A stretch of 64,000 nucleotides of DNA from Bacillus tuaregi. GTDB taxonomy: Bacteria > Bacillota > Bacilli > Bacillales > Cytobacillaceae. Shown here one piece after another: positions 1-64,000 of the stretch. The stretch's first letter is position 1. Each line of letters begins with the position of its first letter. The position numbers were made by a program, and so were the translations under genes. The notes under the pieces are model-generated. The model was not told where the DNA came from, did not search any database, and was given only the letters and a program-made list of their open reading frames with translations. The stretch lies in the NCBI RefSeq assembly GCF_900104575.1, contig NZ_LT629731.1:4243111-4307110 (forward strand), read 5' to 3'.

Positions 1-667
1 ATTCTGCGTACATTCCATATATTGAAAGCTGTATTGGATCAAACGCACTCTCTTTACCTGATTTCCAGTCCACAATTCCCCATTCATTGCAATCAGTATC
101 AAAATAAATCAAATCTGCTGAGAGATTAACTTTTATATCATCCAATATAAAAGAACGGTATTTCTCTGCCTCCATTATTTGTAGCTTACCGCTATGAATT
201 TTTTCATTTAAGGTATGAGAGTTTATAAAACCATCTACACAGATATCCACCTTTCTTCTGATAAACTGCTTGAATTGCTCGTCTACCCCACTGTTATAAT
301 AGATTTCAAATAACATCGGATTGACTTTCGGATCTTTATACCAAAGTCCCAGCCCATTTTCAGCCTTACTATAAAATTCTTCAATTCTGTTATTCAAATC
401 TTCTTTTATCTTTGTTTGATTCAGCACTTCCCCAGTTTCAAATAGAGTTCGTATTTCTGTATCGATTTTTTGATGAATTTGATCCCCTATCAACAAGTAC
501 ACATTTGTCATATTTTTCAACCGCCATGCAAGTTGCAAAAATGGAGGCTTTGTTTCAAATTCGCCCCTTTTAGCAATAAAGTAGTTCAAGGCACACTTCA
601 TTTCACATTCCATCAACATTTTATGACGAGATAATGACCAAGAGGAAAGTCGTTGCTTCTTATCCAC
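1..667 (-). CDS. PD-(D/E)XK (RecB/Cas4-like) nuclease, 3' end outside window
   Basis: Reads leftward from a GTG at 665-667 behind a GGGAGTGAG ribosome site and runs off the window after 222 codons. The N-terminus SWSLSRHKMLMECEMKC matches the S-R-x-C entry of RecB/AddB-type nuclease domains. About residues 190-220 hold a D-L-I-Y-F-D strand, then GIVDWKSGKE (the D-E/D-x-K catalytic element) and QLSIYGMY (motif IV, QxxxY). It is therefore probably a metal-dependent DNA nuclease of the PDDEXK_1 family; the family call rests on visible motifs and the substrate is unknown. It is the leftmost cargo gene of the older Tn7-like element and could be the first gene of an operon continuing leftward. Such genes are common in defence cargo, but no partner gene is visible. 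Confidence 0.75.
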   Translation of the reverse strand, partial: MDKKQRLSSWSLSRHKMLMECEMKCALNYFIAKRGEFETKPPFLQLAWRLKNMTNVYLLIGDQIHQKIDTEIRTLFETGEVLNQTKIKEDLNNRIEEFYSKAENGLGLWYKDPKVNPMLFEIYYNSGVDEQFKQFIRRKVDICVDGFINSHTLNEKIHSGKLQIMEAEKYRSFILDDIKVNLSADLIYFDTDCNEWGIVDWKSGKESAFDPIQLSIYGMYAE

Positions 668-1342
668 GATACTCACTCCCTTTTTAACAAACTTTTTATC
701 CCCATGTTGTCAGAGAAACATGATTAAAGAGGGGATTCCTTCAATTTCCCTATGTTTTCAACATGATATCACAGGAACATTTGTACGTAAACATGTTATG
801 AACATAGAACAACACAGAATTAAATACCTCTATTATCTAAGAAATCCCTATTTATCAACGAATATACATCAGACAATTAGATAACTTTTACTTACAAATT
901 ATCTCTACATTATCTAATAACCAGTAAAAAAGTATCTGATTAAAAACTTCCATTTAAAATAACAAAAATTTTATGCAGTATCCCATGATTAACCCAAGTT
1001 GAAGCATCATTAAATCTCCTCCTAATTCAACCATTTTTTCCTGCATGTAACCGTTTAATATTTTCATTATTTACATCTCCTCTATGTTTATTTTTCAGGT
1101 ACAACAAAAAAGACTGACTTACTTAGAGCAACAGTAATTGCATAATTCGACTACTACTTAGTTCAAGAAGCATACTAATCCCTTGAATCTAAAATGGTAG
1201 AAAATCGAACTATACAAAAATGTAATTCTAAGTAAATCAGCCTTAAAAATTTCTTTTAAAAAATGTATTTCAAAAAATTAAAAAAAGTTTGAGTAAAGTT
1301 TACATCACTTTACATATTTCTGTCAATCGGCATGGAAATCAA
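668..1342. other. intergenic region holding one possible tiny gene
   Basis: About 675 bases of AT-rich DNA between the nuclease gene and the DUF2442 gene. Apart from the 37-codon reading frame at 954-1067 I see no gene. Positions 760-815 contain several near-palindromic copies of ACATGTT / AACATGT around the likely nuclease promoter, which could be an operator, but no regulator gene is nearby. Confidence 0.5.
954..1067 (-). CDS. possible 37-residue membrane peptide
   Basis: ATG at 1065-1067 follows a GAGGAG site; the frame encodes 37 residues ending LGLIMGYCIKFLLF. An internal AGGAGG before a second ATG pair would give an even shorter product of about 17 residues. The hydrophobic C-terminus closely resembles the end of the 43-residue peptide encoded at 2586-2717 (LMVGYSLKVWLF), which argues that both are real and related. 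One membrane segment is predicted by eye. Function unknown; small type I toxin-like or stress peptides are possible, but no antisense RNA or antitoxin can be shown. Confidence 0.4.
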   Translation of the reverse strand: MKILNGYMQEKMVELGGDLMMLQLGLIMGYCIKFLLF

Positions 1343-1738
1343 TTAATTCCGCATCTGATTCAACAATTTAATTAACCACTCATTTTGCTTTGAAAGTTCG
1401 GATTTGTAATCGTCTGGTAATCTTGTAACCTTTCTTGGTGTCGTTTTTTTCCTTTCCCTTTTATCCTTCTCACAATCTTTATTTATAAGTTCATCCAAAG
1501 GAACACTGTTTTCTTCCAGGATTTCAGGATCAAAGTCAACACCATTAGACCACCTTATCGTACCTGCTATATTGTCTAAATCTGCCGTCATAAATAGTTC
1601 CGAATCATTGATTAGATCTTTCAGTAACCCTTCTTCATTTTGTAGAAACCTTTGCATGTTTAAAATGCGGTATTCGCTATCATCAAATTCCATGATCAAT
1701 AAAAAGTTTTTTGTTGCATAAAAGGATTTAATTCTCAA
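1343..1738 (-). CDS. DUF2442-domain protein
   Basis: The best start is TTG at 1736-1738, six bases after GGAGGGG; the upstream in-frame ATG lies inside that ribosome site. The product is 131 residues. Residues about 15-80 follow the DUF2442 pattern: short beta strands, a central LFMTADLDNIAGTIRW and WSNGVDFDPEIL. DUF2442 proteins are small and often sit next to toxin or nuclease genes, sometimes as transcription-related partners; the biochemical role is not known. The C-terminal 50 residues are basic (RERKKTTPRKVTR), suggesting nucleic-acid contact. It stands alone, with the 1791-2054 gene about 50 bases upstream in the same direction. Confidence 0.6.
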   Translation of the reverse strand: MRIKSFYATKNFLLIMEFDDSEYRILNMQRFLQNEEGLLKDLINDSELFMTADLDNIAGTIRWSNGVDFDPEILEENSVPLDELINKDCEKDKRERKKTTPRKVTRLPDDYKSELSKQNEWLIKLLNQMRN

Positions 1739-1790
1739 TAGTATCCCCTCCATTCTCCAATGGAACTTCTTTGTCCTTATTTCACTACTG

Positions 1791-2054
1791 TTAATCTAAC
1801 AACAGTAGCTTCGCATTCATTCGAATTATCTCAAAATCTCTGTCTAACTTTTCTTCGCTAAAGATCTTCATTTCCCACGCTTTCTTCCATACGTCACTTC
1901 TTTCCCAAAATTTTTTCACTTCTTCTTTAAACTCTTCAACCGAATAGTCCTTCCATACCTTACCTTCCTCTAAATATGCCTGTAACTCTCTAAATGTTTC
2001 TTCGTATAGTTGCTTTAGTTCATCCTGATCATTATTTTTACCCATAACCTTCAC
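1791..2054 (-). CDS. small charged protein, unknown
   Basis: About 87 residues, rich in Lys/Glu with many Trp (WKDY, FWERSDVWKKAWEMK), predicted helical. The start is uncertain: an AGGAGAAG site is followed by two GTG codons and an ATG in the same frame; the second GTG (2054) has the best spacing. No family recognised. It lies directly upstream of the DUF2442 gene and may share its transcript. Confidence 0.55.
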   Translation of the reverse strand: MKVMGKNNDQDELKQLYEETFRELQAYLEEGKVWKDYSVEEFKEEVKKFWERSDVWKKAWEMKIFSEEKLDRDFEIIRMNAKLLLLD

Positions 2055-2187
2055 CTTCACCTTCTCCTGTCAATAATGTCAATTATTCTATCAAGTTTTA
2101 AGATAATCTTATTTAAGCCCCAATTCCGTATCCTTGTTCTTGGAAGATTACGGTTTCTTACTCGCCCTCTTTTAATTCTTGCTTTCT

Positions 2188-2454
2188 TCATGGGTTTAAA
2201 TCTCTATTTCTCGTTGGTCTTGCTCGGACTACTATTTTCTCTGCGGAATCGTGAGAGAAGCATCTTTTGCCGTCTTCTTCCCATACATCTGTAATAATTA
2301 TGGCATAGTCTGCCAACCCCCGAAGTATGACCACATTTCCAGGTGAAAGTTCTTTATCAGTTTCGATCGATGATCCATCTTTTCCATCGAACCAGTATTC
2401 AAAAATTTCATCAAAATCGTCATACGTTTTACGGATCGGATGATAAAGTAACAT
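2188..2454 (-). CDS. hypothetical protein, 88 residues
   Basis: ATG start preceded by AAAGGAG. Sequence begins MLLYHPIRKTYDDFDEIF and contains a beta-rich middle (SPGNVVILRGLADYAIIITDVW) and a basic tail. No recognised family. It is one of a string of short, separately spaced minus-strand genes in the older Tn7-like cargo. Confidence 0.55.
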   Translation of the reverse strand: MLLYHPIRKTYDDFDEIFEYWFDGKDGSSIETDKELSPGNVVILRGLADYAIIITDVWEEDGKRCFSHDSAEKIVVRARPTRNRDLNP

Positions 2455-2585
2455 GATACCAACTCCTTTTTGACTTTAATTTCCCATTAATTATTCGATT
2501 ACTATTTCACCTTTTTATTCAACATCCTGTTGGCCGCATTAATTTGCAGATAATTTAATTTGTATGATAAGGAAATCAACCTACA

Positions 2586-2717
2586 TCAAAACAACCAAAC
2601 TTTTAATGAATATCCAACCATCAAGCCAATCATAAGAAAGAGAATTTTACCAGATACCTCAATAACAAGATTTTGCATTACGTCTTTTGCTTCTAATTTT
2701 GAAATTATCTTTTCCAT
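2586..2717 (-). CDS. 43-residue single-pass membrane peptide
   Basis: ATG at 2715-2717 follows GGGAGA with good spacing. The longer open frame to 2855 is not coding, because it runs through a rho-independent terminator (2765-2796). The peptide has a charged N-terminal helix (MEKIISKLEAKDVMQ) and a hydrophobic C-terminus (ILFLMIGLMVGYSLKVWLF). It resembles the peptide at 954-1067. Its position alone behind a terminator means it needs its own promoter in the roughly 45 bases between terminator and start. Possibly a toxin-like peptide; function unknown. Confidence 0.5.
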   Translation of the reverse strand: MEKIISKLEAKDVMQNLVIEVSGKILFLMIGLMVGYSLKVWLF

Positions 2718-2764
2718 TCCGTTCTCCCTTTCAATAAATGTGATATCGTTGCTTTGGCAACATA

Positions 2765-2796
2765 ATAAAAAACGCCCAGACAAAAGTGTCTGAGCA
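2765..2796 (-). terminator. intrinsic terminator
   Basis: On the minus strand a stem CAGACAC / GTCTGGG with loop TTTT is followed by GTTTTTT. It ends the transcript of the 2897-3265 gene and separates it from the small membrane peptide gene. Confidence 0.75.
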
Positions 2797-2896
2797 TTAT
2801 TCTTCCATTTATTAAATTGTGAGGTTTCTCTCCTGATATCCCCATCATTTTTCACCTATTCAAATATTGTATTTATACAGTTATCATAAATGAACT

Positions 2897-3265
2897 TCAC
2901 TTACACGTCAATAAATCATGTTCCTCCATTTTAAATCTAAGTTTTATTGCATTTAACGCCAACCTTCGATTCTTTTCATCCAAATTTCCAAACAAATCAA
3001 CCACCGTACCACAAGGATAATTGTTGTATAAATTAAATCCCAATTCTACTAATGATTTTGCACTACTGGACAGACATACTTCATCAAAACCTTCAATTCG
3101 AATCATTCTTTCCGAGAAGTCATAGAAAAAGTCAAGTTTGTCCATCAATTCACCATTCCCAGCAAAAATGTAAAACATTGCTTGCCTCTCAACATCCATT
3201 TGGTGAGTTCCATCTCTCTTAAAAAAATAATCAAACCTTACCTTATGTTCTTGACCTAAAAACAT
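2897..3265 (-). CDS. DUF6075-like hypothetical protein
   Basis: 122 residues with the layout I associate with DUF6075: an MFLGQEHKVRFDYFF start, then QAMFYIFAGNGEL, a central SSSAKSLVELGFNLYN and a C-terminal LDEKNRRLALNAIKLRF. Proteins of this kind are common in mobile elements of Bacilli and Clostridia and have no known function. ATG start with GGAGGAG upstream; a terminator follows at 2765-2796, so it is probably monocistronic. The family name is from memory of the pattern. Confidence 0.55.
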   Translation of the reverse strand: MFLGQEHKVRFDYFFKRDGTHQMDVERQAMFYIFAGNGELMDKLDFFYDFSERMIRIEGFDEVCLSSSAKSLVELGFNLYNNYPCGTVVDLFGNLDEKNRRLALNAIKLRFKMEEHDLLTCK

Positions 3266-3347
3266 AGAAATCTCCTCCTGCTTTTGTGAATTTCTATGTT
3301 ATATGCAGAAAAGGCAATAATAATAAATTATGAATCTACTACTTTTA

Positions 3348-4676
3348 TTAAAGAGGGGTAAACCCATCTCTACTATTTTGATAACTATTTATATTTACAA
3401 CTCTTCCTCTCTCACCCATTAATCCTCGAATGAGATTATTATTATAACTGACCGCTAAGACCTTGTATTTCGATACAAAGGAATTTAAAGAAAACACCCT
3501 ATGTTTTTTATCTTTTTCATCATATATGACAATTTCATTATAATCATAATCATAGCCTCTTAGTTTCACATTGTTCTGTTTGAATTTCATTGCAACAGAC
3601 TTTAGTAATACATCCATGGAACGTTCATCCTTAATTACACTACTTCTAACGAATTCAATTACATCTAATTGCACAAATGGCTCCTCTTCAAATAAAACCC
3701 ATCCAAAGTTTTGTAATAAAACTTGGTGAGAAATATTAAAGTAACAGCCTTCAATTGATTCAATTTCAAAATAATAAGACTTATCTTCATTGTCAGCTCT
3801 AATTATCAAAACACGAATCTTTTCTAAATGCTGATTTAATAACGACATTATCTTATTCATAAACATTTTTTCCGCAATACGGTGAGCGGTCTGATATGTA
3901 ATCATACCGTCATCTTTGATTATATCAAAAGCTGTTTGAATACTTGGATTTCCTGTATTTTGCTTGAACCATCTATAAATTGACTGCGTTACTGCAAAAT
4001 CATTTCTTTTATTACGATCAACATAGTCCTTAAATATACTAATTTCATTTTCCCTTAGACTAAGTAATTCTCTAAAATTGTTAATGGAATCCTCTGAACC
4101 TTTTCCATCCAAAAAATCAAGGTAGTTCTGTTTAAGTACCTTACCAATTTGTCTATATTTATATGAAACTGAATAAGGAATCCAAATTTCATATTTTTCT
4201 ATTTCATTCAACCAGTTTTCTATTATTCTTTTAATACCTGGAAGTTCAGTATTTAGTATGTTGAGTCTTCTAATTTTCCTTGCTTCTTTTCTTTGGTATT
4301 CTGTGTTGCCATCGTTAAACGCATACTCTTTTACACATTCGCTTCCTACATTAATTTCTCTTCTGGTCTGTCTATTGACAATATAATGAATATAGCGATT
4401 AGGTGTACCACAAAGAGAGCATTGAATCCACTTTTCTTTATTTTCTCCTAAATCCTTGGGAAGTTGAGCTTTTTCTTTCCACTCAAGAATTGCTTGTTGT
4501 AAAACAATTGGAAACATATTTTCCATAAAGTTTTTTTCTTTTGCTTGAAGGGAATCTATGAGGTCTTTTGTAATTCTTTCATTCTGCTTTAATAAACCAT
4601 AGAACCAGTCATAATCCTGTGTGATTCGACTTAATAAAAGCACTGTATGATCTTTTTTTGTAATTGCTAATTTCAT
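3348..4676 (-). CDS. hypothetical protein with zinc-ribbon-like motif
   Basis: 442 residues, ATG start behind AGGGGG. Residues about 85-120 carry CSLCGTPNRYIHYIVNR followed by INVGSECV, a treble-clef or zinc-ribbon-like arrangement of three Cys plus nearby polar residues. The rest is helical and basic with no recognised catalytic motif. Similar zinc-ribbon proteins are found on plasmids and phages, often with DNA-processing roles; here that is inference only. Single gene, with gaps of more than 80 bases on both sides. Confidence 0.6.
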   Translation of the reverse strand: MKLAITKKDHTVLLLSRITQDYDWFYGLLKQNERITKDLIDSLQAKEKNFMENMFPIVLQQAILEWKEKAQLPKDLGENKEKWIQCSLCGTPNRYIHYIVNRQTRREINVGSECVKEYAFNDGNTEYQRKEARKIRRLNILNTELPGIKRIIENWLNEIEKYEIWIPYSVSYKYRQIGKVLKQNYLDFLDGKGSEDSINNFRELLSLRENEISIFKDYVDRNKRNDFAVTQSIYRWFKQNTGNPSIQTAFDIIKDDGMITYQTAHRIAEKMFMNKIMSLLNQHLEKIRVLIIRADNEDKSYYFEIESIEGCYFNISHQVLLQNFGWVLFEEEPFVQLDVIEFVRSSVIKDERSMDVLLKSVAMKFKQNNVKLRGYDYDYNEIVIYDEKDKKHRVFSLNSFVSKYKVLAVSYNNNLIRGLMGERGRVVNINSYQNSRDGFTPL

Positions 4677-4918
4677 TGATTAACCCCCTCTTTTACGAAT
4701 GTACGTTCCAATTATATCATTTATCTTAGGCTTCTAAAAATTATATAAAATTTAGTAAATTAAAAAATTGTACTTCACCTTTTCAAGTTACCAATTTGCT
4801 CCACGTATAGACTCTTAATACATGTTGAAGAAAGCAATTATGGAAAACACACTGTAAAATTGAAAACGAACATTAAAATTAGCACGCTAATTAGCGTGCT
4901 AAACTTTGCTTTGAGTTT
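4677..4918. other. intergenic region with perfect palindrome
   Basis: Promoter region of the 3348-4676 gene and terminator of the 4919-5491 gene. Positions 4879-4902 are a perfect 24-base palindrome (TTAGCACGCTAA and its complement) followed on the minus strand by TTTTAATG, so it probably works as the terminator of the right-hand gene. Confidence 0.6.
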
Positions 4919-5491
4919 TTAGTATTGTGATGAAACATAACCTTCTATATTTGCCTTTACTATGAGAACCATCATTTTTATGTCGTCATTTGTCATTGGT
5001 ACTCGAACCACCACTTCTGGTTTATTTCCAGTGTATCTCGGCACAATTAGTCCTGTTTCAGTCAGCTCACCTGGGCCTGATTCTGCGGAAATAATCCATG
5101 GAACTTTATCACCAGGAGTTATTTTCATTTGTCGAGATAGACTTTTTCCATCAGGTCGCTCCTCCCCTTTTTCTTTTAATACATGTGATGGTCTGCCACC
5201 CATATCACTCCAAATTTCCTTACAGTATTTATAATTACCCTTTTGCTGTTCTTCCCTTGCCTTAGTAGATAAGGCATTGATTCTTCCATTTAAAGTGTCA
5301 TTGGCAAGGAGCAAGAACTTATCAATGTTTACGTAAACAGAAATTTCGTTCTTTATTCGTTCACCCTTATCCTTAGTCACATCATATTCCAAAAAATTTA
5401 TTTGAACTTTTCCTATTTGAAATGCATTATTTAATACTTCCAAAAACACATTCTTCCCATCAATTCGAATGATTTGATTGGATTCAGGCAT
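4919..5491 (-). CDS. hypothetical protein, 190 residues
   Basis: ATG start behind GAGGAGATGA. The sequence is mixed alpha/beta, with a conserved-looking middle (IWSDMGGRPSHVLKEKGEERPDGKSL) and a C-terminal basic/beta part (VPMTNDDIKMMVLIVKANIEGYV). No family recognised. Ends at the 4879-4902 palindrome, so it is likely transcribed alone. Confidence 0.55.
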   Translation of the reverse strand: MPESNQIIRIDGKNVFLEVLNNAFQIGKVQINFLEYDVTKDKGERIKNEISVYVNIDKFLLLANDTLNGRINALSTKAREEQQKGNYKYCKEIWSDMGGRPSHVLKEKGEERPDGKSLSRQMKITPGDKVPWIISAESGPGELTETGLIVPRYTGNKPEVVVRVPMTNDDIKMMVLIVKANIEGYVSSQY

Positions 5492-5885
5492 TTCATGTCA
5501 TCTCCTCAAACTATTCATTTGCAATAGTAGTACCACTACTGCAATGTTAGATTGCCCGATTTTCCAACTTATTATCTTTCCAAATTATATGGCTTTTATG
5601 TAAATTATTTTTTACCAAACACCTTTATGACAATGTAACAATGTTAGTCTTTGTAGTTGGTGAAAACAAAATTAACCCATGATTTATAAAGTGATTAATC
5701 AATCCGAACACTTTTCTGAACTCAAATTTAACTTTGTTGAATTTTATATGAAGCATGGTTTGTTAATATATGTATGTTATTGCTAATCTCCTTATTATAT
5801 TTATTGATCGATTCAGCAATCAGAAAATAAAAAACCGAAGGATAGTGAACCATCTTAACCTTCGGCTGATACTTTTTTATTTAGT
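5492..5885. other. gene-free stretch with terminator
   Basis: 394 AT-rich bases containing the promoter of the 4919-5491 gene and, at 5829-5867, an intrinsic terminator on the minus strand (GCCGAAGG / CCTTCGG then TTTTTT) that closes the 6562-6876 / 5886-6530 transcript. Nothing else seen. Confidence 0.6.
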
Positions 5886-6530
5886 TTAGATTAGGTCAGT
5901 AACTTTTTTTTTATCTTGTAAGGGAGCAAACTCTTCCTCAAAGCTCATAAACCAATAATTCGATTCGTCTTGTTTACATACTGCTCGTCTACTTTCCCTT
6001 AAACCTGATGGCGTAAAATAATACGCATTTACCCTTTCGATATCATTATCACTGTCATAATAACGATAAATCATCAATGCATTTGACTTTTGGATTGAAT
6101 TCCTTTTAGAAATTAATTCATTTAAAACGGTTATTCTCTCAACTGATTCGATGTATTGTATCCCGATAACATTATGTGGAACATAGGCTTCCTCCGTTTT
6201 CGAAAAGAGCTTTTCAATTGTATCAACATCTTTGTCCCATACATTTTCTCTTTCGAGATGTAACGCAAGATATAGGAAGTTTTCCTTATCTTTTCGTGCA
6301 TCCCACTTCCACCATGACAAATCCATTGGCCTTGAACGACCCTTAATTCGGTCAAATTTAGAATCCTCAACAAATGCATCAAAACCCAACATTTCCCCCA
6401 AATTGGCAAAATAATCAATTTCCCTTTTTGTAAACATTGAGCGGTTATGTAAATGGGTCAAATTCATTCTTCGATAATTTCGAACGTACCCATCAAAAAA
6501 TTGCATAAGATTAAAATATTGTTTTTCCAA
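5886..6530 (-). CDS. hypothetical protein, possible nuclease-like fold
   Basis: 214 residues. Residues about 55-95 read FDRIKGRSRPMDLSWWKWD then FLYLALHLEREN: a beta strand ending in Asp, a Trp-rich turn and a strand ending E-x-E. That spacing recalls PD-(D/E)XK nucleases, but the catalytic Lys is not in its usual place, so I treat it only as a hint. It follows the 6562-6876 gene by 31 bases and a terminator closes both, so the two form a two-gene operon. Function unknown; a small defence pair is conceivable. Confidence 0.55.
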   Translation of the reverse strand: MEKQYFNLMQFFDGYVRNYRRMNLTHLHNRSMFTKREIDYFANLGEMLGFDAFVEDSKFDRIKGRSRPMDLSWWKWDARKDKENFLYLALHLERENVWDKDVDTIEKLFSKTEEAYVPHNVIGIQYIESVERITVLNELISKRNSIQKSNALMIYRYYDSDNDIERVNAYYFTPSGLRESRRAVCKQDESNYWFMSFEEEFAPLQDKKKVTDLI

Positions 6531-6561
6531 CCGAAAGATACCTCACTTTCCCCATAAATGT

Positions 6562-6876
6562 CTATAAATTTCTCGTTTTTTCATACTGCTTTATTCGGGG
6601 AAATTCCCTTCCATTAACAAATAGGTAATACTTTCTTACCGCATTTTGATAAACATTGTGATGTAATCCATCATTCATCACCTCTTGTATTTGAAGCAAG
6701 AGGCTATACATTTTCTCGTCATCCTTAACCTCATTATCCAAATTTACTTTTAATTGCCTTTCAACCATTAATGCTTTTGCAACCCTCGAATTAACCGCTT
6801 TTACTTTACTTTCAATATCACTATTGCTAATAAGAAACTGTCTAAACTCTACCTCTCTCACTTTCATATCCCCCAA
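6562..6876 (-). CDS. hypothetical helical protein, operon partner
   Basis: 104 residues, start near ATG at 6874-6876 (ATG at 6867 also possible). All-helical, with a C-terminal HHNVYQNAVRKYYLFVNGREFPRI similar in feel to SAM-like helical domains that precede nuclease or integrase domains (Y-x-x-A-x-R-K-Y). First gene of a two-gene operon with 5886-6530; the split may represent what is one protein elsewhere. Inference only. Confidence 0.5.
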   Translation of the reverse strand: MGDMKVREVEFRQFLISNSDIESKVKAVNSRVAKALMVERQLKVNLDNEVKDDEKMYSLLLQIQEVMNDGLHHNVYQNAVRKYYLFVNGREFPRIKQYEKTRNL

Positions 6877-7215
6877 TCAGCATTTTCTAAATAGTACCAT
6901 ATAAAAGTGCAGTTGTGATTTAGCATTTTCCCGATCAAACACTGGTGTTTAGCCATTTATGATCAAATAACGGTTGCACAACCAACACCTTGCTCGCAAT
7001 TTCATTTCCCTTAAAAAGAAATAGACCACTCATTAATGAGCGGCCCGTTTCAGGTGACTTATTTCCCTTTGATGCTGACTTCTTATTGAGAAGAAGTCAT
7101 TGGAAAGGTAGAGACAGTTAGTGTTACCCGCACCTACTATCACTACTCTTTTATTGTACCATTTTCCTTTACATTGTCATTACACTTTGTAAATGTGAGT
7201 AATAGGGGACAACAA
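6877..7215. other. gene-free stretch with hairpin
   Basis: 339 bases with no gene. Positions about 7032-7051 form an inverted repeat (CCACTCATTAATGAGCGG) facing a TTTCTTTTT run on the minus strand, a plausible terminator for the gene at 7216-7446. A second inverted repeat (TGACTTCTT / AAGAAGTCA) lies at 7076-7099. Confidence 0.5.
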
Positions 7216-7446
7216 TTACTCCATTGCTGTCTCCATTGAAGTAATGGCATCTTCTATGCTTGATATCGCATTTTCCATTTCGCTTATTGCATTTTCCATT
7301 GCTTCACCTCGTTCTGATACTTGAAGCCCTTCTGGAAAATTATCAAAAGCATCCTGCTCCTCGTCTTTGACACTCTCCAACTCTAAATTGCAATCATTTA
7401 GTTTATTTATTATTGATTGCAGTAATTTTCGACGGGTATTGTTCAT
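7216..7446 (-). CDS. small coiled-coil protein of mobile elements
   Basis: 76 residues from the ATG at 7444-7446 (AGAGGG upstream); the longer frame lacks a ribosome site. Residues read NNTRRKLLQSIINKL, then DAFDNFPEGLQVSERGEAME and a repeated A-I-S-x-M/I-E heptad tail. Short helical proteins with this exact logic (N-terminal basic helix, PEGLQ, heptads) are frequent in phages and transposons of Firmicutes and have no assigned function. Confidence 0.65.
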   Translation of the reverse strand: MNNTRRKLLQSIINKLNDCNLELESVKDEEQDAFDNFPEGLQVSERGEAMENAISEMENAISSIEDAITSMETAME

Positions 7447-7638
7447 ATTTAATCCCTCTTTCAATATAGAAATTCTGAATAGCATTTCTAAATACGTACT
7501 TACATATATAACATCGACAAAAAATTATAGTCTATTTATATATGTCTGCAAGTATTAACAAAATGTCCATATTTGAAGGGGTTTCTTCAAATACTTTTTT
7601 GTTTTAGATGAAGTAAATTTATTGTGTGACAAACTCTT

Positions 7639-8463
7639 CTATCCTAATGTCTTATTAATATACTCCTGCCAATAAGATTCATCTCCATCAATTTCATGAA
7701 TCCAACAATACATTAACAAAATTTCAAGAAACTGTTTTTTTCCTTTCATAAAAGGCTTATTGGATATTCTTCTAAACAAAGAATTAATATTGAATAAATT
7801 GCTCTTTTGCTTGTAATCATACTCATATTTCCGCCAACTCTCCTTGCTCCTAATTCTGTGCTTTACATCCCAAGTTTCCTCATTGTCATAAAAACGGGAT
7901 ACATAATCAGAAGCGAAAGCCAACAAATTTACTTGGTGTTTGTCCCAAGATTTATTCAACCATTCCTTCATCTCTTCTGAAATATATACATTGTCAAAGT
8001 CTGACTTAGGGTAACTTTGAATCCGATGTTGGTCTTTAATGAAGTGGAATAACATTTCTGCTTGCTCTTTCAAAAAAGGATTTTTCTTTATGAGTTGAGC
8101 ATAGCATTCATATGATATACTGCGGAACTCTTGTTCAGTATTGTATAAATAAAACAGGTCATCTTTTTTTAAAAAAGAAACTATAGACCGATTCAGTTGC
8201 TTATCATAATTATCAAAAATACTTACTAACCATTCTTGAATCTCAGAATCATAGTTATGGAGCGTCTTTTGGTACTTTTCAAGTCTTTCTTCATTTAACA
8301 CTGTCTTTTCATCCAACCTTGATTCATCAAGATATTGATTAAAATACTCAAATACATAGTTCACACACGTCTGCATATTTTGCGTTTTTAAATCAATATC
8401 AAATTCATTTATTCGATCTTCCTTTTTCCTTTTGGATATGTACTCTTCAAGGGAAACAAGCAT
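7639..8463 (-). CDS. hypothetical protein, 274 residues
   Basis: Helical, charged, Tyr/Trp-rich protein (CWIHEIDGDESYWQEYIN at the end; WRKYEYDYKQKSNLFN). No signal peptide or membrane segment. No recognised family or catalytic motif. Monocistronic: the 7216-7446 gene is almost 200 bases downstream and a 588-base gene-free stretch lies upstream. Confidence 0.55.
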   Translation of the reverse strand: MLVSLEEYISKRKKEDRINEFDIDLKTQNMQTCVNYVFEYFNQYLDESRLDEKTVLNEERLEKYQKTLHNYDSEIQEWLVSIFDNYDKQLNRSIVSFLKKDDLFYLYNTEQEFRSISYECYAQLIKKNPFLKEQAEMLFHFIKDQHRIQSYPKSDFDNVYISEEMKEWLNKSWDKHQVNLLAFASDYVSRFYDNEETWDVKHRIRSKESWRKYEYDYKQKSNLFNINSLFRRISNKPFMKGKKQFLEILLMYCWIHEIDGDESYWQEYINKTLG

Positions 8464-9051
8464 ATATTGTTCACATCCTATCTACTCTTTTCCTAACCTT
8501 TTTATTAATTATACTAAATTCAACCTTTTACCCTTAACCCTAATCGTCTACGTTGTTCAGACATAAAAATCCATGGGTAATTTTCCTCCCCCTCTTTCCC
8601 CGCTCCATCCCTTCTCCCGCTTGCCCTCACGCTCCTTTTCCATAATTTGTAATTGAATATAGTTTGCCCAGCGTTTTTCCCCACTTTTGCTCAATCTTGT
8701 ATCGAATTTGCAATGCCCCAGAGAGAAAAAAGATTGTCCAGAATGGAGAGATAAGGGTTAAGGATTTAAGAGTTAATCAGCCATTCTTTCCCCCTTCTTT
8801 TTCAAGCCTATTCAGGCTTCTCTTCAAGCTCCTCCTCCCGCTTTTACTCTTTCATCGCCCCATTTTGTGTATAACTTGTTGATATCTCACATTTTCTCAT
8901 TCTCTTTTTCCCGCTTCATTTCCGTTATTCACAACTTATCCCCCATTCACCCCAAACCTTCCTATCACACTTTTTTTATCATGCAAAAAAAGAACCGAAT
9001 GGCGTACCGTCGGTACGCTACTCGATCCTTTAATAAACATTCGTCTTTTCC
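8464..9051. other. pyrimidine-rich gene-free stretch with terminator
   Basis: 588 bases without a convincing gene. The plus strand is strongly pyrimidine-biased from about 8580 to 8950, which makes short open frames in both directions. Positions 8983-9028 are a minus-strand terminator of a recurring family: GCGTACC / GGTACGC stem inside ATTCGGTTCTTTTTTT. It closes the 9052-9492 gene. Confidence 0.55.
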
Positions 9052-9492
9052 TTATCCTATATTTTTCCTTGGCTTGGACATTTCAACTATTACTTTACGA
9101 ATATCATCCAACATTCCTTCAAATTCCCCATCAAAGTCAGTATTGAGGTGAAGCAAGGCATTGTCATATTCTTTGTAAATTTGGAGTATCAATCGGATAA
9201 TATGCCTTGCTTTTCCATCCACTGCTATTCTTGATCCTAATAAAGCAGTAACGTTAAGCTCTACTTCATCCATGTGAGAGATGGCATACAGATCCTTTAC
9301 TATGCTTGATTTATCTTGAATTGGTACATGGTGGATAAGTGATTTCCTAATAAAACTAAGAAGGTGAGAGACTCTTTCCACATAAGGATTATAAGCGGGG
9401 TGTGTAAACAGTTGTTTAATCTCACTTTCAAGCTGGTTGATATTAGATATTACCTTTTTGAACTTCTTTTGGTTTGATTTTATTGTGGACAT
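9052..9492 (-). CDS. hypothetical helical protein
   Basis: 146 residues from ATG at 9490-9492, ten bases after AAAGGAG. The longer frame to 9609 runs through a leader that is repeated before the next gene, so it is not coding. All helical (KKVISNINQLESEIKQLF; IRKSLIHHVPIQDKSSIVKDLY). No family recognised. It lies near the right end of the older Tn7-like element, where tns genes might be expected, but it does not look like TnsA-E. Confidence 0.55.
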   Translation of the reverse strand: MSTIKSNQKKFKKVISNINQLESEIKQLFTHPAYNPYVERVSHLLSFIRKSLIHHVPIQDKSSIVKDLYAISHMDEVELNVTALLGSRIAVDGKARHIIRLILQIYKEYDNALLHLNTDFDGEFEGMLDDIRKVIVEMSKPRKNIG

Positions 9493-9612
9493 TTTCGTGG
9501 TCTCCTTTGGGGGTATAGTTTGCGGGTAATCATCAGATGGGAGTGCCAGAGAAGTATTTGATGGCATCCTTTGAGGTGTACGTCGATTGCTTACATTTAT
9601 ATAATACATAGG
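9493..9612 (-). promoter_or_regulatory. conserved leader, copy 1
   Basis: The leader of the 9052 gene shares an ordered set of blocks with the leader at 9936-10065: CCTCAAAGG, GCACTCCC(A/G)TCT, TTACC, CAAACTATACC and AAAGGAGACC, in the same order and with similar spacing, although the genes behind them are unrelated. This suggests a common control element (operator or RNA leader). Confidence 0.5.
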
Positions 9613-9674
9613 ATAAAAGAGCGGGACAATCCTTTATGTGTTCTATATTGTCGTAGCCCCTATCCCTTGAAATT

Positions 9675-9711
9675 ACAGTATTCGTACCGATGGTACGCTA
9701 CCCAATCCTTT
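9675..9711 (-). terminator. terminator-like hairpin of the recurring family
   Basis: Minus strand GCGTACC-ATC-GGTACG, sequence-related to the terminators at 8983-9028 and 10405-10450 but without a T-run. It sits just behind the 9729-9935 gene. Confidence 0.4.
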
Positions 9712-9728
9712 GTACTTACTAACTCCTA

Positions 9729-9935
9729 TTAATCTTCTTGAAGAATCTTATCTATAATATGCATTTCAAAGATCGTAAGCGGTGCTTCCATTAGCTCTGT
9801 TAAATCAAAGCCATCTTTCTGCATCTGTCTTAAACAATCAATACACATCCCTGTATCTCTGCCGACTAATTCTCTAAAATACAAATAAAATTCTACTGCT
9901 TTTCCTTTTAAATCCATAGTTCCTGGTGTGTTCAT
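9729..9935 (-). CDS. small acidic protein, 68 residues
   Basis: ATG start with AAAGGAGACC upstream. Contains MCIDCLRQM, a single CxxC, and an acidic helical end. No family recognised. It shares its leader architecture with the 9052-9492 gene, so the two are probably co-regulated though separately transcribed. Confidence 0.55.
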   Translation of the reverse strand: MNTPGTMDLKGKAVEFYLYFRELVGRDTGMCIDCLRQMQKDGFDLTELMEAPLTIFEMHIIDKILQED

Positions 9936-10065
9936 ATTAGAGGTCTCCTTTGTATGAGGTATAGTTTGTGGTAAGCGTAAGACGGGAGTGCTTGAAGGGA
10001 AGGATTAGCACACCTTTGAGGAAGTTCATCTACCGCTTATGTATTCATTTTATAACGGAGAGTAA
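9936..10065 (-). promoter_or_regulatory. conserved leader, copy 2
   Basis: Second copy of the leader described at 9493-9612, with the same ordered blocks (CCTCAAAGG, GCACTCCCGTCT, CAAACTATACC, AAAGGAGACC). Confidence 0.5.
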
Positions 10066-10404
10066 TGCAGGACAATGGCTTGGATGTTGGAGTTTGTTCT
10101 ACCCCTTCAAGCCTTGATACCACTGGAAAAGACCATAGGTCTTTATAGTAAGAGCGAGAGAGAATGGCCGAGAATAACCGATTAAAGGATCGTTAAAATG
10201 CCAGAAAAGAAGGCCTGGCAAGGAAGTGAGAAGATAAGAACATAGGAAAAAGTTTGAATAAATGTTTGAAGAAAGGGAGCGGAACAGAGTAGAGGCAAGG
10301 GTTAAAGGTATGAGATGAAGGAGCGGGAAAAAATGCCCAAAAAAAAGCACGAAGAAATGGAGCCAAAATTTTAGCTTTATCTGCTGTTCATGATTCGTTT
10401 GTTC
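10066..10404. other. gene-free, purine-rich stretch
   Basis: About 340 bases, purine-rich on the plus strand. An open frame on the minus strand exists only because of this bias, has no ribosome site and overlaps the terminator to its right. No gene supported. Confidence 0.5.
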
Positions 10405-10450
10405 AAATAAAAAAGAACCGAGACGTACCAACGGTACATTCCCGATTCTG
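10405..10450 (-). terminator. terminator near right end of the older element
   Basis: Minus strand: GAATCGGGAATGTACC, loop GTT, GGTACGTCTCGGTTC then TTTTTT. Same family as hairpins in E (11,565 and 12,224). It faces transcription arriving from glmS before the younger insertion and would have insulated the older element. Confidence 0.7.
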
Positions 10451-10573
10451 ATTTGGTTACAGTTGAGAATAAACTTACATACATAATTGACCCTGTACCC
10501 CTCAGTCTTGACCAGACTTTTTTCTTTAAGCCTATGATTTTTTCATTAAGCCTAAAGAAAATTGGGTGGGAAC

Positions 10574-10658
10574 AGTGCAACTTTTTTATAAACGGTATAA
10601 CTTTATTTTAAACGGTACATCTTTTTTACAAACGGTACAACTTTATTTCAAACCTACA
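10574..10658. mobile_element. right end of an older Tn7-like element
   Basis: Four tandem 20-base iterons (10574-10593, 10594-10613, 10614-10633, 10634-10653) of the form GGTACAACTTTATTTCAAAC, followed by CTACA. Four abutting TnsB-type sites ending in ACA are the architecture of a Tn7 right end. The next bases, AAG, continue as GGG on the far side of the younger element, giving AAGGG as the probable old target duplication. The left end is not in the window and no intact tns genes lie beside this end. Confidence 0.75.
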
Positions 10659-10661
10659 AAG
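10657..10661. repeat. target-site duplication CAAAG, left copy
   Basis: CAAAG immediately before the TGT end of the 41.9-kb element; the partner is at 52571-52575. Five bases is the Tn7 duplication length. Its first two bases are the last two of the older element's right end. Confidence 0.85.
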
Positions 10662-10839
10662 TGTTAAATTAGAATAAAGTTTGCAGAAACGAGTAAATAC
10701 GTCCATCCCTTGCCATATATAGCCTCAAAGGCATTACCCAACTTATTTCATGAGAATAAAGTTTGCACAAAGATTTGCTCGTTTTAAGTCAGAAATGAAA
10801 TCAATAAATAATAAAGATAAGAATAAAGTTTGCTTAAAC
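10662..10839. repeat. left end of E, three spaced TnsB-type sites
   Basis: Sites GAATAAAGTTTGC(A/T) at 10672-10690, 10753-10771 and 10821-10839, the first ten bases from the TGT terminus. Three separated sites in about 160 bases is the Tn7 left-end plan. The core ATAAAGTTTGC is the complement of the right-end core. Confidence 0.8.
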
Positions 10840-11017
10840 ATAGAGGAGAGATCACCAAACAAAGAGAGTAACCTAAACCTCATGAAGGCACCTTACGGTG
10901 ACACCTGAACCAAAACCGATTCTTGACTTCTGATTGTTATAGGGTAATGCAGTTCTTTACTACCCTTGGAATACGGTATAATTGCCATGTTAATTAGTTA
11001 TCAAGGGTGGGCATTAA

Positions 11018-11344
11018 ATGATTTACACAATTGTATTGTTTATATTTGCTGGATTTGCAGAGATTGGTGGAGGTTATCTTATCTGGCTATGGTTAAGAGA
11101 AGGTAAGCCATTTTATTGGGGTGCTTTCGGAGGACTAGCCTTAGCGTTATATGGTATTATTGCCACATTTCAAACATTCCCATTATTCGGCAGAGTATAT
11201 GCTGCCTATGGAGGAGTATTTATTGTTCTTTCTGTATTGTGGGGATGGGGGATTGATAAAAGAACACCTGATTTATACGATTGGATAGGTGCTGGTATAT
11301 GTTTAGTGGGTGTTTCAGTAATGTTATTTGCACCTCGCCAATAA
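11018..11344 (+). CDS. ynfA: YnfA-family (UPF0060) small membrane protein, copy A
   Basis: 108 residues with four membrane helices and the family hallmarks [32 protein letters not shown] and WDxIG-like [12 protein letters not shown]. Related to small multidrug-resistance/DMT transporters; the true substrate of YnfA proteins is unsettled, with efflux of cationic compounds suspected. ATG start behind AAGGGTGG. It is the only complete gene in unit E, on the opposite strand to tnsABCD. The only other copy in the window is the duplicate at 50730-51056. Confidence 0.85.
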
Positions 11345-11564
11345 AGTAAAAAGACAAGAATACATTGAAGGGAAATCAACTAACGAAGGTGTATCCCGAA
11401 CCGTGTAGGTGTGAGTTTGAAAGAAGGTCTTACGATGTCCACTATCCTCCTAAATCCCTTTTCCCTCTTACTCTTTTTCATTTTTCTAAAATGGAACTAA
11501 TTTTTAATAAGTAGAGTTATGTATTTGGGAGACAGGCTTTTCTGTTTATTTTCACCTTTATCAA

Positions 11565-11612
11565 ATAAAATAGAACCGAGAAGAGGTATCGTAGATACAT
11601 TTCCCCGATTCG
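11565..11612 (-). terminator. recurring terminator, copy A
   Basis: Minus strand GAATCGGGGAAATGTATC / GATACC..TTCTCGGTTC followed by TATTTTATTT. Same family as 10405-10450. Confidence 0.55.
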
Positions 11613-12002
11613 TTAGACTAATACATCAGCCTAATACATAGTTGGCTCCCTCTTCCCCTGCCTTGGACAGTTACTTAATGTATAAGAGAGTTGTAAACTT
11701 GCAGATACAGATAATCCATTAGTATACCTTACGGTTTCCCTTGTACCACCACAATTCACCTACTTACCACATGACCTATGCCTAATCATTTATTTATATA
11801 TTTATTTATTTTTTATGGGCGAGTGCTTCTTTATGAAGCATGTTATACACTTCTGGACGTGGGCTTCCCTTGATTGAGTTGGTTTGAATGCTCTTCAGAG
11901 AAAAAGGGGGACGTCCCTTGTGTTGTACTTATGCAGGGATTATCCTCCCCGTAAGGGTAAGCCTGATCCTCTCAGGGAACCTCGTTAAGACTCAGTTTTA
12001 TA

Positions 12003-12050
12003 TAAAAAAGCCCTGTAATTATATCCATACTCTGGATACACTCAGGGGGC
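12003..12050 (-). terminator. terminator beside decayed right end, copy A
   Basis: Minus strand GCCCCCTGAG ... CAGGGC then TTTTTT, with an inner TATCCAGAGTATGGATA stem. Faces transcription coming from glmS. Confidence 0.65.
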
Positions 12051-12053
12051 TCT

Positions 12054-12117
12054 GTATAAACTTTTTTCTTTATAAACAGATTTTTTCCCATACTTCAAAC
12101 TTCAGTTTGGTTTGACA
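12054..12117. repeat. decayed internal right end in E, copy A
   Basis: Three degenerate 20-base iterons (12054, 12074, 12094) ending TTTGACA at 12117, preceded by the same terminator arrangement as the true right end at 12,743-12,858. It shows that E grew by stacking of related elements and later deletion. Confidence 0.6.
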
Positions 12118-12223
12118 CCCACATATAATGAACACATTTTAAAAGCAATACCACAATCAACATGCATCCTTATCCATTATTTTCACCTTTGGCTGTGAAA
12201 GTAATTCTCAAACCTTCTCCAAA

Positions 12224-12268
12224 TAAAAAAACCGAGAAAAGATATCCTAGATACGTTCCCGATTCGAT
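12224..12268 (-). terminator. recurring terminator, copy A
   Basis: Minus strand GAATCGGGAACGTATC, loop TAG, GATATC..TTCTCGG then TTTTTTT. Confidence 0.65.
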
Positions 12269-12449
12269 AGTCTATATATCAGACTCATACATAGACTGGC
12301 TCCCACTTCCCTTTTTTGAAAAATCATTTTCAGATTGTAAGTGGGGGATAAGTGAGACTGACACTTTATTAACAGAAGTTACATAGGAGACAATAAGAAA
12401 CCTTACGGTTCACCAATACCACCCAGTTCCCTTGTGATATCCCCGTATA

Positions 12450-12512
12450 GACTTGGCTGTCATACAGTGGTATCCCATGCTCTGGACAAACAAGAACCCC
12501 CGATACCTGATG
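12450..12512 (-). pseudogene. tnsD (tniQ) relic in E, copy A
   Basis: On the minus strand one frame reads QVSGVLVCPEHGIPLYDSQV, matching the zinc-finger segment QIPGVLVCPEHNTPLYDSQV of the intact TnsD encoded at 43641-45548. The DNA aligns without gaps to 45052-45120 with roughly one mismatch in six. No start, no frame on either side. It shows that E derives from a Tn7-like element that once carried its own tnsD. Confidence 0.85.
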
Positions 12513-12742
12513 ACTCCTCTTACATGACCAATCCCTTATTATTTATATATATTTATTTCATAGGAGAAACCACTTGAAGCATTTTACACGTTACAGGGTG
12601 TGGGCATTCGTTCATTGAATTAGTTTCGGGTCTGTATACCTTTAGAGAGACATAGGGACATTCCTTTCACCCTACTTACTCAAGGGTTACTCTTCCCGTA
12701 AGGGAATTCCCTACAGATACCTCATTATGGCCATAAATCCAC

Positions 12743-12790
12743 ATAAAAAACCCCGTTTATACATCCATATACTGGATACACTCACGGGGC
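12743..12790 (-). terminator. right-end terminator, copy A
   Basis: Minus strand CCCCGTGAGTGTATCCAG ... GGATGTATAAACGGGG then TTTTTT. Confidence 0.75.
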
Positions 12791-12793
12791 TTT

Positions 12794-12858
12794 ATGCAAA
12801 CTTTATTCTTCTTATGCAGACTTTTTTCTTATTCTGCAAACTTTATTTTGTTTTAACA
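12794..12858. repeat. right end of E, copy A
   Basis: Three abutting 20-base iterons (12794-12813, 12814-12833, 12834-12853) of the form TGCAAACTTTATTCTT, then TAACA. The outermost bases TTTAACA mirror the TGTTAAA of the left end. Confidence 0.8.
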
Positions 12859-12871
12859 TAGTTACAAAAAC
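12852..12871. repeat. 20-bp inverted repeat bounding the inner DNA, left copy
   Basis: TTTAACATAGTTACAAAAAC is the exact complement of 50361-50380. The outer seven bases are E tips; the other 13 belong to the inner DNA. In a circular donor, E would sit in the centre of this palindrome. Confidence 0.85.
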
Positions 12872-12944
12872 GGTTAGGTAATTTAAAAGAAATTAATCTA
12901 CTAAAATTGTTTAATTCACCGTTTTCTTGAAGCAGGAAATTCTT

Positions 12945-13367
12945 TTAATCGAAAAACTCCATATGTGTTTTTTCTTGCTTATAGTAATCCAATCTATCTT
13001 GTAAAGTACCTGTATGGAACTCAAATTTATGACCGTCTGGGTCAGTAAAGTAAATAGATTTTTTATCTCTGACATCTCTCGGACGACCTGATAAGATGTT
13101 TATGTTCAATTCCTTTAGTCTATCGTACATTTTATCAAACTCAGTGTCTTCAATTGAAAATGCTATATGTGTGTATGATTGGTTTATTTCATTACGAGGT
13201 ATATCTTTTTCAACATTCAGAGCCAGCCACATTCCATTCAAATCAAAATATGCGGTGCTTCTACCTTTAACTAACAATTTAGCATCAAAAACATTTTTGT
13301 AAAACTCGATAGAATTATCTAAGTTAGAAACTGAAAATAAAAAATGATTAAGCCCTTTTATCGACAC
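12945..13367 (-). CDS. fosB: FosB-type fosfomycin thiol transferase
   Basis: 140 residues, full length for the family. A glyoxalase/vicinal-oxygen-chelate metalloenzyme that adds bacillithiol or cysteine to fosfomycin and inactivates it in the cytoplasm. Metal ligands align as H8 (NHFLFSV), H67 (YTHIAF) and E116 (KFEFHTG); the [10 protein letters not shown] and KDIPRNE signatures are intact. Starts with GTG behind GAGGTGAT. It is the first gene of a cassette-like group (fosB, NTF2-like, membrane, grpB, nudix, nucleotidyltransferase, dfr). In many Bacillus fosB belongs to the SigW regulon; I saw no clear SigW promoter here. Confidence 0.92.
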
Positions 13368-13445
13368 TGTATCACCTCAACTTTTTTAAGAAATAAGGGA
13401 ATCCCTATTGTTGAAGATTAGCCCCCGTTAATTAAATAAAACAAT

Positions 13446-13814
13446 TTACTGTGAGTTTGATTTAGTAACAGTCCCTTGATGAAAAAACATTTGCCATCTA
13501 CCATCTATATATTTCCAAATTGAACTTCGCAAAGTGTCCTGCTTTCGTGTTTCATCTCTTACTCGGTATGTAGTTAACACAGCCTCCGAGGATAAAGGAT
13601 GAATTTCAAAATCATGAAGTGACAATTCTCGTACTCCTACTCCACCCTCACCAACACAATCTTTTTTGTATATAACAATACCTGAACTTCCAAATTCAAA
13701 AAAATTATCTGCCAACAATCTATATAGTTCCTCACTTGATGTACGAATTTCAGGATTTAAATGACTTTCCTCCAGTTCTTTCAAATGACTTTTAAGGTTT
13801 GGTTCATTTATCAT
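13446..13814 (-). CDS. DUF4440 / NTF2-like protein
   Basis: 122 residues with the cystatin-like NTF2 layout: LEESHLNPEIRTSSEELYRLLADNFFEFGSSG, a central LHDFEIHPLSSEAVLTTYRV and C-terminal SSIWKYIDGRWQMFFHQGT. DUF4440 members are small cone-shaped proteins, mostly without known reactions. Preceded by GGTGGCTACT. It lies between fosB and a repeated stem-loop at 13899-13952. Confidence 0.8.
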   Translation of the reverse strand: MINEPNLKSHLKELEESHLNPEIRTSSEELYRLLADNFFEFGSSGIVIYKKDCVGEGGVGVRELSLHDFEIHPLSSEAVLTTYRVRDETRKQDTLRSSIWKYIDGRWQMFFHQGTVTKSNSQ

Positions 13815-13898
13815 TTTATAGTAGCCACCTTTCCCTGCAAAATAGAATTAAAGTTAATAATTCACTATAAGTAGTCAATTAACCTTCTTGAAGTAAAC

Positions 13899-13952
13899 TG
13901 CTCCAATAGCACAAGAAGCGACTGCCTTGTTCTGCAATCACCCCTGTTGAAT
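13899..13952. repeat. intergenic stem-loop repeat, copy 1
   Basis: Minus strand TTCAACAGGGGTGATTGCAGAACAAGGCAGTCGCTTCTTGTGC..., split here: unit starts TTCAACAGGGGTGATTGC, has AGAACAAG, then GCAGTCGCTTCTTG and CTATTGGAGCAG. TGATTGC and GCAGTCG pair as a stem. Related copies lie at 14801-14868 and 15342-15405, each between unrelated genes. Confidence 0.65.
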
Positions 13953-13986
13953 AAAAGCACTGGTTTGCCTTCCTTTAACTTAATAA

Positions 13987-14169
13987 CTATTTTTTCCCTT
14001 GGTGCATTAAGTTCAATTGAAAGAAAATTCCACTTAATAAAGCAACTATCATTCCTAACATTACAGCATAACCTGTAAATACTTCATTCCCATACAAAAC
14101 ACTACAAATAACTATTCCACCAACTCCACCAACAACCATTAGTAATAACCAAGCAAATAAAAATGCCAT
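13987..14169 (-). CDS. small two-helix membrane protein
   Basis: 60 residues, nearly all hydrophobic: two membrane spans (AWLLLMVVGGVGGIVICSVL and AVMLGMIVALLSGIFFQLNL) and a short basic tail. ATG behind GGGGGGAT. No family recognised. Member of the cassette-like group. Confidence 0.55.
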   Translation of the reverse strand: MAFLFAWLLLMVVGGVGGIVICSVLYGNEVFTGYAVMLGMIVALLSGIFFQLNLMHQGKK

Positions 14170-14255
14170 TTTATCCCCCCGTACATATATTTATATGTTT
14201 TATTTTTATCATTTTAATTAAAGTATCTGCTTCGATAGCACAAGAAAGTTTATGA

Positions 14256-14765
14256 CTATTCTTCTTTCGCTTTTTGCAATACTTTTTTTATAAAAGGGGC
14301 TTTATTCTCTGTATAAGCAACTCTGTCAAAGCGATAATTTCTTGCCAAATCAATTTTTAGTTGGTGGTATTCTCTCATAACATCAGGATTATTTCTTAAA
14401 TAATCTCTAAACAAAATTTGATTGTTCCAATGCTCCCCTTCAAACTGATAAAAATGTAAATGATGTGTACCTGCTCTCCATTTTCCCTTCCTAAAGAAGC
14501 GTCTTTCTGGAAACTCTTTATGGTAGACAAATTCATATCCTATTTGTTTTAAAGGCTCGATAAATTCGTTAACTACCTCCAAATCATTTACTCCAATAGC
14601 AATATCTAAAATCGGTTTAGCCACTAACCCTTCAATAGAGGTACTTCCTATGTGTTCAATAGATATAACCTTTTCAGATAGTATTTCCTTTAGTTTAAAT
14701 TTTTCATTTTCATATTGTTTCGACCAATTTGGGTGCCACTCTTCAATTGTTATTTCCTTATCCAT
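14256..14765 (-). CDS. GrpB family (UPF0157) nucleotidyltransferase-like protein
   Basis: 169 residues from ATG at 14763-14765 behind GGGGGGAG; the longer frame has no ribosome site. Contains the family hallmarks WHPNWSKQYENEK, SIEHIGSTSIEGLVAKPILDIAIGV (nucleotidyltransferase-fold metal site, D-I-D-like) and THHLHFYQ. GrpB proteins adopt the nucleotidyltransferase fold; some related proteins are linked to CoA or antibiotic modification, but the substrate is not known. Part of the cassette-like cluster. Confidence 0.88.
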   Translation of the reverse strand: MDKEITIEEWHPNWSKQYENEKFKLKEILSEKVISIEHIGSTSIEGLVAKPILDIAIGVNDLEVVNEFIEPLKQIGYEFVYHKEFPERRFFRKGKWRAGTHHLHFYQFEGEHWNNQILFRDYLRNNPDVMREYHQLKIDLARNYRFDRVAYTENKAPFIKKVLQKAKEE

Positions 14766-14800
14766 ACTCCCCCCTAACTTCAATAAAAAAGTTTTTATTG

Positions 14801-14868
14801 AACAGGCCTACTTCTTTAACATAGGAGTGACTGTAGTGTTCTGCAATCTTCACCCGTAGTTCAACATC
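14801..14868. repeat. intergenic stem-loop repeat, copy 2
   Basis: Minus strand GATGTTGAACTACGGGTG, GATTGCAGAACAC, CAGTCACTCC, TTAAAGAAG. A more diverged copy of the repeat at 13899 and 15342. Confidence 0.6.
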
Positions 14869-14883
14869 ACTATTTAATATTCA

Positions 14884-15291
14884 TTATTTTTGTAATATGT
14901 ATCTGGCTCCAGATGTTCTAATTAATTTGGATACTCCTTCAGGATGATAAGGCATTAATCTATCTGCCTCCTCCAAATCTACCCATTCAACTTTAAGAAT
15001 ATTTTCCTCTGTTGGAATTTCTTCAGGTGATTTCAGAACTTGACCCTGAAAGGTAATAAAATACACATGATTTTCATTAATAAATGCTTCATTAACTGCA
15101 ATAATATCGCTAACTGTAACATCATAACCTGTTTCTTCTTTAACTTCTCTAATGGCTGCTTCTTTTAGAGTTTCTTTTACTTCAACTGCTCCTCCCGGCA
15201 AGGACCAAGTTTTATTCCTATTTAGTACCATTAAAACCTTATTAGTATTCTCATCAAATAAAAGTGTATATGCTACATCAACACGCTTCAA
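14884..15291 (-). CDS. NUDIX hydrolase
   Basis: 135 residues. The Nudix box is intact: GGAVEVKETLKEAAIREV followed by KEETGYDV (G-x5-E-x7-R-E-x2-E-E-x-G). N-terminal DVAYTLLFDENTNKVLMVLN and WSLPGGAVE are typical of MutT-like enzymes that hydrolyse nucleoside diphosphate derivatives; the substrate cannot be read from sequence. Cassette-like gene between two stem-loop repeats. Confidence 0.9.
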   Translation of the reverse strand: MKRVDVAYTLLFDENTNKVLMVLNRNKTWSLPGGAVEVKETLKEAAIREVKEETGYDVTVSDIIAVNEAFINENHVYFITFQGQVLKSPEEIPTEENILKVEWVDLEEADRLMPYHPEGVSKLIRTSGARYILQK

Positions 15292-15341
15292 ATTTCATAC
15301 CTCTTTTCTCCAAAGAATTATTTTATTTTTTCTTGTTAAAC

Positions 15342-15405
15342 TTTCCTGCCATTAGCGAAAGAAGCGACTGCTCTTGTTCTGCAATCGCCACCATTAGTTG
15401 AATAT
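15342..15405. repeat. intergenic stem-loop repeat, copy 3
   Basis: Minus strand TTCAACTAATGGTGGC, GCGATTGC-AGAACAAGA-GCAGTCGC (8-bp stem, one mismatch) and CTTCTTTCGCTAATGGCAG. The best-preserved copy. Confidence 0.7.
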
Positions 15406-15411
15406 CGAAGT

Positions 15412-15975
15412 TTATATTTGATGAATGATTAACTTACTCCAAGTCGCCTTCCAATCCTTTTTTAAAATACGCTGATTGTAAATAGATGCAAGGTCTTTGT
15501 TTTCCAAAAAATATGGAGTCGGTTTAACTACCAAATTGACAACATCACTAATCCCATAAGGAGCCGTTAAAATAACTTTATCCCTTTCATCTAACTTTAC
15601 TCCTAATGCTGTTGCTGTTTCTGGAAATTTTGAAATAGCATCAACAGAAGAAAAGTATGGTTCAACATTATTCCTGAGGTGCATTCTGGCTTCATTCTTA
15701 ACCGACCAAGGTATGGTTGGTAAAAGAGATTTGAGTTTTTCTTCCAACTTCTTTTCTTCAAATTCATTAAGTTTTGTTGTATCAAAGTAGATCACATCAA
15801 TATCTGGAATCGGTGTCCTTACACTAAATCCATGTAAAGCATCCCAAACTTTTGACCTAACAAAACCTGCACAAATCCACCAATCTAGTAAGTTTAATGA
15901 TTTGGCAGTTTTCAATATTTCCATCATCCATTCATCTTCTTCTATAAGAGTAATGATTTCCTCCTCATTAAACAC
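15412..15975 (-). CDS. nucleotidyltransferase family protein (NTP_transf_6 type)
   Basis: 187 residues. WWICAGFVRSKVWDALHGF followed by TPIPDIDVIYFD (metal-binding D-x-D) is the signature of the DUF925/NTP_transf_6 group; C-terminal LTAPYGISDVVNLVVKPTPYF and WKATWSKLIIH also fit. Probably transfers a nucleotide to an unknown acceptor. Member of the cassette group; followed at 16022-16063 by a fragment of the intergenic repeat. Confidence 0.85.
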   Translation of the reverse strand: MFNEEEIITLIEEDEWMMEILKTAKSLNLLDWWICAGFVRSKVWDALHGFSVRTPIPDIDVIYFDTTKLNEFEEKKLEEKLKSLLPTIPWSVKNEARMHLRNNVEPYFSSVDAISKFPETATALGVKLDERDKVILTAPYGISDVVNLVVKPTPYFLENKDLASIYNQRILKKDWKATWSKLIIHQI

Positions 15976-16057
15976 AACAATAAAACTCCTTTTTAGAATA
16001 GGTAAGAATAAAATTATTCTTTTTTCAGTTTGGATTCTTCTTTAAGGAATGCACCCG

Positions 16058-16555
16058 TTAACTCAATAAGTTTTTTCTTTCATATACATGAAAATAGTAG
16101 TTATACGGATTTTTATCATTCTTTATCCCTTTTTGGGCAAATACCTCATTCCATTCCTCATAATTCACTTCTGGAAAAAAAGTATCTCCTTCGAATTCAT
16201 GATGTATTTTTGTGATGTACATTTTCTCAACATAAGGGAAAAACAAATTATAAATCTGTTCTCCTCCGAAAATAAAAATTTCTTCTTCGTTTTTACATAA
16301 CTCAAAAACATCTTCTATTGAATGAACAATTTCACAACCATTAAAGGTAAACCCCTTATCTCTCGTCAGAATAATATTTCTTCTGTCAGGTAAGGCTCTT
16401 CCGATTGATTCAAGGTTCTTCCTACCTAATATTATCGGATGTCCCTTTGTAGTATTTTTAACATATTCCCAGTCCTTGGGAATCCTCCAAGGAATGTCAT
16501 TCTCTTTGCCAATCACTCTATTCTTATCCATCGCAGCAATCAAAGAAACTTTCAT
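16058..16555 (-). CDS. dfrG: DfrG-type (trimethoprim-insensitive) dihydrofolate reductase
   Basis: 165 residues. Reduces dihydrofolate to tetrahydrofolate with NADPH. MKVSLIAAMDKNRVIGKENDI, PIILGRKNLESIGRALP, NIILTRDKGF and IFIFGGEQIYNLFFPYVEK match the DfrG/DfrK/DfrD group of acquired trimethoprim-resistant enzymes almost residue for residue (as recalled for DfrG). Chromosomal Bacillus DHFR differs markedly. The resistance phenotype is inference from that likeness. ATG start, no overlap with neighbours, in the cassette-like group. Confidence 0.88.
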   Translation of the reverse strand: MKVSLIAAMDKNRVIGKENDIPWRIPKDWEYVKNTTKGHPIILGRKNLESIGRALPDRRNIILTRDKGFTFNGCEIVHSIEDVFELCKNEEEIFIFGGEQIYNLFFPYVEKMYITKIHHEFEGDTFFPEVNYEEWNEVFAQKGIKNDKNPYNYYFHVYERKNLLS

Positions 16556-16681
16556 TTATAACACAGCCTTTTTAACTAATTTACCATCTAATTTCTTATT
16601 TCTATCAAAAAACCTTTTCTCATTATCCTGCCCGTTAGTAAAAAATCGTTCCTCCCTTATTACTGAAACACTACCTGTTAG

Positions 16682-17041
16682 TTACATAAGACCTCCATCT
16701 TCTAATCCAGTTAAATATGCATTTTTAAATAGTTCATAAAAATAGGAATCCTCACCAAAATAATCTCTGAATCCGTTTAATACTTCTTCTTGGAGTTCTT
16801 TGTCAGATTTCCATATAGGCATTGCCCCTAAATCATCTTCAAACTGTCTTTCAATTAGATCAAGAGTATCATCTGAAAAAAAATTCCTATTTTCATCTAT
16901 CCACGTTAACCATTCAGTTATTATTTCTTTCTCTTGTTTTCGAATAGAAGATTTGCCCTTGTGAATAACTTCCTCTATGTCAGATAGTATAAGCGAAACA
17001 AATAACTCGATGGTAAATTCACTAAAATCTCTAATATTCAT
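16682..17041 (-). CDS. hypothetical helical protein, 119 residues
   Basis: Acidic, all-helical (FTIELFVSLILSDIEEVIHKG; EWLTWIDENRNFFSDDTLDLIERQFEDD). GGAGG upstream of the ATG. No family recognised. Last gene of the cassette group, directly before the right-end relic at 17150-17267. Confidence 0.5.
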   Translation of the reverse strand: MNIRDFSEFTIELFVSLILSDIEEVIHKGKSSIRKQEKEIITEWLTWIDENRNFFSDDTLDLIERQFEDDLGAMPIWKSDKELQEEVLNGFRDYFGEDSYFYELFKNAYLTGLEDGGLM

Positions 17042-17149
17042 TAAGATTAACTTCCTCCAGTTCTATCCTTGTTTAAATGCATCCATTAGCGAAATAACAA
17101 ATCAACGTTTAAGGCAAAAAAATAAGCATTATCCAGTATGACCACAGTT

Positions 17150-17267
17150 TGAGATAAAAAAGCCCCGTGGCCATAACCATATGCTAGTTACACCCACAAG
17201 ACTTATGTTACCTTTATTCTTCTTATGTAGACTTTTTCATTCTGCTAACTTTTCTTTCTTTTTGACA
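17150..17267. mobile_element. decayed Tn7-like right end inside the inner DNA
   Basis: Aligns with the E right end at 12,740-12,858: AAAAAAGCCCCG terminator stem, TTTATTCTTCTTATGTAGAC, CTGCTAACTTTTC iterons at about 20-base spacing, ending TTTGACA at 17267. The terminator stem is partly lost. It marks the edge of an earlier Tn7-like element whose cargo may have been the fosB-dfr gene group. Confidence 0.6.
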
Positions 17268-17304
17268 CAGTCTTTCTCTAATGTTCCTATTAGCGGGAGT
17301 TATT

Positions 17305-17805
17305 TTAGACGTAAGCATTTGAATCAACCTCAATTTTAGGTTCAAAGTGTTTAAGGAGTTTCATTATATTCCTCTGAAGACACTTATCAACTTTCCCCTC
17401 CTTTATCACTTGTTTGTATGCTTTAATTTTTTCAATATCATTAAAACAATCTTTGTTTAAATCATAAAAGTCAGTAGGAGTTCTTTCTGTTATTGTACAA
17501 TATCCTTTATTTAAATAAAGATTTACAACCACTATATTGAATTTTCTTTCAATAAAATACCTCATAATATCTTCATCCAAAAGTGTTAATATGTCATGAA
17601 TGATTACACTTTTAATACCTTCCGATTCCAATTCGTTTAAATACTTTCGTAAAGTATGTTTGTGATTACTATACTCAAACTTACTTTTAACAAAAATCCC
17701 TTTCATCAACGCAGCATTACACTTTATCGCATATTCGTAATCCAACATTTCCTTGTTATCGCTAGGTTGAATATGCATAAAATATCCAGCATTCTTTAAT
17801 TCCAT
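17305..17805 (-). CDS. hypothetical protein, resolvase-like alpha/beta family, member 1
   Basis: 166 residues. Starts GYFMHIQPS and contains LNELESEGIKSVIIHDI, DEDIMRYFIERKFNIVVVN. The same outline occurs in the proteins at 20355-20789 and 20881-21396. Alternating strands and helices and the order of motifs resemble the N-terminal domain of serine resolvases, but the catalytic Ser-Arg residues are not evident; function unknown. ATG behind AAGGAGG, one base after the stop of the 17807-18052 gene, so co-transcribed with it. Confidence 0.55.
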   Translation of the reverse strand: MELKNAGYFMHIQPSDNKEMLDYEYAIKCNAALMKGIFVKSKFEYSNHKHTLRKYLNELESEGIKSVIIHDILTLLDEDIMRYFIERKFNIVVVNLYLNKGYCTITERTPTDFYDLNKDCFNDIEKIKAYKQVIKEGKVDKCLQRNIMKLLKHFEPKIEVDSNAYV

Positions 17806-17806
17806 A

Positions 17807-18052
17807 TTACCGACCTCCTTCGGAAAAGACTACATATTTCTTTAACACTTCAATTCCTTGTTCAAAATCCTCATCTGTTCTAAGGGGAGATGGTAATTCT
17901 CTTATTATTTTTTCTGCTATTCTCTGAAACTGAAATTCTACACATAAATTCATAACCCGTTCATTATTTACAATAAATTCAACCATTTTATTTTCATTCG
18001 GGATATAATCCAAATAGATTTTACCATCGTAATTAATATTAAATTTTTCCAT
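17807..18052 (-). CDS. hypothetical protein, 81 residues
   Basis: Start ATG at 18050-18052 behind AAAGGAGG; the longer frame is not needed. Begins MEKFNINYDGKIYLDYIPN and ends with a helix. No family recognised. Operon with 17305-17805. Confidence 0.55.
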   Translation of the reverse strand: MEKFNINYDGKIYLDYIPNENKMVEFIVNNERVMNLCVEFQFQRIAEKIIRELPSPLRTDEDFEQGIEVLKKYVVFSEGGR

Positions 18053-18092
18053 TAAGAGATCGCCTCCTTTAAGTATGTTAATGCTTGTTTTC

Positions 18093-18536
18093 TTAAATTC
18101 TAAAACGTTTATATCCTTTATAATCTGAATCTGCATTATCATAATAGTTCTTTATTTCCTTTTCTAAATCACTAAAATGATACTTCAGGCTCACATAGGT
18201 CGGAATTCCAACAAGTAGACCTAATATGGTTATCAATGCTTCTTCTTCAATATTCATTAGAGTGTTAACTACAAGCATGATGGATAAACATGATAAAAAC
18301 ACAAACCACCTTGTCATTTTTTTGTTTACTTCCCCATGTAGTTTTATTTTTCCAGATAAAACCCCTGCAGCCATTCCTCCAACGTATAAGAGCCATGTTT
18401 CCTGTGTCATTTCAATTTCACTGACAAACAGTATAAATGGGTAAGTTATCGTTGTTATGATCATCATTGTAACGATCTTTCCAATTAATAAGACAAACTT
18501 AGTGGCTTTTTCCTTTTTAAAACGTGGAGTTTTCAA
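18093..18536 (-). CDS. four-helix membrane protein
   Basis: 147 residues with four hydrophobic spans (FVLLIGKIVTMMIITTITYPF; LLYVGGMAAGVLSG; WFVFLSCLSIMLVVNTLM; ALITILGLLVGIPTYVSL) and a charged C-terminus. Starts four bases inside the end of the 18533-18751 gene (overlap), so translationally coupled. Unknown function. Confidence 0.6.
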   Translation of the reverse strand: MKTPRFKKEKATKFVLLIGKIVTMMIITTITYPFILFVSEIEMTQETWLLYVGGMAAGVLSGKIKLHGEVNKKMTRWFVFLSCLSIMLVVNTLMNIEEEALITILGLLVGIPTYVSLKYHFSDLEKEIKNYYDNADSDYKGYKRFRI

Positions 18537-18751
18537 TCTTTCACCTCCCGTTTTTCATTTGCTCTTGTCCAGCGATCTACACTACTGGATACTGAGGATA
18601 CGATTAACAGAATGAGAAATGTTGTAACAAGATTGGGTTTACTATTTACTATGTAGACTGATGCTAACCCTAATACTGGACCCATAATGATTGAGGATAA
18701 TGCCATTCCTTTATAGTTCATTTCGGTTATTGTTTTTCGAAGCCAATTCAT
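18533..18751 (-). CDS. two-helix membrane protein
   Basis: 72 residues from ATG at 18749-18751 behind GAAGGAGG. Two hydrophobic segments (GMALSSIIMGPVLGLASVYIV; LVTTFLILLIVSSVSS). Overlaps the next gene by four bases; the pair forms a small membrane operon of unknown role. Confidence 0.6.
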   Translation of the reverse strand: MNWLRKTITEMNYKGMALSSIIMGPVLGLASVYIVNSKPNLVTTFLILLIVSSVSSSVDRWTRANEKREVKD

Positions 18752-18826
18752 TTTGTTACCTCCTTCTCTTGCCCATTCATTTAATAAAAACAACTACATT
18801 GTTATTTGTGAAAGTATAGCGTGAAT

Positions 18827-18985
18827 TTATTCACCTTCAAGGAATTGAGGACTAGTATTCAAAATAATAGATATCATACGACTTCCAATAAATCCGTCTG
18901 TAACACATTCAAAAAATGCGCCAGAATCCACTCCAGTATCATTAATCTTCCCAATGTTCTTCTGTTGGGCATATCGACTTATCAT
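18827..18985 (-). CDS. doubtful 52-residue reading frame
   Basis: ATG at 18983-18985 opens a 52-codon frame (MISRYAQQKNIGKIND...) in an otherwise empty 236-base gap. No good ribosome site. Could be the remnant of a longer gene; low support. Confidence 0.2.
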   Translation of the reverse strand: MISRYAQQKNIGKINDTGVDSGAFFECVTDGFIGSRMISIILNTSPQFLEGE

Positions 18986-19029
18986 AAAAATTCAATGCCA
19001 TCTTAAGGCTACCCCAACTTTACCTATGA

Positions 19030-19293
19030 TTAATTCTCATCGCCATCAAGTTCAGTTCTAAGCGAATAATAGTCATCCATATTCTCAATTGTTACATACT
19101 CATTAATTAAAGTAAGAACTTCTTCATAACTATTCAAGTTATCATGTTTTAACCGATAATTTAGTTCCTCTAACTTATTAAATTCCTCAATATGTTCAAG
19201 AATTGCTTCCGCCTTCCACATAATGTGGTACACATTTCCCTCTGGACCAGACCAATCGATCTTCATTACTGCTTTACTGTATTTAGTTCTCAT
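19030..19293 (-). CDS. hypothetical protein, 87 residues
   Basis: ATG at 19291-19293 behind AAGGGAGATG. Acidic and helical (EAILEHIEEFNKLEELNYRLKHDN). No family recognised. One of a run of short separately transcribed genes. Confidence 0.5.
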   Translation of the reverse strand: MRTKYSKAVMKIDWSGPEGNVYHIMWKAEAILEHIEEFNKLEELNYRLKHDNLNSYEEVLTLINEYVTIENMDDYYSLRTELDGDEN

Positions 19294-19338
19294 AGTGTCA
19301 TCTCCCTTCTTATAAATTGGCAAATAAGTTTTTCAACT

Positions 19339-19536
19339 TTAAAAGTTAGGCTTAGGAGTGTAACCTGTTACCTGATGCTCAAGTATACGTATTTCTTTAA
19401 CAATTTGGTGCTCAATGTTTGCTAGAAAATCTTGTTGTTGTTCAGACATTTCAGGCCAAAATCTTTCATATAAGGAGCGAATGATATCCAACTCCTCTTC
19501 TAAGTCTTGTAATCTCATATACTTTGTATTAATCAT
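19339..19536 (-). CDS. hypothetical coiled-coil protein, 65 residues
   Basis: ATG at 19534-19536 behind GGGGGTGGAAGGG; the longer frame overlaps the neighbouring gene and lacks a site. Helical (MRLQDLEEELDIIRSLYERF). Unknown. Confidence 0.5.
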   Translation of the reverse strand: MINTKYMRLQDLEEELDIIRSLYERFWPEMSEQQQDFLANIEHQIVKEIRILEHQVTGYTPKPNF

Positions 19537-19582
19537 CCCTTCCACCCCCTTTAAATTTAACGAAGATCTTTTGAAACCTTCG

Positions 19583-19798
19583 TTATAACTCATCACGAGT
19601 AAGGAAATCAAATAGATCTTTAATTTCATCTTTGTTTGACTTTTGAAGACTAACCCTTTGAGTAGGAATTCTACAATCCTTTTCACTTATAACTTCGATA
19701 TCTTCTTTACGATAGATTCTTTCTTTTTTTATCTCACCGTTAAAAACTCTAGTTACTCTTACGTTACCTCGTTCATCATAATCAATTACCTTTACCAT
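19583..19798 (-). CDS. hypothetical protein, 71 residues
   Basis: ATG behind AAGGAGGAG. N-terminal beta strands (MVKVIDYDERGNVRVTRVF) then a charged helix. About 46 bases upstream of 19339-19536, probably same transcript. Unknown. Confidence 0.5.
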   Translation of the reverse strand: MVKVIDYDERGNVRVTRVFNGEIKKERIYRKEDIEVISEKDCRIPTQRVSLQKSNKDEIKDLFDFLTRDEL

Positions 19799-19950
19799 TT
19801 TATCTCCTCCTTAATTTTGCTCTTTCTGCTGATCGGTACGAAATACTTAAGCAGTATTTATCTTTAAGATTTAGAATTAGGGCATGATAGTCATACTTCA
19901 TATCAATTTGGCAAATGCATGGTCCTATCCGCCCCTACTGGACTATAACC

Positions 19951-20301
19951 TTATTTGATACTTTGTCTGTATTTTCTACTTGTTGGCTTCCAACTTACCC
20001 TTCTTGCCCATCCATTTTCATAGGCTAAATCTAACCTATCTTCAATTGTTTCTATTACGTTATTCCAAGTTTCATCATCAATCTCACTATAATCCCATTT
20101 CCATGCTCCAAAAACCTTAAATAATGGCTCTTTTCCACTAGTAATACCTGTTCCTTTTAAGACCTCTTCAAGAACCAGATTTGGTCTTGGAGCCAGTGGA
20201 TCGCAGTCAATTAGAATAAATTTGTCCGGTTCTTTTGTTGTTTCTAACTCCGTCACAATTTGAGCATTTCCTTCTGATATCAATTTTTCAAGTGGATTCA
20301 T
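19951..20301 (-). CDS. hypothetical protein, 116 residues
   Basis: ATG behind AAAGGAGAG. Contains KFILIDCDPLAPRPNLVLEEVLKG and a Trp-rich C-terminus (FGAWKWDYSEIDDETW). No family recognised. Confidence 0.5.
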   Translation of the reverse strand: MNPLEKLISEGNAQIVTELETTKEPDKFILIDCDPLAPRPNLVLEEVLKGTGITSGKEPLFKVFGAWKWDYSEIDDETWNNVIETIEDRLDLAYENGWARRVSWKPTSRKYRQSIK

Positions 20302-20354
20302 TTTTTACTCTCCTTTGTTTCTTATTTTTATTTTTCTAACAAACTAGATATTTT

Positions 20355-20789
20355 TTATATCGAACTAACTTTTGCCTCTGCTGTTAATAACTCTGCTTTA
20401 AACAAATTTTCTACCGCCAGTGGAATTTTTGTTGTAGTCGCTTCTTCTAACCAGATTTTTTTTAGAAGTTTTGGTTTCATAAGATAATCCCCCTGAATGA
20501 CTCTAAAGGTGACATCTTTACTTATAAATAAATCTAGAATATTAGAGTTTGCAACATGTACAGGAGATATTATTAATACAGTTGACTTCTTTTTCAGTCT
20601 AGAAAAATACTTATCATTCATACTTTTATCCTCAAAATTTGAAATTGCGCAACCATTAACAATCTTAAGGTTGTTGTTCTCAGCAAATATATCCACCATC
20701 ATGGTGTATTCAAAAAATTCCTCAGTAGAATTCCTTGTTCTCCCTAGAATTGTCTCCGGTAATAATGTGAAAAATGTTACGTTTTTCAT
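20355..20789 (-). CDS. hypothetical protein, resolvase-like alpha/beta family, member 2
   Basis: 144 residues. STVLIISPVHVANSNILDLFISKDVTFRVIQGDY corresponds to IDTIAVQDRSIFNKDIINLF... of the 20881 gene product and to the same region of the 17305 product. ATG behind GGAGATGA. See 17305-17805 for the family reasoning. Confidence 0.5.
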   Translation of the reverse strand: MKNVTFFTLLPETILGRTRNSTEEFFEYTMMVDIFAENNNLKIVNGCAISNFEDKSMNDKYFSRLKKKSTVLIISPVHVANSNILDLFISKDVTFRVIQGDYLMKPKLLKKIWLEEATTTKIPLAVENLFKAELLTAEAKVSSI

Positions 20790-20880
20790 AAAGTATCATC
20801 TCCTTGAATAGTTTTTTTGTTTTTTTGTTTTTATGTTCACTTATCACTAAATCAAACACTGTATTCCTTCAATAACGAAC

Positions 20881-21396
20881 TTAATAGGCAGAAACGTTAA
20901 TACCAGTAGTAGATTCGAATTCATCTACTAAATCATTCGACATCCTTGCAACTCTTTCATAATTGATTAAGGCCTTTCTATAGTCAGAACCTAAGTTTTC
21001 CCATTTAACTTTACTGATTCTGGCTACATTATGTAGATCTGACCTCAATTGGTTGTTAGTAATTTCCTCAATCCTATATTTTGTCTTGCTACGATTAACT
21101 TCAATCAAAATGAAATGAAACCCCTCTTCGATAAACAGATTGATTATGTCCTTATTAAAAATTGAACGATCCTGTACAGCAATTGTGTCGATGTCCTGCT
21201 TTCTTAATAAACTGATAAAATACTGGGCAACTAGTGGATTACTCTTATAAGAATGGTAATTTGCAACACTTATCCCTTTAACATTCTCTAATAACACCTC
21301 TAGTACGCGACTTTTCATTTCTAAGTCTATGCTGTCATCTCTTTCAGCACTTAAGTGAACCATATAACCAACTTTATTAACTGCATTATTCTTCAT
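20881..21396 (-). CDS. hypothetical protein, resolvase-like alpha/beta family, member 3
   Basis: 171 residues. GYMVHLSAERDDSIDLE, then GISVANYHSYKSN, FISLLRKQDIDTIAVQD, FNKDIINLFIEEGFHFILIEVNRSK: the strand-helix order of a serine-resolvase N-terminal domain with the D-R-x-x-x-R-D-like piece changed to D-R-S-I-F-N-K-D. No DNA-binding domain follows. ATG behind AGGAGGAG. A nine-codon reading frame with a very strong ribosome site lies about 190 bases upstream. Confidence 0.5.
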   Translation of the reverse strand: MKNNAVNKVGYMVHLSAERDDSIDLEMKSRVLEVLLENVKGISVANYHSYKSNPLVAQYFISLLRKQDIDTIAVQDRSIFNKDIINLFIEEGFHFILIEVNRSKTKYRIEEITNNQLRSDLHNVARISKVKWENLGSDYRKALINYERVARMSNDLVDEFESTTGINVSAY

Positions 21397-22002
21397 ATGA
21401 AACTCCTCCTAGATATCAGTAATTTGAATTAAATAGAATGGACTAAGCACTTCACTCAAAATTTTGACTTATAGGTCTTCCTCAATTCATAATATTCCGT
21501 CTTTTATCGCTAGATTAATACTTCAATCGCATTTTACTCTCTATTGATTGCTCCAATTTTATTCAATTGTTTTAGTCTAAAAATGCTAAGTTGGGAAAAT
21601 ATGGAAAATTCGCATAAAAAAATCTCCTCCTTTTTATCACATAATAGAAAGAACAAAAATATACAAATATACTCAAGGTTGCGCATGTCAAACACATCCT
21701 TATTAGGCGTGTAAATGCACAGAGATTATGAGCCCAGATCAATACAGTGAACTAAACTCATCATCTTATTTACTTAGGGTATATTCTGTATATTTTTTGT
21801 TCCCTTCCCTTTTAGTGATAAAAAGAAAGAGATATATATATAATCAAAAACTATTAAAATTAAATTCAAAATAAAATTAAATAATGTATATTACGTTTAT
21901 TATAATATCACGGAATATTTTGCCTGTAAAGCACTATTTTGATATTTTTTTAAAATTTTTCTCTAGTACGATAATATCTTCAATCAATTAATTCAGAAAC
22001 TA
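21397..22002. other. AT-rich gene-free stretch
   Basis: 606 bases. The only coding candidate is the nine-codon frame at 21586-21615. Positions 21,830-21,950 are almost pure A/T with TATATATATAATC runs. Confidence 0.5.
21586..21615 (-). CDS. possible leader peptide MRIFHIFPT
   Basis: AAAGGAGGAG, eight bases, ATG, eight further codons, TAG. The ribosome site is among the strongest in the window yet the frame is only nine codons, as expected for an attenuation or stalling leader. The sequence has a faint likeness to the IFSIF core of the ermC leader, but the next gene (20881-21396) is not a methylase. It could equally be the start of a deleted gene. Confidence 0.3.
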   Translation of the reverse strand: MRIFHIFPT

Positions 22003-22266
22003 CTAAATAATTCCGTGTTCCATATTATACCTTTCACAAGTCTCTTTAAACTTTTTGTAGTATTCAATGTCTATATGGCTATCATTACTATGTAGCATTA
22101 TCCGATCTACATGGCCCCTATTAATATTTGATAATAGCAATTCTAAGATACTTAAATCAGCCATTAAACATATTATTCCTTGATTATTTTTTAACCCAAC
22201 TTCTATTGGTAACCCCCACACATTCTCATACTCCTGATTTAAATGAATTTCAAAATATCCAAACAC
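22003..22266 (-). CDS. hypothetical protein, 87 residues
   Basis: GTG start behind AGAGAGG. FGYFEIHLNQEYENVWGLPIEVG followed by LSILELLLSNINRGHVDRIMLHSND. Mixed alpha/beta, no family recognised. Sixteen bases after the 22282-22509 gene; likely the same transcript. Confidence 0.5.
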   Translation of the reverse strand: MFGYFEIHLNQEYENVWGLPIEVGLKNNQGIICLMADLSILELLLSNINRGHVDRIMLHSNDSHIDIEYYKKFKETCERYNMEHGII

Positions 22267-22281
22267 CTAAATACCTCTCTC

Positions 22282-22509
22282 TTATACTAACCTCATGTAC
22301 TCATACAGGTTAAAAAAATGAAATAATGTGTACCCAAGTGCTAATGATAATGGAATACTCAGTAAAAAGATCCTTTCCTGCAATTTTTCTGTTTTCTCTT
22401 TTCCTTTTGTTACTACTAATGGTACATACTTCCCACAAAGAATCATCAGAAACCATACTAGGCCAACAACGCAAAAGTAACTAGAAATATAATCTAAATA
22501 GAACATCAT
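22282..22509 (-). CDS. two-helix membrane protein
   Basis: 75 residues with spans YFCVVGLVWFLMILC and FLLSIPLSLALGYTLFHFF joined by a basic loop (TKGKEKTEKLQER). ATG behind GGGAGG. First gene of a two-gene unit with 22003-22266. Confidence 0.5.
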   Translation of the reverse strand: MMFYLDYISSYFCVVGLVWFLMILCGKYVPLVVTKGKEKTEKLQERIFLLSIPLSLALGYTLFHFFNLYEYMRLV

Positions 22510-23056
22510 TATCCTCCCCTGACTTTATAGGGATATTTTAACGTGTATAAAACATAAATTCCGCAAAATGATTACAGTAGATGGTAACTACTTCCCTATG
22601 GCTGCTGCAAGTCAAAGAAGTATTATGCAAAATGAGAAAGGGCTAATTATTTTGATAACAGTTGAAAAGCCAAACAGTTGTACGGACCGTTTGGCTTTTG
22701 TGGTAAGGAAAAGGTTCCTAGGCTACCCTTTCCCTGCAGTATATTCTATATATTCGATGTATTATATATAAATCATACTACGTTTAAAGAAATTAGTAAA
22801 TTCCCCAAATTCCGTTGAATTAGGTTATTTCCCCTTAAAATCAGTCAAAATAATTAAATGTCTACAAATATCTATTTTCTTCTCCAACCAGATTTTTTTC
22901 ATTTATTTCAGTCATAGTAAACCCTTCTGTAGCATTTTTTTCATTTTTCTTATCTGAAAAAAATCATTTTTTTCGCCTACAGTGCTTTTTAGATTCTCAG
23001 TTAACTACTATTACTAATCATTATAATGATTATAATAGTAACAATCATAAAAACTA
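22510..23056. other. gene-free stretch with terminator-like hairpin and PerR-like box
   Basis: 547 bases. Perfect hairpin AAAAGCCAAAC / GTTTGGCTTTT at 22665-22699, usable as a terminator on both strands. At 23021-23035 TTATAATGATTATAA is a full match to the PerR box consensus, but no gene starts just beyond it. The rest is AT-rich. Confidence 0.55.
22665..22699. terminator. bidirectional terminator hairpin
   Basis: 11-bp perfect stem AAAAGCCAAAC with T-runs on both strands. Confidence 0.65.
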
Positions 23057-23302
23057 TTAATTTTCATTATAATGATTAAATGTTTCTTCCCAGTGTACTA
23101 GGCAATATAAAACACGTATTAAATATTCCTTGGCTGCTTCTTCAGATTCAAACCTTCCACCATGAATTAGTTCAAACGTCTCATCTTCAAATATTTCTGC
23201 AAAAACCGAATAATATAATACTCCGTCTTTTTCCTGAAAAATTGCAATACGGTATGTATGACCTTGAACTCGTAAATCTTTTTTCAATATATATTCTTCC
23301 AT
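23057..23302 (-). CDS. hypothetical protein, 81 residues
   Basis: ATG behind AAAGGAGGGG. Beta-rich start (EEYILKKDLRVQGHTYRIAIFQEKDG) and a helical end with ESEEAAKEYLIRVLYCLVHWEE. No family recognised. Confidence 0.5.
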   Translation of the reverse strand: MEEYILKKDLRVQGHTYRIAIFQEKDGVLYYSVFAEIFEDETFELIHGGRFESEEAAKEYLIRVLYCLVHWEETFNHYNEN

Positions 23303-23394
23303 AACAAATCCCCTCCTTTCTATGTGTAGTTATAGAAAAGAGGGGGACGTCCCTTGTAAAATATTAATAGTCTTAATAAATACCAATATAAAAT

Positions 23395-24096
23395 TTATTT
23401 AGATACTGCTTGGACACTATTTTTATCTACTTCAATTATAGTTCCTTTTTCTTTATTTATTGTTAGGAGTTTTCCATCAATATTATATTCTAAATTAGTT
23501 CTTAAATTGGGGTCTTCTTCTCTTAACAGTTCTAAACACTTTAAAGTTGATACAAGTTGACCTTTACAAACTTCTATGAAATTCTCAGTAGACATCCCAT
23601 TTATTGAATAGATTTTAGAGTGTTCTACCCCTGTGTAGTAACCTGTTAATTCCTGCATTAGATTATTTGAAAAATATTGCGCACATTCAGCATTGATTTC
23701 TTTCCAAGTGTCCAATTTAGTATGAGCAACTATATGGCCTTTAGAAGTCCTATCGATTGTGGCTCCCCCACTAGTGATATAGTGTCTAAGTTTCTCTTTT
23801 AGATTAATCTGTTTACCATTAAGTAAGTAATATTGAGAAATTACATAAATAAATGAATTCATATAGATTTCGCTGTTAATTAAATATATCAAATTCTTCT
23901 TTATGGTTTCTTCACGTTTCTTTTTCTCGTTAACTTCATTAATTGTATGTTCAATTGTCTTATTTGAAGTTCTTGAAAGACTTCCTGTTAAAACTACATA
24001 TATTACAGTGACTATAACCAGCGTTAAATTTATTAACACTGATAGTGCACCAGTATTATTGTTCAGAAATTCAAATAGACTCACAATACTATTCAT
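23395..24096 (-). CDS. membrane-anchored hypothetical protein
   Basis: 233 residues from ATG at 24094-24096; GAGGAGG lies 13 bases upstream, somewhat far. One N-terminal membrane span (LSVLINLTLVIVTVIYVVL) then a cytoplasmic helical domain with a charged linker (NEVNEKKKREETIKKN). Layout resembles membrane-bound phage-defence or exclusion proteins, but no motif supports this. A terminator at 24204-24232 separates it from the recombinase gene. Confidence 0.5.
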   Translation of the reverse strand: MNSIVSLFEFLNNNTGALSVLINLTLVIVTVIYVVLTGSLSRTSNKTIEHTINEVNEKKKREETIKKNLIYLINSEIYMNSFIYVISQYYLLNGKQINLKEKLRHYITSGGATIDRTSKGHIVAHTKLDTWKEINAECAQYFSNNLMQELTGYYTGVEHSKIYSINGMSTENFIEVCKGQLVSTLKCLELLREEDPNLRTNLEYNIDGKLLTINKEKGTIIEVDKNSVQAVSK

Positions 24097-24203
24097 GCTA
24101 ATTTGACTTCCTCCTCTTAAATTAGATTTCATAGGCTTTCTTTTATAGTATGATATACGTTTAAATCTACTATAAGGTTCAATTCTTTGGAATACTAAAC
24201 ATT

Positions 24204-24232
24204 AAAAAATAGGGAAAGCGATCTCCCTATTT
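24204..24232 (-). terminator. terminator of the recombinase gene
   Basis: Minus strand AAATAGGGAGATCGCTTTCCCTATTTTTTAA: stem AAATAGGGA / TCCCTATTT. Confidence 0.75.
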
Positions 24233-24253
24233 GGTCAATTGAATATTGAGTTA

Positions 24254-25150
24254 TTAAAACTCTGTTTTCTTCAAAGCATTCTGAAGTTCTTTTATTGATG
24301 GTGTAACATAAATACGGGTAGTGTCCATTGATGAGTGTCCTGCCAATTCTGCAATACTTTGGAGTCCTACGCCACTATTTGCAAGTTGTTTACAAAAAGT
24401 GTGTCTAAGAGAATGGGGAGTAATCTCTATTCCAAGTTGATTGCTATACTTTTTCAGAATATGCTGTGCTGCTCTGGTACTTAATTGACTGCTTTTGCTA
24501 CTAATCAGTATATAATCAGAATCTTTTTCCCTTTTATCTAGCCAATATTGAATATGTGATTTTGTTTTATCCGTAAAAGGTACAACTCTGTGCTTACCTT
24601 TACCAGTTACATTTGCTATATTATTACGAAAAGAAATTGAAGATTTTGTTAGAGAACATGCCTCCTCAATTCTTAAGCCTAAATTTACTAGAAGAATGAT
24701 AAGCGTTTCATGCAATAGACCTTTTTGAAAATTTTGGTGTTTTGTTATTTCCACAGCATGTAATAACCTGCCTACTTCTTGTCTTGTTAACCAACGAATG
24801 GTATTCTGTTTTTGAACCTTTTTAATTGAAATCTCTTCACCTAAGTTAACCGGTGAGAAATTAGATTCAAATAAATAATTAGACCACTTCTTTATTGCTA
24901 CTAATCGCCGATTAACAGTTGTAGCAGATAAAGATGAATTGACTTTAATTTCACGCTCAAAATCTTTAATGTCAGTTTTCGTGATAGCCTCAACAGTAAT
25001 TGGATTAGAGGTTATGCTAGACAACCAATTCTCAAAGAAACGTAAATCTTGTTCATAACTTTTAATGGTATTTGCACTTCTATTCTGCTCGATCAAATAG
25101 TTTTTAAATCCTTCGAGCGCTTGAGAAAAAGTAACTGAAATGATTTCCAA
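24254..25150 (-). CDS. XerC/D-like tyrosine recombinase
   Basis: 298 residues, normal length. SAM-like N-terminal domain to about residue 110, then the catalytic domain with R160 (NLGLRIEEACSL), K184/K186 (GKGKHRVVPF), H246-x-x-R249 (HSLRHTF), H272 (LAGHSSMDTT) and Y281 (RIYVTP), so all catalytic residues are present. Directly upstream lies an array of four recombinase-like motifs (25169-25295), the arrangement seen with dedicated recombinase-site modules such as TnpI. It could resolve dimers of the inner replicon. RBS AAAGGAAG. Confidence 0.88.
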   Translation of the reverse strand: MEIISVTFSQALEGFKNYLIEQNRSANTIKSYEQDLRFFENWLSSITSNPITVEAITKTDIKDFEREIKVNSSLSATTVNRRLVAIKKWSNYLFESNFSPVNLGEEISIKKVQKQNTIRWLTRQEVGRLLHAVEITKHQNFQKGLLHETLIILLVNLGLRIEEACSLTKSSISFRNNIANVTGKGKHRVVPFTDKTKSHIQYWLDKREKDSDYILISSKSSQLSTRAAQHILKKYSNQLGIEITPHSLRHTFCKQLANSGVGLQSIAELAGHSSMDTTRIYVTPSIKELQNALKKTEF

Positions 25151-25168
25151 AGGAAGCCCCTCCTACAC

Positions 25169-25295
25169 TATGTTATACGACAAAAATTGAATAATGATTA
25201 TTTATGTTATGCGACGAAAAGATATAGCCCAATCCATAGGTTCTGTCGCATAAGACATATTATCTGACAAAACTTATTTGGTCGTATTATAGCGC
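25169..25295. repeat. array of four recombinase-like sites
   Basis: Core TTATRCGAC(A/G)AAA. Direct copies at 25169-25185 and 25203-25220; inverted copies at 25241-25259 and 25278-25295 (ATAATACGACCAAA). Placed immediately upstream of the tyrosine recombinase start. Two direct plus two inverted copies resemble the accessory-plus-core design of resolution sites of tyrosine-recombinase transposons. Confidence 0.7.
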
Positions 25296-25677
25296 GTTTT
25301 AAACCCTTTGCCAGCACTTATTACATCTCCATATCTAATATATGGATTCTCACCATAAAAGAAAAAAATTCCTCTTCACTAATATTAACTCTTACTCGTC
25401 AGAAATCTTTATATCAGCATCGCTTAATCCCTTTTTAAATAACACAATGTAAATATGTTAAATATAATTAAAAAAAATTGCACACAAGTACTTAATTATT
25501 ATTTATCAATACTCTTTTAATAGTTTTTTATAAGAATATCATGTGTAATAATGATTTTCATATTTTCAAAAAAATCAACCACAATTTTCTCGGAACATAC
25601 TCACCTCGTCTTTTTCTTTTTATGCTATAACAAATGTAAGCCAATTAATTTGGCAAAATGAAAGGAGAGGATGATTA
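25296..25677. other. putative origin / promoter region of the replication module
   Basis: AT-rich, no gene. Contains the left copy (25484-25503) of the 20-base inverted repeat that frames the replication module and the promoter of the 25678 gene. No obvious iteron array. Confidence 0.45.
25484..25503. repeat. 20-bp inverted repeat framing the replication module, left
   Basis: ACAAGTACTTAATTATTATT, exact complement of 27453-27472; similarity continues outward (ATTGCAC versus ATTTACAT). Confidence 0.85.
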
Positions 25678-25926
25678 ATGACAGACAATATCTATAATCA
25701 ATTACACCTTGAACTGAACGAGCAACTAGATTTAATTAATAAGAAAAAAATGATGATGGGATATATTAGATCAACAAGTAATCAACATGATTTAACAAAA
25801 GAAGAAAGCAATAAAATTATTGGGGCTTTGATATCAGTGTGTACCTCTAAAAATCACAAAGAATATGAATATTACTCTGAAAATATTCTTGATTACATAA
25901 AGGAACTTCTTACACGGAAAATTTAA
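25678..25926 (+). CDS. small protein upstream of the replication gene
   Basis: 82 residues, ATG behind AAAGGAGAGG. Helical and charged (HLELNEQLDLINKKKMMMGYIRS). No family recognised. Lies 76 bases before the replication gene on the same strand, so probably a copy-control or accessory replication protein, by position only. Confidence 0.6.
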   Translation: MTDNIYNQLHLELNEQLDLINKKKMMMGYIRSTSNQHDLTKEESNKIIGALISVCTSKNHKEYEYYSENILDYIKELLTRKI

Positions 25927-26002
25927 TTGTTAATATATTAAAACAATTGAGTTCAGAGAGGAATGAGCAAGTATGACAGATTAAAGAGAAGGGTGTGTTT
26001 TT

Positions 26003-27457
26003 ATGAACGATATAAATCAAGTTGTTGAAAAAATGAAGCAGTTGTTTATAACGGTTAGATACAAATATATCAAACTTAATGAAGATGGTAGTTACCATAC
26101 ATTCAATATTTATAATAATGACAAACATGTAAGTCTTAATGATGGGTTTTTGAAATCCCATATACTGCAGAAAAGTACTTACGGCATTTTTTGCAGGAAA
26201 ATACATACAAAATTTATCACCTTTGATGTGGATGTTCCATTTATACCGGAGGCAAAAAAAGTAGTATTGGCTCTCTATGAGTCATTAAACACTCTCGGAA
26301 TCCCTACGGATAAAATTTTCACCAGTTGGAGCGGTACAAAGGGATATCACGTTGACGTTTATTTTTCAGAGGAAATCCCTTACAACTCAATGAAGGTACT
26401 TTTTAACGCAGCAGTTTCAATTACATATAACTTACTAGATGGAAAAATAAATGGAAAAATCGAACTTCGACCAACACCCACTAAGGGGCTGAAACTTCCC
26501 CTCAGTATCAATCACAAAAATCGAGATAAAAGTAGTAATGTCTGCTGGTATGTTGACGTGCAAAATAATTTTACTACTTTTCAATCCTTTGATTATTTTT
26601 TAAGTATTGAACCCATGAACGCTGAAATTGTGATGGATTTAATATCGGATTTACAGGAAGATGACGAGGAAGTACCAAATATAGAAAGTGAAAGTAAAGA
26701 ATTAGATAATACTGCTCTGGGGAACTTGGATCTTTCAGAAGATACACTGGATTCCTTAGCAGATTTATACAAAAATGGATTAAGGAAGCCGGGCACTAGA
26801 AATGCTGTTACTTGTAAAATGGCCGTTTATTTAAACACTTTAAAGGAAAGCAAATCTGAATGTGAACAAAAACTAAGGCAATGGATGGAGCGCCAAGATA
26901 GAGCATTTTTCAAGACCCCACTTGAAGAATGTTTTAAAGAAATAGCGAGAATCGTTAATTTAGTTTATAAAAAAAATGTTGTGTTTTCCAAAGGCTTAAC
27001 AAAAATTATTGTATCCAGAAGTGAAATGTTAACACTGTATCAGTACCCAAAAAAATTTCATAAAACACTTTTTGCTTTATTTATTCACTCAAAACGATTT
27101 GCAGATAGAAATAATGAGTTTTTTATGACTTATGAACAAATTGCATTGGGTGCTAAATGCTCTGTCAAAACAGCCATAAACCATATTAAGATACTTGAGC
27201 AAGAGAACATTATTAGAATTGCAAGATCACCCAAATATTTAAGAGGAAACAAGCCGGAAAGCCATCCAAATTTTTATGAACTTAACCTAAATTGGCTCAA
27301 TGCAGACAAGGAAGTTTCTATTAGTGTGAGAGCGGATAATGTAAAATCCTATCATGAAAAAAAGATTAAACTCATTCTGGAGATATTCCCCAATAATGAA
27401 TGGTGGAATATTAGTGAGTTACTAAATACAGCACTAGAAAAACAATCTAAAGAATAA
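26003..27457 (+). CDS. replication protein with primase (AEP-like) domain
   Basis: 484 residues. KFITFDVDVP (D75-x-D77), SWSGTKGYHVDVYF (residues 108-121) and GKIELRPTPTKGLKLPLSIN (151-170) form the archaeo-eukaryotic primase signature (DxD, S-G-x-K-G-Y-H, R-P-x-x-x-K-G-x-K-L-P). Residues about 370-410 are a winged-helix segment (MTYEQIALGAKCSVKTAINHIKILEQENIIRI). Primase plus winged helix is typical of plasmid and phage replication initiators. The stop codon lies inside the right copy of a 20-bp inverted repeat. One of the few plus-strand genes in the inner DNA and the main evidence that the inner DNA is, or was, a replicon. Confidence 0.8.
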   Translation: MNDINQVVEKMKQLFITVRYKYIKLNEDGSYHTFNIYNNDKHVSLNDGFLKSHILQKSTYGIFCRKIHTKFITFDVDVPFIPEAKKVVLALYESLNTLGIPTDKIFTSWSGTKGYHVDVYFSEEIPYNSMKVLFNAAVSITYNLLDGKINGKIELRPTPTKGLKLPLSINHKNRDKSSNVCWYVDVQNNFTTFQSFDYFLSIEPMNAEIVMDLISDLQEDDEEVPNIESESKELDNTALGNLDLSEDTLDSLADLYKNGLRKPGTRNAVTCKMAVYLNTLKESKSECEQKLRQWMERQDRAFFKTPLEECFKEIARIVNLVYKKNVVFSKGLTKIIVSRSEMLTLYQYPKKFHKTLFALFIHSKRFADRNNEFFMTYEQIALGAKCSVKTAINHIKILEQENIIRIARSPKYLRGNKPESHPNFYELNLNWLNADKEVSISVRADNVKSYHEKKIKLILEIFPNNEWWNISELLNTALEKQSKE

Positions 27458-27472
27458 TAATTAAGTACTTGT
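27453..27472. repeat. 20-bp inverted repeat framing the replication module, right
   Basis: AATAATAATTAAGTACTTGT, partner of 25484-25503, overlapping the replication gene stop codon. Confidence 0.85.
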
Positions 27473-27536
27473 ATGTAAATTGATTCAGTCATATTTAATC
27501 ATATCGTTATGTGTAATTGTCTACAAAAAAAATAAT

Positions 27537-27572
27537 AAAAGCGTGTAAAACTTATGTAGTTCACACGCTTTT
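27537..27572 (+). terminator. terminator of the replication gene
   Basis: AAAAGCGTGT / ACACGCTTTT stem followed by TGTTTGTCTTT. Confidence 0.8.
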
Positions 27573-27847
27573 GTTTGTCTTTATTCATTACAAAGAAAGG
27601 AATCCCCACAATTTACAGCAAAAGAGAAGGTTACATCGTGAAAATGCAAACATAATGTACCTTTAAAGAAAAGAGATTATTTATAACATTCCACAGATAT
27701 TTTCTAATACCTTTATTTTTATCTAAAATCTTCATTTGTATCTCTTCCATATGTTTTAAACATTGATAACTAACTTAGCAAGTAAAAAACAAATGAAACA
27801 AATAAAACCATCAATTATTGGTGACGCTACTCACTTCAATTTTCAAT
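27573..27847. other. gene-free stretch
   Basis: AT-rich; no gene, repeat or clear signal seen. Confidence 0.4.
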
Positions 27848-28309
27848 CTAGTAGGAACCAACTTTGGTTGTAATTTTTATTTCTGAATCTTTTTCCCTTT
27901 CTATCTTCACCTTAATATAGCCCTTCAATATACTAAACCAAATCCACCCCCCTATTAAGAGAAATACAGGGATATATATTGCGAGGAAAACATCCCTTTT
28001 GAAATAATAAATCGCAATGCCAGTAACTATATATGCAATCATCTTGCCAGCAAACATTGCCGTATAATGTATTTTATTTAATGCTTCGTAGTCATTATCT
28101 AAGTCTATATAGAAGTATGTAAATGCCCTTTCAAAAAACGCTCCTCCTAATGCTAACAAAAACAGAGAAAGCAAGAGATAGTCTGTTGTAGATAATTCTA
28201 AGTTCCAAAAAGATAGCGGGTAAAAAATGAGCGTGAACAAAGACGCATATAACAACCACATAATATAAAAGACTAATTTATGTGAAAATCTCGTAATTAC
28301 GTATTGCAA
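27848..28309 (-). CDS. four-helix membrane protein
   Basis: 153 residues starting with TTG (LQYVITRFSHKL) behind AAGGGG. Spans at LVFYIMWLLYASLFTLIFYP, YLLLSLFLLALGGAFF, YTAMFAGKMIAYIVTGIAIYY and FLAIYIPVFLLIGGWIWFSIL, then a charged tail. No family recognised. Confidence 0.6.
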   Translation of the reverse strand: MQYVITRFSHKLVFYIMWLLYASLFTLIFYPLSFWNLELSTTDYLLLSLFLLALGGAFFERAFTYFYIDLDNDYEALNKIHYTAMFAGKMIAYIVTGIAIYYFKRDVFLAIYIPVFLLIGGWIWFSILKGYIKVKIEREKDSEIKITTKVGSY

Positions 28310-28408
28310 TGTATGGCCCCTTTCCCCAAAATCATTTGGAATAATTTGTATACTATTATACCTGATAATTGCTTAAAAAGCAGCGTAAGAGCGGCTATTT
28401 TCACTATT

Positions 28409-28436
28409 AAAAAAACAAGGATTTTACTCCTTGTTC
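28409..28436 (-). terminator. terminator behind the 28439 gene
   Basis: Minus strand AACAAGGAGTAAAATCCTTGTTTTTTT. A related hairpin follows the paralogous gene at 41904. Confidence 0.75.
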
Positions 28437-28438
28437 TG

Positions 28439-28798
28439 TCAATTTTTCGGATCAAGTTTTTGAACCTCGTTTAGGCACCTAAAAACTTCATCTTGATTCA
28501 ATATATATTCCGACAAAATGGAATAGAGGTTATGAACCATTTCATCAAAGGTATGGTAGCCCTTATTAAAACAGATAATGTTAAAAGTGCCCCTATCCGT
28601 ATCGCTATTCCGTTTTTTTGCTAACTTATGCTGTTTGCGGAAGATATAAATTAAATATAAATATTTGGCTTCTTCCCGAACGTTTGTGTCTGTTAAACTA
28701 ATACGCTCGAACCTTGTGAACAAAATATTGTGTTCTCGGTGACGAAATTCAACAAATTCTGTGTCCATTCCTTCAACTTTAAAGTGCTCCTTTTTCAT
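28439..28798 (-). CDS. hypothetical protein, island-flanking paralog 1
   Basis: 119 residues from ATG at 28796-28798 behind GGAGGAGA. EFRHREHNILFTRFERIS ... YSILSEYILNQDEVFRCLNEVQKLDP parallels the 41904-42269 product (EFHHEDYQFIITRFKKIN ... DAILSEYILVDDAIFECLKLAEKLNP). The two genes, with related terminators, bracket the defence island (28.9-40.9 kb). Function unknown. Confidence 0.6.
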   Translation of the reverse strand: MKKEHFKVEGMDTEFVEFRHREHNILFTRFERISLTDTNVREEAKYLYLIYIFRKQHKLAKKRNSDTDRGTFNIICFNKGYHTFDEMVHNLYSILSEYILNQDEVFRCLNEVQKLDPKN

Positions 28799-28880
28799 GA
28801 GTAATCTCCTCCATTGTCTATGCATTATTTAATATGTATACATGTTAAACACGAATACACGTTTCCCTTTTGGTCAATAA

Positions 28881-28910
28881 AAAAAAGAGCAGAAACAAAT
28901 CCACTCTTTT
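28881..28910 (-). terminator. terminator of the restriction operon
   Basis: Minus strand AAAAGAG ... CTCTTTTTTTT. Confidence 0.65.
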
Positions 28911-28933
28911 AATTCCAAAATTTCCATTTAATG

Positions 28934-30808
28934 TTACGCTGATAAAGAAGTACTCCATTGCTCAATTACTTCATCGACACTTGCTAACCAAGCAGTTGAG
29001 TCATTTCCTGCATCAATGTTTTTATTAAATATGTTTGCAAGGAGACTCTGTAAATCTTTATGATTTACTCTAACACCTTTCTCATTTAGTTCTTTTACCT
29101 TTTTCAAAACATTTATATACTGATTTATTGTGAGAGGGATAATTTTTTGTACTCTTCCTTCATAGCCTAATTTAACACTCATCCAAAAAGTATTTAACGT
29201 GTCACGATGAATGTTAGGAGCAATGAATAAACAATAATTATCTAGAGACTTGTTTAAGTCTTTATCTTCAAATTCCCTTAAATGTCTCATTATAGGTTGT
29301 CCTTCATTAAACCACTGATCACGGCCTCTAAGAAGAGTTACCTCACAAATCATGTTAAAAGAAGAATACTTACACTCAATATCTGGATTATTACCCGCAG
29401 CAGTAAATAATGGTAAGTTATCATCCCCGACTGAGTAATTAGGTGTAATTTCCTTTGCATCATCTAAAGCCATTAAAGATAACGTAGTATAATACTCTAG
29501 GTTTAATGGATCTTGGCCACTTATGCTTCTTTTTCTTGTGGCTAACTCTGTTAACTTTTTAATATATAAATCTATATTTTCTAAACTTCTCTCTCGTAGT
29601 ATTGATAAATCATTATTTAATGTTTTTATTATTTCTCTTAATTTTGCTATTTCTTTGTTATAATCATTTATACTCGAAAGTTCAACTTTGGTCAAAGTGA
29701 ATTGGTGGAGAGCCTGATCTCGATATTGGTTGTTTATATCAGTTTGTAAAGACCTCGCTTGTTCTAATAAGTTTTCATAAACAGATTTTAAATCACTTAG
29801 GTTCTCCCATGGTAGAGCAGGTTTATCGATATCAGACATATAAGTTAAATAAGCCTCAGCATTTTTAAAACTTATTGCTCGCCCATCAAAGTTTTCTAAT
29901 AGCCTTTTAATCTCTACTCTTCTAGTAGGGGCTAAATCGACATATCTACCATTTCCTCTGTAGTAAAATAACTTTGTTTGTCTAAAGTATCTTATTGCAG
30001 AGTCTCCATAATCATAGAGGTTATTAACTTTAGTTTCTACTTTTTTCTTCTCACTAGGTTTTAATTTAAAGACCTCTATTGCAGTTTCAACAAATCTTCT
30101 TTCAACATAACGTTGTGCTGCATTTTTATCTAATGATCTCTTTTCTTTCCTAAATTCAATAATTTTTGACACACGATCTTTGATATCTTTATAATCAATC
30201 AAGGTTGTTAAAAATAAGGAAAACTCTTCTTTTGATACTCCAACAGGTTTATGCCCTAAGTTTTTCCATTCTTTATTTACCTTACTAATAACATGCATAA
30301 CTGCAATAAAGGGTACGATATCAAAGTCCTTGTATCCCTTGTCAGTCGGATTTGGTAATTGCCATTTTAAAAAGTATCTAAAGAAAACATTAACTAAGTC
30401 TACTTCTTCATTGATTAATTTTTTTCCTAAATCGGTTATTCTAACCGCACCCATTGATTCCTTAGCAATTGCCAATCCCATCTTAGTAATATTACTTACT
30501 GCTGTTCTTCCTCTCATGGCATATGCCATTTCTTGATCATTATTGAAACTCTTGTTCTCATAGTGAACTTGACTTAAGATATCTTCTAATTCTTTATTAG
30601 TAAACTCTTCAGGATCTTCAAACTTTTGCTTGTAATAATCTGAAATTCCTGTAGGTGTGTACAATTTTGTTTTAATTAATTCTTTAAAAAATAAGCCTTG
30701 TGTTTTATCATTAAAAGGTCTTCCTTCAAACCTAGAAAGCACCTTTAAAAAATCAACTATCCGTTCGGGATTTCTCAAAGTTGTACTTATACTCCATGTA
30801 CCCGGCAT
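28934..30808 (-). CDS. AlwI-family type IIS restriction endonuclease
   Basis: 624 residues, in the range of the family. The N-terminus TWSISTTLRNPERIVDFLKVL and FEGRPFNDKTQGLFFKELI are AlwI-family hallmarks. About residues 475-500 read NNPDIECKYSSFNMICEVTL, a PD-(D/E)XK-type nuclease core. AlwI itself recognises GGATC and cuts outside it; the specificity here is inferred only from family. It is the last gene of the restriction-modification cluster, 11 bases after the 30820-31794 gene. An adenine methylase pair upstream fits an asymmetric site with an A on each strand. Confidence 0.9.
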   Translation of the reverse strand: MPGTWSISTTLRNPERIVDFLKVLSRFEGRPFNDKTQGLFFKELIKTKLYTPTGISDYYKQKFEDPEEFTNKELEDILSQVHYENKSFNNDQEMAYAMRGRTAVSNITKMGLAIAKESMGAVRITDLGKKLINEEVDLVNVFFRYFLKWQLPNPTDKGYKDFDIVPFIAVMHVISKVNKEWKNLGHKPVGVSKEEFSLFLTTLIDYKDIKDRVSKIIEFRKEKRSLDKNAAQRYVERRFVETAIEVFKLKPSEKKKVETKVNNLYDYGDSAIRYFRQTKLFYYRGNGRYVDLAPTRRVEIKRLLENFDGRAISFKNAEAYLTYMSDIDKPALPWENLSDLKSVYENLLEQARSLQTDINNQYRDQALHQFTLTKVELSSINDYNKEIAKLREIIKTLNNDLSILRERSLENIDLYIKKLTELATRKRSISGQDPLNLEYYTTLSLMALDDAKEITPNYSVGDDNLPLFTAAGNNPDIECKYSSFNMICEVTLLRGRDQWFNEGQPIMRHLREFEDKDLNKSLDNYCLFIAPNIHRDTLNTFWMSVKLGYEGRVQKIIPLTINQYINVLKKVKELNEKGVRVNHKDLQSLLANIFNKNIDAGNDSTAWLASVDEVIEQWSTSLSA

Positions 30809-30819
30809 ATAAACTCCCC

Positions 30820-31794
30820 CTAGATGAATATGTTTGAAAACTCTGAACCATAATTCCTCTTATTTTCATTAAAATTTCCAAAGAATTCTTGGTTATAATG
30901 AATCCCTTTAAAATCGGAAAAATAATCTCTATTATTAGAATTATAATTCTTCATATCGTGTAACCACCCTAAGAAAATACTTCTACTTATACAATACTTA
31001 TTCTCAGAAGTAATGCCTCTAGCAGTGTCCAAACTTAAAACTTCAATTACTGAGATTTTTTCATTAGGATTATCACTATAGTTAATTAAAAATAATCTGC
31101 CATTTAACTGCTGTTTTGTATTCCATAATGATATATACTTTTGTTTATTATCACTTGAACTACCCGTCCAACAATACCTCATTGGATGGGCTTGTATATT
31201 ATTTATATGGTGATTTTCCCTTTTAAGAAATTCATATATTACATATTCATTTGTTGATGGTATATATTGGAATAAATCTAGATCAAAACCTTTAGTGGTA
31301 TCACCATTAAGCAAATTTTTGGTTAAGACAAGACCATTATCATCTTGAAATTGGTTGTCATTATAAATGGATTGTAATAAACCATTTACATAACTATCAA
31401 TGTTTGTATTTCTAGCAGCCCCTAATCCCTTTGAATTGCTTTGTCCGTCAATATTATTTACTCCTCTAAACCACTGTTGAAGTTGATCAAAAGTCAGGAT
31501 ATAACCATTTGTTTGATTAATGTAAGGATTTATCTCAATCAAAACGTACTTATTAATTCCTTGTTGATAAAAAATAAATAATCTTACTGCATGTTGATAA
31601 CCCCTAAGAAAGTTAATTTTACCAACTTCTACATTACTAATCATAGTAAATAATGCTTCCCAAAAATGCCCTTGATTAAGTAACTGATTATTATTTCCTA
31701 TAAGACCATTAATATTATTTACTTCCATAAATTCAAAGAAGTAGTACTGTCCATTGGTATTAGCATACTGAACCCTATCAATTGTGTATAACAA
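30820..31794 (-). CDS. possible second nuclease subunit of the restriction system
   Basis: 324 residues, Asn/Tyr-rich, AT-rich codons. Around residues 165-195 FDLDLFQYI ... EYVIYEFLKRENHH has the D-x(n)-E-x-K spacing of PD-(D/E)XK nucleases, and the following MRYCWTGSSSDNKQKYISLWN recalls resolvase-like nuclease ends. It sits between the methylases and the AlwI-type enzyme, 11 bases before the latter, so the two are co-translated. Some type IIS enzymes of this class are heterodimers with a small second-strand subunit; this could be one, but at 324 residues it is larger than known examples. Confidence 0.55.
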   Translation of the reverse strand: MLYTIDRVQYANTNGQYYFFEFMEVNNINGLIGNNNQLLNQGHFWEALFTMISNVEVGKINFLRGYQHAVRLFIFYQQGINKYVLIEINPYINQTNGYILTFDQLQQWFRGVNNIDGQSNSKGLGAARNTNIDSYVNGLLQSIYNDNQFQDDNGLVLTKNLLNGDTTKGFDLDLFQYIPSTNEYVIYEFLKRENHHINNIQAHPMRYCWTGSSSDNKQKYISLWNTKQQLNGRLFLINYSDNPNEKISVIEVLSLDTARGITSENKYCISRSIFLGWLHDMKNYNSNNRDYFSDFKGIHYNQEFFGNFNENKRNYGSEFSNIFI

Positions 31795-31884
31795 ATAGCA
31801 TCTTCCTTTTTCTAGAATCTAATATACTACTACCATCATAATTCATATTACCTATTTGTTAAATAGTTTCCAGAAATATATAAG

Positions 31885-31917
31885 AAAAAACCTTCCCAAC
31901 AATGCTGGAAAGGTTTC
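31885..31917 (-). terminator. terminator between methylases and nucleases
   Basis: Minus strand AAACCTTTCCAGC / GGGAAGGTTTTTT. It separates the methylase genes from the nuclease genes, so the latter depend on read-through or their own promoter in 31795-31884, which would delay nuclease expression. Confidence 0.75.
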
Positions 31918-31920
31918 ATA

Positions 31921-32856
31921 TTATTTCTTATAATTAGTGATTAGTACTTCAGAGGTCTTTGTTGTCTTTTCTTTAATTTGATAGTTAGAATTATTGTAAT
32001 TATAGTCTAGATAGTTAATTTCATAATTTTTAGCCCAATTTATTAGAATTGTATTCTCTTTGCCCTTATGTTCAAGTACATTTGATAATGCAAATTTAAC
32101 ACCTTGTGAATCTAACTTATCTAATAGATTTAACAGGTCATATTCTTCAGTTTCAGTCCACCCATTTTGTTCATTATATGTTGCAGTTGAAATTAAATAA
32201 GGAGGATCTGCATAGAGAAAATCCCCTCTTAAAAGTTCTATCTCCACTTGACGGAAGTCGTCGCATACAAAATCTATATCCTTATCCTTTATTACCTCAA
32301 TAAACTTATTTAAGTTTGACTGAATTTTGTCATTAAAATCTCTTTTACCAACAGGAATATTGTAATGACCTTTTTTATTAAATCTTATCTGATTATTAAA
32401 ACCATAAACAGTTAACAGATAAAATAGAAGATCATAGTAAGTGTTGTCACTTGTCCGACAATTGTAATCCTCTCTTAACTTTAAAAAACGCTCTTTGTTA
32501 TAAAAAGCAAGTCCATTTCCAGACTCACAACCATAATGAGAATATCCATTCTTCTGGGTATCAGTTAACTCATACTTTAATATTATATTAGAAATAATAT
32601 TAAACACATCTTCTTTACTTGTGTTCTTTAAAGTATTAAAAAGTCGTAAGACCTCTCTCTGCTTGTCTATGCCAAGCATATTCCCTTTTGCACTAACATT
32701 GATAGCAACATTTGCCCCGCCGCAAAATAAATCAACAAAATTATTTATTTCTTCGGGGAACAAAGGAACAATTTGCTTTAATAATTTATGCTTTCCACCT
32801 GTATAATTTAAACATGATTTGAGATACTTCGTATCTGTTTGTAACAATTTTATCAC
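31921..32856 (-). CDS. D12-class adenine-N6 DNA methyltransferase
   Basis: 311 residues, GTG start overlapping the stop of the upstream methylase by four bases (GTGA). Motif order of Dam-like enzymes: NYTGGKHKLL (AdoMet entry), FVDLFCGGANVAIN (motif I), YADPPYLIST (motif IV, DPPY). Methylates adenine in one strand of the site cut by the AlwI-type nuclease. Same operon as the second methylase. Confidence 0.9.
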   Translation of the reverse strand: MIKLLQTDTKYLKSCLNYTGGKHKLLKQIVPLFPEEINNFVDLFCGGANVAINVSAKGNMLGIDKQREVLRLFNTLKNTSKEDVFNIISNIILKYELTDTQKNGYSHYGCESGNGLAFYNKERFLKLREDYNCRTSDNTYYDLLFYLLTVYGFNNQIRFNKKGHYNIPVGKRDFNDKIQSNLNKFIEVIKDKDIDFVCDDFRQVEIELLRGDFLYADPPYLISTATYNEQNGWTETEEYDLLNLLDKLDSQGVKFALSNVLEHKGKENTILINWAKNYEINYLDYNYNNSNYQIKEKTTKTSEVLITNYKK

Positions 32857-34073
32857 CTGCTTATTTCACAAAGATACAGTATTTCCTTATGATCTTCAAT
32901 GTTTGTTTTTCCAGTAGTATAGGCTTGGAAATCCGTATCAAAAATACTCACCTTACCTCTGGTTTCTAGAATCTCTACTATTTCTTCAGCAGAAATTTTT
33001 GCATTTGAACGGCCAACACCTTTTTGTGCCATATTGTTATAAGAAACAAGAATATACTTACCAGAGATATTCGAAATTAAGTCTTCAAAAGCCTGAGTAG
33101 CCTTCATAGTACAATAATCACTCTTAATATGAGAACGGTTTATCATTTTTTTGGCAACTCCTGAAACTTCAGGTTTCTTCCATTCTGCGATATTCTCTAG
33201 GAGGTGATAAGCATCTCCATATTGACGTGAGTTATAAGGAGTGTCTATATAAATCAAGTCTGCACTTATTTTTCTAACTAATTGGTTCGCATCCTCGTTA
33301 AATATTCTATTTCCTTTATTATAATGATCATTAAATTTTGGTACTAAAAGTTTAATTTCTTTCAAAGAATCTAATTTTCTTCTATAAGCGTCATAATGCC
33401 CCACTGTATTAGCAACTTTATCCATAGCATAGAGCAATGAAGTAATAAGGGTTGCTTTTTCACGAAAATTAATTTCCTCTGATAATCTCTCAATTTCTTC
33501 CCTAATATAGCCTATTTTTTTAGCATTATATTCTGAAAAATAAGTACCACCATAATGTTTTGATACATAGTTATCTTCAGTAGGCTCAGCGTCATTAAAT
33601 TGTTTAATTATACTCTGTATCTTTTTATAATCAATTTTTTCGTCACTAAACCATGTCCAATATGCTAAGTGATTTGAGTACAAAATATCATTAACAATTA
33701 TGTTTTTGCCGGCAATGTTAAATCTATCAGCAACTACACCTGTTCCACCAAAAATATCTGCCACAGTGTTTACATTTATACAATTCTCATTAACAACCTT
33801 CCATATGAATTCTAATAATTTATATTTACTGCCTAAATATCTACGATTTTTGATATTCAATTTTATATCATTTTCAATTGGTAGAGACAGTTGCTTCTCT
33901 TTTTTTCTAATTACATTTGTTATTTCACTTACGTGTTGTTCAGTCCACATTCTCCAGCCTCTCCAATCTTTCTTAGGGGCAGAAATATCTCCAATTTTCA
34001 CCCAATTGTAGAGTGTTTGCCTTGTTAGATTAAATTGTTCTAATAATTCTTTAGTACGTATTTGTTGGTTCAT
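32853..34073 (-). CDS. adenine DNA methyltransferase with N-terminal MerR-like HTH
   Basis: 406 residues from ATG at 34071-34073 behind GGTGGGG. Residues 1-60 are a helix-turn-helix (RTKELLEQFNLTRQTLYNWVKIGDI ... RMWTEQHVSEI), followed by a D12-class methylase: YLGSKYKLLEFI, VADIFGGTGVVAD and IYIDTPYNSRQY (DTPY as motif IV). A fused HTH suggests autoregulation of the operon through its own promoter in 34074-34255. Together with the next gene it would protect both strands of an asymmetric site such as GGATC/GATCC. Confidence 0.88.
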   Translation of the reverse strand: MNQQIRTKELLEQFNLTRQTLYNWVKIGDISAPKKDWRGWRMWTEQHVSEITNVIRKKEKQLSLPIENDIKLNIKNRRYLGSKYKLLEFIWKVVNENCINVNTVADIFGGTGVVADRFNIAGKNIIVNDILYSNHLAYWTWFSDEKIDYKKIQSIIKQFNDAEPTEDNYVSKHYGGTYFSEYNAKKIGYIREEIERLSEEINFREKATLITSLLYAMDKVANTVGHYDAYRRKLDSLKEIKLLVPKFNDHYNKGNRIFNEDANQLVRKISADLIYIDTPYNSRQYGDAYHLLENIAEWKKPEVSGVAKKMINRSHIKSDYCTMKATQAFEDLISNISGKYILVSYNNMAQKGVGRSNAKISAEEIVEILETRGKVSIFDTDFQAYTTGKTNIEDHKEILYLCEISR

Positions 34074-34267
34074 TTCCCCACCCCATTTACGCATCACCGC
34101 ATCGTTCTATTTTTACTATTTCGATTATATCATCAACTAGAAGGCAATTAAACGTTTTTTTCTGTCGAATTTTAGAGAATGTTAATGGCATGCTTCATAA
34201 AAGCCATGATGTTATACTTTTAAAAAGATGAATCCTTTTTTGATATAAAGAACTTATGGAGGTAGTC

Positions 34268-35266
34268 ATGGGATTTCCAAGGTTTGATGGTAATAAAGGA
34301 AGCAAAGGAGTAAATTTAGTAGAGAGAAAGGTTATAGAGGAGTTGGGCTGGATATTTAGAGAGCAGCCTACACAAGATTATGGAATTGACGGTCATATGG
34401 AAATCGTTGACGATGAATATGTAACTGGAAGACTTGTCGCTATTCAGATAAAAGCAGGAAAAAGTTATTTGAAAGAGGAAATAAGTACAGGGTTTGTATT
34501 TAGAGGTAAAATAGAACATTACAACTATTGGAACAACCATTCATTACCTGTTATTTTGATATTGTGTGACCTTGAAAATGATACTTGCTATTGGGAACAA
34601 ATTAATAAAGATACTGTAGAATTAATCTCAGACACTAGTTGGAAAGTCACTGTTCCAAAGGAACAAATAATAAATCAAGAGTCCTTATCTAGTCTAAAAT
34701 ATATTGCCGAGAATACCACAGATTATGAAAGACGCTTAAATTCATTAGTTCTATCAAGAACTTGGATGGAGGAACTAATGAATGGAAATAAAGTAATTTT
34801 GGAATCAGACGAATGGATAAACAAAACATCTGGGAGAGGATCCTTAGTTTTGAAAGTTATAGAATCAGATACGGAATATGAGAAAGTTGTCCTGAACTGG
34901 CCAATGGTATTCTTCCCTTTCGAAAGTTATGAAGATGTATTTCCAGAATTGTTTCCTTGGGCAAATTTCTCAGTTGATGAAGATTTTTATGAAGAATATG
35001 ATGAAGCAGAATTACTTGCCGATAATGCTGTTTGGGATAAGGAAGAAGGAGAGTACATAGTATTTGGAGATATACAAGAGTGGAAACAGGAACGCACTGA
35101 TATTAGACCTTATGCTATTCTTTCTGGGGAAGTAGCATCTTATCGACTATACTTAAGTCTCAATGAACTTGGGAGTTCGTTTTTACTCTTAGACAACTAT
35201 CTAAGAAATGGGTTTGAGAAAAGGGACTCTGAAAAAAACAATAATAAACACGATAATTGGTTTTAA
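34268..35266 (+). CDS. DUF4365-domain nuclease-like protein
   Basis: 332 residues from ATG at 34268 behind GGAGG. VERKVIEELGWIFREQPTQDYGIDGHMEI followed by GRLVAIQIKAGKSY is the DUF4365 core, a PD-(D/E)XK variant (D-G-I-D and Q-I-K). YWNNHSLPVILILCD is the next conserved strand. DUF4365 proteins are frequent in defence islands. Divergently transcribed from the methylase operon; terminator at 35271-35310. Confidence 0.82.
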   Translation: MGFPRFDGNKGSKGVNLVERKVIEELGWIFREQPTQDYGIDGHMEIVDDEYVTGRLVAIQIKAGKSYLKEEISTGFVFRGKIEHYNYWNNHSLPVILILCDLENDTCYWEQINKDTVELISDTSWKVTVPKEQIINQESLSSLKYIAENTTDYERRLNSLVLSRTWMEELMNGNKVILESDEWINKTSGRGSLVLKVIESDTEYEKVVLNWPMVFFPFESYEDVFPELFPWANFSVDEDFYEEYDEAELLADNAVWDKEEGEYIVFGDIQEWKQERTDIRPYAILSGEVASYRLYLSLNELGSSFLLLDNYLRNGFEKRDSEKNNNKHDNWF

Positions 35267-35270
35267 TAAA

Positions 35271-35310
35271 TGACTATTCTCTGTTCTGGGAATAGTCTTA
35301 ATTTCTTTTT
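35271..35310 (+). terminator. terminator of the DUF4365 gene
   Basis: GACTATTC / GAATAGTC stem then a T-rich tail. Confidence 0.7.
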
Positions 35311-35584
35311 GATACTGAGATCCCATAGTTCATAACCCATTTTAAACCTACCTAAAGGCTCTATTTTGCAAAGTTTTATTAAGCCAGCACCTAAATGTGT
35401 GTTATGTAATTTAAAATTGATTCTAGGGCTATTTTAAAGCCCATTTTATGCATATTCGGGACAGGCTTCGTCTTTTGTTAATTCTCTTTCCAAAAATTAA
35501 ATAAAAAAAGACAAAGCCCTCACAAAAAAGGCTTTTAATTAAAGTTCTAAAATAGAAGGAAATCTAATTGTGAAATAAAACATT
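35311..35584. other. gene-free stretch with hairpins
   Basis: Contains GGGCTATTTTAAAGCCC (about 35428-35444) and a longer inverted repeat GGCTTCGTCTTTT ... AAAAAGACAAAGCC (35466-35518). No gene. Confidence 0.45.
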
Positions 35585-36178
35585 TTACCAATCACCTATT
35601 TTATCTAATTTTGAAAATGCCTCAGAATTTACTACAAGTTTTCCTTCACTCTTATTAATTAAGTTAAAACCAACAAGATATACATTAATTCTACTCATTT
35701 GAACTCTATTTGTATGTTTTGCTCTCTTTCCATATCTTTCTTCATATAGGGCTACCCATTCATTAAATAAATCTTTATTATATTTTGGCGCATTCTTATG
35801 AATTAGGTATAAAAGTTCTAAAAATCCAAAGTAACTATAAATAAAACCTTTAGATAAATAACTTATATCTTTAGTTTGCAGGTAATTTTCACTCATATTA
35901 GTCAATTTAACTATCTTATTACTTTGCCTTAGTAGATTTGCTCTTTCTAATATAGGTCTAACGTTAAATGCTGTATTAAAGGAAACTCCAAAAGTTTCCA
36001 TTATTATAGTTGTTAATTGTTCATGATTAATTTCTTCATGCTCTTTTACTATTAGTAAGATTGCCTCTATATCCTCAACTAAAGTGTCATTCTTTCTTGG
36101 AATTGCTAATATTGATTTATACCTATCAACAGATTCTTCTATATCATTTTTTATTTTAGTTAGTATTAAATTTGTCAT
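35585..36178 (-). CDS. hypothetical protein with winged-helix-like N-terminus
   Basis: 197 residues. HEQLTTIIMETFGVSFNTAFNVRPILERANLLRQSNKIVKLT reads as a helix-turn-helix with wing. C-terminal half helical. Divergent from the TrlF-like gene, whose start is about 300 bases away, so it may regulate or accompany it. No family recognised. Confidence 0.5.
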   Translation of the reverse strand: MTNLILTKIKNDIEESVDRYKSILAIPRKNDTLVEDIEAILLIVKEHEEINHEQLTTIIMETFGVSFNTAFNVRPILERANLLRQSNKIVKLTNMSENYLQTKDISYLSKGFIYSYFGFLELLYLIHKNAPKYNKDLFNEWVALYEERYGKRAKHTNRVQMSRINVYLVGFNLINKSEGKLVVNSEAFSKLDKIGDW

Positions 36179-36486
36179 TATTCCCCACCCTCACGTACTT
36201 ACTAAAATCCATACTATCCTGATTAATATTTCAAATTTTTGTACAATTTTTAGCAGTCAAAATTCTGCATAGACCACTAATGACAAAAGCAATCCAAGTT
36301 ATAAATATGTGATATTCAAATATAGTTATCACTAATCAATGTAAAAAGCATAATAGACATATATTTATACTCGAATTTATTATTCTTTAACTGTACTATA
36401 TATCCTTTTTAATTATCAATATAATAATGTCGAATATAGTCGGTGCCTGTTATAATTTTCCTATAAGTCTATTAGGAGGGTTTTAT

Positions 36487-39102
36487 GTGAATAGTTATTT
36501 TGCGAAATTTTACAAGTGTGCATTACAAGTAAATCCTTTTGATTATATTAAATATAGAGGGAAAGAACATTCCTTTACTGAAGAAGAATATAATCACAGT
36601 ATTTACGAAAATTGTATTAAAGAAGGCATTAAGGTTGTTGGACTTGCTAATCACGGTGATGTTCAAAATTCAAAGTCTCTCAGAAATTACCTACAAGAAA
36701 GAGATATTGTCGTTTTTCCCGGTTTTGAAATCTCCACTTCAGAGAGAGTACATATTGTATGCCTGTTTGATGAAAGTACGAATGAACTCCAATTAGAAAG
36801 GTATCTTGGCTCCTTAGAACTTACTGATACAAACGACGGTATTTCACCAAGTAAATTAAGTTTTATCCAAATTGCACAAAAGATAGAAGAATTGGGTGGT
36901 TTTTGGTATGCCGCCCATGTAACACAAGATAATGGCGTATTGAAACTTCATCAATACCCTATTTGGCAATCTAGATTTTTAAAAGCGGCACAAATTCCAG
37001 CAAAACGTCATGAAGTAGAAGACAAATTTATTAATATTTTAAAGAATAAAGACCCCAACTACAAAAAAGACACATCCTTTGCTTTGATAAATGCAAAAGA
37101 CGTAAGTAAACCTGAAGATATATTAATAGAGACTGCAAGTTGTCTGGTTAAAATGTCTGAACCAAATTTCAAATCTTTTAAATTAGCCTTTCAAGATCCT
37201 GAAGCAAGAGTAAGACTTACTTCTGATTTAAATGAGGTTCATCAAACTTCAATTGATCAAATAAATATTTTTGGGGGTTATCTCGATGATTTTGAGATAA
37301 AATTATCACCTAATTTAAATACCATTATTGGTGGACGCGGTACTGGTAAATCCACATTGATTGAATTAATTAGATACGCACTAGACCAAAAACCTAAAGG
37401 AAAAGACGCCAAAAAGACATTTGATAATATTATAGAGGCAAATCTTGGTGCGGGTGGTAGAGTAGAACTTTTGGTAACCTCACATAAGCAATTTGGTAAA
37501 CAGTTTAAAATAATTAAACGGTTCAACAGTCCTATCGCTATTATGAATCTTGATGGTACAAAGTCAAAACTAGAAATACATGACATTCTTCCTAACATTG
37601 AGATATATAGCCAAAACGAAGTTGTTGAGATAACTGACAGTGAAAATGCAAAATTACAAATTTTAAATCGCTTTTTGGGTAAGCATAACAGTTTTGAACA
37701 GGCTAAAGAGGAGAAAAAAGGTAGTTTAAGGAAAAATGCATCTCTCCTTTTAGAAAAATTAGAACGATTTGATGAACTATCTTCCAAGATAAATAAACTA
37801 CCGAGTTTAAAGGAAAAACAAAGAACCTACGACGAACTTGGTATATCACAAAAATTGAATATTCAAGGACAAATAACAACTGAAGAGAGATATATCCTAA
37901 CTTGTAAAGAAAATATAAAAAAACATTCTCTTCAGATTCAAAAAGCAGCAATCCCTTTTAATGATGAGTTTATTGAAAAGACCAAAAATGGTAGTATTTT
38001 TAAAGATTTGAAGCGGGAAATTAATGATTTCAACGAGCGGATTGAGCACCTTCTAGCCCAATACACTGACATAAAATTATCTACTTTAACTGCCCTTGAT
38101 TCTTTAAGTGAGAAATGGCTAGTTGAAAAACAAGGTGCTGAAGTTGAAATTAAAAAAGCAATAAAATCATTAGGGGATCTAAATGGACAGAATGGTCAAG
38201 ATATTGCGAAAGAATATTCCAATACTTTGGAACAAATAGCGAGCATAGAACCTCTTACTCAAGAACTCTCGCTATTAGAACAGGAAATTAGTGATTTAGA
38301 ATATGAAAGGGATAACTTAAGAGAACAATTAAATGTTATAAAAGATACAGAACTTGACACGCTTAGAAAAGCAGTAAAAAAAATCAACAATAAAAAGTTA
38401 CAGGGTAAAGTTAAAATAGAAATATATCCTAAGAAAAATCGAGATTTTTTAATAAACTTCTTAGCACAAGAAAAAGGTCTCGGAGTTCAGGGGCTGAAGT
38501 GGCTTGAAGAGATAGAAACTTTTGATATAACTAGTTTTATAGAAAATGTCAAAAATGGTAAAGATGCTTTATATAACGCTTACAAGTCATATGGTTTACA
38601 GCAAAATAGAGCAGAAATTATATCAGCAATGAGCAAAGAACGGATTTTAGAATTGGAGATTATTGATTTACCAAATATTATTGACATACAACTCAATGTA
38701 TCCTCAGGTAAAGAGGAAAAATATAAGTCTTTAGATAAATTATCAAAAGGACAACAATGTACAGCAGTGTTAAATATACTTATGTTAGAAAATGAAGATC
38801 CTTTAATTGTAGACCAACCAGAAGATAATCTGGATAATGCATATATTGCAAATAATTTAGTAAAAGGTTTAAGGGAACTAAAAATTAATAGACAATTTTT
38901 ATTTGCAACTCATAATGCTAATCTTCCTGTTTTTGGAGATGCGGAACTAATTGGTGTAATGGAAGAAAACGAAGGTACAGGCTGCGTCAATGAAGAGTGT
39001 TTAGGTTCAGTTGATAATAACTACGTAAAAGAAGCAGTTGTAAATACATTAGAAGGCGGAAGTATGGCCTTTATCATGCGGAAAGAAAAATATAACATAT
39101 AA
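36487..39102 (+). CDS. TrlF-like PHP-domain / SMC-type ATPase
   Basis: 871 residues. The GTG at 36487 is preferred (AGGAGG seven bases upstream); an ATG 60 bases upstream is in frame but has no site. Residues about 5-220 form a PHP phosphoesterase domain (VVGLANHGDVQNS, VFPGFEISTSERVHIVCLF, YAAHVT). An SMC/RecF-like ATPase follows: Walker A GGRGTGKST near residue 290, a coiled-coil region to about 690, signature LSKGQQCTAVLN and Walker B PLIVDQPEDNLDN. This is the TrlF arrangement, linked to defence and nucleic-acid conflict systems. Convergent with the 39136-40113 gene. Confidence 0.82.
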   Translation: MNSYFAKFYKCALQVNPFDYIKYRGKEHSFTEEEYNHSIYENCIKEGIKVVGLANHGDVQNSKSLRNYLQERDIVVFPGFEISTSERVHIVCLFDESTNELQLERYLGSLELTDTNDGISPSKLSFIQIAQKIEELGGFWYAAHVTQDNGVLKLHQYPIWQSRFLKAAQIPAKRHEVEDKFINILKNKDPNYKKDTSFALINAKDVSKPEDILIETASCLVKMSEPNFKSFKLAFQDPEARVRLTSDLNEVHQTSIDQINIFGGYLDDFEIKLSPNLNTIIGGRGTGKSTLIELIRYALDQKPKGKDAKKTFDNIIEANLGAGGRVELLVTSHKQFGKQFKIIKRFNSPIAIMNLDGTKSKLEIHDILPNIEIYSQNEVVEITDSENAKLQILNRFLGKHNSFEQAKEEKKGSLRKNASLLLEKLERFDELSSKINKLPSLKEKQRTYDELGISQKLNIQGQITTEERYILTCKENIKKHSLQIQKAAIPFNDEFIEKTKNGSIFKDLKREINDFNERIEHLLAQYTDIKLSTLTALDSLSEKWLVEKQGAEVEIKKAIKSLGDLNGQNGQDIAKEYSNTLEQIASIEPLTQELSLLEQEISDLEYERDNLREQLNVIKDTELDTLRKAVKKINNKKLQGKVKIEIYPKKNRDFLINFLAQEKGLGVQGLKWLEEIETFDITSFIENVKNGKDALYNAYKSYGLQQNRAEIISAMSKERILELEIIDLPNIIDIQLNVSSGKEEKYKSLDKLSKGQQCTAVLNILMLENEDPLIVDQPEDNLDNAYIANNLVKGLRELKINRQFLFATHNANLPVFGDAELIGVMEENEGTGCVNEECLGSVDNNYVKEAVVNTLEGGSMAFIMRKEKYNI

Positions 39103-39108
39103 TACTAT

Positions 39109-39136
39109 AATCCCTCTAAATCTAATTAGAGGGATT
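39109..39136. terminator. bidirectional terminator
   Basis: AATCCCTCTAA / TTAGAGGGATT between two convergent genes. Confidence 0.75.
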
Positions 39137-40113
39137 CATTCTCTATATTTATATGCAAGATTAATGTATGGCTCAATTTGACAGAAGTTCTTTACCCACT
39201 CAAGACGTATATATGCTTCATGTGGATACTTTGTATATTCATAATCCTTTCTTGGATATTTAATACCTATTTCTTTATCTATCTTGTCTTGAATTTCTAA
39301 ACCTAACCTTAAATCCTTCTCTCCAATATGGAGTATTAAACATCTTTGTCTTGCAGTTGTTAGAGTAGCAAACTTTGTTTTCCCCACCCTTTTGTAGCCT
39401 ATTCCATTACTTGTCCCTGCATCTACAACATTAAATTCTTCATTAGCCCAAATATAAGCATCTATTTTTCTTGCAAGTTCTCTTGCTTTTGATTTCTCAA
39501 ACTTCAAAAAAAAATATTCTTTTGACTTTTGCTTGTCACCTATACTATTAATGTTACAAAACTCCTCAAACTGAAATAATAAAAAGCAGGTAACTAAATC
39601 ATTTTTCCTTTCAAAGCATTGACTTTGCTTCTTAAAGAAGTTCCTAATTTCTTTCCACGTTATGATTATTGGTTTATTTTTTACTATTTGTTCATTTGCA
39701 AAGTTCTTTTTATGCCTATTTAATTGCTCTTGTTCTAAATATGAGTTAAAACCTATTTTGTTTTCAATCAATAGAGAAACACTATCAGAGATTATTGCTC
39801 CATCAGGTATACCATATTTCTTAGACGCTCCTGCCTTTAATATGTTACTTTCTGCAATTCCGACTACTGCAGCAATTGATGAAACATTTGAGAGTGCTGA
39901 ACTTAATTGATAACGGTATTCACAATTCTCCATATAAGCGCCTTCAATCCCTAACATCTTTATAAAAGATGTAGTCAACTCAGGAGATGAATGTTGTAAT
40001 ACATTTAAAAATGCTTTTGTTACATTATTTTCAACCTGAAGTATATGTGTCTCTTCGGAACTGTTTTTAGTCTGTCCCCTATAGTAATGAAATATATTTT
40101 GGTAAATAGACAT
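39136..40113 (-). CDS. PD-(D/E)XK-like nuclease protein
   Basis: 325 residues. Residues about 105-135 read YGIPDGAIISDSVSLLIENKIG followed by QLNRH: P-D, then E-x-K, then Q, the nuclease core order. The N- and C-terminal parts are unassigned. Second gene of a two-gene unit with 40206-40850 (92-base gap), convergent with the TrlF-like gene; plausibly part of one defence locus. Confidence 0.65.
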   Translation of the reverse strand: MSIYQNIFHYYRGQTKNSSEETHILQVENNVTKAFLNVLQHSSPELTTSFIKMLGIEGAYMENCEYRYQLSSALSNVSSIAAVVGIAESNILKAGASKKYGIPDGAIISDSVSLLIENKIGFNSYLEQEQLNRHKKNFANEQIVKNKPIIITWKEIRNFFKKQSQCFERKNDLVTCFLLFQFEEFCNINSIGDKQKSKEYFFLKFEKSKARELARKIDAYIWANEEFNVVDAGTSNGIGYKRVGKTKFATLTTARQRCLILHIGEKDLRLGLEIQDKIDKEIGIKYPRKDYEYTKYPHEAYIRLEWVKNFCQIEPYINLAYKYRE

Positions 40114-40205
40114 ATTTTCACTCTTTCTTCGAATCTTTAATCTGCTTTATACCTTTTCTAGATATGAAAGGTATTGAAATACAGTTTAGTTCTTTACATT
40201 AGAGT

Positions 40206-40850
40206 TTAGGTTCCAATTAGTTCAGTAAACCAATAGTCACCATATGAATCCCAGTTGAAAAAGTAATCTTTATTAAGGGTAAAATCAATACCATACCCTC
40301 CAACAGGCGTTGAAAAGTTGGCACCTGAATTTATTCTTGTGCCATCAGATATATCATAAGCCCAACACTTTGCATTCTTATTTAAAGGATAAACTGATGT
40401 TCTGTAATTAGACATAACTAAACTTATACCTATATCAGCAATATTTTGACTGCAATATTGTTCAAGTAAAAATAGATCATAATAAACATCTTTCATAAAA
40501 ATATCATGTGCTCCTCTTGGTCTTCCTGAAGAGGCAAATTCTTTGTAGCATTTCAACTCTATTGCAATTGTATACGTTGACAAATCCAAATCAGTACCTT
40601 TTATTAATATATCTATTTCTTTTGTTTTACCATTAACAAAGCATGTTGACTCCAATTCTATTTCTATTTTCTGTCTTTCATTAAAAATAATTAGCGGTAT
40701 GAATTGTTGCAGAATATATGCATACTTTAATTGCATTGATGCCTCTTTATTAATTTTTATTAACCCACTTCCAACTTTTTGAGAAAATATTTTCCATGAG
40801 TAACTAACAATACCCCTTAACCGTTCAAAAAAGTTCTCGCTTAATACCAT
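40206..40850 (-). CDS. PD-(D/E)XK-like nuclease protein, small
   Basis: 214 residues. NGKTKEIDILIKG followed by YTIAIELKCYKEFASSGRPRGAHDIFMKDVYYDLFLLEQY gives D-x(n)-E-x-K plus a helix with D and Y-D, a restriction-type core. Upstream of 39136-40113 on the same strand. Function beyond nuclease fold unknown. Confidence 0.62.
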   Translation of the reverse strand: MVLSENFFERLRGIVSYSWKIFSQKVGSGLIKINKEASMQLKYAYILQQFIPLIIFNERQKIEIELESTCFVNGKTKEIDILIKGTDLDLSTYTIAIELKCYKEFASSGRPRGAHDIFMKDVYYDLFLLEQYCSQNIADIGISLVMSNYRTSVYPLNKNAKCWAYDISDGTRINSGANFSTPVGGYGIDFTLNKDYFFNWDSYGDYWFTELIGT

Positions 40851-41005
40851 TTTATAATCACCTTTTTTAGTAGGATGTTTCCATAATATAACAGGAAATA
40901 TTATTAATTTGAAGTATAAACAATAACCTAATTAGAAGTCACAACTAAAATTTTACTTTATAATTAAATAAAAATCTTTTTATAACCTCGAAAAGGAGAA
41001 TTTTT

Positions 41006-41107
41006 ATGACTCAGCGAAGAGACCACATAATAAATATTCTGGCAAAAAAATATTATGAATTTCTTTGTTGTCTTAAATATAATGAATCAGTGAATTTTAA
41101 TTTCTAA
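41006..41107 (+). pseudogene. 33-codon frame with strong ribosome site, probable gene start remnant
   Basis: ATG seven bases after AAAAGGAG encodes MTQRRDHIINILAKKYYEFL and 13 more residues before TAA. The start looks like that of a real cytoplasmic protein, but the frame stops early; likely a gene cut off by deletion or rearrangement. Confidence 0.35.
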
Positions 41108-41235
41108 AGGAAAAAATATCAATCATTTTAAGCGTTTTATTTAGGACGCAATATCCATCACTTAATCATGTTCAAAAGTGATTCTAGAGCCATTTAAAAG
41201 AATAATTTTTAAAGGATTATATTCCTAATATAACG

Positions 41236-41268
41236 CAAAAAAGACAGGTTATTTACCTATCTTTTTTT
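41236..41268. terminator. bidirectional terminator hairpin
   Basis: AAAAAAGACAGGT-TATT-TACCTATCTTTTTTT. Confidence 0.65.
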
Positions 41269-41417
41269 ACGATAATAGTATTTAGTAATTTGTAGTATAA
41301 GGTTGATACCAGAGGAGCGGGATCTTTTAGTCAACTATGTTTATAGATATTTCTCCCATGAGATCATTCTAATCTGTCTTTAGTTCATCATTTATATCTA
41401 CAATTTTTGCTATTCAC

Positions 41418-41789
41418 CTAATATTTACTTAACATTTCTTTTTGGTAATCAATTATGCTGTAGATATAATTAAGTTCCTCTAAATTACAGTAATACTTAT
41501 GTCCATCTTCAACAGAGATTTGCACAGGATAGTGTTCACTTGACTTATCTACTTTTACATCAATAAAACCATAAACTCCTGAATGGACAATGTCACAAAT
41601 ATCCTCAACGTAAAAGTTTCTAAGAACCATTATCAAATCCCTCCTGTTAAGAATGAATTCTTCTAAATCACCACCAGTATGAAGTTCTAATAGCACCGTA
41701 TTGCCTGTTGCATATGTTATAGTTACCCTTGATGCACTATTATAAAAATCATTAATTTCTACTAATTCTTCTACACTTAATTTAAGCAA
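41418..41789 (-). CDS. hypothetical protein, 123 residues
   Basis: TTG start at 41787-41789 with AGGAGG eight bases upstream is better than the GTG at 41798, which abuts the site. Beta-rich (SRVTITYATGNTVLLELHTGG) and acidic. No family recognised. Confidence 0.5.
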   Translation of the reverse strand: MLKLSVEELVEINDFYNSASRVTITYATGNTVLLELHTGGDLEEFILNRRDLIMVLRNFYVEDICDIVHSGVYGFIDVKVDKSSEHYPVQISVEDGHKYYCNLEELNYIYSIIDYQKEMLSKY

Positions 41790-41891
41790 TATTACCACCT
41801 CCTTTACCCTTTACTTCAAGATTAAGTCGATTATTACTGCATTTTTAGAACAAGAATTTTATCAACACATTCGGGAATTTAATCAATTAAA

Positions 41892-41918
41892 AAGACAAGG
41901 ATTTCACTCCTCGTCTTC
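41892..41918 (-). terminator. terminator behind island-flanking paralog 2
   Basis: Minus strand AAGACGAGGAGTGAAATCCTTGTCTTTTT, related in sequence to 28409-28436; it overlaps the last codons of the gene. Confidence 0.6.
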
Positions 41919-42269
41919 TTTCAAATAAATAGGATTCAATTTTTCAGCCAGTTTTAGACACTCGAAAATCGCATCATCAACTAGAATGTACTCGCTCAAA
42001 ATGGCATCTATATTTTGCTTAAGACCTTCAAAGGTTGCAAAAACATTGTCTCTAATCTCTGTATTGAAAACTTCGGTTAAAGAATTCTCTTTATTAACCT
42101 TTGCTAGCCTTTTGTCGAACACAAATAAAAAGTACTGATATTGAGCGAACCCCTTGTACTGCTTCCAGTTGATTTTTTTAAAGCGTGTAATAATAAATTG
42201 ATAATCTTCGTGATGGAATTCAACAATTTCATTTTCCATTGGTTTTCTTGAGTGATTTGTTTGCTGCAA
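41904..42269 (-). CDS. hypothetical protein, island-flanking paralog 2
   Basis: 121 residues if the TTG at 42267-42269 is used (GGAGGAG six bases before); an upstream ATG is part of that site. Paralog of the 28439-28798 product over most of its length (see there). The right-hand bracket of the defence island. Confidence 0.58.
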   Translation of the reverse strand: MQQTNHSRKPMENEIVEFHHEDYQFIITRFKKINWKQYKGFAQYQYFLFVFDKRLAKVNKENSLTEVFNTEIRDNVFATFEGLKQNIDAILSEYILVDDAIFECLKLAEKLNPIYLKEDEE

Positions 42270-42511
42270 GTGTATCTCCTCCATTATCTTATGAAAATTT
42301 ATACATGACGACTCTTCCAGATAATGAAGGAAAAACCTTGATTTTTGAAATGAATTTACAAATTGCTTAAAATTGATTTTCCAGCAATATTTCAACCCTT
42401 TAAGACCTTTATGCCGGGTTTATTTTTTAGTTATTTCTAGCAGAAAAGAAATAGGTATTTATACCTATCCATCGTTCTAAACCATTTTTACTTTCTAGTA
42501 TTCTTAGCAAA

Positions 42512-43027
42512 TTAAATAACGAGCATGAAATTATCAATTTTATCTTCAATATCATATTTATCATTTAGGTCTGTATAGTTTTTTAATAGTTTCTGGATTT
42601 CTTCTTTACTCAAAGCATCTAATAAAACATCTTTGAAATCCTGATATTCTTCCTCATCATCTTCCTCAATGTATGTATATTCATCTACATAATCAACTAA
42701 ATCCCATTTTATATACTTTAAAAGTTCCTCTTCGTTATCAAATAAATCCCTGAATCCTACTTTTTCTGCTTGAATTAAAATGTCACCCTCGTTTTCATCA
42801 AAAATAGTTATGGAAAAACCATTATCTTCAAGGTGTTTATATAGTTGGAACGGGGACAGTTCATTGAATTGATTTAATGGGAAATCATATTCATCTACTC
42901 CTGAAACAGTATTCAAACCTACCCGATAGCATCTTCCCTCCTCAGTAATTACAATTTTTTGTCCATGGACTCCATGAATGTATTCTAAAATGAAATCTTT
43001 ACTATCCTTTATTTTAATTTCTTTCAT
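42512..43027 (-). CDS. highly acidic hypothetical protein
   Basis: 171 residues with dense Asp/Glu, especially YIEEDDEEEYQDFKD. ATG behind AAAGGAGG. The charge would suit a DNA mimic (anti-restriction or anti-defence), but there is no family match; inference. Neighbour of tnsD in the same direction, with a 613-base gap. Confidence 0.5.
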   Translation of the reverse strand: MKEIKIKDSKDFILEYIHGVHGQKIVITEEGRCYRVGLNTVSGVDEYDFPLNQFNELSPFQLYKHLEDNGFSITIFDENEGDILIQAEKVGFRDLFDNEEELLKYIKWDLVDYVDEYTYIEEDDEEEYQDFKDVLLDALSKEEIQKLLKNYTDLNDKYDIEDKIDNFMLVI

Positions 43028-43640
43028 AATATATCATCCTCCTTTTCTGGCCGTTTACACGGGTGTTCACCTTCCCATCGTGTAACTGTACGTTCGTTCC
43101 CGTATTCCCCTAATGTATAATTAAACGTCCTCCACCTCCTTTTTTTAATGTGGAAAATAACTCCGTATTAGGAACGGAACTGGTTACTTTTTTTATCAAT
43201 TTGTTCACTAAGTTAGTTGTATCATAAATTCCAAAAGACAATATCGATATAAATAGAAATTCTTGATGGGATATTTTCATTTGGCTATTATATTAAATCG
43301 TGAAAATAGTGAAATTAAATATCTTATTATCAATATCTATTTTTATCAGGAAACGCCATTTAAAAGGGGGTTATTTTTAATCCTATACAATCATATAAGG
43401 AAACCCTTAACTAAAATTATAGAGCCAATTCCCCCTACATTTTTCAGTGATTTAATACTAAATAGACTATTGCAATAAGATATTTAGAATTACTATATAT
43501 CAGAACGGATGAAGTAATTTTTGATTAACTAATAATAAAAAAGAGCAAGATAGAAAATTACTTCCTAGTCTTACTCTTCTTTCTTACTGTTATAAAATTT
43601 ACTAACCTAACCATGAAAAATTAAAGCGATATATACCTAT
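43028..43640. other. gene-free stretch behind tnsD
   Basis: 613 bases. Promoter of the acidic protein gene at the left; terminator of the tns operon at 43537-43578 (minus strand AAGAGTAAGA ... TCTTGCTCTTTTTT). No gene supported. Confidence 0.55.
43537..43578 (-). terminator. terminator of the tnsABCD operon
   Basis: Minus strand AAGAGTAAGACTAG / CTATCTTGCTCTTTTTT. Confidence 0.75.
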
Positions 43641-45548
43641 TTAACGAACCCATAGGCACAAGTTATTCTTCTCAATAATTAATTTTATTGCTTCTTCCTG
43701 AAGGTCTTTCTGGAAGTTTTCCCTAATCCCCGCCTTTCGATATATTCTCCATAAAGATAAATCCTGACCGTCTTTCTCTAACTCTTGTACTGCCCATTGT
43801 AACCTTCTAATTTGAAAATCCTTAATACTCTCAGTTTTGTCATTCAAATACGCTTTTGTCATTGGTAGTTTATCAAGGTGTTTTTCCAATAATGGTCTAA
43901 TTCCAATTCTACTACCTACTGAACTTATCGTAATACGTACGGGCTTCCCGACAGTCAACATATCATTGACTGCAATTCTTACATTTTCGTAAATTTCCTC
44001 GTCCCGTTGCTCCCAGTCAACCCTATGATTATCGTTGACTGTTGATTTTATTTTAGGGGAGTTTCGATTCAACCAGTTCCTATCATTTCGGTACAGCCAT
44101 GTAAACACTCTATTGTTAAGTTGGCGTAATTCTGTTTTACTGCTGTGCGGATACTGTTTTATTAAATTCAGCCATTCTCTTCTGAAACTTTCTTTCTTCT
44201 CAACAGAAGAATCTTCCTCATTGATATTTACAATTTTTTGATCTTCCCCACCTCTTTTTAACCAGTATGTTTTCAAATCTAATTTCTTCGCATATTTTTT
44301 GACTGTGGCTGGGTCTACAGCCAATTGCCTTGCCGTTTCCCTTAAACTTAGTCTTTGATTAGTAAGTTTCTTTAATTTGTTTTCCCATACAGAGCCAAAA
44401 TGCTTAATCTTTGTTATTTTATATCTGTCTTTTTCTTCACGATCAGGGCCCGTTCTGAGGTAAACAAAGCCGCAATCACATATAAAAACACCAATAGGAC
44501 TTTTACTATCTGCACCATACTTTAATTCCATATCGTTAATCACAGGTTTTAAATAATGGCTAGCAGCAGAATTCAAACATGGCCATGGTCTCTCTCCAAA
44601 GGGCTTGTACTCAATTTTTTTATTAAAAATATGTGAAGGAGAAATCCCCAAAAAATGTGTAAATAAAAGATGTCTGATAGGATGGCTTGATTTATTGTTT
44701 CTCCGAATCATTTCATATAGCCAATTACTATTACTATTGAAATCAATGTCGGATTGAACCATTTTTAAAAATCTATGACCATAGAAATTCACGAATGATT
44801 CTAACAACTCCTTTTGTTTTATCCTACCGTTTATATTTGCAATCCCAAGTTCTTTTAGCCTATTGATATACTGTCCTTTAAACCACTTTAATGATTTATT
44901 TTCCATTTTGTTATTTAACAGATAATCAATATCCTGTGCAATATTGATTGCCTTATCCATGATATTGTCAGGGTAATTTAACTTAGGGTAATTTATTTTG
45001 CAAGTTTCTGGAGTGGCTAATCTATAATCATGTTTGTTATAACCCCTAACAGGGACTTGGCTATCATAAAGCGGGGTGTTATGCTCTGGACAAACAAGAA
45101 CTCCCGGTATTTGATGAATTCTATGCCAATACATTTCTCCAAGATTATACATCTCCTCATCGGCACATTTGGGGCAAAATTTAAAGTACTGATTAAACTT
45201 AACTGAACTTGCCATCAAACCAATTCTATTGTAAATACTGCCCCCCTTGTCCCCAATCATAGATTCCTTAACTTTAGCAGCATGTTCAGAAGGCAGGAAA
45301 GCAGCGTAGAATGGATACAGTGTATGATTTGCAATTAAGTATTCTGGCGTATAATGATGGCCAACAGGAAGGTTTTCCATAATACGATAGATATGAGAAG
45401 GCAAGTCCATTATTGCTGTAATACTGTCCGTACCGTATATATCCTTTTGTGTGGCTTTAATACTGACGTTTCCACTACGAACGTGGTATCTCGCCAAAAC
45501 GCTATATAAAAGTTCATCTTTATACGGTACTGGAAAGAAGGTCATCAT
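43641..45548 (-). CDS. tnsD: TnsD (TniQ-family) target selector for glmS
   Basis: 635 residues, long form. Binds attTn7 inside the end of glmS and recruits TnsC. Zinc finger C125-x2-C128 (FCPKCADEE) and C153, H156 (VCPEHNTPLYD), nearly the same numbering as recalled for Tn7 TnsD. Further HTH segment at LSLRETARQLAVDPATVKKYAKKL. Six bases behind tnsC, last gene of the operon. The position of the whole element 22 bases from glmS fits its role. A relic of a related tnsD occurs in both E copies. Confidence 0.92.
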   Translation of the reverse strand: MMTFFPVPYKDELLYSVLARYHVRSGNVSIKATQKDIYGTDSITAIMDLPSHIYRIMENLPVGHHYTPEYLIANHTLYPFYAAFLPSEHAAKVKESMIGDKGGSIYNRIGLMASSVKFNQYFKFCPKCADEEMYNLGEMYWHRIHQIPGVLVCPEHNTPLYDSQVPVRGYNKHDYRLATPETCKINYPKLNYPDNIMDKAINIAQDIDYLLNNKMENKSLKWFKGQYINRLKELGIANINGRIKQKELLESFVNFYGHRFLKMVQSDIDFNSNSNWLYEMIRRNNKSSHPIRHLLFTHFLGISPSHIFNKKIEYKPFGERPWPCLNSAASHYLKPVINDMELKYGADSKSPIGVFICDCGFVYLRTGPDREEKDRYKITKIKHFGSVWENKLKKLTNQRLSLRETARQLAVDPATVKKYAKKLDLKTYWLKRGGEDQKIVNINEEDSSVEKKESFRREWLNLIKQYPHSSKTELRQLNNRVFTWLYRNDRNWLNRNSPKIKSTVNDNHRVDWEQRDEEIYENVRIAVNDMLTVGKPVRITISSVGSRIGIRPLLEKHLDKLPMTKAYLNDKTESIKDFQIRRLQWAVQELEKDGQDLSLWRIYRKAGIRENFQKDLQEEAIKLIIEKNNLCLWVR

Positions 45549-45554
45549 TTCACA

Positions 45555-47207
45555 TCACCCTGTCTGACCGAAATCGTATTCATAACTCTTGATAAAACCC
45601 CCATTACCAAGACCTTCATAGGCTGTTTTGTTTTCCTTACGACATTCAACAACTAAGGTCCTTATATCATTCTCTACAGAAGATTCTTCTTTCTTTCGTT
45701 TTTTATTTCGTTTAGTTGAAGCGGATATACCCTGTATGGTCTTAACAACCAGTTCGTTGATATCCAAATTCGCCTCTTTTTCAGTAATTTCTTCTACAAC
45801 CTTTTGAACCTCGGTAGGTTCAAAATCCAATTCTATAAGTTTCAAAATTGCCTTTTCTTTTATTGAAATACTCATTTCTTGTTCTTTTTTCTTTTGTGTT
45901 CTTTTTATTGCCTCCATCTTCATTTGCAAATCAACAGAAGCCCTTTCTTTTTCCATAAATCCTAAAAAATCTACGTCCACTGTACTGATATCTTCAAACT
46001 TTGCAATCTTACTAATGTTGCCCGACTTCAAAGCCTGAATCATTGGCCTAACAAGTTGCAAATGCTTACTAGCCACCTGACTAATTGTTTCTGGCATTAT
46101 TTCTTCTCTTTCCATCATAATGGCCTCAATTTGAGCCATGGCATAAAGTTTTACAGCGATATCAATAATACCTTGGCTTTCCTCATACAGGATATTTTTA
46201 AAATCATCCGTTAAAGGAATCTGTTTTCTTGTCCATTGATAGCCCCAAAGAGCATTAATCAATAAATCCCAGTTTTGGTCGTTTTTCAACCTATCCCAAA
46301 TCATATCCCCTTGACCACTTCCCCGTCTTGCCTGTCTAAATTCGCTTTGCAAAATAGACAATCCAGCGGGTGTTCCTACTAAAATAACTGGAACTCCAAT
46401 TGTATTAACTAGTGTTACAAAAAAGTTCAGCATCTTCTGATCCCCACCACTTTTGGCTTTACTTAAATGCTGAATCTCGTCTATAACTAAAACGCCCAGC
46501 CCTGTGTTTCTCGCTATTTGAGACATAATCACCAACATATCATTTATAGTTTTTCTACCTAGGCCAAATTTTTTATGATACTCTGTTCCTAATAAATCGT
46601 CTACCTTACGGAAAAATTCCAAGGCTAGTCCTCTCAAGGAAGAATCAAATGGGCAATCAAGTTTAAGCCATACAAGTTGATACATACTGAAATTTACTCC
46701 ATTATAGTCTTTATGAACAATGACTTGAGGGTATAAAGATAAAATCCTATTTAAAGCCGTTGTTTTTCCCATGCCACTTACACCGATTATCGTAAATCCT
46801 GCTGCTGTTGTTCTAAAAACACTATTATTGCTTAATTCACTTTGCAATCCGTTGATATTTCGATGCCCTTCCTGCAAGCCCTGTGCATATCCGGTTCGAA
46901 AAGGATTTCTTGCCAAATATCCCTGCCGAATAACTCTGGAAATTCTACTTTCCAAATCCAAGTGTATCCATAACGGCTGAAAACATTGGAATAATCTTTG
47001 TACCAAATGAATGCGATAATGTTTATCTAGCATTCTTGCTTTTGAATTGTATTCGGCATATATAGCCATTTTTTCAATGGCTTCCTCTGTAGAAAGGATA
47101 GAGGGAAGTGCTTCAATGAAGGGATTCCCTCTATATTCCTCAATAACCTGTTCCCCGTATTCAGCGACAACAGCATCACAACCATTTGGAATGATGACTC
47201 TATTCAT
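45555..47207 (-). CDS. tnsC: TnsC AAA+ transposition regulator
   Basis: 550 residues, matching Tn7 TnsC. Walker A GVSGMGKT at 142-149, Walker B VLVIDEIQ at 239-246, and DMIWDRLKNDQNWD sensor-like region. ATP-dependent matchmaker between TnsD-bound target and TnsAB. The C-terminal 150 residues are charged and helical. Overlaps the end of tnsB by eight bases. Confidence 0.92.
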   Translation of the reverse strand: MNRVIIPNGCDAVVAEYGEQVIEEYRGNPFIEALPSILSTEEAIEKMAIYAEYNSKARMLDKHYRIHLVQRLFQCFQPLWIHLDLESRISRVIRQGYLARNPFRTGYAQGLQEGHRNINGLQSELSNNSVFRTTAAGFTIIGVSGMGKTTALNRILSLYPQVIVHKDYNGVNFSMYQLVWLKLDCPFDSSLRGLALEFFRKVDDLLGTEYHKKFGLGRKTINDMLVIMSQIARNTGLGVLVIDEIQHLSKAKSGGDQKMLNFFVTLVNTIGVPVILVGTPAGLSILQSEFRQARRGSGQGDMIWDRLKNDQNWDLLINALWGYQWTRKQIPLTDDFKNILYEESQGIIDIAVKLYAMAQIEAIMMEREEIMPETISQVASKHLQLVRPMIQALKSGNISKIAKFEDISTVDVDFLGFMEKERASVDLQMKMEAIKRTQKKKEQEMSISIKEKAILKLIELDFEPTEVQKVVEEITEKEANLDINELVVKTIQGISASTKRNKKRKKEESSVENDIRTLVVECRKENKTAYEGLGNGGFIKSYEYDFGQTG

Positions 47208-49350
47208 CTTTTTTATTTAAAGCCTCCTTCTGCTTTCTCAACAACAAATCATACCCTGTATCCCTCATACTTTCAGATTGATTAAAAGGAACAACCTCTG
47301 AGTTTTCTATATTACTTTTATTTAATTCAAAGGCCTCTTCTTCACGTTGAATCATTTTTTCAACAGTACGGTTTTCTCGTATGCTTCCAATCTTGCTTCT
47401 ATTACTGGTTTGATTCGTTTGATTTTGAGATGTTTTCTGTTTAGCCTGATTTACAATTTCCTCGATTTCAGTATTTAAATCAACTTTTGACTGTATTGTC
47501 TTCTCCTTGTGTTGCCTTTCTTTCAGTTTCTCGTATTCTAGCAAATAATCGACTTCTTCAACTACCTTGCCCTTATAACGTTGTTGATGTTCCAATAAAA
47601 AACATTTATCAAAACTCAAACCATCTTCAGCCCGTAAATATATATAATCCATATTTCTTGGATCATAACTTATTTCAATTTTCCAAGTCCCCCGATTCCG
47701 TGCTTTTTCAAACCACCTTTCCTTTAAGGACTGTTTTGAACCATATAGTAACCCTTTATACGCAATCCCTTTTGCAGTTACAGTAGCCTTGCCCGTTGGC
47801 ATGAGATTAAGTTTTACAATATCTTCTGAAGCATGACGTAACTTTCCAGATTTGTTGTTTATCCCCCATTCCCAAAGTTGTATTGGAATAGACTCTATGC
47901 CGTCCTCCACCATCATTTCTTCACGCTGATAGTTTGTAAGATAATGTTGATTATTATGATATAAAACACATTTAATAATCACTTGAGTAAACTGGTAAAT
48001 ATCCAATTGTGCTTCCAAACGGTAATCACGATCCCCACGTTCTTTAACAGGCTTTACTGAACCCGGCAGAAAAGCCTTCGTTCTTGTATTGGTCACTCGG
48101 AAATGCTGTTCAATTATTCCCTTTAAATCAGCCCTGTAAGAGGGTGTATTTAGAATTTTTATTCCGAAGTTATTAATTAGGGGCTCAACTTTACTTCCCT
48201 CTAATTCTCCTCGGTCAGCCAAAATAGATTCTGGAAGATGTGCTGCAGGCCACTCATGTTTTTCAATCTCAATTCCGAAGTCCCGACAAAAACTAACTTT
48301 ATCAGAGGCAGCATTAGCCAAAGCCATCATTGCACCAGCCCAAGATGGACCTTCCAATCCAATATATAGACCTACGATCATTCTGCTATAAACATCCATT
48401 ACAGAATAAATTACAGGTCGTCCAATTATCCAATCACGATTAAATCTTGATAACAGGTACAAGTCGCCTACCGTTGCATCAATCTGATAAACTGCACCGG
48501 GACCTAATGCTTCGGTTGTAGACTCCCCAATAATTGCTCTATGATTTTGGTCATAGTTTTTTCGACCTTTTCTTTGGCTGATTTCCTTTTTTATGTCTCT
48601 TTCCTTTTCAAACCAATATCTAAATTGATTTAGTGAAGGTAACTCTCCATAGGATTTTATTACGGGTATTTCTACTTTTCCTTTCACTTTACTGTCCATG
48701 CTAAAATAATCTTTTAACATTAATTCGTAGGTAAGAGTTAGTGATTTTTCAGCAGAGGAGTAATAATGCTTGTTTATAGCAGACCTAAATATTTTTTTAA
48801 TATTTTCATCAATATTTATTCCTTCTCCTGTAACCTGTCCATGCTTTCTAGGCCTTCCTCTTTTTATTTCACTTGCCCTCTTTTCCTTACCCTTACCCCC
48901 ACAGAGATAATAATCAGGTAAAAGGGCATTTTTGGTTTTACCGCGTTGCCAATACTTCTTTAAGTAGCGAATAACTGTACTTTCATGAACATTGTGGACT
49001 TCACATATTTTTAGAATTAATTTTCTCCTTTCTGCTGAGTGGTAAACAAATGGTTCTAACTTCACGATATCCTTTATGATCTCCCAAGCATTGTCACGTA
49101 AGGACAGATGCTTTTCAGGAATATCATTTTCATTTATCAACCGTCTGAAAGGGTCTTTTTCAACAATAACCATGCTACCCTTGTTAAGTCCGTCTTCTAC
49201 TTCTGAAATATTCATTTCATAGGGCAGAGAGATGGAATGAATATTAAAAAAGTACCCATAATCATGTGCTTTATTAAGCCATAATACCCTTTCAACTACT
49301 TTCTCGTTTTCTGACGTAGTAAAGGAAATAAGATTATTCACTACAAGCAT
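47200..49350 (-). CDS. tnsB: TnsB DDE transposase
   Basis: 716 residues. Catalytic triad D291 (YQIDATVG), D379 (ILADRGELEG) and E414 (LKGIIEQHF), with the same 88- and 35-residue spacings as Tn7 TnsB (D273, D361, E396 from memory). N-terminal HTH domains around residues 100-160 and 230-260 would bind the 20-bp end iterons. Cuts and joins the 3' ends. Intact, so 3'-end joining should be possible. GTG/ATG start overlaps tnsA by ten bases. Confidence 0.93.
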   Translation of the reverse strand: MLVVNNLISFTTSENEKVVERVLWLNKAHDYGYFFNIHSISLPYEMNISEVEDGLNKGSMVIVEKDPFRRLINENDIPEKHLSLRDNAWEIIKDIVKLEPFVYHSAERRKLILKICEVHNVHESTVIRYLKKYWQRGKTKNALLPDYYLCGGKGKEKRASEIKRGRPRKHGQVTGEGINIDENIKKIFRSAINKHYYSSAEKSLTLTYELMLKDYFSMDSKVKGKVEIPVIKSYGELPSLNQFRYWFEKERDIKKEISQRKGRKNYDQNHRAIIGESTTEALGPGAVYQIDATVGDLYLLSRFNRDWIIGRPVIYSVMDVYSRMIVGLYIGLEGPSWAGAMMALANAASDKVSFCRDFGIEIEKHEWPAAHLPESILADRGELEGSKVEPLINNFGIKILNTPSYRADLKGIIEQHFRVTNTRTKAFLPGSVKPVKERGDRDYRLEAQLDIYQFTQVIIKCVLYHNNQHYLTNYQREEMMVEDGIESIPIQLWEWGINNKSGKLRHASEDIVKLNLMPTGKATVTAKGIAYKGLLYGSKQSLKERWFEKARNRGTWKIEISYDPRNMDYIYLRAEDGLSFDKCFLLEHQQRYKGKVVEEVDYLLEYEKLKERQHKEKTIQSKVDLNTEIEEIVNQAKQKTSQNQTNQTSNRSKIGSIRENRTVEKMIQREEEAFELNKSNIENSEVVPFNQSESMRDTGYDLLLRKQKEALNKKDE

Positions 49351-50192
49351 TTTCTTTTTGCCTCCTCATGCGTAATTCGTGGCTTTACTTCAATTATTGG
49401 GTTGGATAGATTTACATTAATTTGATTAGTCATATCTATTCCAATCTGTTTTGAAGCAATTAAGAACTTGAACACAAATAACCCTGTACCCGAATCGTTA
49501 TTAAACTCCTTGTCAAAATCAGCAGTTATCTTTCTAACTGAATGCTTGGCATCTATTAATCTTTCTATTAAAGCGTTACCTAAATAAATCAGTTCATCCT
49601 GTGTAAAGCCTCTTTCAGCATATGAAAATAAGGAAGAATGCACCCATTCAATATTTTTTGCAACCACATTAGAAATTTCTTTTTGCGTAACAACTCCCCA
49701 GTCTATTCCTTTTTCCGTCCAATATCGGCGTTCAATTTCTAATCTTTCTAATGTCATTTTCTTCTCAAGTTCCGAAGCCATTTTTATGCTTCTTGCTAAA
49801 TACAAATTAACTCCATCGGCTCTATTTATTGTTATTAAGAAATTAGTACTTAGTGTATATGGGTATCCACTTTCCTTATCTGTAAAAAGTTTAAAATTCA
49901 AATCTGATTTCTGTTGTATAGTATCTTCAAGATCCAATAGGGGAAAATGTTCTCGTATGTCCACAACCGCATCTTCCCACTCCAACATATAAAAGTATCG
50001 AGCCTGCAAATCCGAAAATAAATGATGTACCCTACCACTCTTCCACCCAAGTATTCTTGATACCCGCCCCATAGAAGGAAAATCCTGAATAGTCAACCAC
50101 GGTTTATATTCCTTACCTGCTCCTTGTCCTCGTCCTTCTTTAACAAACCGATTATATTTATTCTCATTCCAAGATTGATTACGTTTTGTCAT
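49341..50192 (-). CDS. tnsA: TnsA endonuclease with altered active site
   Basis: 283 residues, aligned along its whole length with Tn7 TnsA: KEGRGQGAGKEYKPWLT, SGRVHHLFSDLQARYF, VVDIREHFPLL, YTLSTNFLIT, LERLEIERRYW, GVVTQKEI. TnsA normally cuts the 5' ends. The Tn7 catalytic residues E63, D114 and Q131 are replaced here by Q63, N117 and I136; only K132 (K137) and E149 (E154) remain. Codons are CAG and AAT, so no reading error is needed to explain it in the given sequence. First gene of the operon, next to E copy B. Confidence 0.9.
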   Translation of the reverse strand: MTKRNQSWNENKYNRFVKEGRGQGAGKEYKPWLTIQDFPSMGRVSRILGWKSGRVHHLFSDLQARYFYMLEWEDAVVDIREHFPLLDLEDTIQQKSDLNFKLFTDKESGYPYTLSTNFLITINRADGVNLYLARSIKMASELEKKMTLERLEIERRYWTEKGIDWGVVTQKEISNVVAKNIEWVHSSLFSYAERGFTQDELIYLGNALIERLIDAKHSVRKITADFDKEFNNDSGTGLFVFKFLIASKQIGIDMTNQINVNLSNPIIEVKPRITHEEAKRKCL

Positions 50193-50373
50193 ACTCCACT
50201 TCCTCTACTGCATTATGTATCTAGTACTCTAGTGAATTTTTAGTAACTCGATTCTAACGGGCCGGTTAGACACATTCAATATCCCCCAGCAATCTTTTTT
50301 ATGATTTTAAGAGAACATTATTATCATTCTTCTAACACCTAAGATATTTACTGCAAATAAGTTTTTGTAACTA
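50193..50373. other. spacer between tnsA and E copy B
   Basis: 181 bases with the tns promoter. Contains no TnsB-type iterons, so the tns genes have no end of their own on this side; ends with the 13 inner bases of the bounding inverted repeat. Confidence 0.6.
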
Positions 50374-50380
50374 TGTTAAA
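50361..50380. repeat. 20-bp inverted repeat bounding the inner DNA, right copy
   Basis: GTTTTTGTAACTATGTTAAA, exact complement of 12852-12871. Confidence 0.85.
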
Positions 50381-50551
50381 TTAGAATAAAGTTTGCAGAA
50401 ACGAGTAAATACGTCCATCCCTTGCCATATATAGCCTCAAAGGCATTACCCAACTTATTTCATGAGAATAAAGTTTGCACAAAGATTTGCTCGTTTTAAG
50501 TCAGAAATGAAATCAATAAATAATAAAGATAAGAATAAAGTTTGCTTAAAC
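50374..50551. repeat. left end of E, copy B
   Basis: Three spaced GAATAAAGTTTGC sites as in 10662-10839. Confidence 0.8.
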
Positions 50552-50729
50552 ATAGAGGAGAGATCACCAAACAAAGAGAGTAACCTAAACCTCATGAAGG
50601 CACCTTACGGTGACACCTGAACCAAAACCGATTCTTGACTTCTGATTGTTATAGGGTAATGCAGTTCTTTACTACCCTTGGAATACGGTATAATTGCCAT
50701 GTTAATTAGTTATCAAGGGTGGGCATTAA

Positions 50730-51056
50730 ATGATTTACACAATTGTATTGTTTATATTTGCTGGATTTGCAGAGATTGGTGGAGGTTATCTTATCTGGCT
50801 ATGGTTAAGAGAAGGTAAGCCATTTTATTGGGGTGCTTTCGGAGGACTAGCCTTAGCGTTATATGGTATTATTGCCACATTTCAAACATTCCCATTATTC
50901 GGCAGAGTATATGCTGCCTATGGAGGAGTATTTATTGTTCTTTCTGTATTGTGGGGATGGGGGATTGATAAAAGAACACCTGATTTATACGATTGGATAG
51001 GTGCTGGTATATGTTTAGTGGGTGTTTCAGTAATGTTATTTGCACCTCGCCAATAA
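50730..51056 (+). CDS. ynfA: YnfA-family (UPF0060) small membrane protein, copy B
   Basis: Identical in translation to the product of 11018-11344: 108 residues, four membrane helices, [16 protein letters not shown] and [12 protein letters not shown] motifs. Carried by the second E copy, so the host has two copies of this gene from this locus. Confidence 0.85.
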
Positions 51057-51276
51057 AGTAAAAAGACAAGAATACATTGAAGGGAAATCAACTAACGAAG
51101 GTGTATCCCGAACCGTGTAGGTGTGAGTTTGAAAGAAGGTCTTACGATGTCCACTATCCTCCTAAATCCCTTTTCCCTCTTACTCTTTTTCATTTTTCTA
51201 AAATGGAACTAATTTTTAATAAGTAGAGTTATGTATTTGGGAGACAGGCTTTTCTGTTTATTTTCACCTTTATCAA

Positions 51277-51324
51277 ATAAAATAGAACCGAGAAGAGGTA
51301 TCGTAGATACATTTCCCCGATTCG
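51277..51324 (-). terminator. recurring terminator, copy B
   Basis: Duplicate of 11565-11612. Confidence 0.55.
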
Positions 51325-51714
51325 TTAGACTAATACATCAGCCTAATACATAGTTGGCTCCCTCTTCCCCTGCCTTGGACAGTTACTTAATGTATAAGAG
51401 AGTTGTAAACTTGCAGATACAGATAATCCATTAGTATACCTTACGGTTTCCCTTGTACCACCACAATTCACCTACTTACCACATGACCTATGCCTAATCA
51501 TTTATTTATATATTTATTTATTTTTTATGGGCGAGTGCTTCTTTATGAAGCATGTTATACACTTCTGGACGTGGGCTTCCCTTGATTGAGTTGGTTTGAA
51601 TGCTCTTCAGAGAAAAAGGGGGACGTCCCTTGTGTTGTACTTATGCAGGGATTATCCTCCCCGTAAGGGTAAGCCTGATCCTCTCAGGGAACCTCGTTAA
51701 GACTCAGTTTTATA

Positions 51715-51762
51715 TAAAAAAGCCCTGTAATTATATCCATACTCTGGATACACTCAGGGGGC
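51715..51762 (-). terminator. terminator beside decayed right end, copy B
   Basis: Duplicate of 12003-12050. Confidence 0.65.
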
Positions 51763-51765
51763 TCT

Positions 51766-51829
51766 GTATAAACTTTTTTCTTTATAAACAGATTTTTTCC
51801 CATACTTCAAACTTCAGTTTGGTTTGACA
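51766..51829. repeat. decayed internal right end in E, copy B
   Basis: Duplicate of 12054-12117, ending TTTGACA. Confidence 0.6.
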
Positions 51830-51935
51830 CCCACATATAATGAACACATTTTAAAAGCAATACCACAATCAACATGCATCCTTATCCATTATTTTCACCT
51901 TTGGCTGTGAAAGTAATTCTCAAACCTTCTCCAAA

Positions 51936-51980
51936 TAAAAAAACCGAGAAAAGATATCCTAGATACGTTCCCGATTCGAT
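51936..51980 (-). terminator. recurring terminator, copy B
   Basis: Duplicate of 12224-12268. Confidence 0.65.
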
Positions 51981-52161
51981 AGTCTATATATCAGACTCAT
52001 ACATAGACTGGCTCCCACTTCCCTTTTTTGAAAAATCATTTTCAGATTGTAAGTGGGGGATAAGTGAGACTGACACTTTATTAACAGAAGTTACATAGGA
52101 GACAATAAGAAACCTTACGGTTCACCAATACCACCCAGTTCCCTTGTGATATCCCCGTATA

Positions 52162-52224
52162 GACTTGGCTGTCATACAGTGGTATCCCATGCTCTGGACA
52201 AACAAGAACCCCCGATACCTGATG
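52162..52224 (-). pseudogene. tnsD relic in E, copy B
   Basis: Duplicate of 12450-12512. Confidence 0.85.
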
Positions 52225-52454
52225 ACTCCTCTTACATGACCAATCCCTTATTATTTATATATATTTATTTCATAGGAGAAACCACTTGAAGCATTTTACA
52301 CGTTACAGGGTGTGGGCATTCGTTCATTGAATTAGTTTCGGGTCTGTATACCTTTAGAGAGACATAGGGACATTCCTTTCACCCTACTTACTCAAGGGTT
52401 ACTCTTCCCGTAAGGGAATTCCCTACAGATACCTCATTATGGCCATAAATCCAC

Positions 52455-52502
52455 ATAAAAAACCCCGTTTATACATCCATATACTGGATACACTCACGGG
52501 GC
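52455..52502 (-). terminator. right-end terminator facing glmS, copy B
   Basis: Duplicate of 12743-12790. glmS is transcribed leftward into the element, so this hairpin now serves as the glmS terminator and insulates the cargo. Confidence 0.75.
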
Positions 52503-52505
52503 TTT

Positions 52506-52570
52506 ATGCAAACTTTATTCTTCTTATGCAGACTTTTTTCTTATTCTGCAAACTTTATTTTGTTTTAACA
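52506..52570. repeat. right end of the element next to glmS
   Basis: Three abutting 20-base iterons then TAACA at the CAAAG duplication. Confidence 0.82.
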
Positions 52571-52575
52571 CAAAG
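52571..52575. repeat. target-site duplication CAAAG, right copy
   Basis: Partner of 10657-10661; 22 bases separate it from the glmS stop codon (52598-52600). Confidence 0.85.
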
Positions 52576-52630
52576 GGGTGTTTCTTCGCAACATTTATTA
52601 CTCAACCGTAACAGATTTTGCTAGATTACG
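52571..52630. other. attTn7 region of glmS
   Basis: Insertion point plus the last codons of glmS, the segment that TnsD recognises in Tn7. The glmS reading frame is undamaged. Confidence 0.8.
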
Positions 52631-54400
52631 CGGCTTATCGACATCGCAGTTGCGGTGCAGGGCTGCGTAGTAAGCGAAGAGCTGCATTGGGATTACAGAG
52701 ATAAGAGGTGTTAATAGTTCATGCACCTCCGGAATCACGAAACGGTCATCAGCCATTTCAAGTCCCTTCATGGAGATAATACATGGATTTGCTCCGCGGG
52801 CAACGACCTCTTTTACATTACCGCGAATACTTAAGTTCACACTTTCCTGTGTAGCTAAGGCAATAATTGGAGTACCGTCTTCAATTAAAGCAATCGTTCC
52901 ATGCTTTAACTCTCCACCTGCAAAGCCTTCAGCCTGAATATAAGAAATTTCCTTTAATTTCAATGAGCCTTCAAGACATACATAGTAGTCTACGCCACGG
53001 CCAATAAAGAAGGCATTTCGAGTTGTTGCAACATACTCACTAGCCATTTTTTCAAATTCTTCTTTGGTGTCACAAAGGACCTCCATCGCATTAGCAACAA
53101 TTCCAAGTTCTCGAGAAAGATCGAAGTCGACTTCGATATTCTTGCTCTTTGCAACCACTTCAGCGAGGATTGCCAATACTCCTAATTGAGCTGTATAGGC
53201 TTTTGTAGAAGCAACCGCAATTTCAGGACCAGCATGCAGCAATAATGTATAGTCTGCTTCTCTCGATAGCGTGGAGCCGGGAACATTTGTAATCGTTAAT
53301 GCTTTATGGCCAAGCTCTTTAATTTGAACCAGAACAGCACGGCTATCAGCAGTTTCACCGCTTTGTGAGATAAAAATAAACAGCGGCTTTTCAGATAATA
53401 ATGGAATGTTATAGCCAAACTCACTAGCAATATGAACTTCGACAGGAACGGCAGCCAATTTCTCAATAAACTGCTTTCCTACTAGGCCTGCATGATAAGA
53501 TGTTCCAGCAGCAATAATATAGATACGATCGGCATCTTTCACTGCCTTCACAATGTCCTCATCAACTTCCAATTCGCCATTTTCACTGCGATACTTTTGA
53601 ATAATTTTACGTAGTACTAGTGGCTGTTCGTCAATTTCCTTCAGCATAAAATGCGGATAGGTTCCTTTTTCAATATCACTAGCATCCAATTCAGCACGGT
53701 ATGGGTTACGCTGTACCACTTCACCGGAAAGTGTTTTGATGGTTACTTCGTTTTTCGTAACAATAACGATTTCCTTATCCATGATTTCAACAAAACGGTC
53801 TGTAACCTGTAGCATTGCCAATGCATCACTGGCAACGACATTGAAATCTTCCCCGATTCCAACTAAAAGAGGGCTTTTATTTTTGGCTACATAGATGATA
53901 TCCGAATTTTGTTCATCCAGTAAGGCTATCGCATAAGAACCCTTCAATAGCCCAAGAGTTTGACAGAAGGCGTTCTCCACATCTGTTCCTTTGTTAACCA
54001 ATAACTCAATTAGCTGAACGATAATTTCAGTATCTGTATCACTTTGTAATGATACATCCATTAAATACTCATTCTTAATTAATTCGTAGTTTTCGATTAC
54101 ACCGTTATGAACAAGTGTAAAACGGCCAGAATTACTTTTGTGCGGATGTGCATTTGATTGACTTGGTACACCATGTGTAGCCCAGCGTGTGTGACCAATA
54201 CCTGTATTAGCTAAAAGATCATAATCCACGATACTACGTAGATCAGCAATACGACCTTTTTCTTTAAACACTTGAACACCATCATCATTCATTAATGCGA
54301 TACCGGCAGAATCATATCCTCTATATTCCAGCTTTTCTAATCCCTTTAATAAAACCTCTTTTGAATCTTGATTACCAATATATCCTACTATTCCACACAT
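52598..54400 (-). CDS. glmS: glutamine-fructose-6-phosphate aminotransferase
   Basis: 600 residues, normal length. Makes glucosamine-6-phosphate from fructose-6-phosphate and glutamine, first step to UDP-GlcNAc and the cell wall. N-terminal glutaminase starts [11 protein letters not shown] with the catalytic Cys2; [19 protein letters not shown]; two SIS domains ([34 protein letters not shown]) and the C-terminal [11 protein letters not shown] loop. Controlled by the glmS ribozyme at 54611-54760. Its 3' end is the Tn7 target. Confidence 0.98.
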
Positions 54401-54610
54401 ATTTCTTCATCCTCCCTATAAGGGAACAAGAAGTCTTTATATAAAGTTCAAGCTGATCAATGGCTCACAAATATTAGGTGCGACCGGTCGCATACGTACT
54501 TGCAAGGCATCCCTTTACAACTTTTTTTGGGACATTCTTGTCCCCTTATCTCTGTATTGTTTTTTATCAAATATGATGACGGACCCATGATAGATCCTAT
54601 CTTGTTTAGC

Positions 54611-54760
54611 ATACCCTTCCCTTTGTCCATTAAGTTACCCTAATGATTTAAGGAAGTGTTTTTCGGTTGTGCTGGCAACCGGGAGGCATCCGCCGAAAAT
54701 TCGATAAACCTCCTCCTCGTCAACTATCATCCATCACATGGATGTAGTCCAGGCGCTTTT
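54611..54760 (-). ncRNA. glmS ribozyme-riboswitch
   Basis: In the glmS leader, reading leftward: AGCGCCTGGAC (cleavage just before the A at 54757), TTGACGAGGAGGAGG, TTTATCGAATTTTCGGC, GGATGCCTCCCGGTTG and the P3-P4 part TTAGGGTAACTTAATGGAC. These are the conserved core strings of the class. Cleaves its own mRNA when glucosamine-6-phosphate is bound, lowering glmS expression. Confidence 0.93.
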
Positions 54761-54928
54761 ACATTTAATTGGTGGTTATATTAAGCTCTCGCCTCCTTCA
54801 TTATGATATGTGTTGTTCCTTATATGGTTCAGAAACAAGAACAATCATACAATAGTTTATAAACCTCGTCAATCATGGTCATATTATGTTCACTTTTTTA
54901 CTACTGTACACCATAAAATATGCGCAGC

Positions 54929-54998
54929 AAAAAAAATGGTGTCAGGCACCAATGATGGACAAATTAGTACAATTTGTCTTTTTGTGGTGCCTGACACC
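54929..54998 (-). terminator. terminator of the cdaA-cdaR-glmM operon
   Basis: Minus strand GGTGTCAGGCACCA ... TGGTGCCTGACACC then ATTTTTTTT, with an inner GACAAATT / AATTTGTC stem. The GGTGTCAGGCACC stem is a recurrent hairpin in Bacillaceae genomes. It separates glmM from the ribozyme-controlled glmS. Confidence 0.8.
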
Positions 54999-55005
54999 CA
55001 ACTAT

Positions 55006-56355
55006 CTATTCCGTTAATCCCATTTCATTTTCAACGACCTGTGCAATGCGGCTGACATAGGATTCGCAAAGCTCCTCTGTTGATGCTTCGGCCATAACAC
55101 GTACAAGAGGTTCTGTTCCTGAAGGACGAACGAGGATTCTTCCATTCCCGTTCATTTCCTCTTCAACCTCTTGAATGACCTTACTTACCTTTTCATTATC
55201 CGTTACATGGTGCTTGTCCTTCACACGAATATTCACAAGCTTTTGCGGATATTTCTTCATTTCCGCTGCAAGCTCTGATAATGGCTTATTTGTCATCTTC
55301 ATAATATTTATTAGTTGAACACCTGTTAACAATCCATCTCCGGTTGTGTTGTAATCAAGGAAGATAATATGCCCTGACTGCTCACCGCCCAGATTATAGC
55401 CGTTCTTCTTCATTTCTTCAACGACATAGCGGTCACCGACAGCAGTTGAAATGCTATGAATCCCTTGTGTCTCCAATGCTTTATAAAAACCTAGATTACT
55501 CATAACTGTCGATACAACTGTACTCTGCTTAAGTAAACCATGCTCTTTCATATACTTTGCACAAATATACATAATCTGGTCGCCATCAACGATTTCGCCA
55601 TTTTCATCAACTGCAATGATGCGGTCGCCATCACCGTCAAAGGCAAGGCCAACATCCGCTCCCTTTTCCTTTAAAAAGGCTGCCAGAGCTTCAGGGTGTG
55701 TGGAACCGACACCCTCGTTAATATTCAGCCCATTAGGTGACGCGCCCATTGTCGAGATATCAGCGTCAAGATCAGCAAATAAATAGGTGGCAAGGTTCGA
55801 TGTGGCTCCATGTGCACAGTCTAATGCAATATGTATATCTGAGAAATCCTCGTCCACTGTTTGTTTTAAATACTGTAAATACTTTTGCACACCTTCAAAG
55901 TAATCATTTACCAAGCCTAATTCAGCACCAATCGGTCTTGGCAGTTGATCTTCTTCCAGGTCCATTAGCTTCTCTATTTCATTTTCCTGCTCATCAGATA
56001 ATTTAAATCCATCAGGACCAAAAAATTTAATTCCATTGTCAGCCACTGGGTTATGAGAAGCAGAAATCATCACTCCTGCCTGAGCTCCCATTGCTTTTGT
56101 TAAATAGGATACTCCTGGTGTAGAAATAACGCCTAAACGCATGACTTCCGCGCCAATGGAGAGAAGTCCAGCTACAAGAGCCCCTTCTAGCATGTGCCCA
56201 GAAATACGTGTGTCACGTCCAATTAATACCTTTGGCCGAGCATGGTTTTTCGTTAATACAAAACCACCAAAGCGTCCTAATTTGAAAGCCAGTTCCGGAG
56301 TTAACTCACTATTTGCCACTCCTCTGACTCCATCAGTACCGAAATATTTACCCAT
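55006..56355 (-). CDS. glmM: phosphoglucosamine mutase
   Basis: 449 residues. Interconverts glucosamine-6-phosphate and glucosamine-1-phosphate, the step after Glm[16 protein letters not shown] start, active-site serine loop [15 protein letters not shown], metal loop DGDGDR, sugar loop GGEQSGH and phosphate loop [12 protein letters not shown]. Third gene of cdaA-cdaR-glmM. Confidence 0.98.
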
Positions 56356-56468
56356 TGTTTGAATCGCTCCTTCTAGGATTATTCCTATATCGTATAGAGG
56401 GACACCGGTTCTTCCCTCTAAATCATTTTGTTTTGTTTTATGATTATTTAAGAAAATTCATTTAAAAG

Positions 56469-57743
56469 CTAAGCCTGTTGTTTTTCCGAAATAGCTACCG
56501 TAATAGTATTAATATCGGATGTCCAGGTGACATTTTCCGGACCCTTAACATCCAGCTTGACCTTGTGCTCTCCTACACTCAATTCAGCCACATTCACTGA
56601 TAATTGGAAATCAGATTCATTAATTCCCGTAAGGACACTTTCTTTTCCTGTTATGGTTAAATCAAGGCTACCACTTGCTGGGTCCCGAAAAACAGCATGA
56701 TAGTTTTCCGGCAACCCAATAAAGCGGATGGGAAGCTTTGCTAGTGTTTTGGTTGTCTCTACTTCAGTTCCAGACGTTTCTTCACTGTTAGAGCTAATTT
56801 TAACCGTCGCTTTAACCGTTTTAGGTGTTACTTCTTTGATTTCATCAGAAATGATAACTGGCAGGGTCAAGTCCGTACTTTCTTTCAGCGAGCTAACGTC
56901 GACTTCTACTCTCACAGCTTCTGTCTTATCCAAAATATCCTGATTTGCAGAAATCGTTGCCTCATTTGTATCTAAAGTAATAGACTCAATAGTTACTCCT
57001 TCAGCAGGTGCACCTTTCTCAACTACATCGATTTTCACCGTTTTACTTAGCTTCTTAATCGGAACCGTTACATTGACTACCTCATGATCTACAATAACAT
57101 TTAACTTATTTAAATTTTCATCTAGAACCGTCACTCTAGCTGATTCATCAATGGTGTCATTCACTGTTTTATTGATGTCAATAATAGCCTTTACATAACT
57201 AATTTTATCCATTACATCTTTGCCGCCGGTAATTTTTACTTTATTCGGCTTTACAACAGGAGCACCTGCCTCATATCCATCTGCAACTAGCTTATGATTA
57301 AACTCAGCATCGATCGTATATTCCTTTGTGACCTTTTCCTGTACGTTTACTTCAACATAGTCTGGATTAATCGTAGCCTTTAATTTATCAGACAGATTCC
57401 TGATTTGGAGCTTGACCCGTTGCTTACCAACCTTTACGTCTGATAAATCAGCATATACTTCAAAATCCTTCTGCGTCTTCGCAACCTGCAAATTAGGAGT
57501 AGGTCCCTTTAGAGTCACTTCAACTGTTTCCGGGACACCTGTGATGACAAGGTTGTCCGTATCGTAATAGCTCTTAACCGGAATGTTGGGGATAATTTCT
57601 GACTGTTCACTGCCTGGAACATTTATTTCATTGGTATCCTTACTGCTGTCATAGACAGTACCAAATAATAACAAAGCTAATAACAAAGCTACTAGTTTCA
57701 TAAACAGCTTACTATCCGTTAGTTGATCGAGCCATTTATCCAT
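56469..57743 (-). CDS. cdaR: CdaR (YbbR) regulator of diadenylate cyclase
   Basis: 424 residues. N-terminal membrane anchor (LFMKLVALLLALLLFGTVYD) and four YbbR repeats outside the membrane. Binds and tunes CdaA. Overlaps cdaA by eight bases, translationally coupled. Confidence 0.95.
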   Translation of the reverse strand: MDKWLDQLTDSKLFMKLVALLLALLLFGTVYDSSKDTNEINVPGSEQSEIIPNIPVKSYYDTDNLVITGVPETVEVTLKGPTPNLQVAKTQKDFEVYADLSDVKVGKQRVKLQIRNLSDKLKATINPDYVEVNVQEKVTKEYTIDAEFNHKLVADGYEAGAPVVKPNKVKITGGKDVMDKISYVKAIIDINKTVNDTIDESARVTVLDENLNKLNVIVDHEVVNVTVPIKKLSKTVKIDVVEKGAPAEGVTIESITLDTNEATISANQDILDKTEAVRVEVDVSSLKESTDLTLPVIISDEIKEVTPKTVKATVKISSNSEETSGTEVETTKTLAKLPIRFIGLPENYHAVFRDPASGSLDLTITGKESVLTGINESDFQLSVNVAELSVGEHKVKLDVKGPENVTWTSDINTITVAISEKQQA

Positions 57744-58563
57744 GTTTCTTCCCCCTCCAGTTCCAACGAGCTGAAGAAGCTTGTTTCTCTGTAGTTGGAG
57801 CTAATAATTCATTTGTTAGCATCTCGCGAAAAGCTTCCTTGCCTAAATCCCTATGCAGTTTACCGTTTTTGGTCAAAGAAACAGCACCCGTTTCCTCTGA
57901 TACAACCACTGTTAAACTGTCCGTCACTTCACTAATACCAATTGCGGCACGGTGTCTTGTCCCCAGTTCTTTTGAAATAAACGGACTTTCTGATAATGGT
58001 AAATAACAAGCTGCGGCTGCCACTCTGTTTTTTTGTAAAATAACGGCCCCATCATGGAGCGGTGTATTGGGAATAAAGATATTGATCAACAGCTCAGATG
58101 ATATTTTCGAATCGACTTCAATTCCTGTTTCAATATAGTCACTCATTCCCGTTTCCATCTCTAAAGAAATGAGCGCCCCTATTCTTCTTTTCGCCATATA
58201 ATCAACTGCTTTTATGATGGCTTCAACCGTTTTTTCCTGATCATCCTCTTCCCGGGAGCCTGTTCTAGAAAAGAACCTTCCGCGGCCTAATTGTTCTAGG
58301 GCTCTTCTTAATTCCGGCTGAAAAACGATAATAATGGCTAGAAATCCCCAATCAATAATTTGATCAGTTATCCAAAAAAGTGTTTGAAGATGGAAGACTT
58401 CACTTATCAGCTGGACAATGAGAATAACAAAAATACCTTTTAAAAACTGGACAGCCTTCGTCCCTCTGACAATCATTATTATTTTATAAATGACGTACCA
58501 AACGAGGAGAACGTCAACAGTATTAGCCAAATATTCCATTAGTTGAAGGTCTTCAAACAACAT
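57736..58563 (-). CDS. cdaA: CdaA diadenylate cyclase
   Basis: 275 residues. Three membrane helices then a DAC domain with DGAVILQKNRVAAAACYLP and GTRHRAAIG (the DGA and RHR motifs). Condenses two ATP to c-di-AMP, essential for potassium and wall homeostasis. First gene of the operon with cdaR and glmM. Confidence 0.97.
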   Translation of the reverse strand: MLFEDLQLMEYLANTVDVLLVWYVIYKIIMIVRGTKAVQFLKGIFVILIVQLISEVFHLQTLFWITDQIIDWGFLAIIIVFQPELRRALEQLGRGRFFSRTGSREEDDQEKTVEAIIKAVDYMAKRRIGALISLEMETGMSDYIETGIEVDSKISSELLINIFIPNTPLHDGAVILQKNRVAAAACYLPLSESPFISKELGTRHRAAIGISEVTDSLTVVVSEETGAVSLTKNGKLHRDLGKEAFREMLTNELLAPTTEKQASSARWNWRGKKHG

Positions 58564-58750
58564 TGTTCTTCCTCCATTTATTAATTGTTAACTTTGGTAC
58601 ATAAGAATCTATTATATCATGAGAGTTTTTATTTGATTCGCTTCATTATGTATCTTTCCTATTATACCACAATAGGTACAAATACCAATCCAGTAACTGC
58701 TCGTATATCCATTATTAGAATAACTTGAACATGGAAGAAAAACTAGCATG

Positions 58751-58779
58751 AAAAAACCCTGCCTTAGCAGAGTTTTTTT
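58751..58779 (-). terminator. terminator of sigW-rsiW
   Basis: Minus strand ACTCTGC-TAAG-GCAGGGTTTTTT. Confidence 0.8.
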
Positions 58780-58787
58780 ATGGCAAA

Positions 58788-59459
58788 CTAGGCATTATCA
58801 TCATTTTTCCCGACGACCTTTTGTTCATCAAATATGCTGAAGACCTCTTCACCTGTTTCCTTTATGTGATACCAAAGCCACTCGAACACTTCATTAATTT
58901 CTTTTATCTCACCTGTTACGTTTCCGGCTGATGCCATGTATTGTTCTCCATTAATAACGGTAACATTGCCATCAACCTGACCTTCAATTTTTAATTTACC
59001 ATTACGAACTATAATATCTCCCTCTACAACCTCACCGTCCGGAACGATGACTGTATCATTTTGGACGATTAAATTTGGCTGCTTTGAAACAGAGAATTGT
59101 TGATCCTGGTTCCAAGTCGATAACAGACTGCCTGTCATTAATACAAGAAATAGAGAGGCTGCTGTCAGTAATGGATGCTGCATAAACCACCGTTTGACAC
59201 CAACTTTTCGCTTTTCCTTAGGCAAATTAGCCATAATATTTTCTGTAAAATTGCTAGGTGCTTGAATATGTGATGTACTTTGCACTAAGGCAATCGACCT
59301 TTTTAATTGATGAAAATATAATTTGCAATCCATACAGCGGTGAATATGCTCTCTTAATTCTTTTTCATGTTCGGCTGAGATCTCATCATCTAAGTATTCA
59401 TGCATATAAGCTACCAATTTTTCTGGACATTTCAAAGTTCTCACCCTCTTATCACACAT
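58788..59459 (-). CDS. rsiW: anti-sigma-W factor RsiW
   Basis: 223 residues. N-terminal zinc anti-sigma domain (H-x3-C-x2-C: HIHRCMDCKLYFHQ), one membrane span (HPLLTAASLFLVLMTGSLLS) and an extracytoplasmic domain with the VNGDVxVxxGxxxIEGxVDGNV-type repeats. Holds SigW at the membrane until regulated proteolysis. Overlaps sigW by eight bases. Confidence 0.93.
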   Translation of the reverse strand: MCDKRVRTLKCPEKLVAYMHEYLDDEISAEHEKELREHIHRCMDCKLYFHQLKRSIALVQSTSHIQAPSNFTENIMANLPKEKRKVGVKRWFMQHPLLTAASLFLVLMTGSLLSTWNQDQQFSVSKQPNLIVQNDTVIVPDGEVVEGDIIVRNGKLKIEGQVDGNVTVINGEQYMASAGNVTGEIKEINEVFEWLWYHIKETGEEVFSIFDEQKVVGKNDDNA

Positions 59460-60015
59460 GTCGTAATTGTTTTCTCAAAGCTTCCCGACCGCGATGAATT
59501 CTTGTTTTAACCGTTCCAAGCGGCATTTCAAGGATTTCGCTTATTTCATTCAATGACAGTTCTTCTATATATTTAAGCACGATAACTGTTCGGTATTTCT
59601 CAGGCAGATTTGAGATCTCTCTTTGTATGGTATCTTGGAGCTCCAGGCTTTCTACATCGTCCTCTGGAAGTCGTGTTTTTGAGGGAATCTGGGAATACAT
59701 TGTTAATCCTTCAGTTCCTGCAACTTCAGCGTCAAGATAATAATCAGGTTTTTTCTTTCGAATCCGATCAATACATAGGTTCGTGGCAATCCGATAGAGC
59801 CAAGTTGAAAACTTTAGGTTAATATTATAACTTTGAATATTGACATAAGCACGAATAAAGGCTTCCTGAGCAATATCCTCGGCTTCATGTCTATTACCCA
59901 GCATTCGAAATGACAGCTGAAACACTTTATCCTTATAAATTTCTACGATTTCTCCAAAAGCGTTTCGATCTCCCTTTAAAACCTGTTTTACGCGTTTTTT
60001 AATTATTGCTTCCAT
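59452..60015 (-). CDS. sigW: RNA polymerase ECF sigma factor SigW
   Basis: 187 residues. Region 2 (RMLGNRHEAEDIAQEAFIRAY, FSTWLYRIATNLCIDRIRK) and region 4 (LPEKYRTVIVLKYIEELSLNEISEILEMPLGTVKTRIHRGREALRKQL). Controls envelope-stress and antimicrobial-peptide defence genes. Preceded by its own type of promoter at 60050-60076. Confidence 0.96.
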   Translation of the reverse strand: MEAIIKKRVKQVLKGDRNAFGEIVEIYKDKVFQLSFRMLGNRHEAEDIAQEAFIRAYVNIQSYNINLKFSTWLYRIATNLCIDRIRKKKPDYYLDAEVAGTEGLTMYSQIPSKTRLPEDDVESLELQDTIQREISNLPEKYRTVIVLKYIEELSLNEISEILEMPLGTVKTRIHRGREALRKQLRHV

Positions 60016-60049
60016 TCTCTTACCTCCGCTCTATGCGGCTACTCGATAT

Positions 60050-60076
60050 TACGAATCGATACCGGAAAAGGTTTCA
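60050..60076 (-). promoter_or_regulatory. SigW autoregulatory promoter
   Basis: Minus strand TGAAAC, 17 bases, CGTA: the SigW consensus, 35 bases before the sigW start. Confidence 0.85.
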
Positions 60077-60210
60077 CTTTTCATCATTTTTTCATATTTA
60101 GTTTTTAATTAAAAGAATTTGGCTTGGTCTGCAAAAATGTGATGGTCTATTAGGAATTTTGGCAATTCTCAACCCTGACTTATGTATTTATTTTAACAAT
60201 ATTAGACAAA

Positions 60211-60247
60211 AAATAAGCAGTAACTGTCGATAATAGTTACCGCTTTT
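60211..60247 (-). terminator. terminator of arginase gene
   Basis: Minus strand AAAAAGCGGTAACT / AGTTACTGCTTATTTTTT. Confidence 0.75.
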
Positions 60248-60254
60248 TCGTCTA

Positions 60255-61151
60255 TTATAATAGTTTTTCGCCAAATAATGAACCCATTAATTTCACTGCT
60301 GCTGCTGCCGTTTTATTTTTTTCATCAAGGATTGGGTTGACTTCCACAAATTCAGCAGATGTAATGATCCCTGATTCAGCAAGCATCTCCATCGCTAGAT
60401 GACTTTCCCGATAGCTTACCCCGCCTGTAACAGGTGTTCCCACTCCTGGTGCATCTGAAGGGTCTAATCCGTCCAGGTCCAGCGATAAATGAACACCATC
60501 GGCCTTTTCCTTTAAATAGGAGATTGTTTCATCCATCACCTTTGTCATACCTAATCGATCAATTTCATGCATCGTGTATACCTTAATGCCTCTTTCCTTA
60601 ATTAGCACTCTTTCACCTTCATCTAATGAACGTGCCCCAATAATCACAATATGCTCTGGTTTCACTTTTGGACTATAGCCCATCATATTTGTAAGCAGCT
60701 CGTGACCTAATCCAATACTGACGGCTAAGGGCATCCCATGTATATTTCCAGTCGGAGATGTTTCGGCTGTATTTAAATCTCCATGTGCGTCAAACCAGAT
60801 GACCCCTAAATTCTTATAATGCTTTGCAACACCTGCTAATGTCCCAATCGCAATACTGTGGTCTCCACCTAATACTAAGGGAAAAGCACCCTCTTCTATT
60901 ACATCTGAGACAGCCTTAGCCAATTCCTCATTTTTCTCTGCAACGAGATGCAGGTTTCGCAAATTAGAATCGGGGTCAACCACAACCTCAGGACGGCCAA
61001 TTGCAATATCGCCTTTATCATCAATCTTATCAAAGAGCTTACTTAAGTTTTCATAAATTCCTGCGTAACGCATCGCACTCGGACCCATATCTACGCCACG
61101 TCTCATTTGCCCTAGGTCCATTGGCATCCCAATAATTGAAAGTTGTTTCAT
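60255..61151 (-). CDS. rocF: arginase
   Basis: 298 residues from ATG at 61149-61151 behind GGAGGTTA. Hydrolyses arginine to ornithine and urea. Manganese ligands in GGDHSIAIG, WFDAHGDLN, and SLDLDGLDPSDAPG; C-terminal EVNPILDEKNKTAAAAVKL. Single gene between the tRNA cluster and sigW, an order seen in many Bacillus. Confidence 0.97.
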   Translation of the reverse strand: MKQLSIIGMPMDLGQMRRGVDMGPSAMRYAGIYENLSKLFDKIDDKGDIAIGRPEVVVDPDSNLRNLHLVAEKNEELAKAVSDVIEEGAFPLVLGGDHSIAIGTLAGVAKHYKNLGVIWFDAHGDLNTAETSPTGNIHGMPLAVSIGLGHELLTNMMGYSPKVKPEHIVIIGARSLDEGERVLIKERGIKVYTMHEIDRLGMTKVMDETISYLKEKADGVHLSLDLDGLDPSDAPGVGTPVTGGVSYRESHLAMEMLAESGIITSAEFVEVNPILDEKNKTAAAAVKLMGSLFGEKLL

Positions 61152-61270
61152 AACGTAACCTCCATGTTGAATTATACATGATCGCATTTTGTATTATCCG
61201 CATGTTTCTTCTTATATATTATAAATTACCTTTATTAAAATTGTTAAAATCAAACATCTGTCCAAAATAA

Positions 61271-61302
61271 AAAAATCTTAGGAGATGTTCTCCTAAGATT
61301 TT
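61271..61302 (-). terminator. terminator of the rRNA-tRNA operon
   Basis: Minus strand AAAATCTTAGGAGA / TCTCCTAAGATTTTTTT just after tRNA-Lys. Confidence 0.85.
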
Positions 61303-61307
61303 CAAGA

Positions 61308-61380
61308 TGAGCCATGAAGGACTCGAACCTTCGACCCTCTGATTAAAAGTCAGATGCTCTACCGACTGAGCTAATGGCTC
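61308..61380 (-). tRNA. tRNA-Lys (TTT)
   Basis: Cloverleaf GAGCCATTAGCTCAGTCGG..., anticodon loop CTTTTAA. CCA not encoded. Last tRNA of the cluster. Confidence 0.96.
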
Positions 61381-61383
61381 TTA

Positions 61384-61458
61384 TGGCTGGGCTAGCAGGA
61401 TTCGAACCTACGAGTGACGGAGTCAAAGTCCGTTGCCTTACCGCTTGGCTATAGCCCA
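61384..61458 (-). tRNA. tRNA-Gln (TTG)
   Basis: Starts TGGGCTATAGCCAAGCGG, anticodon loop CTTTGAC, CCA encoded. Confidence 0.96.
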
Positions 61459-61531
61459 ATATAATGATATTTACAAAATAAAAAGGACATTTATTATTGT
61501 GTCCCGTTGCTTATGACTTATTCAAAATAAA

Positions 61532-61615
61532 TGGTGGAGGGGGACGGATTCGAACCGCCGAACCCAAGGGAGCGGATTTACAGTCCGCCGCGTTTAGCCA
61601 CTTCGCTACCCCTCC
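61532..61615 (-). tRNA. tRNA-Tyr (GTA)
   Basis: Starts GGAGGGGTAGCGAAGTGG, anticodon loop CTGTAAA, long variable arm, CCA encoded. Confidence 0.96.
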
Positions 61616-61649
61616 GGAATAATGGTTAATCTTTGAATGTAAGGAATCC

Positions 61650-61725
<76 letters not shown>

Positions 61726-61810
61726 AATTTCTAGTTACTAGTTGTTAGCTTTTAGTAGTTAGGAAATTACTCTACCTAACAAACTAATTACTAGTTACTA
61801 ACTACTAAAA
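61726..61810. repeat. low-complexity spacer between tRNA genes
   Basis: Repeated AGTTACTAGTTGTTAG-type words, also at 61890-61995. Looks like slippage-derived spacer sequence. Confidence 0.5.
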
Positions 61811-61886
61811 TGGTGGAGGATGACGGGCTCGAACCGCCGACCCTCTGCTTGTAAGGCAGATGCTCTCCCAGCTGAGCTAATCCTCC
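61811..61886 (-). tRNA. tRNA-Val (TAC)
   Basis: Starts GGAGGATTAGCTCAGCTGG, anticodon loop CTTACAA, CCA encoded. Confidence 0.96.
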
Positions 61887-62007
61887 GGGTTAGGTTTAGT
61901 TGTTAGTTGGTTAGTGATTAGTTAGATAGAAAAAACAGTGCTAATAGATATGACATAATTCTTATCTTTCATTTCTAATTACTAACAGCTAACTACCATC
62001 CTGTAAA

Positions 62008-62082
62008 TGGTGACCCCTACGGGATTCGAACCCGTGTTACCGCCGTGAAAGGGCGGTGTCTTAACCGCTTGACCAAGGGGCC
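62008..62082 (-). tRNA. tRNA-Glu (TTC)
   Basis: Starts GGCCCCTTGGTCAAGCGG, anticodon loop CTTTCAC, CCA encoded. Confidence 0.96.
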
Positions 62083-62098
62083 AATTTGTCTTTAAAAA

Positions 62099-62171
62099 AG
62101 CTTCCAATCGGGCTCGAACCGATGACCTCTTCCTTACCATGGAAGTGCTCTACCTGCTGAGCTATGGAAGC
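62099..62171 (-). tRNA. tRNA-Thr (GGT)
   Basis: Starts GCTTCCATAGCTCAGCAGG, anticodon loop ATGGTAA read as GGT; CCA not encoded. Confidence 0.93.
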
Positions 62172-62210
62172 GTTGCTCTTAAGCCAAGCAATCAGGCTTT
62201 ATAATAATAA

Positions 62211-62285
62211 TGGCTCCGCAGGTAGGACTCGAACCTACGACCGATCGGTTAACAGCCGATAGCTCTACCACTGAGCTACTGCGGA
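62211..62285 (-). tRNA. tRNA-Asn (GTT)
   Basis: Starts TCCGCAGTAGCTCAGTGG, anticodon loop CTGTTAA, CCA encoded. Confidence 0.96.
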
Positions 62286-62370
62286 AAGATAAAATCAGGC
62301 TATTGCAACTGTGCTTCAAAAGCCTATGGCTTTTGTTGCACAACTCATCCTCTTCAGGACGATGAGTTTC

Positions 62371-62387
62371 ACTGAGCTACTGCAGAA
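62371..62387 (-). pseudogene. 5' fragment of a tRNA-Asn-like gene
   Basis: Minus strand TTCTGCAGTAGCTCAGT matches the acceptor/D-stem start of the tRNA-Asn at 62285, then changes into a hairpin AACTCATC / GGATGAGTT. Lies between 5S rRNA and tRNA-Asn. Confidence 0.6.
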
Positions 62388-62397
62388 TAGCATAACG

Positions 62398-62513
<116 letters not shown>

Positions 62514-62672
62514 TATTCAAGACAAATATTATTATAATGCCTTTTTATGATTTTTCAAGAGGTTTTTTAAAAATTATTCCCTCAAAACTAGATAATGCTG
62601 AAGAAAAAGAACGAGTAATAAACAATGTGTTGTCCAGCTGCGGCGCTAAAGAGCGCCTACGCTTTTCAATTT
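62514..62672. other. 5S-23S spacer
   Basis: Contains a GGCGCTC / GAGCGCC-type hairpin; no gene. Confidence 0.6.

Positions 62673-64000
<1,328 letters not shown>

What the first reader, a model, noticed from the sequence alone, without database searches (positions are those of the whole stretch)
49341..50192. TnsA of this Tn7-like element lacks the catalytic acidic residues
The protein aligns end to end with Tn7 TnsA with almost no gaps up to the active site. Where Tn7 has E63 (SDLE) this protein has Q63 (SDLQ, codon CAG); where Tn7 has D114 (STDF) it has N117 (STNF, codon AAT); Q131 is I136. K132 and E149 are kept as K137 and E154. Both changes are to the matching amide, which keeps shape but removes metal binding. 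TnsB keeps its D-D-E triad with Tn7 spacing, TnsC its Walker motifs and TnsD its zinc finger, so only 5'-end cutting is predicted to be lost. Established background (from memory): TnsA active-site mutants of Tn7 carry out replicative, cointegrate-forming transposition, and CAST elements without TnsA do likewise. A natural Tn7-like element whose TnsA is kept as a structural partner but is catalytically dead would be a new variant.
Basis: partly seen in the sequence, partly recalled or inferred. Interest (0 to 1): 0.9.

Follow-up and report, generated by a model that had tools for sequence, protein, structure and literature searches.

The report
Tn7 kin that inserts whole plasmids
A large family of Tn7-like mobile elements has lost a catalytic acid of its DNA-cutting partner protein TnsA, and the element in this window sits beside glmS as a plasmid-like segment between two identical 2.2-kb mini-transposons, which suggests that it likely inserts whole plasmids by copy-and-paste instead of moving by cut-and-paste.

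Summary
In detail: TnsA at 49341-50192 (minus) has Q63 for Tn7 E63 and N117 for D114; K132 is kept. It is no recent accident: D114 is absent in 121 of 121 aligned proteins (query plus 120 best hits), and a TnsA tree with both catalytic columns masked parts 59 'dead' from 28 'live' chosen rows on one branch (99/96). tnsA is under purifying selection (dN/dS 0.06-0.17).

The surprise is the architecture. Two identical 2197-bp mini-transposons (E), each with left and right end, lie at 10662-12858 and 50374-52570 in direct orientation around 37.5 kb with tnsABCD, a tyrosine recombinase and a Rep-like gene; CAAAG is duplicated outside the pair. That is the structure of an unresolved replicative cointegrate in attTn7. 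Six further repeat pairs around dead tns operons were found, four with matching 5-bp duplications; another genome has a solo E with duplication at glmS. Of 7 live controls read over 60 kb none has such repeats. But 17 of 25 dead elements read show none either, so repeats are not the rule.

Best reading: TnsA is kept as a non-cutting partner and whole plasmids are integrated by cointegration.

The parts
49341..50192 (-). tnsA, catalytic acids E63 and D114 replaced by Q63 and N117
47200..49350 (-). tnsB, DDE triad D291 D379 E414 present
45555..47207 (-). tnsC, Walker A and B motifs present
43641..45548 (-). tnsD (TniQ and TnsD Pfam domains)
50374..52570 (+). mini-transposon E, glmS-proximal copy: TGT..ACA termini, left end with three spaced TnsB-like sites (50380-50553), right end with three abutting ones (52504-52559), carries a ynfA gene (50730-51056)
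10662..12858 (+). mini-transposon E, distal copy, direct orientation, 0 mismatches in 2197 bp
10657..10661 (.). outer 5-bp duplication CAAAG, left
52571..52575 (.). outer 5-bp duplication CAAAG, right
12859..50373 (.). 37,515-bp segment between the copies: tnsABCD, tyrosine recombinase, Rep-like gene, cargo; read as the integrated plasmid (inference)
   Evidence: a contig of another genome (G001 C27, 37,657 bp) ends in the first and last 71 bp of E
26003..27457 (+). Rep/primase-like protein; relatives (best listed 27-29% identity) on 29 plasmid records
24254..25150 (-). tyrosine recombinase, candidate resolvase (inference)
52598..54400 (-). glmS, whose 3' end is the target; 27 bp lie between its stop codon and E; glmS ribozyme at 54603-54768

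Best explanation
This is a Tn7-like system whose TnsA has lost its catalytic acids and whose tnsABCD genes lie outside a 2.2-kb mini-transposon (E), so that it likely integrates a whole tns-bearing plasmid into attTn7 as a replicative cointegrate. (1) TnsB is predicted to cut only the 3' ends of E on the circular plasmid. (2) TnsC and TnsD would direct joining just downstream of glmS. (3) As TnsA cannot cut the 5' ends, the donor stays attached and replication would copy E, giving chromosome-E-plasmid-E-chromosome with a 5-bp duplication outside; this end structure is seen directly. (4) Recombination between the E copies, by RecA or the encoded tyrosine recombinase, would release the plasmid and leave a solo E; a solo E with duplication is seen in another genome. 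(5) TnsA is probably kept as a structural partner of TnsB and TnsC, since it is under purifying selection. With a cutting TnsA only E would move and the tns genes would stay behind, so loss of cutting is likely what keeps the machinery mobile.
For: D114 lost in 121 of 121 aligned proteins and in a single branch of the masked tree (59 against 28 rows); dN/dS 0.06-0.17 in 21 pairs of seven genes. Repeat pairs spanning a dead tns operon in 7 elements (window, own element B, G004, G005, G006, G007, G404), copies identical in 2197, 3181, 2805 and 462 bp, in the two comparable blocks of G006, one base apart in G005, 99.9% in B, while E is only 76-92% identical between Bacillales elements over the best aligned piece. 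Matching outer 5-bp duplications in 5 of these 7 pairs, about 0.0016 expected per pair by base composition. Solo E with AGATT on both sides at glmS in G775. Plasmid-type replication, partition or recombinase genes beside 8 of 16 dead and 0 of 8 live operons, besides window and B. Live controls: no spanning repeats in 7 of 7 60-kb regions. Draft contigs of L016, L017, L018 and G535 begin in or right beside E. A CAST TnsA active-site mutant gave over 95% cointegrate reads (PMC8188705, passages).
Against: No assay. Two of 7 pairs (G005, B) lack the duplication. 17 of 25 dead elements read show no spanning repeats at all, 12 of them with 40 kb or more read, and one more (G375) only diverged ones. 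No circular record with this TnsA or E: best plasmid TnsA 42.5% identical and D-bearing, plasmid E matches are ynfA only, none in viral contigs. No replication or partition gene was recognised in G005. Homologous integration would leave the same structure.
Confidence: 0.72

Rival explanations
1. Homologous integration: a solo E sat at glmS first and a plasmid bearing another E recombined into it by RecA, giving the same repeats and outer duplication without a cointegrate step.
For: A solo E with duplication exists at glmS in G775; identical copies are also expected after recombination.
Against: A solo E must first arrive, which with a non-cutting TnsA would itself need a cointegrate and its resolution. 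Five independent pairs keep their own E type on both sides.
Confidence: 0.15
2. The whole 41.9 kb from 10662 to 52570 is one ordinary Tn7-like transposon moved as a unit by its outer ends, with E duplicated inside long ago, and TnsA still cuts by an unknown active site.
For: Outer left and right ends and one duplication flank the unit. E63 is kept in part of the clade (48 of 121); position 138 gained an acid in most dead rows.
Against: Inner ends are intact; copies stay identical within an element while E diverges between elements; a solo E exists; no acid gained beside position 114 in sequence.
Confidence: 0.1
3. Recent decay or assembly artefact: a dying tnsA and a collapsed or duplicated repeat.
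For: Draft assemblies are known to mishandle repeats; several contigs end at E.
Against: The state is fixed in a deep clade under purifying selection, and the same layout with different matching duplications occurs in five elements.
Confidence: 0.03

Closest known systems
Tn7 and Firmicutes Tn7-like elements with live TnsA
   Same: TnsA fold, TnsB triad, TnsC, TnsD, arrays of end sites, insertion just downstream of glmS, 5-bp duplication.
   Different: Live ones keep E63, D114, K132 (25 of 25 rows); where glmS is near, 143-180 bp separate it from tnsA (9 of 25), and none of 7 long regions has repeats spanning tnsA. Here D114 is gone and a 2-4 kb E stands between.
Type V-K CAST and tnsA-less Tn5053-like elements
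   Same: No 5' cutting expected, cointegrate products (ShCAST over 85% of reads, PMC8188705, passages).
   Different: They lack tnsA; here TnsA is present, conserved and without its acid, and the tns genes lie outside the short unit.
TnsA active-site mutants (V. cholerae CAST D90A)
   Same: Point loss of the nuclease gives cointegrates (PMC8188705, passages).
   Different: That is a laboratory mutant; here the state is natural and clade-wide.
Branches of Tn7-like transposons without tnsA and with a resolvase (Benler et al. 2021, PMC8649781, passages)
   Same: Replicative pathway predicted, tyrosine recombinase linked.
   Different: They infer it from loss of the tnsA gene and describe the core genes as lying within the boundaries; the passages seen name no clade with retained dead TnsA and no tns-outside layout.
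IS26 translocatable units and LTR elements (recalled, not from a call)
   Same: Direct repeats of the mobile part flank the inserted DNA.
   Different: Their enzyme lies inside the repeat or between LTRs of an RNA-copied element; here Tn7 enzymes on the plasmid part act on E.
Bacillus cereus ATCC 10987 island BCEGI-1 (PMC2359905, passages)
   Same: Island directly after glmS with two tnsABCD sets.
   Different: The passages seen mention no direct repeats and no TnsA active-site state; its sequence was not examined here.

Membership tests
Tn7-like transposon | TnsB-type DDE transposase, TnsC ATPase and TnsD/TniQ in one operon | tested here: met
Tn7-like transposon | Inverted ends with arrays of transposase sites and a 5-bp target duplication | tested here: met
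Tn7-like transposon | attTn7 insertion next to glmS | tested here: met
   27 bp after the glmS stop codon
Tn7-like transposon | TnsA catalytic E63, D114, K132 (cut-and-paste) | tested here: not met
   Q63, N117, K137
Tn7-like transposon | tns genes between the two ends of the mobile unit | tested here: inconclusive
   Outside each E copy, but inside if the outer ends of the composite are taken
Cointegrate (replicative transposition product) | Two identical direct copies flanking the donor, single 5-bp duplication outside | tested here: met
   window, G004, G006 (N gap in the copies), G007, G404; not G005 and B for the duplication
Cointegrate (replicative transposition product) | Formation by 3' cutting only followed by replication | not testable with these tools
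   needs an assay
Integrated plasmid | Replication or partition genes between the copies | tested here: met
   Rep-like in window (weak profile hits), D5-type primase and ParM-like in B, D5-type primase in G006, ParM-like in G404; none recognised in G005
Integrated plasmid | Free circular form | tested here: inconclusive
   No close record among 72,556 plasmids; reads not available

The most novel reading that the evidence does not exclude
A deep clade of Tn7 relatives has turned from transposon into plasmid integrase: the mobile unit shrank to a 0.5-4 kb module holding both ends, outside the tns operon; TnsA was disarmed but kept; whole plasmids enter attTn7 as cointegrates and leave by recombination between the repeats, an LTR-like cycle of a DNA plasmid with solo modules as scars.
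Probability: 0.55. Interest if true: 0.85.

Novelty: new variant of a known kind. Interest (0 to 1): 0.78.

Why it matters
TnsA is taught as the nuclease that makes Tn7 cut-and-paste. A large natural clade keeps it without its catalytic acid, so its structural role could be studied free of cutting. The layout gives a reason for the loss: with the tns genes outside the ends, only a non-cutting TnsA would let them travel. It suggests a route by which whole plasmids, here with a DHFR gene 99% like dfrG and a restriction system, enter a safe chromosomal site, and it warns that boundary finders which expect tns genes between the ends may misread such islands.

Tried and rejected
Sequencing error or recent inactivation: rejected. 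Compensating acids: positions 87, 138 and 177 (Tn7 numbers) are more acidic in the dead rows, none next to 114 in sequence; nothing was measured on model coordinates. Conserved R134 as a new active-site residue: rejected, most live Firmicutes rows have an R there too.

A rule 'dead TnsA means direct repeats' is not supported. Of 25 dead elements read, 7 have near-identical repeats spanning tnsA (window, B, G004, G005, G006, G007, G404), 1 (G375) diverged ones (93-96%), 17 none. Of the 17, 12 were read over 40-60 kb (G789, G464, G498, G643, G558, G686, G654, G089, G262, G061, G411 contig 26, G547) and 5 over 14.5-38 kb (G434, G761, G695, G411 contigs 32 and 33), where a pair could be missed. 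The thresholds differ: 10 kb apart, 50 bp, 90%; any spacing, 50 bp. A genome-wide search with about 9 kb upstream of tnsA found no second copy in G089 and only an 80%, 73-bp match in G789.

Two scripts to find ends in general resolved few elements and carry no count. Rfam on E gave one chance-level hit. A closed plasmid with this TnsA or E: not found. The tree rows were my choice: 40 of the 168 proteins held, 45 loci, window, Tn7; element A's broken tnsA left out. For dN/dS, L016 (identical), L023 (in two pieces) and L024 (70%) were left out.

Literature: searches listed no title or abstract start that names a natural dead-TnsA clade or tns genes outside the ends; four papers were seen in passages, none whole. 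Most subscription papers are not held, so novelty is provisional.

Full report
OBSERVATION. The ORF at 49341-50192 (minus) encodes a 283-aa TnsA with both Pfam TnsA domains. phmmer aligns it to Tn7 TnsA at E 1.5e-47. Aligned active-site positions read Q63, N117, K137 where Tn7 has E63, D114, K132. An AlphaFold2 model (mean pLDDT 89.7) has 1t0f as best PDB match (E 7.1e-23).

DEPTH. Of 664 database hits the 120 listed were aligned with the query. Position 114 is S 47, T 41, N 33, D 0; position 63 is Q 73, E 48; K is 121 of 121. A second TnsA of the same genome (element B) and its nearest 35 relatives (P0122-P0156) carry T or S at 114, 36 of 36 with its own entry P0121. A tree of 87 TnsA rows that I chose, with columns 63 and 114 masked, puts 59 without D and 28 with D on two sides of one branch (99/96; 1 change; 99% of 200 bootstrap trees; 0 of 500 shuffles as low). 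The simplest reading is one ancient change at position 114 and several later E63-to-Q changes; the root is unsure. Among seven close tnsA genes dN/dS is 0.06-0.17 in 21 pairs and the codons CAG, AAT, AAA are fixed, 7 of 7. So the protein is maintained.

ARCHITECTURE. The sequence 50374-52570 recurs at 10662-12858 in the same orientation without a mismatch. Each copy has TGT..ACA termini, three spaced AATAAAGTTTGC-type sites at one end and three abutting 20-bp ones at the other. The tns operon starts 181 bp outside the left end of the glmS-proximal copy, and 27 bp separate the right end from the glmS stop codon. CAAAG stands on both outer sides. This is what a replicative cointegrate leaves: target, element, donor, element, target.

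RELATIVES. A scan of species genomes gave nine loci with TnsA 70-100% identical. In 6 of 6 loci that reach glmS (L019-L024) sequence similar to E, or to its right end in L024, stands between glmS and tnsA. Full pairs were read in G004, G005, G006, G007 and, with a TnsA only 58% identical, G404. Matching 5-bp duplications: window CAAAG, G004 CTATT, G007 ATTAT, G006 AAAAT, G404 TCTCT; G005 none (CTAAT against ACAGT). Copies are identical within an element, except one base in G005 and unread N stretches in G006; between Bacillales elements E is 76-92% identical over the best aligned piece. The window genome holds a second pair, DR1 (4202375-4204402 and 4251658-4253684 of contig 16, 99.9% over 2028 bp), around tns set B; it begins just beyond the shortened tnsA of an older element A that keeps TTDF, and has no matching duplication. 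In G775 a lone E of about 1.1 kb stands at glmS with AGATT on both sides and no tns match in the 20 kb read.

BETWEEN THE COPIES. The window segment has a Rep/primase-like protein (weak PHROGs hits; relatives in 29 of 72,556 plasmid records, best listed 27-29% identity) and a tyrosine recombinase. Element B has a D5-type primase and a ParM-like actin, G006 a D5-type primase and a tyrosine recombinase, G404 a ParM-like actin. With eight such proteins from window, B, G006 and G404 as probes, 8 of 16 dead neighbourhoods and 0 of 8 live ones match. G006 and G404 are probe sources too, but are also hit by probes from other elements; the probes all come from dead elements, so the comparison is tilted. 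In G498, G686 and G262 a tyrosine recombinase match lies within about 2 kb upstream of tnsA; these three have no visible repeats. G005 matches no probe.

CONTROLS. Seven live elements read over 60 kb (G123, G057, G376, G147, G100, G578, G708) have no direct repeat spanning tnsA, nor was one seen in the 31 kb of G291. In 9 of 25 live rows glmS ends 143-180 bp before tnsA; in 0 of 20 dead rows is glmS within the 1.5-kb flank held. Against the reading: 17 of 25 dead elements show no spanning repeats.

MECHANISM. Shown: residue state, depth, selection, repeat pairs, duplications, a solo copy, plasmid-type genes. Shown elsewhere: a CAST TnsA active-site mutant (D90A) gives over 95% cointegrate reads and WT ShCAST without TnsA over 85% (PMC8188705, passages). 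Inferred: that this natural TnsA does not cut, that copies arise by replication, that the inner segment was a circle, and that the tyrosine recombinase or RecA resolves it. Homologous integration into a solo E cannot be excluded.

COMPARISON. Benler et al. predict replicative transposition where tnsA is missing and a resolvase gained, and describe core genes within the boundaries (PMC8649781, passages). In the passages seen, neither they nor Faure et al. (PMC10293859, passages) describe a natural clade with dead TnsA or tns genes outside the ends. By TnsB, TnsC, TnsD, ends and target it is a Tn7-like element; it fails the TnsA criterion; it would work like a cointegrate-forming TnsA-less relative.

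Noticed in passing
window 16035-16639 (ORF 16058-16555, minus): A dihydrofolate reductase gene 99.3% identical over 605 bp to dfrG of Enterococcus and Staphylococcus plasmids lies in the inner segment.
   Followed up: partly
window 28934-34097: AlwI-type restriction endonuclease with two D12-class adenine methyltransferases: a restriction-modification cargo.
   Followed up: partly
contig 16 of the window genome, 4195950-4253684: Two more tns sets in tandem at the same site: A with a shortened, TTDF-keeping tnsA, and B (dead TnsA) between its own 2-kb direct repeats, partly within the window at 8548-10574.
   Followed up: yes
window 51281-52538: The mostly non-coding part of E holds units repeated at about 740-bp spacing with AACCGAG..GATAC-type palindromic cores, seen several times in relatives too.
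   Followed up: no
window 12859-12871 and 50361-50373: The inner junctions of E are inverted repeats (TAGTTACAAAAAC / GTTTTTGTAACTA), as if E sat inside a palindrome of the plasmid, perhaps a recombinase site; not seen in G404.
   Followed up: partly
upstream of tnsA in G375, G089, G061 (loci L090, L095, L099): A similar imperfect hairpin (GCCATTGACAC..GTCAGTGGC type) stands within about 200 bp upstream of tnsA in three Clostridia-type dead elements.
   Followed up: no
G449:C8:117491-118254 and 137608-138371: Two tnsA matches with the same scores, each in two pieces, 20.1 kb apart: possibly a duplicated element.
   Followed up: no
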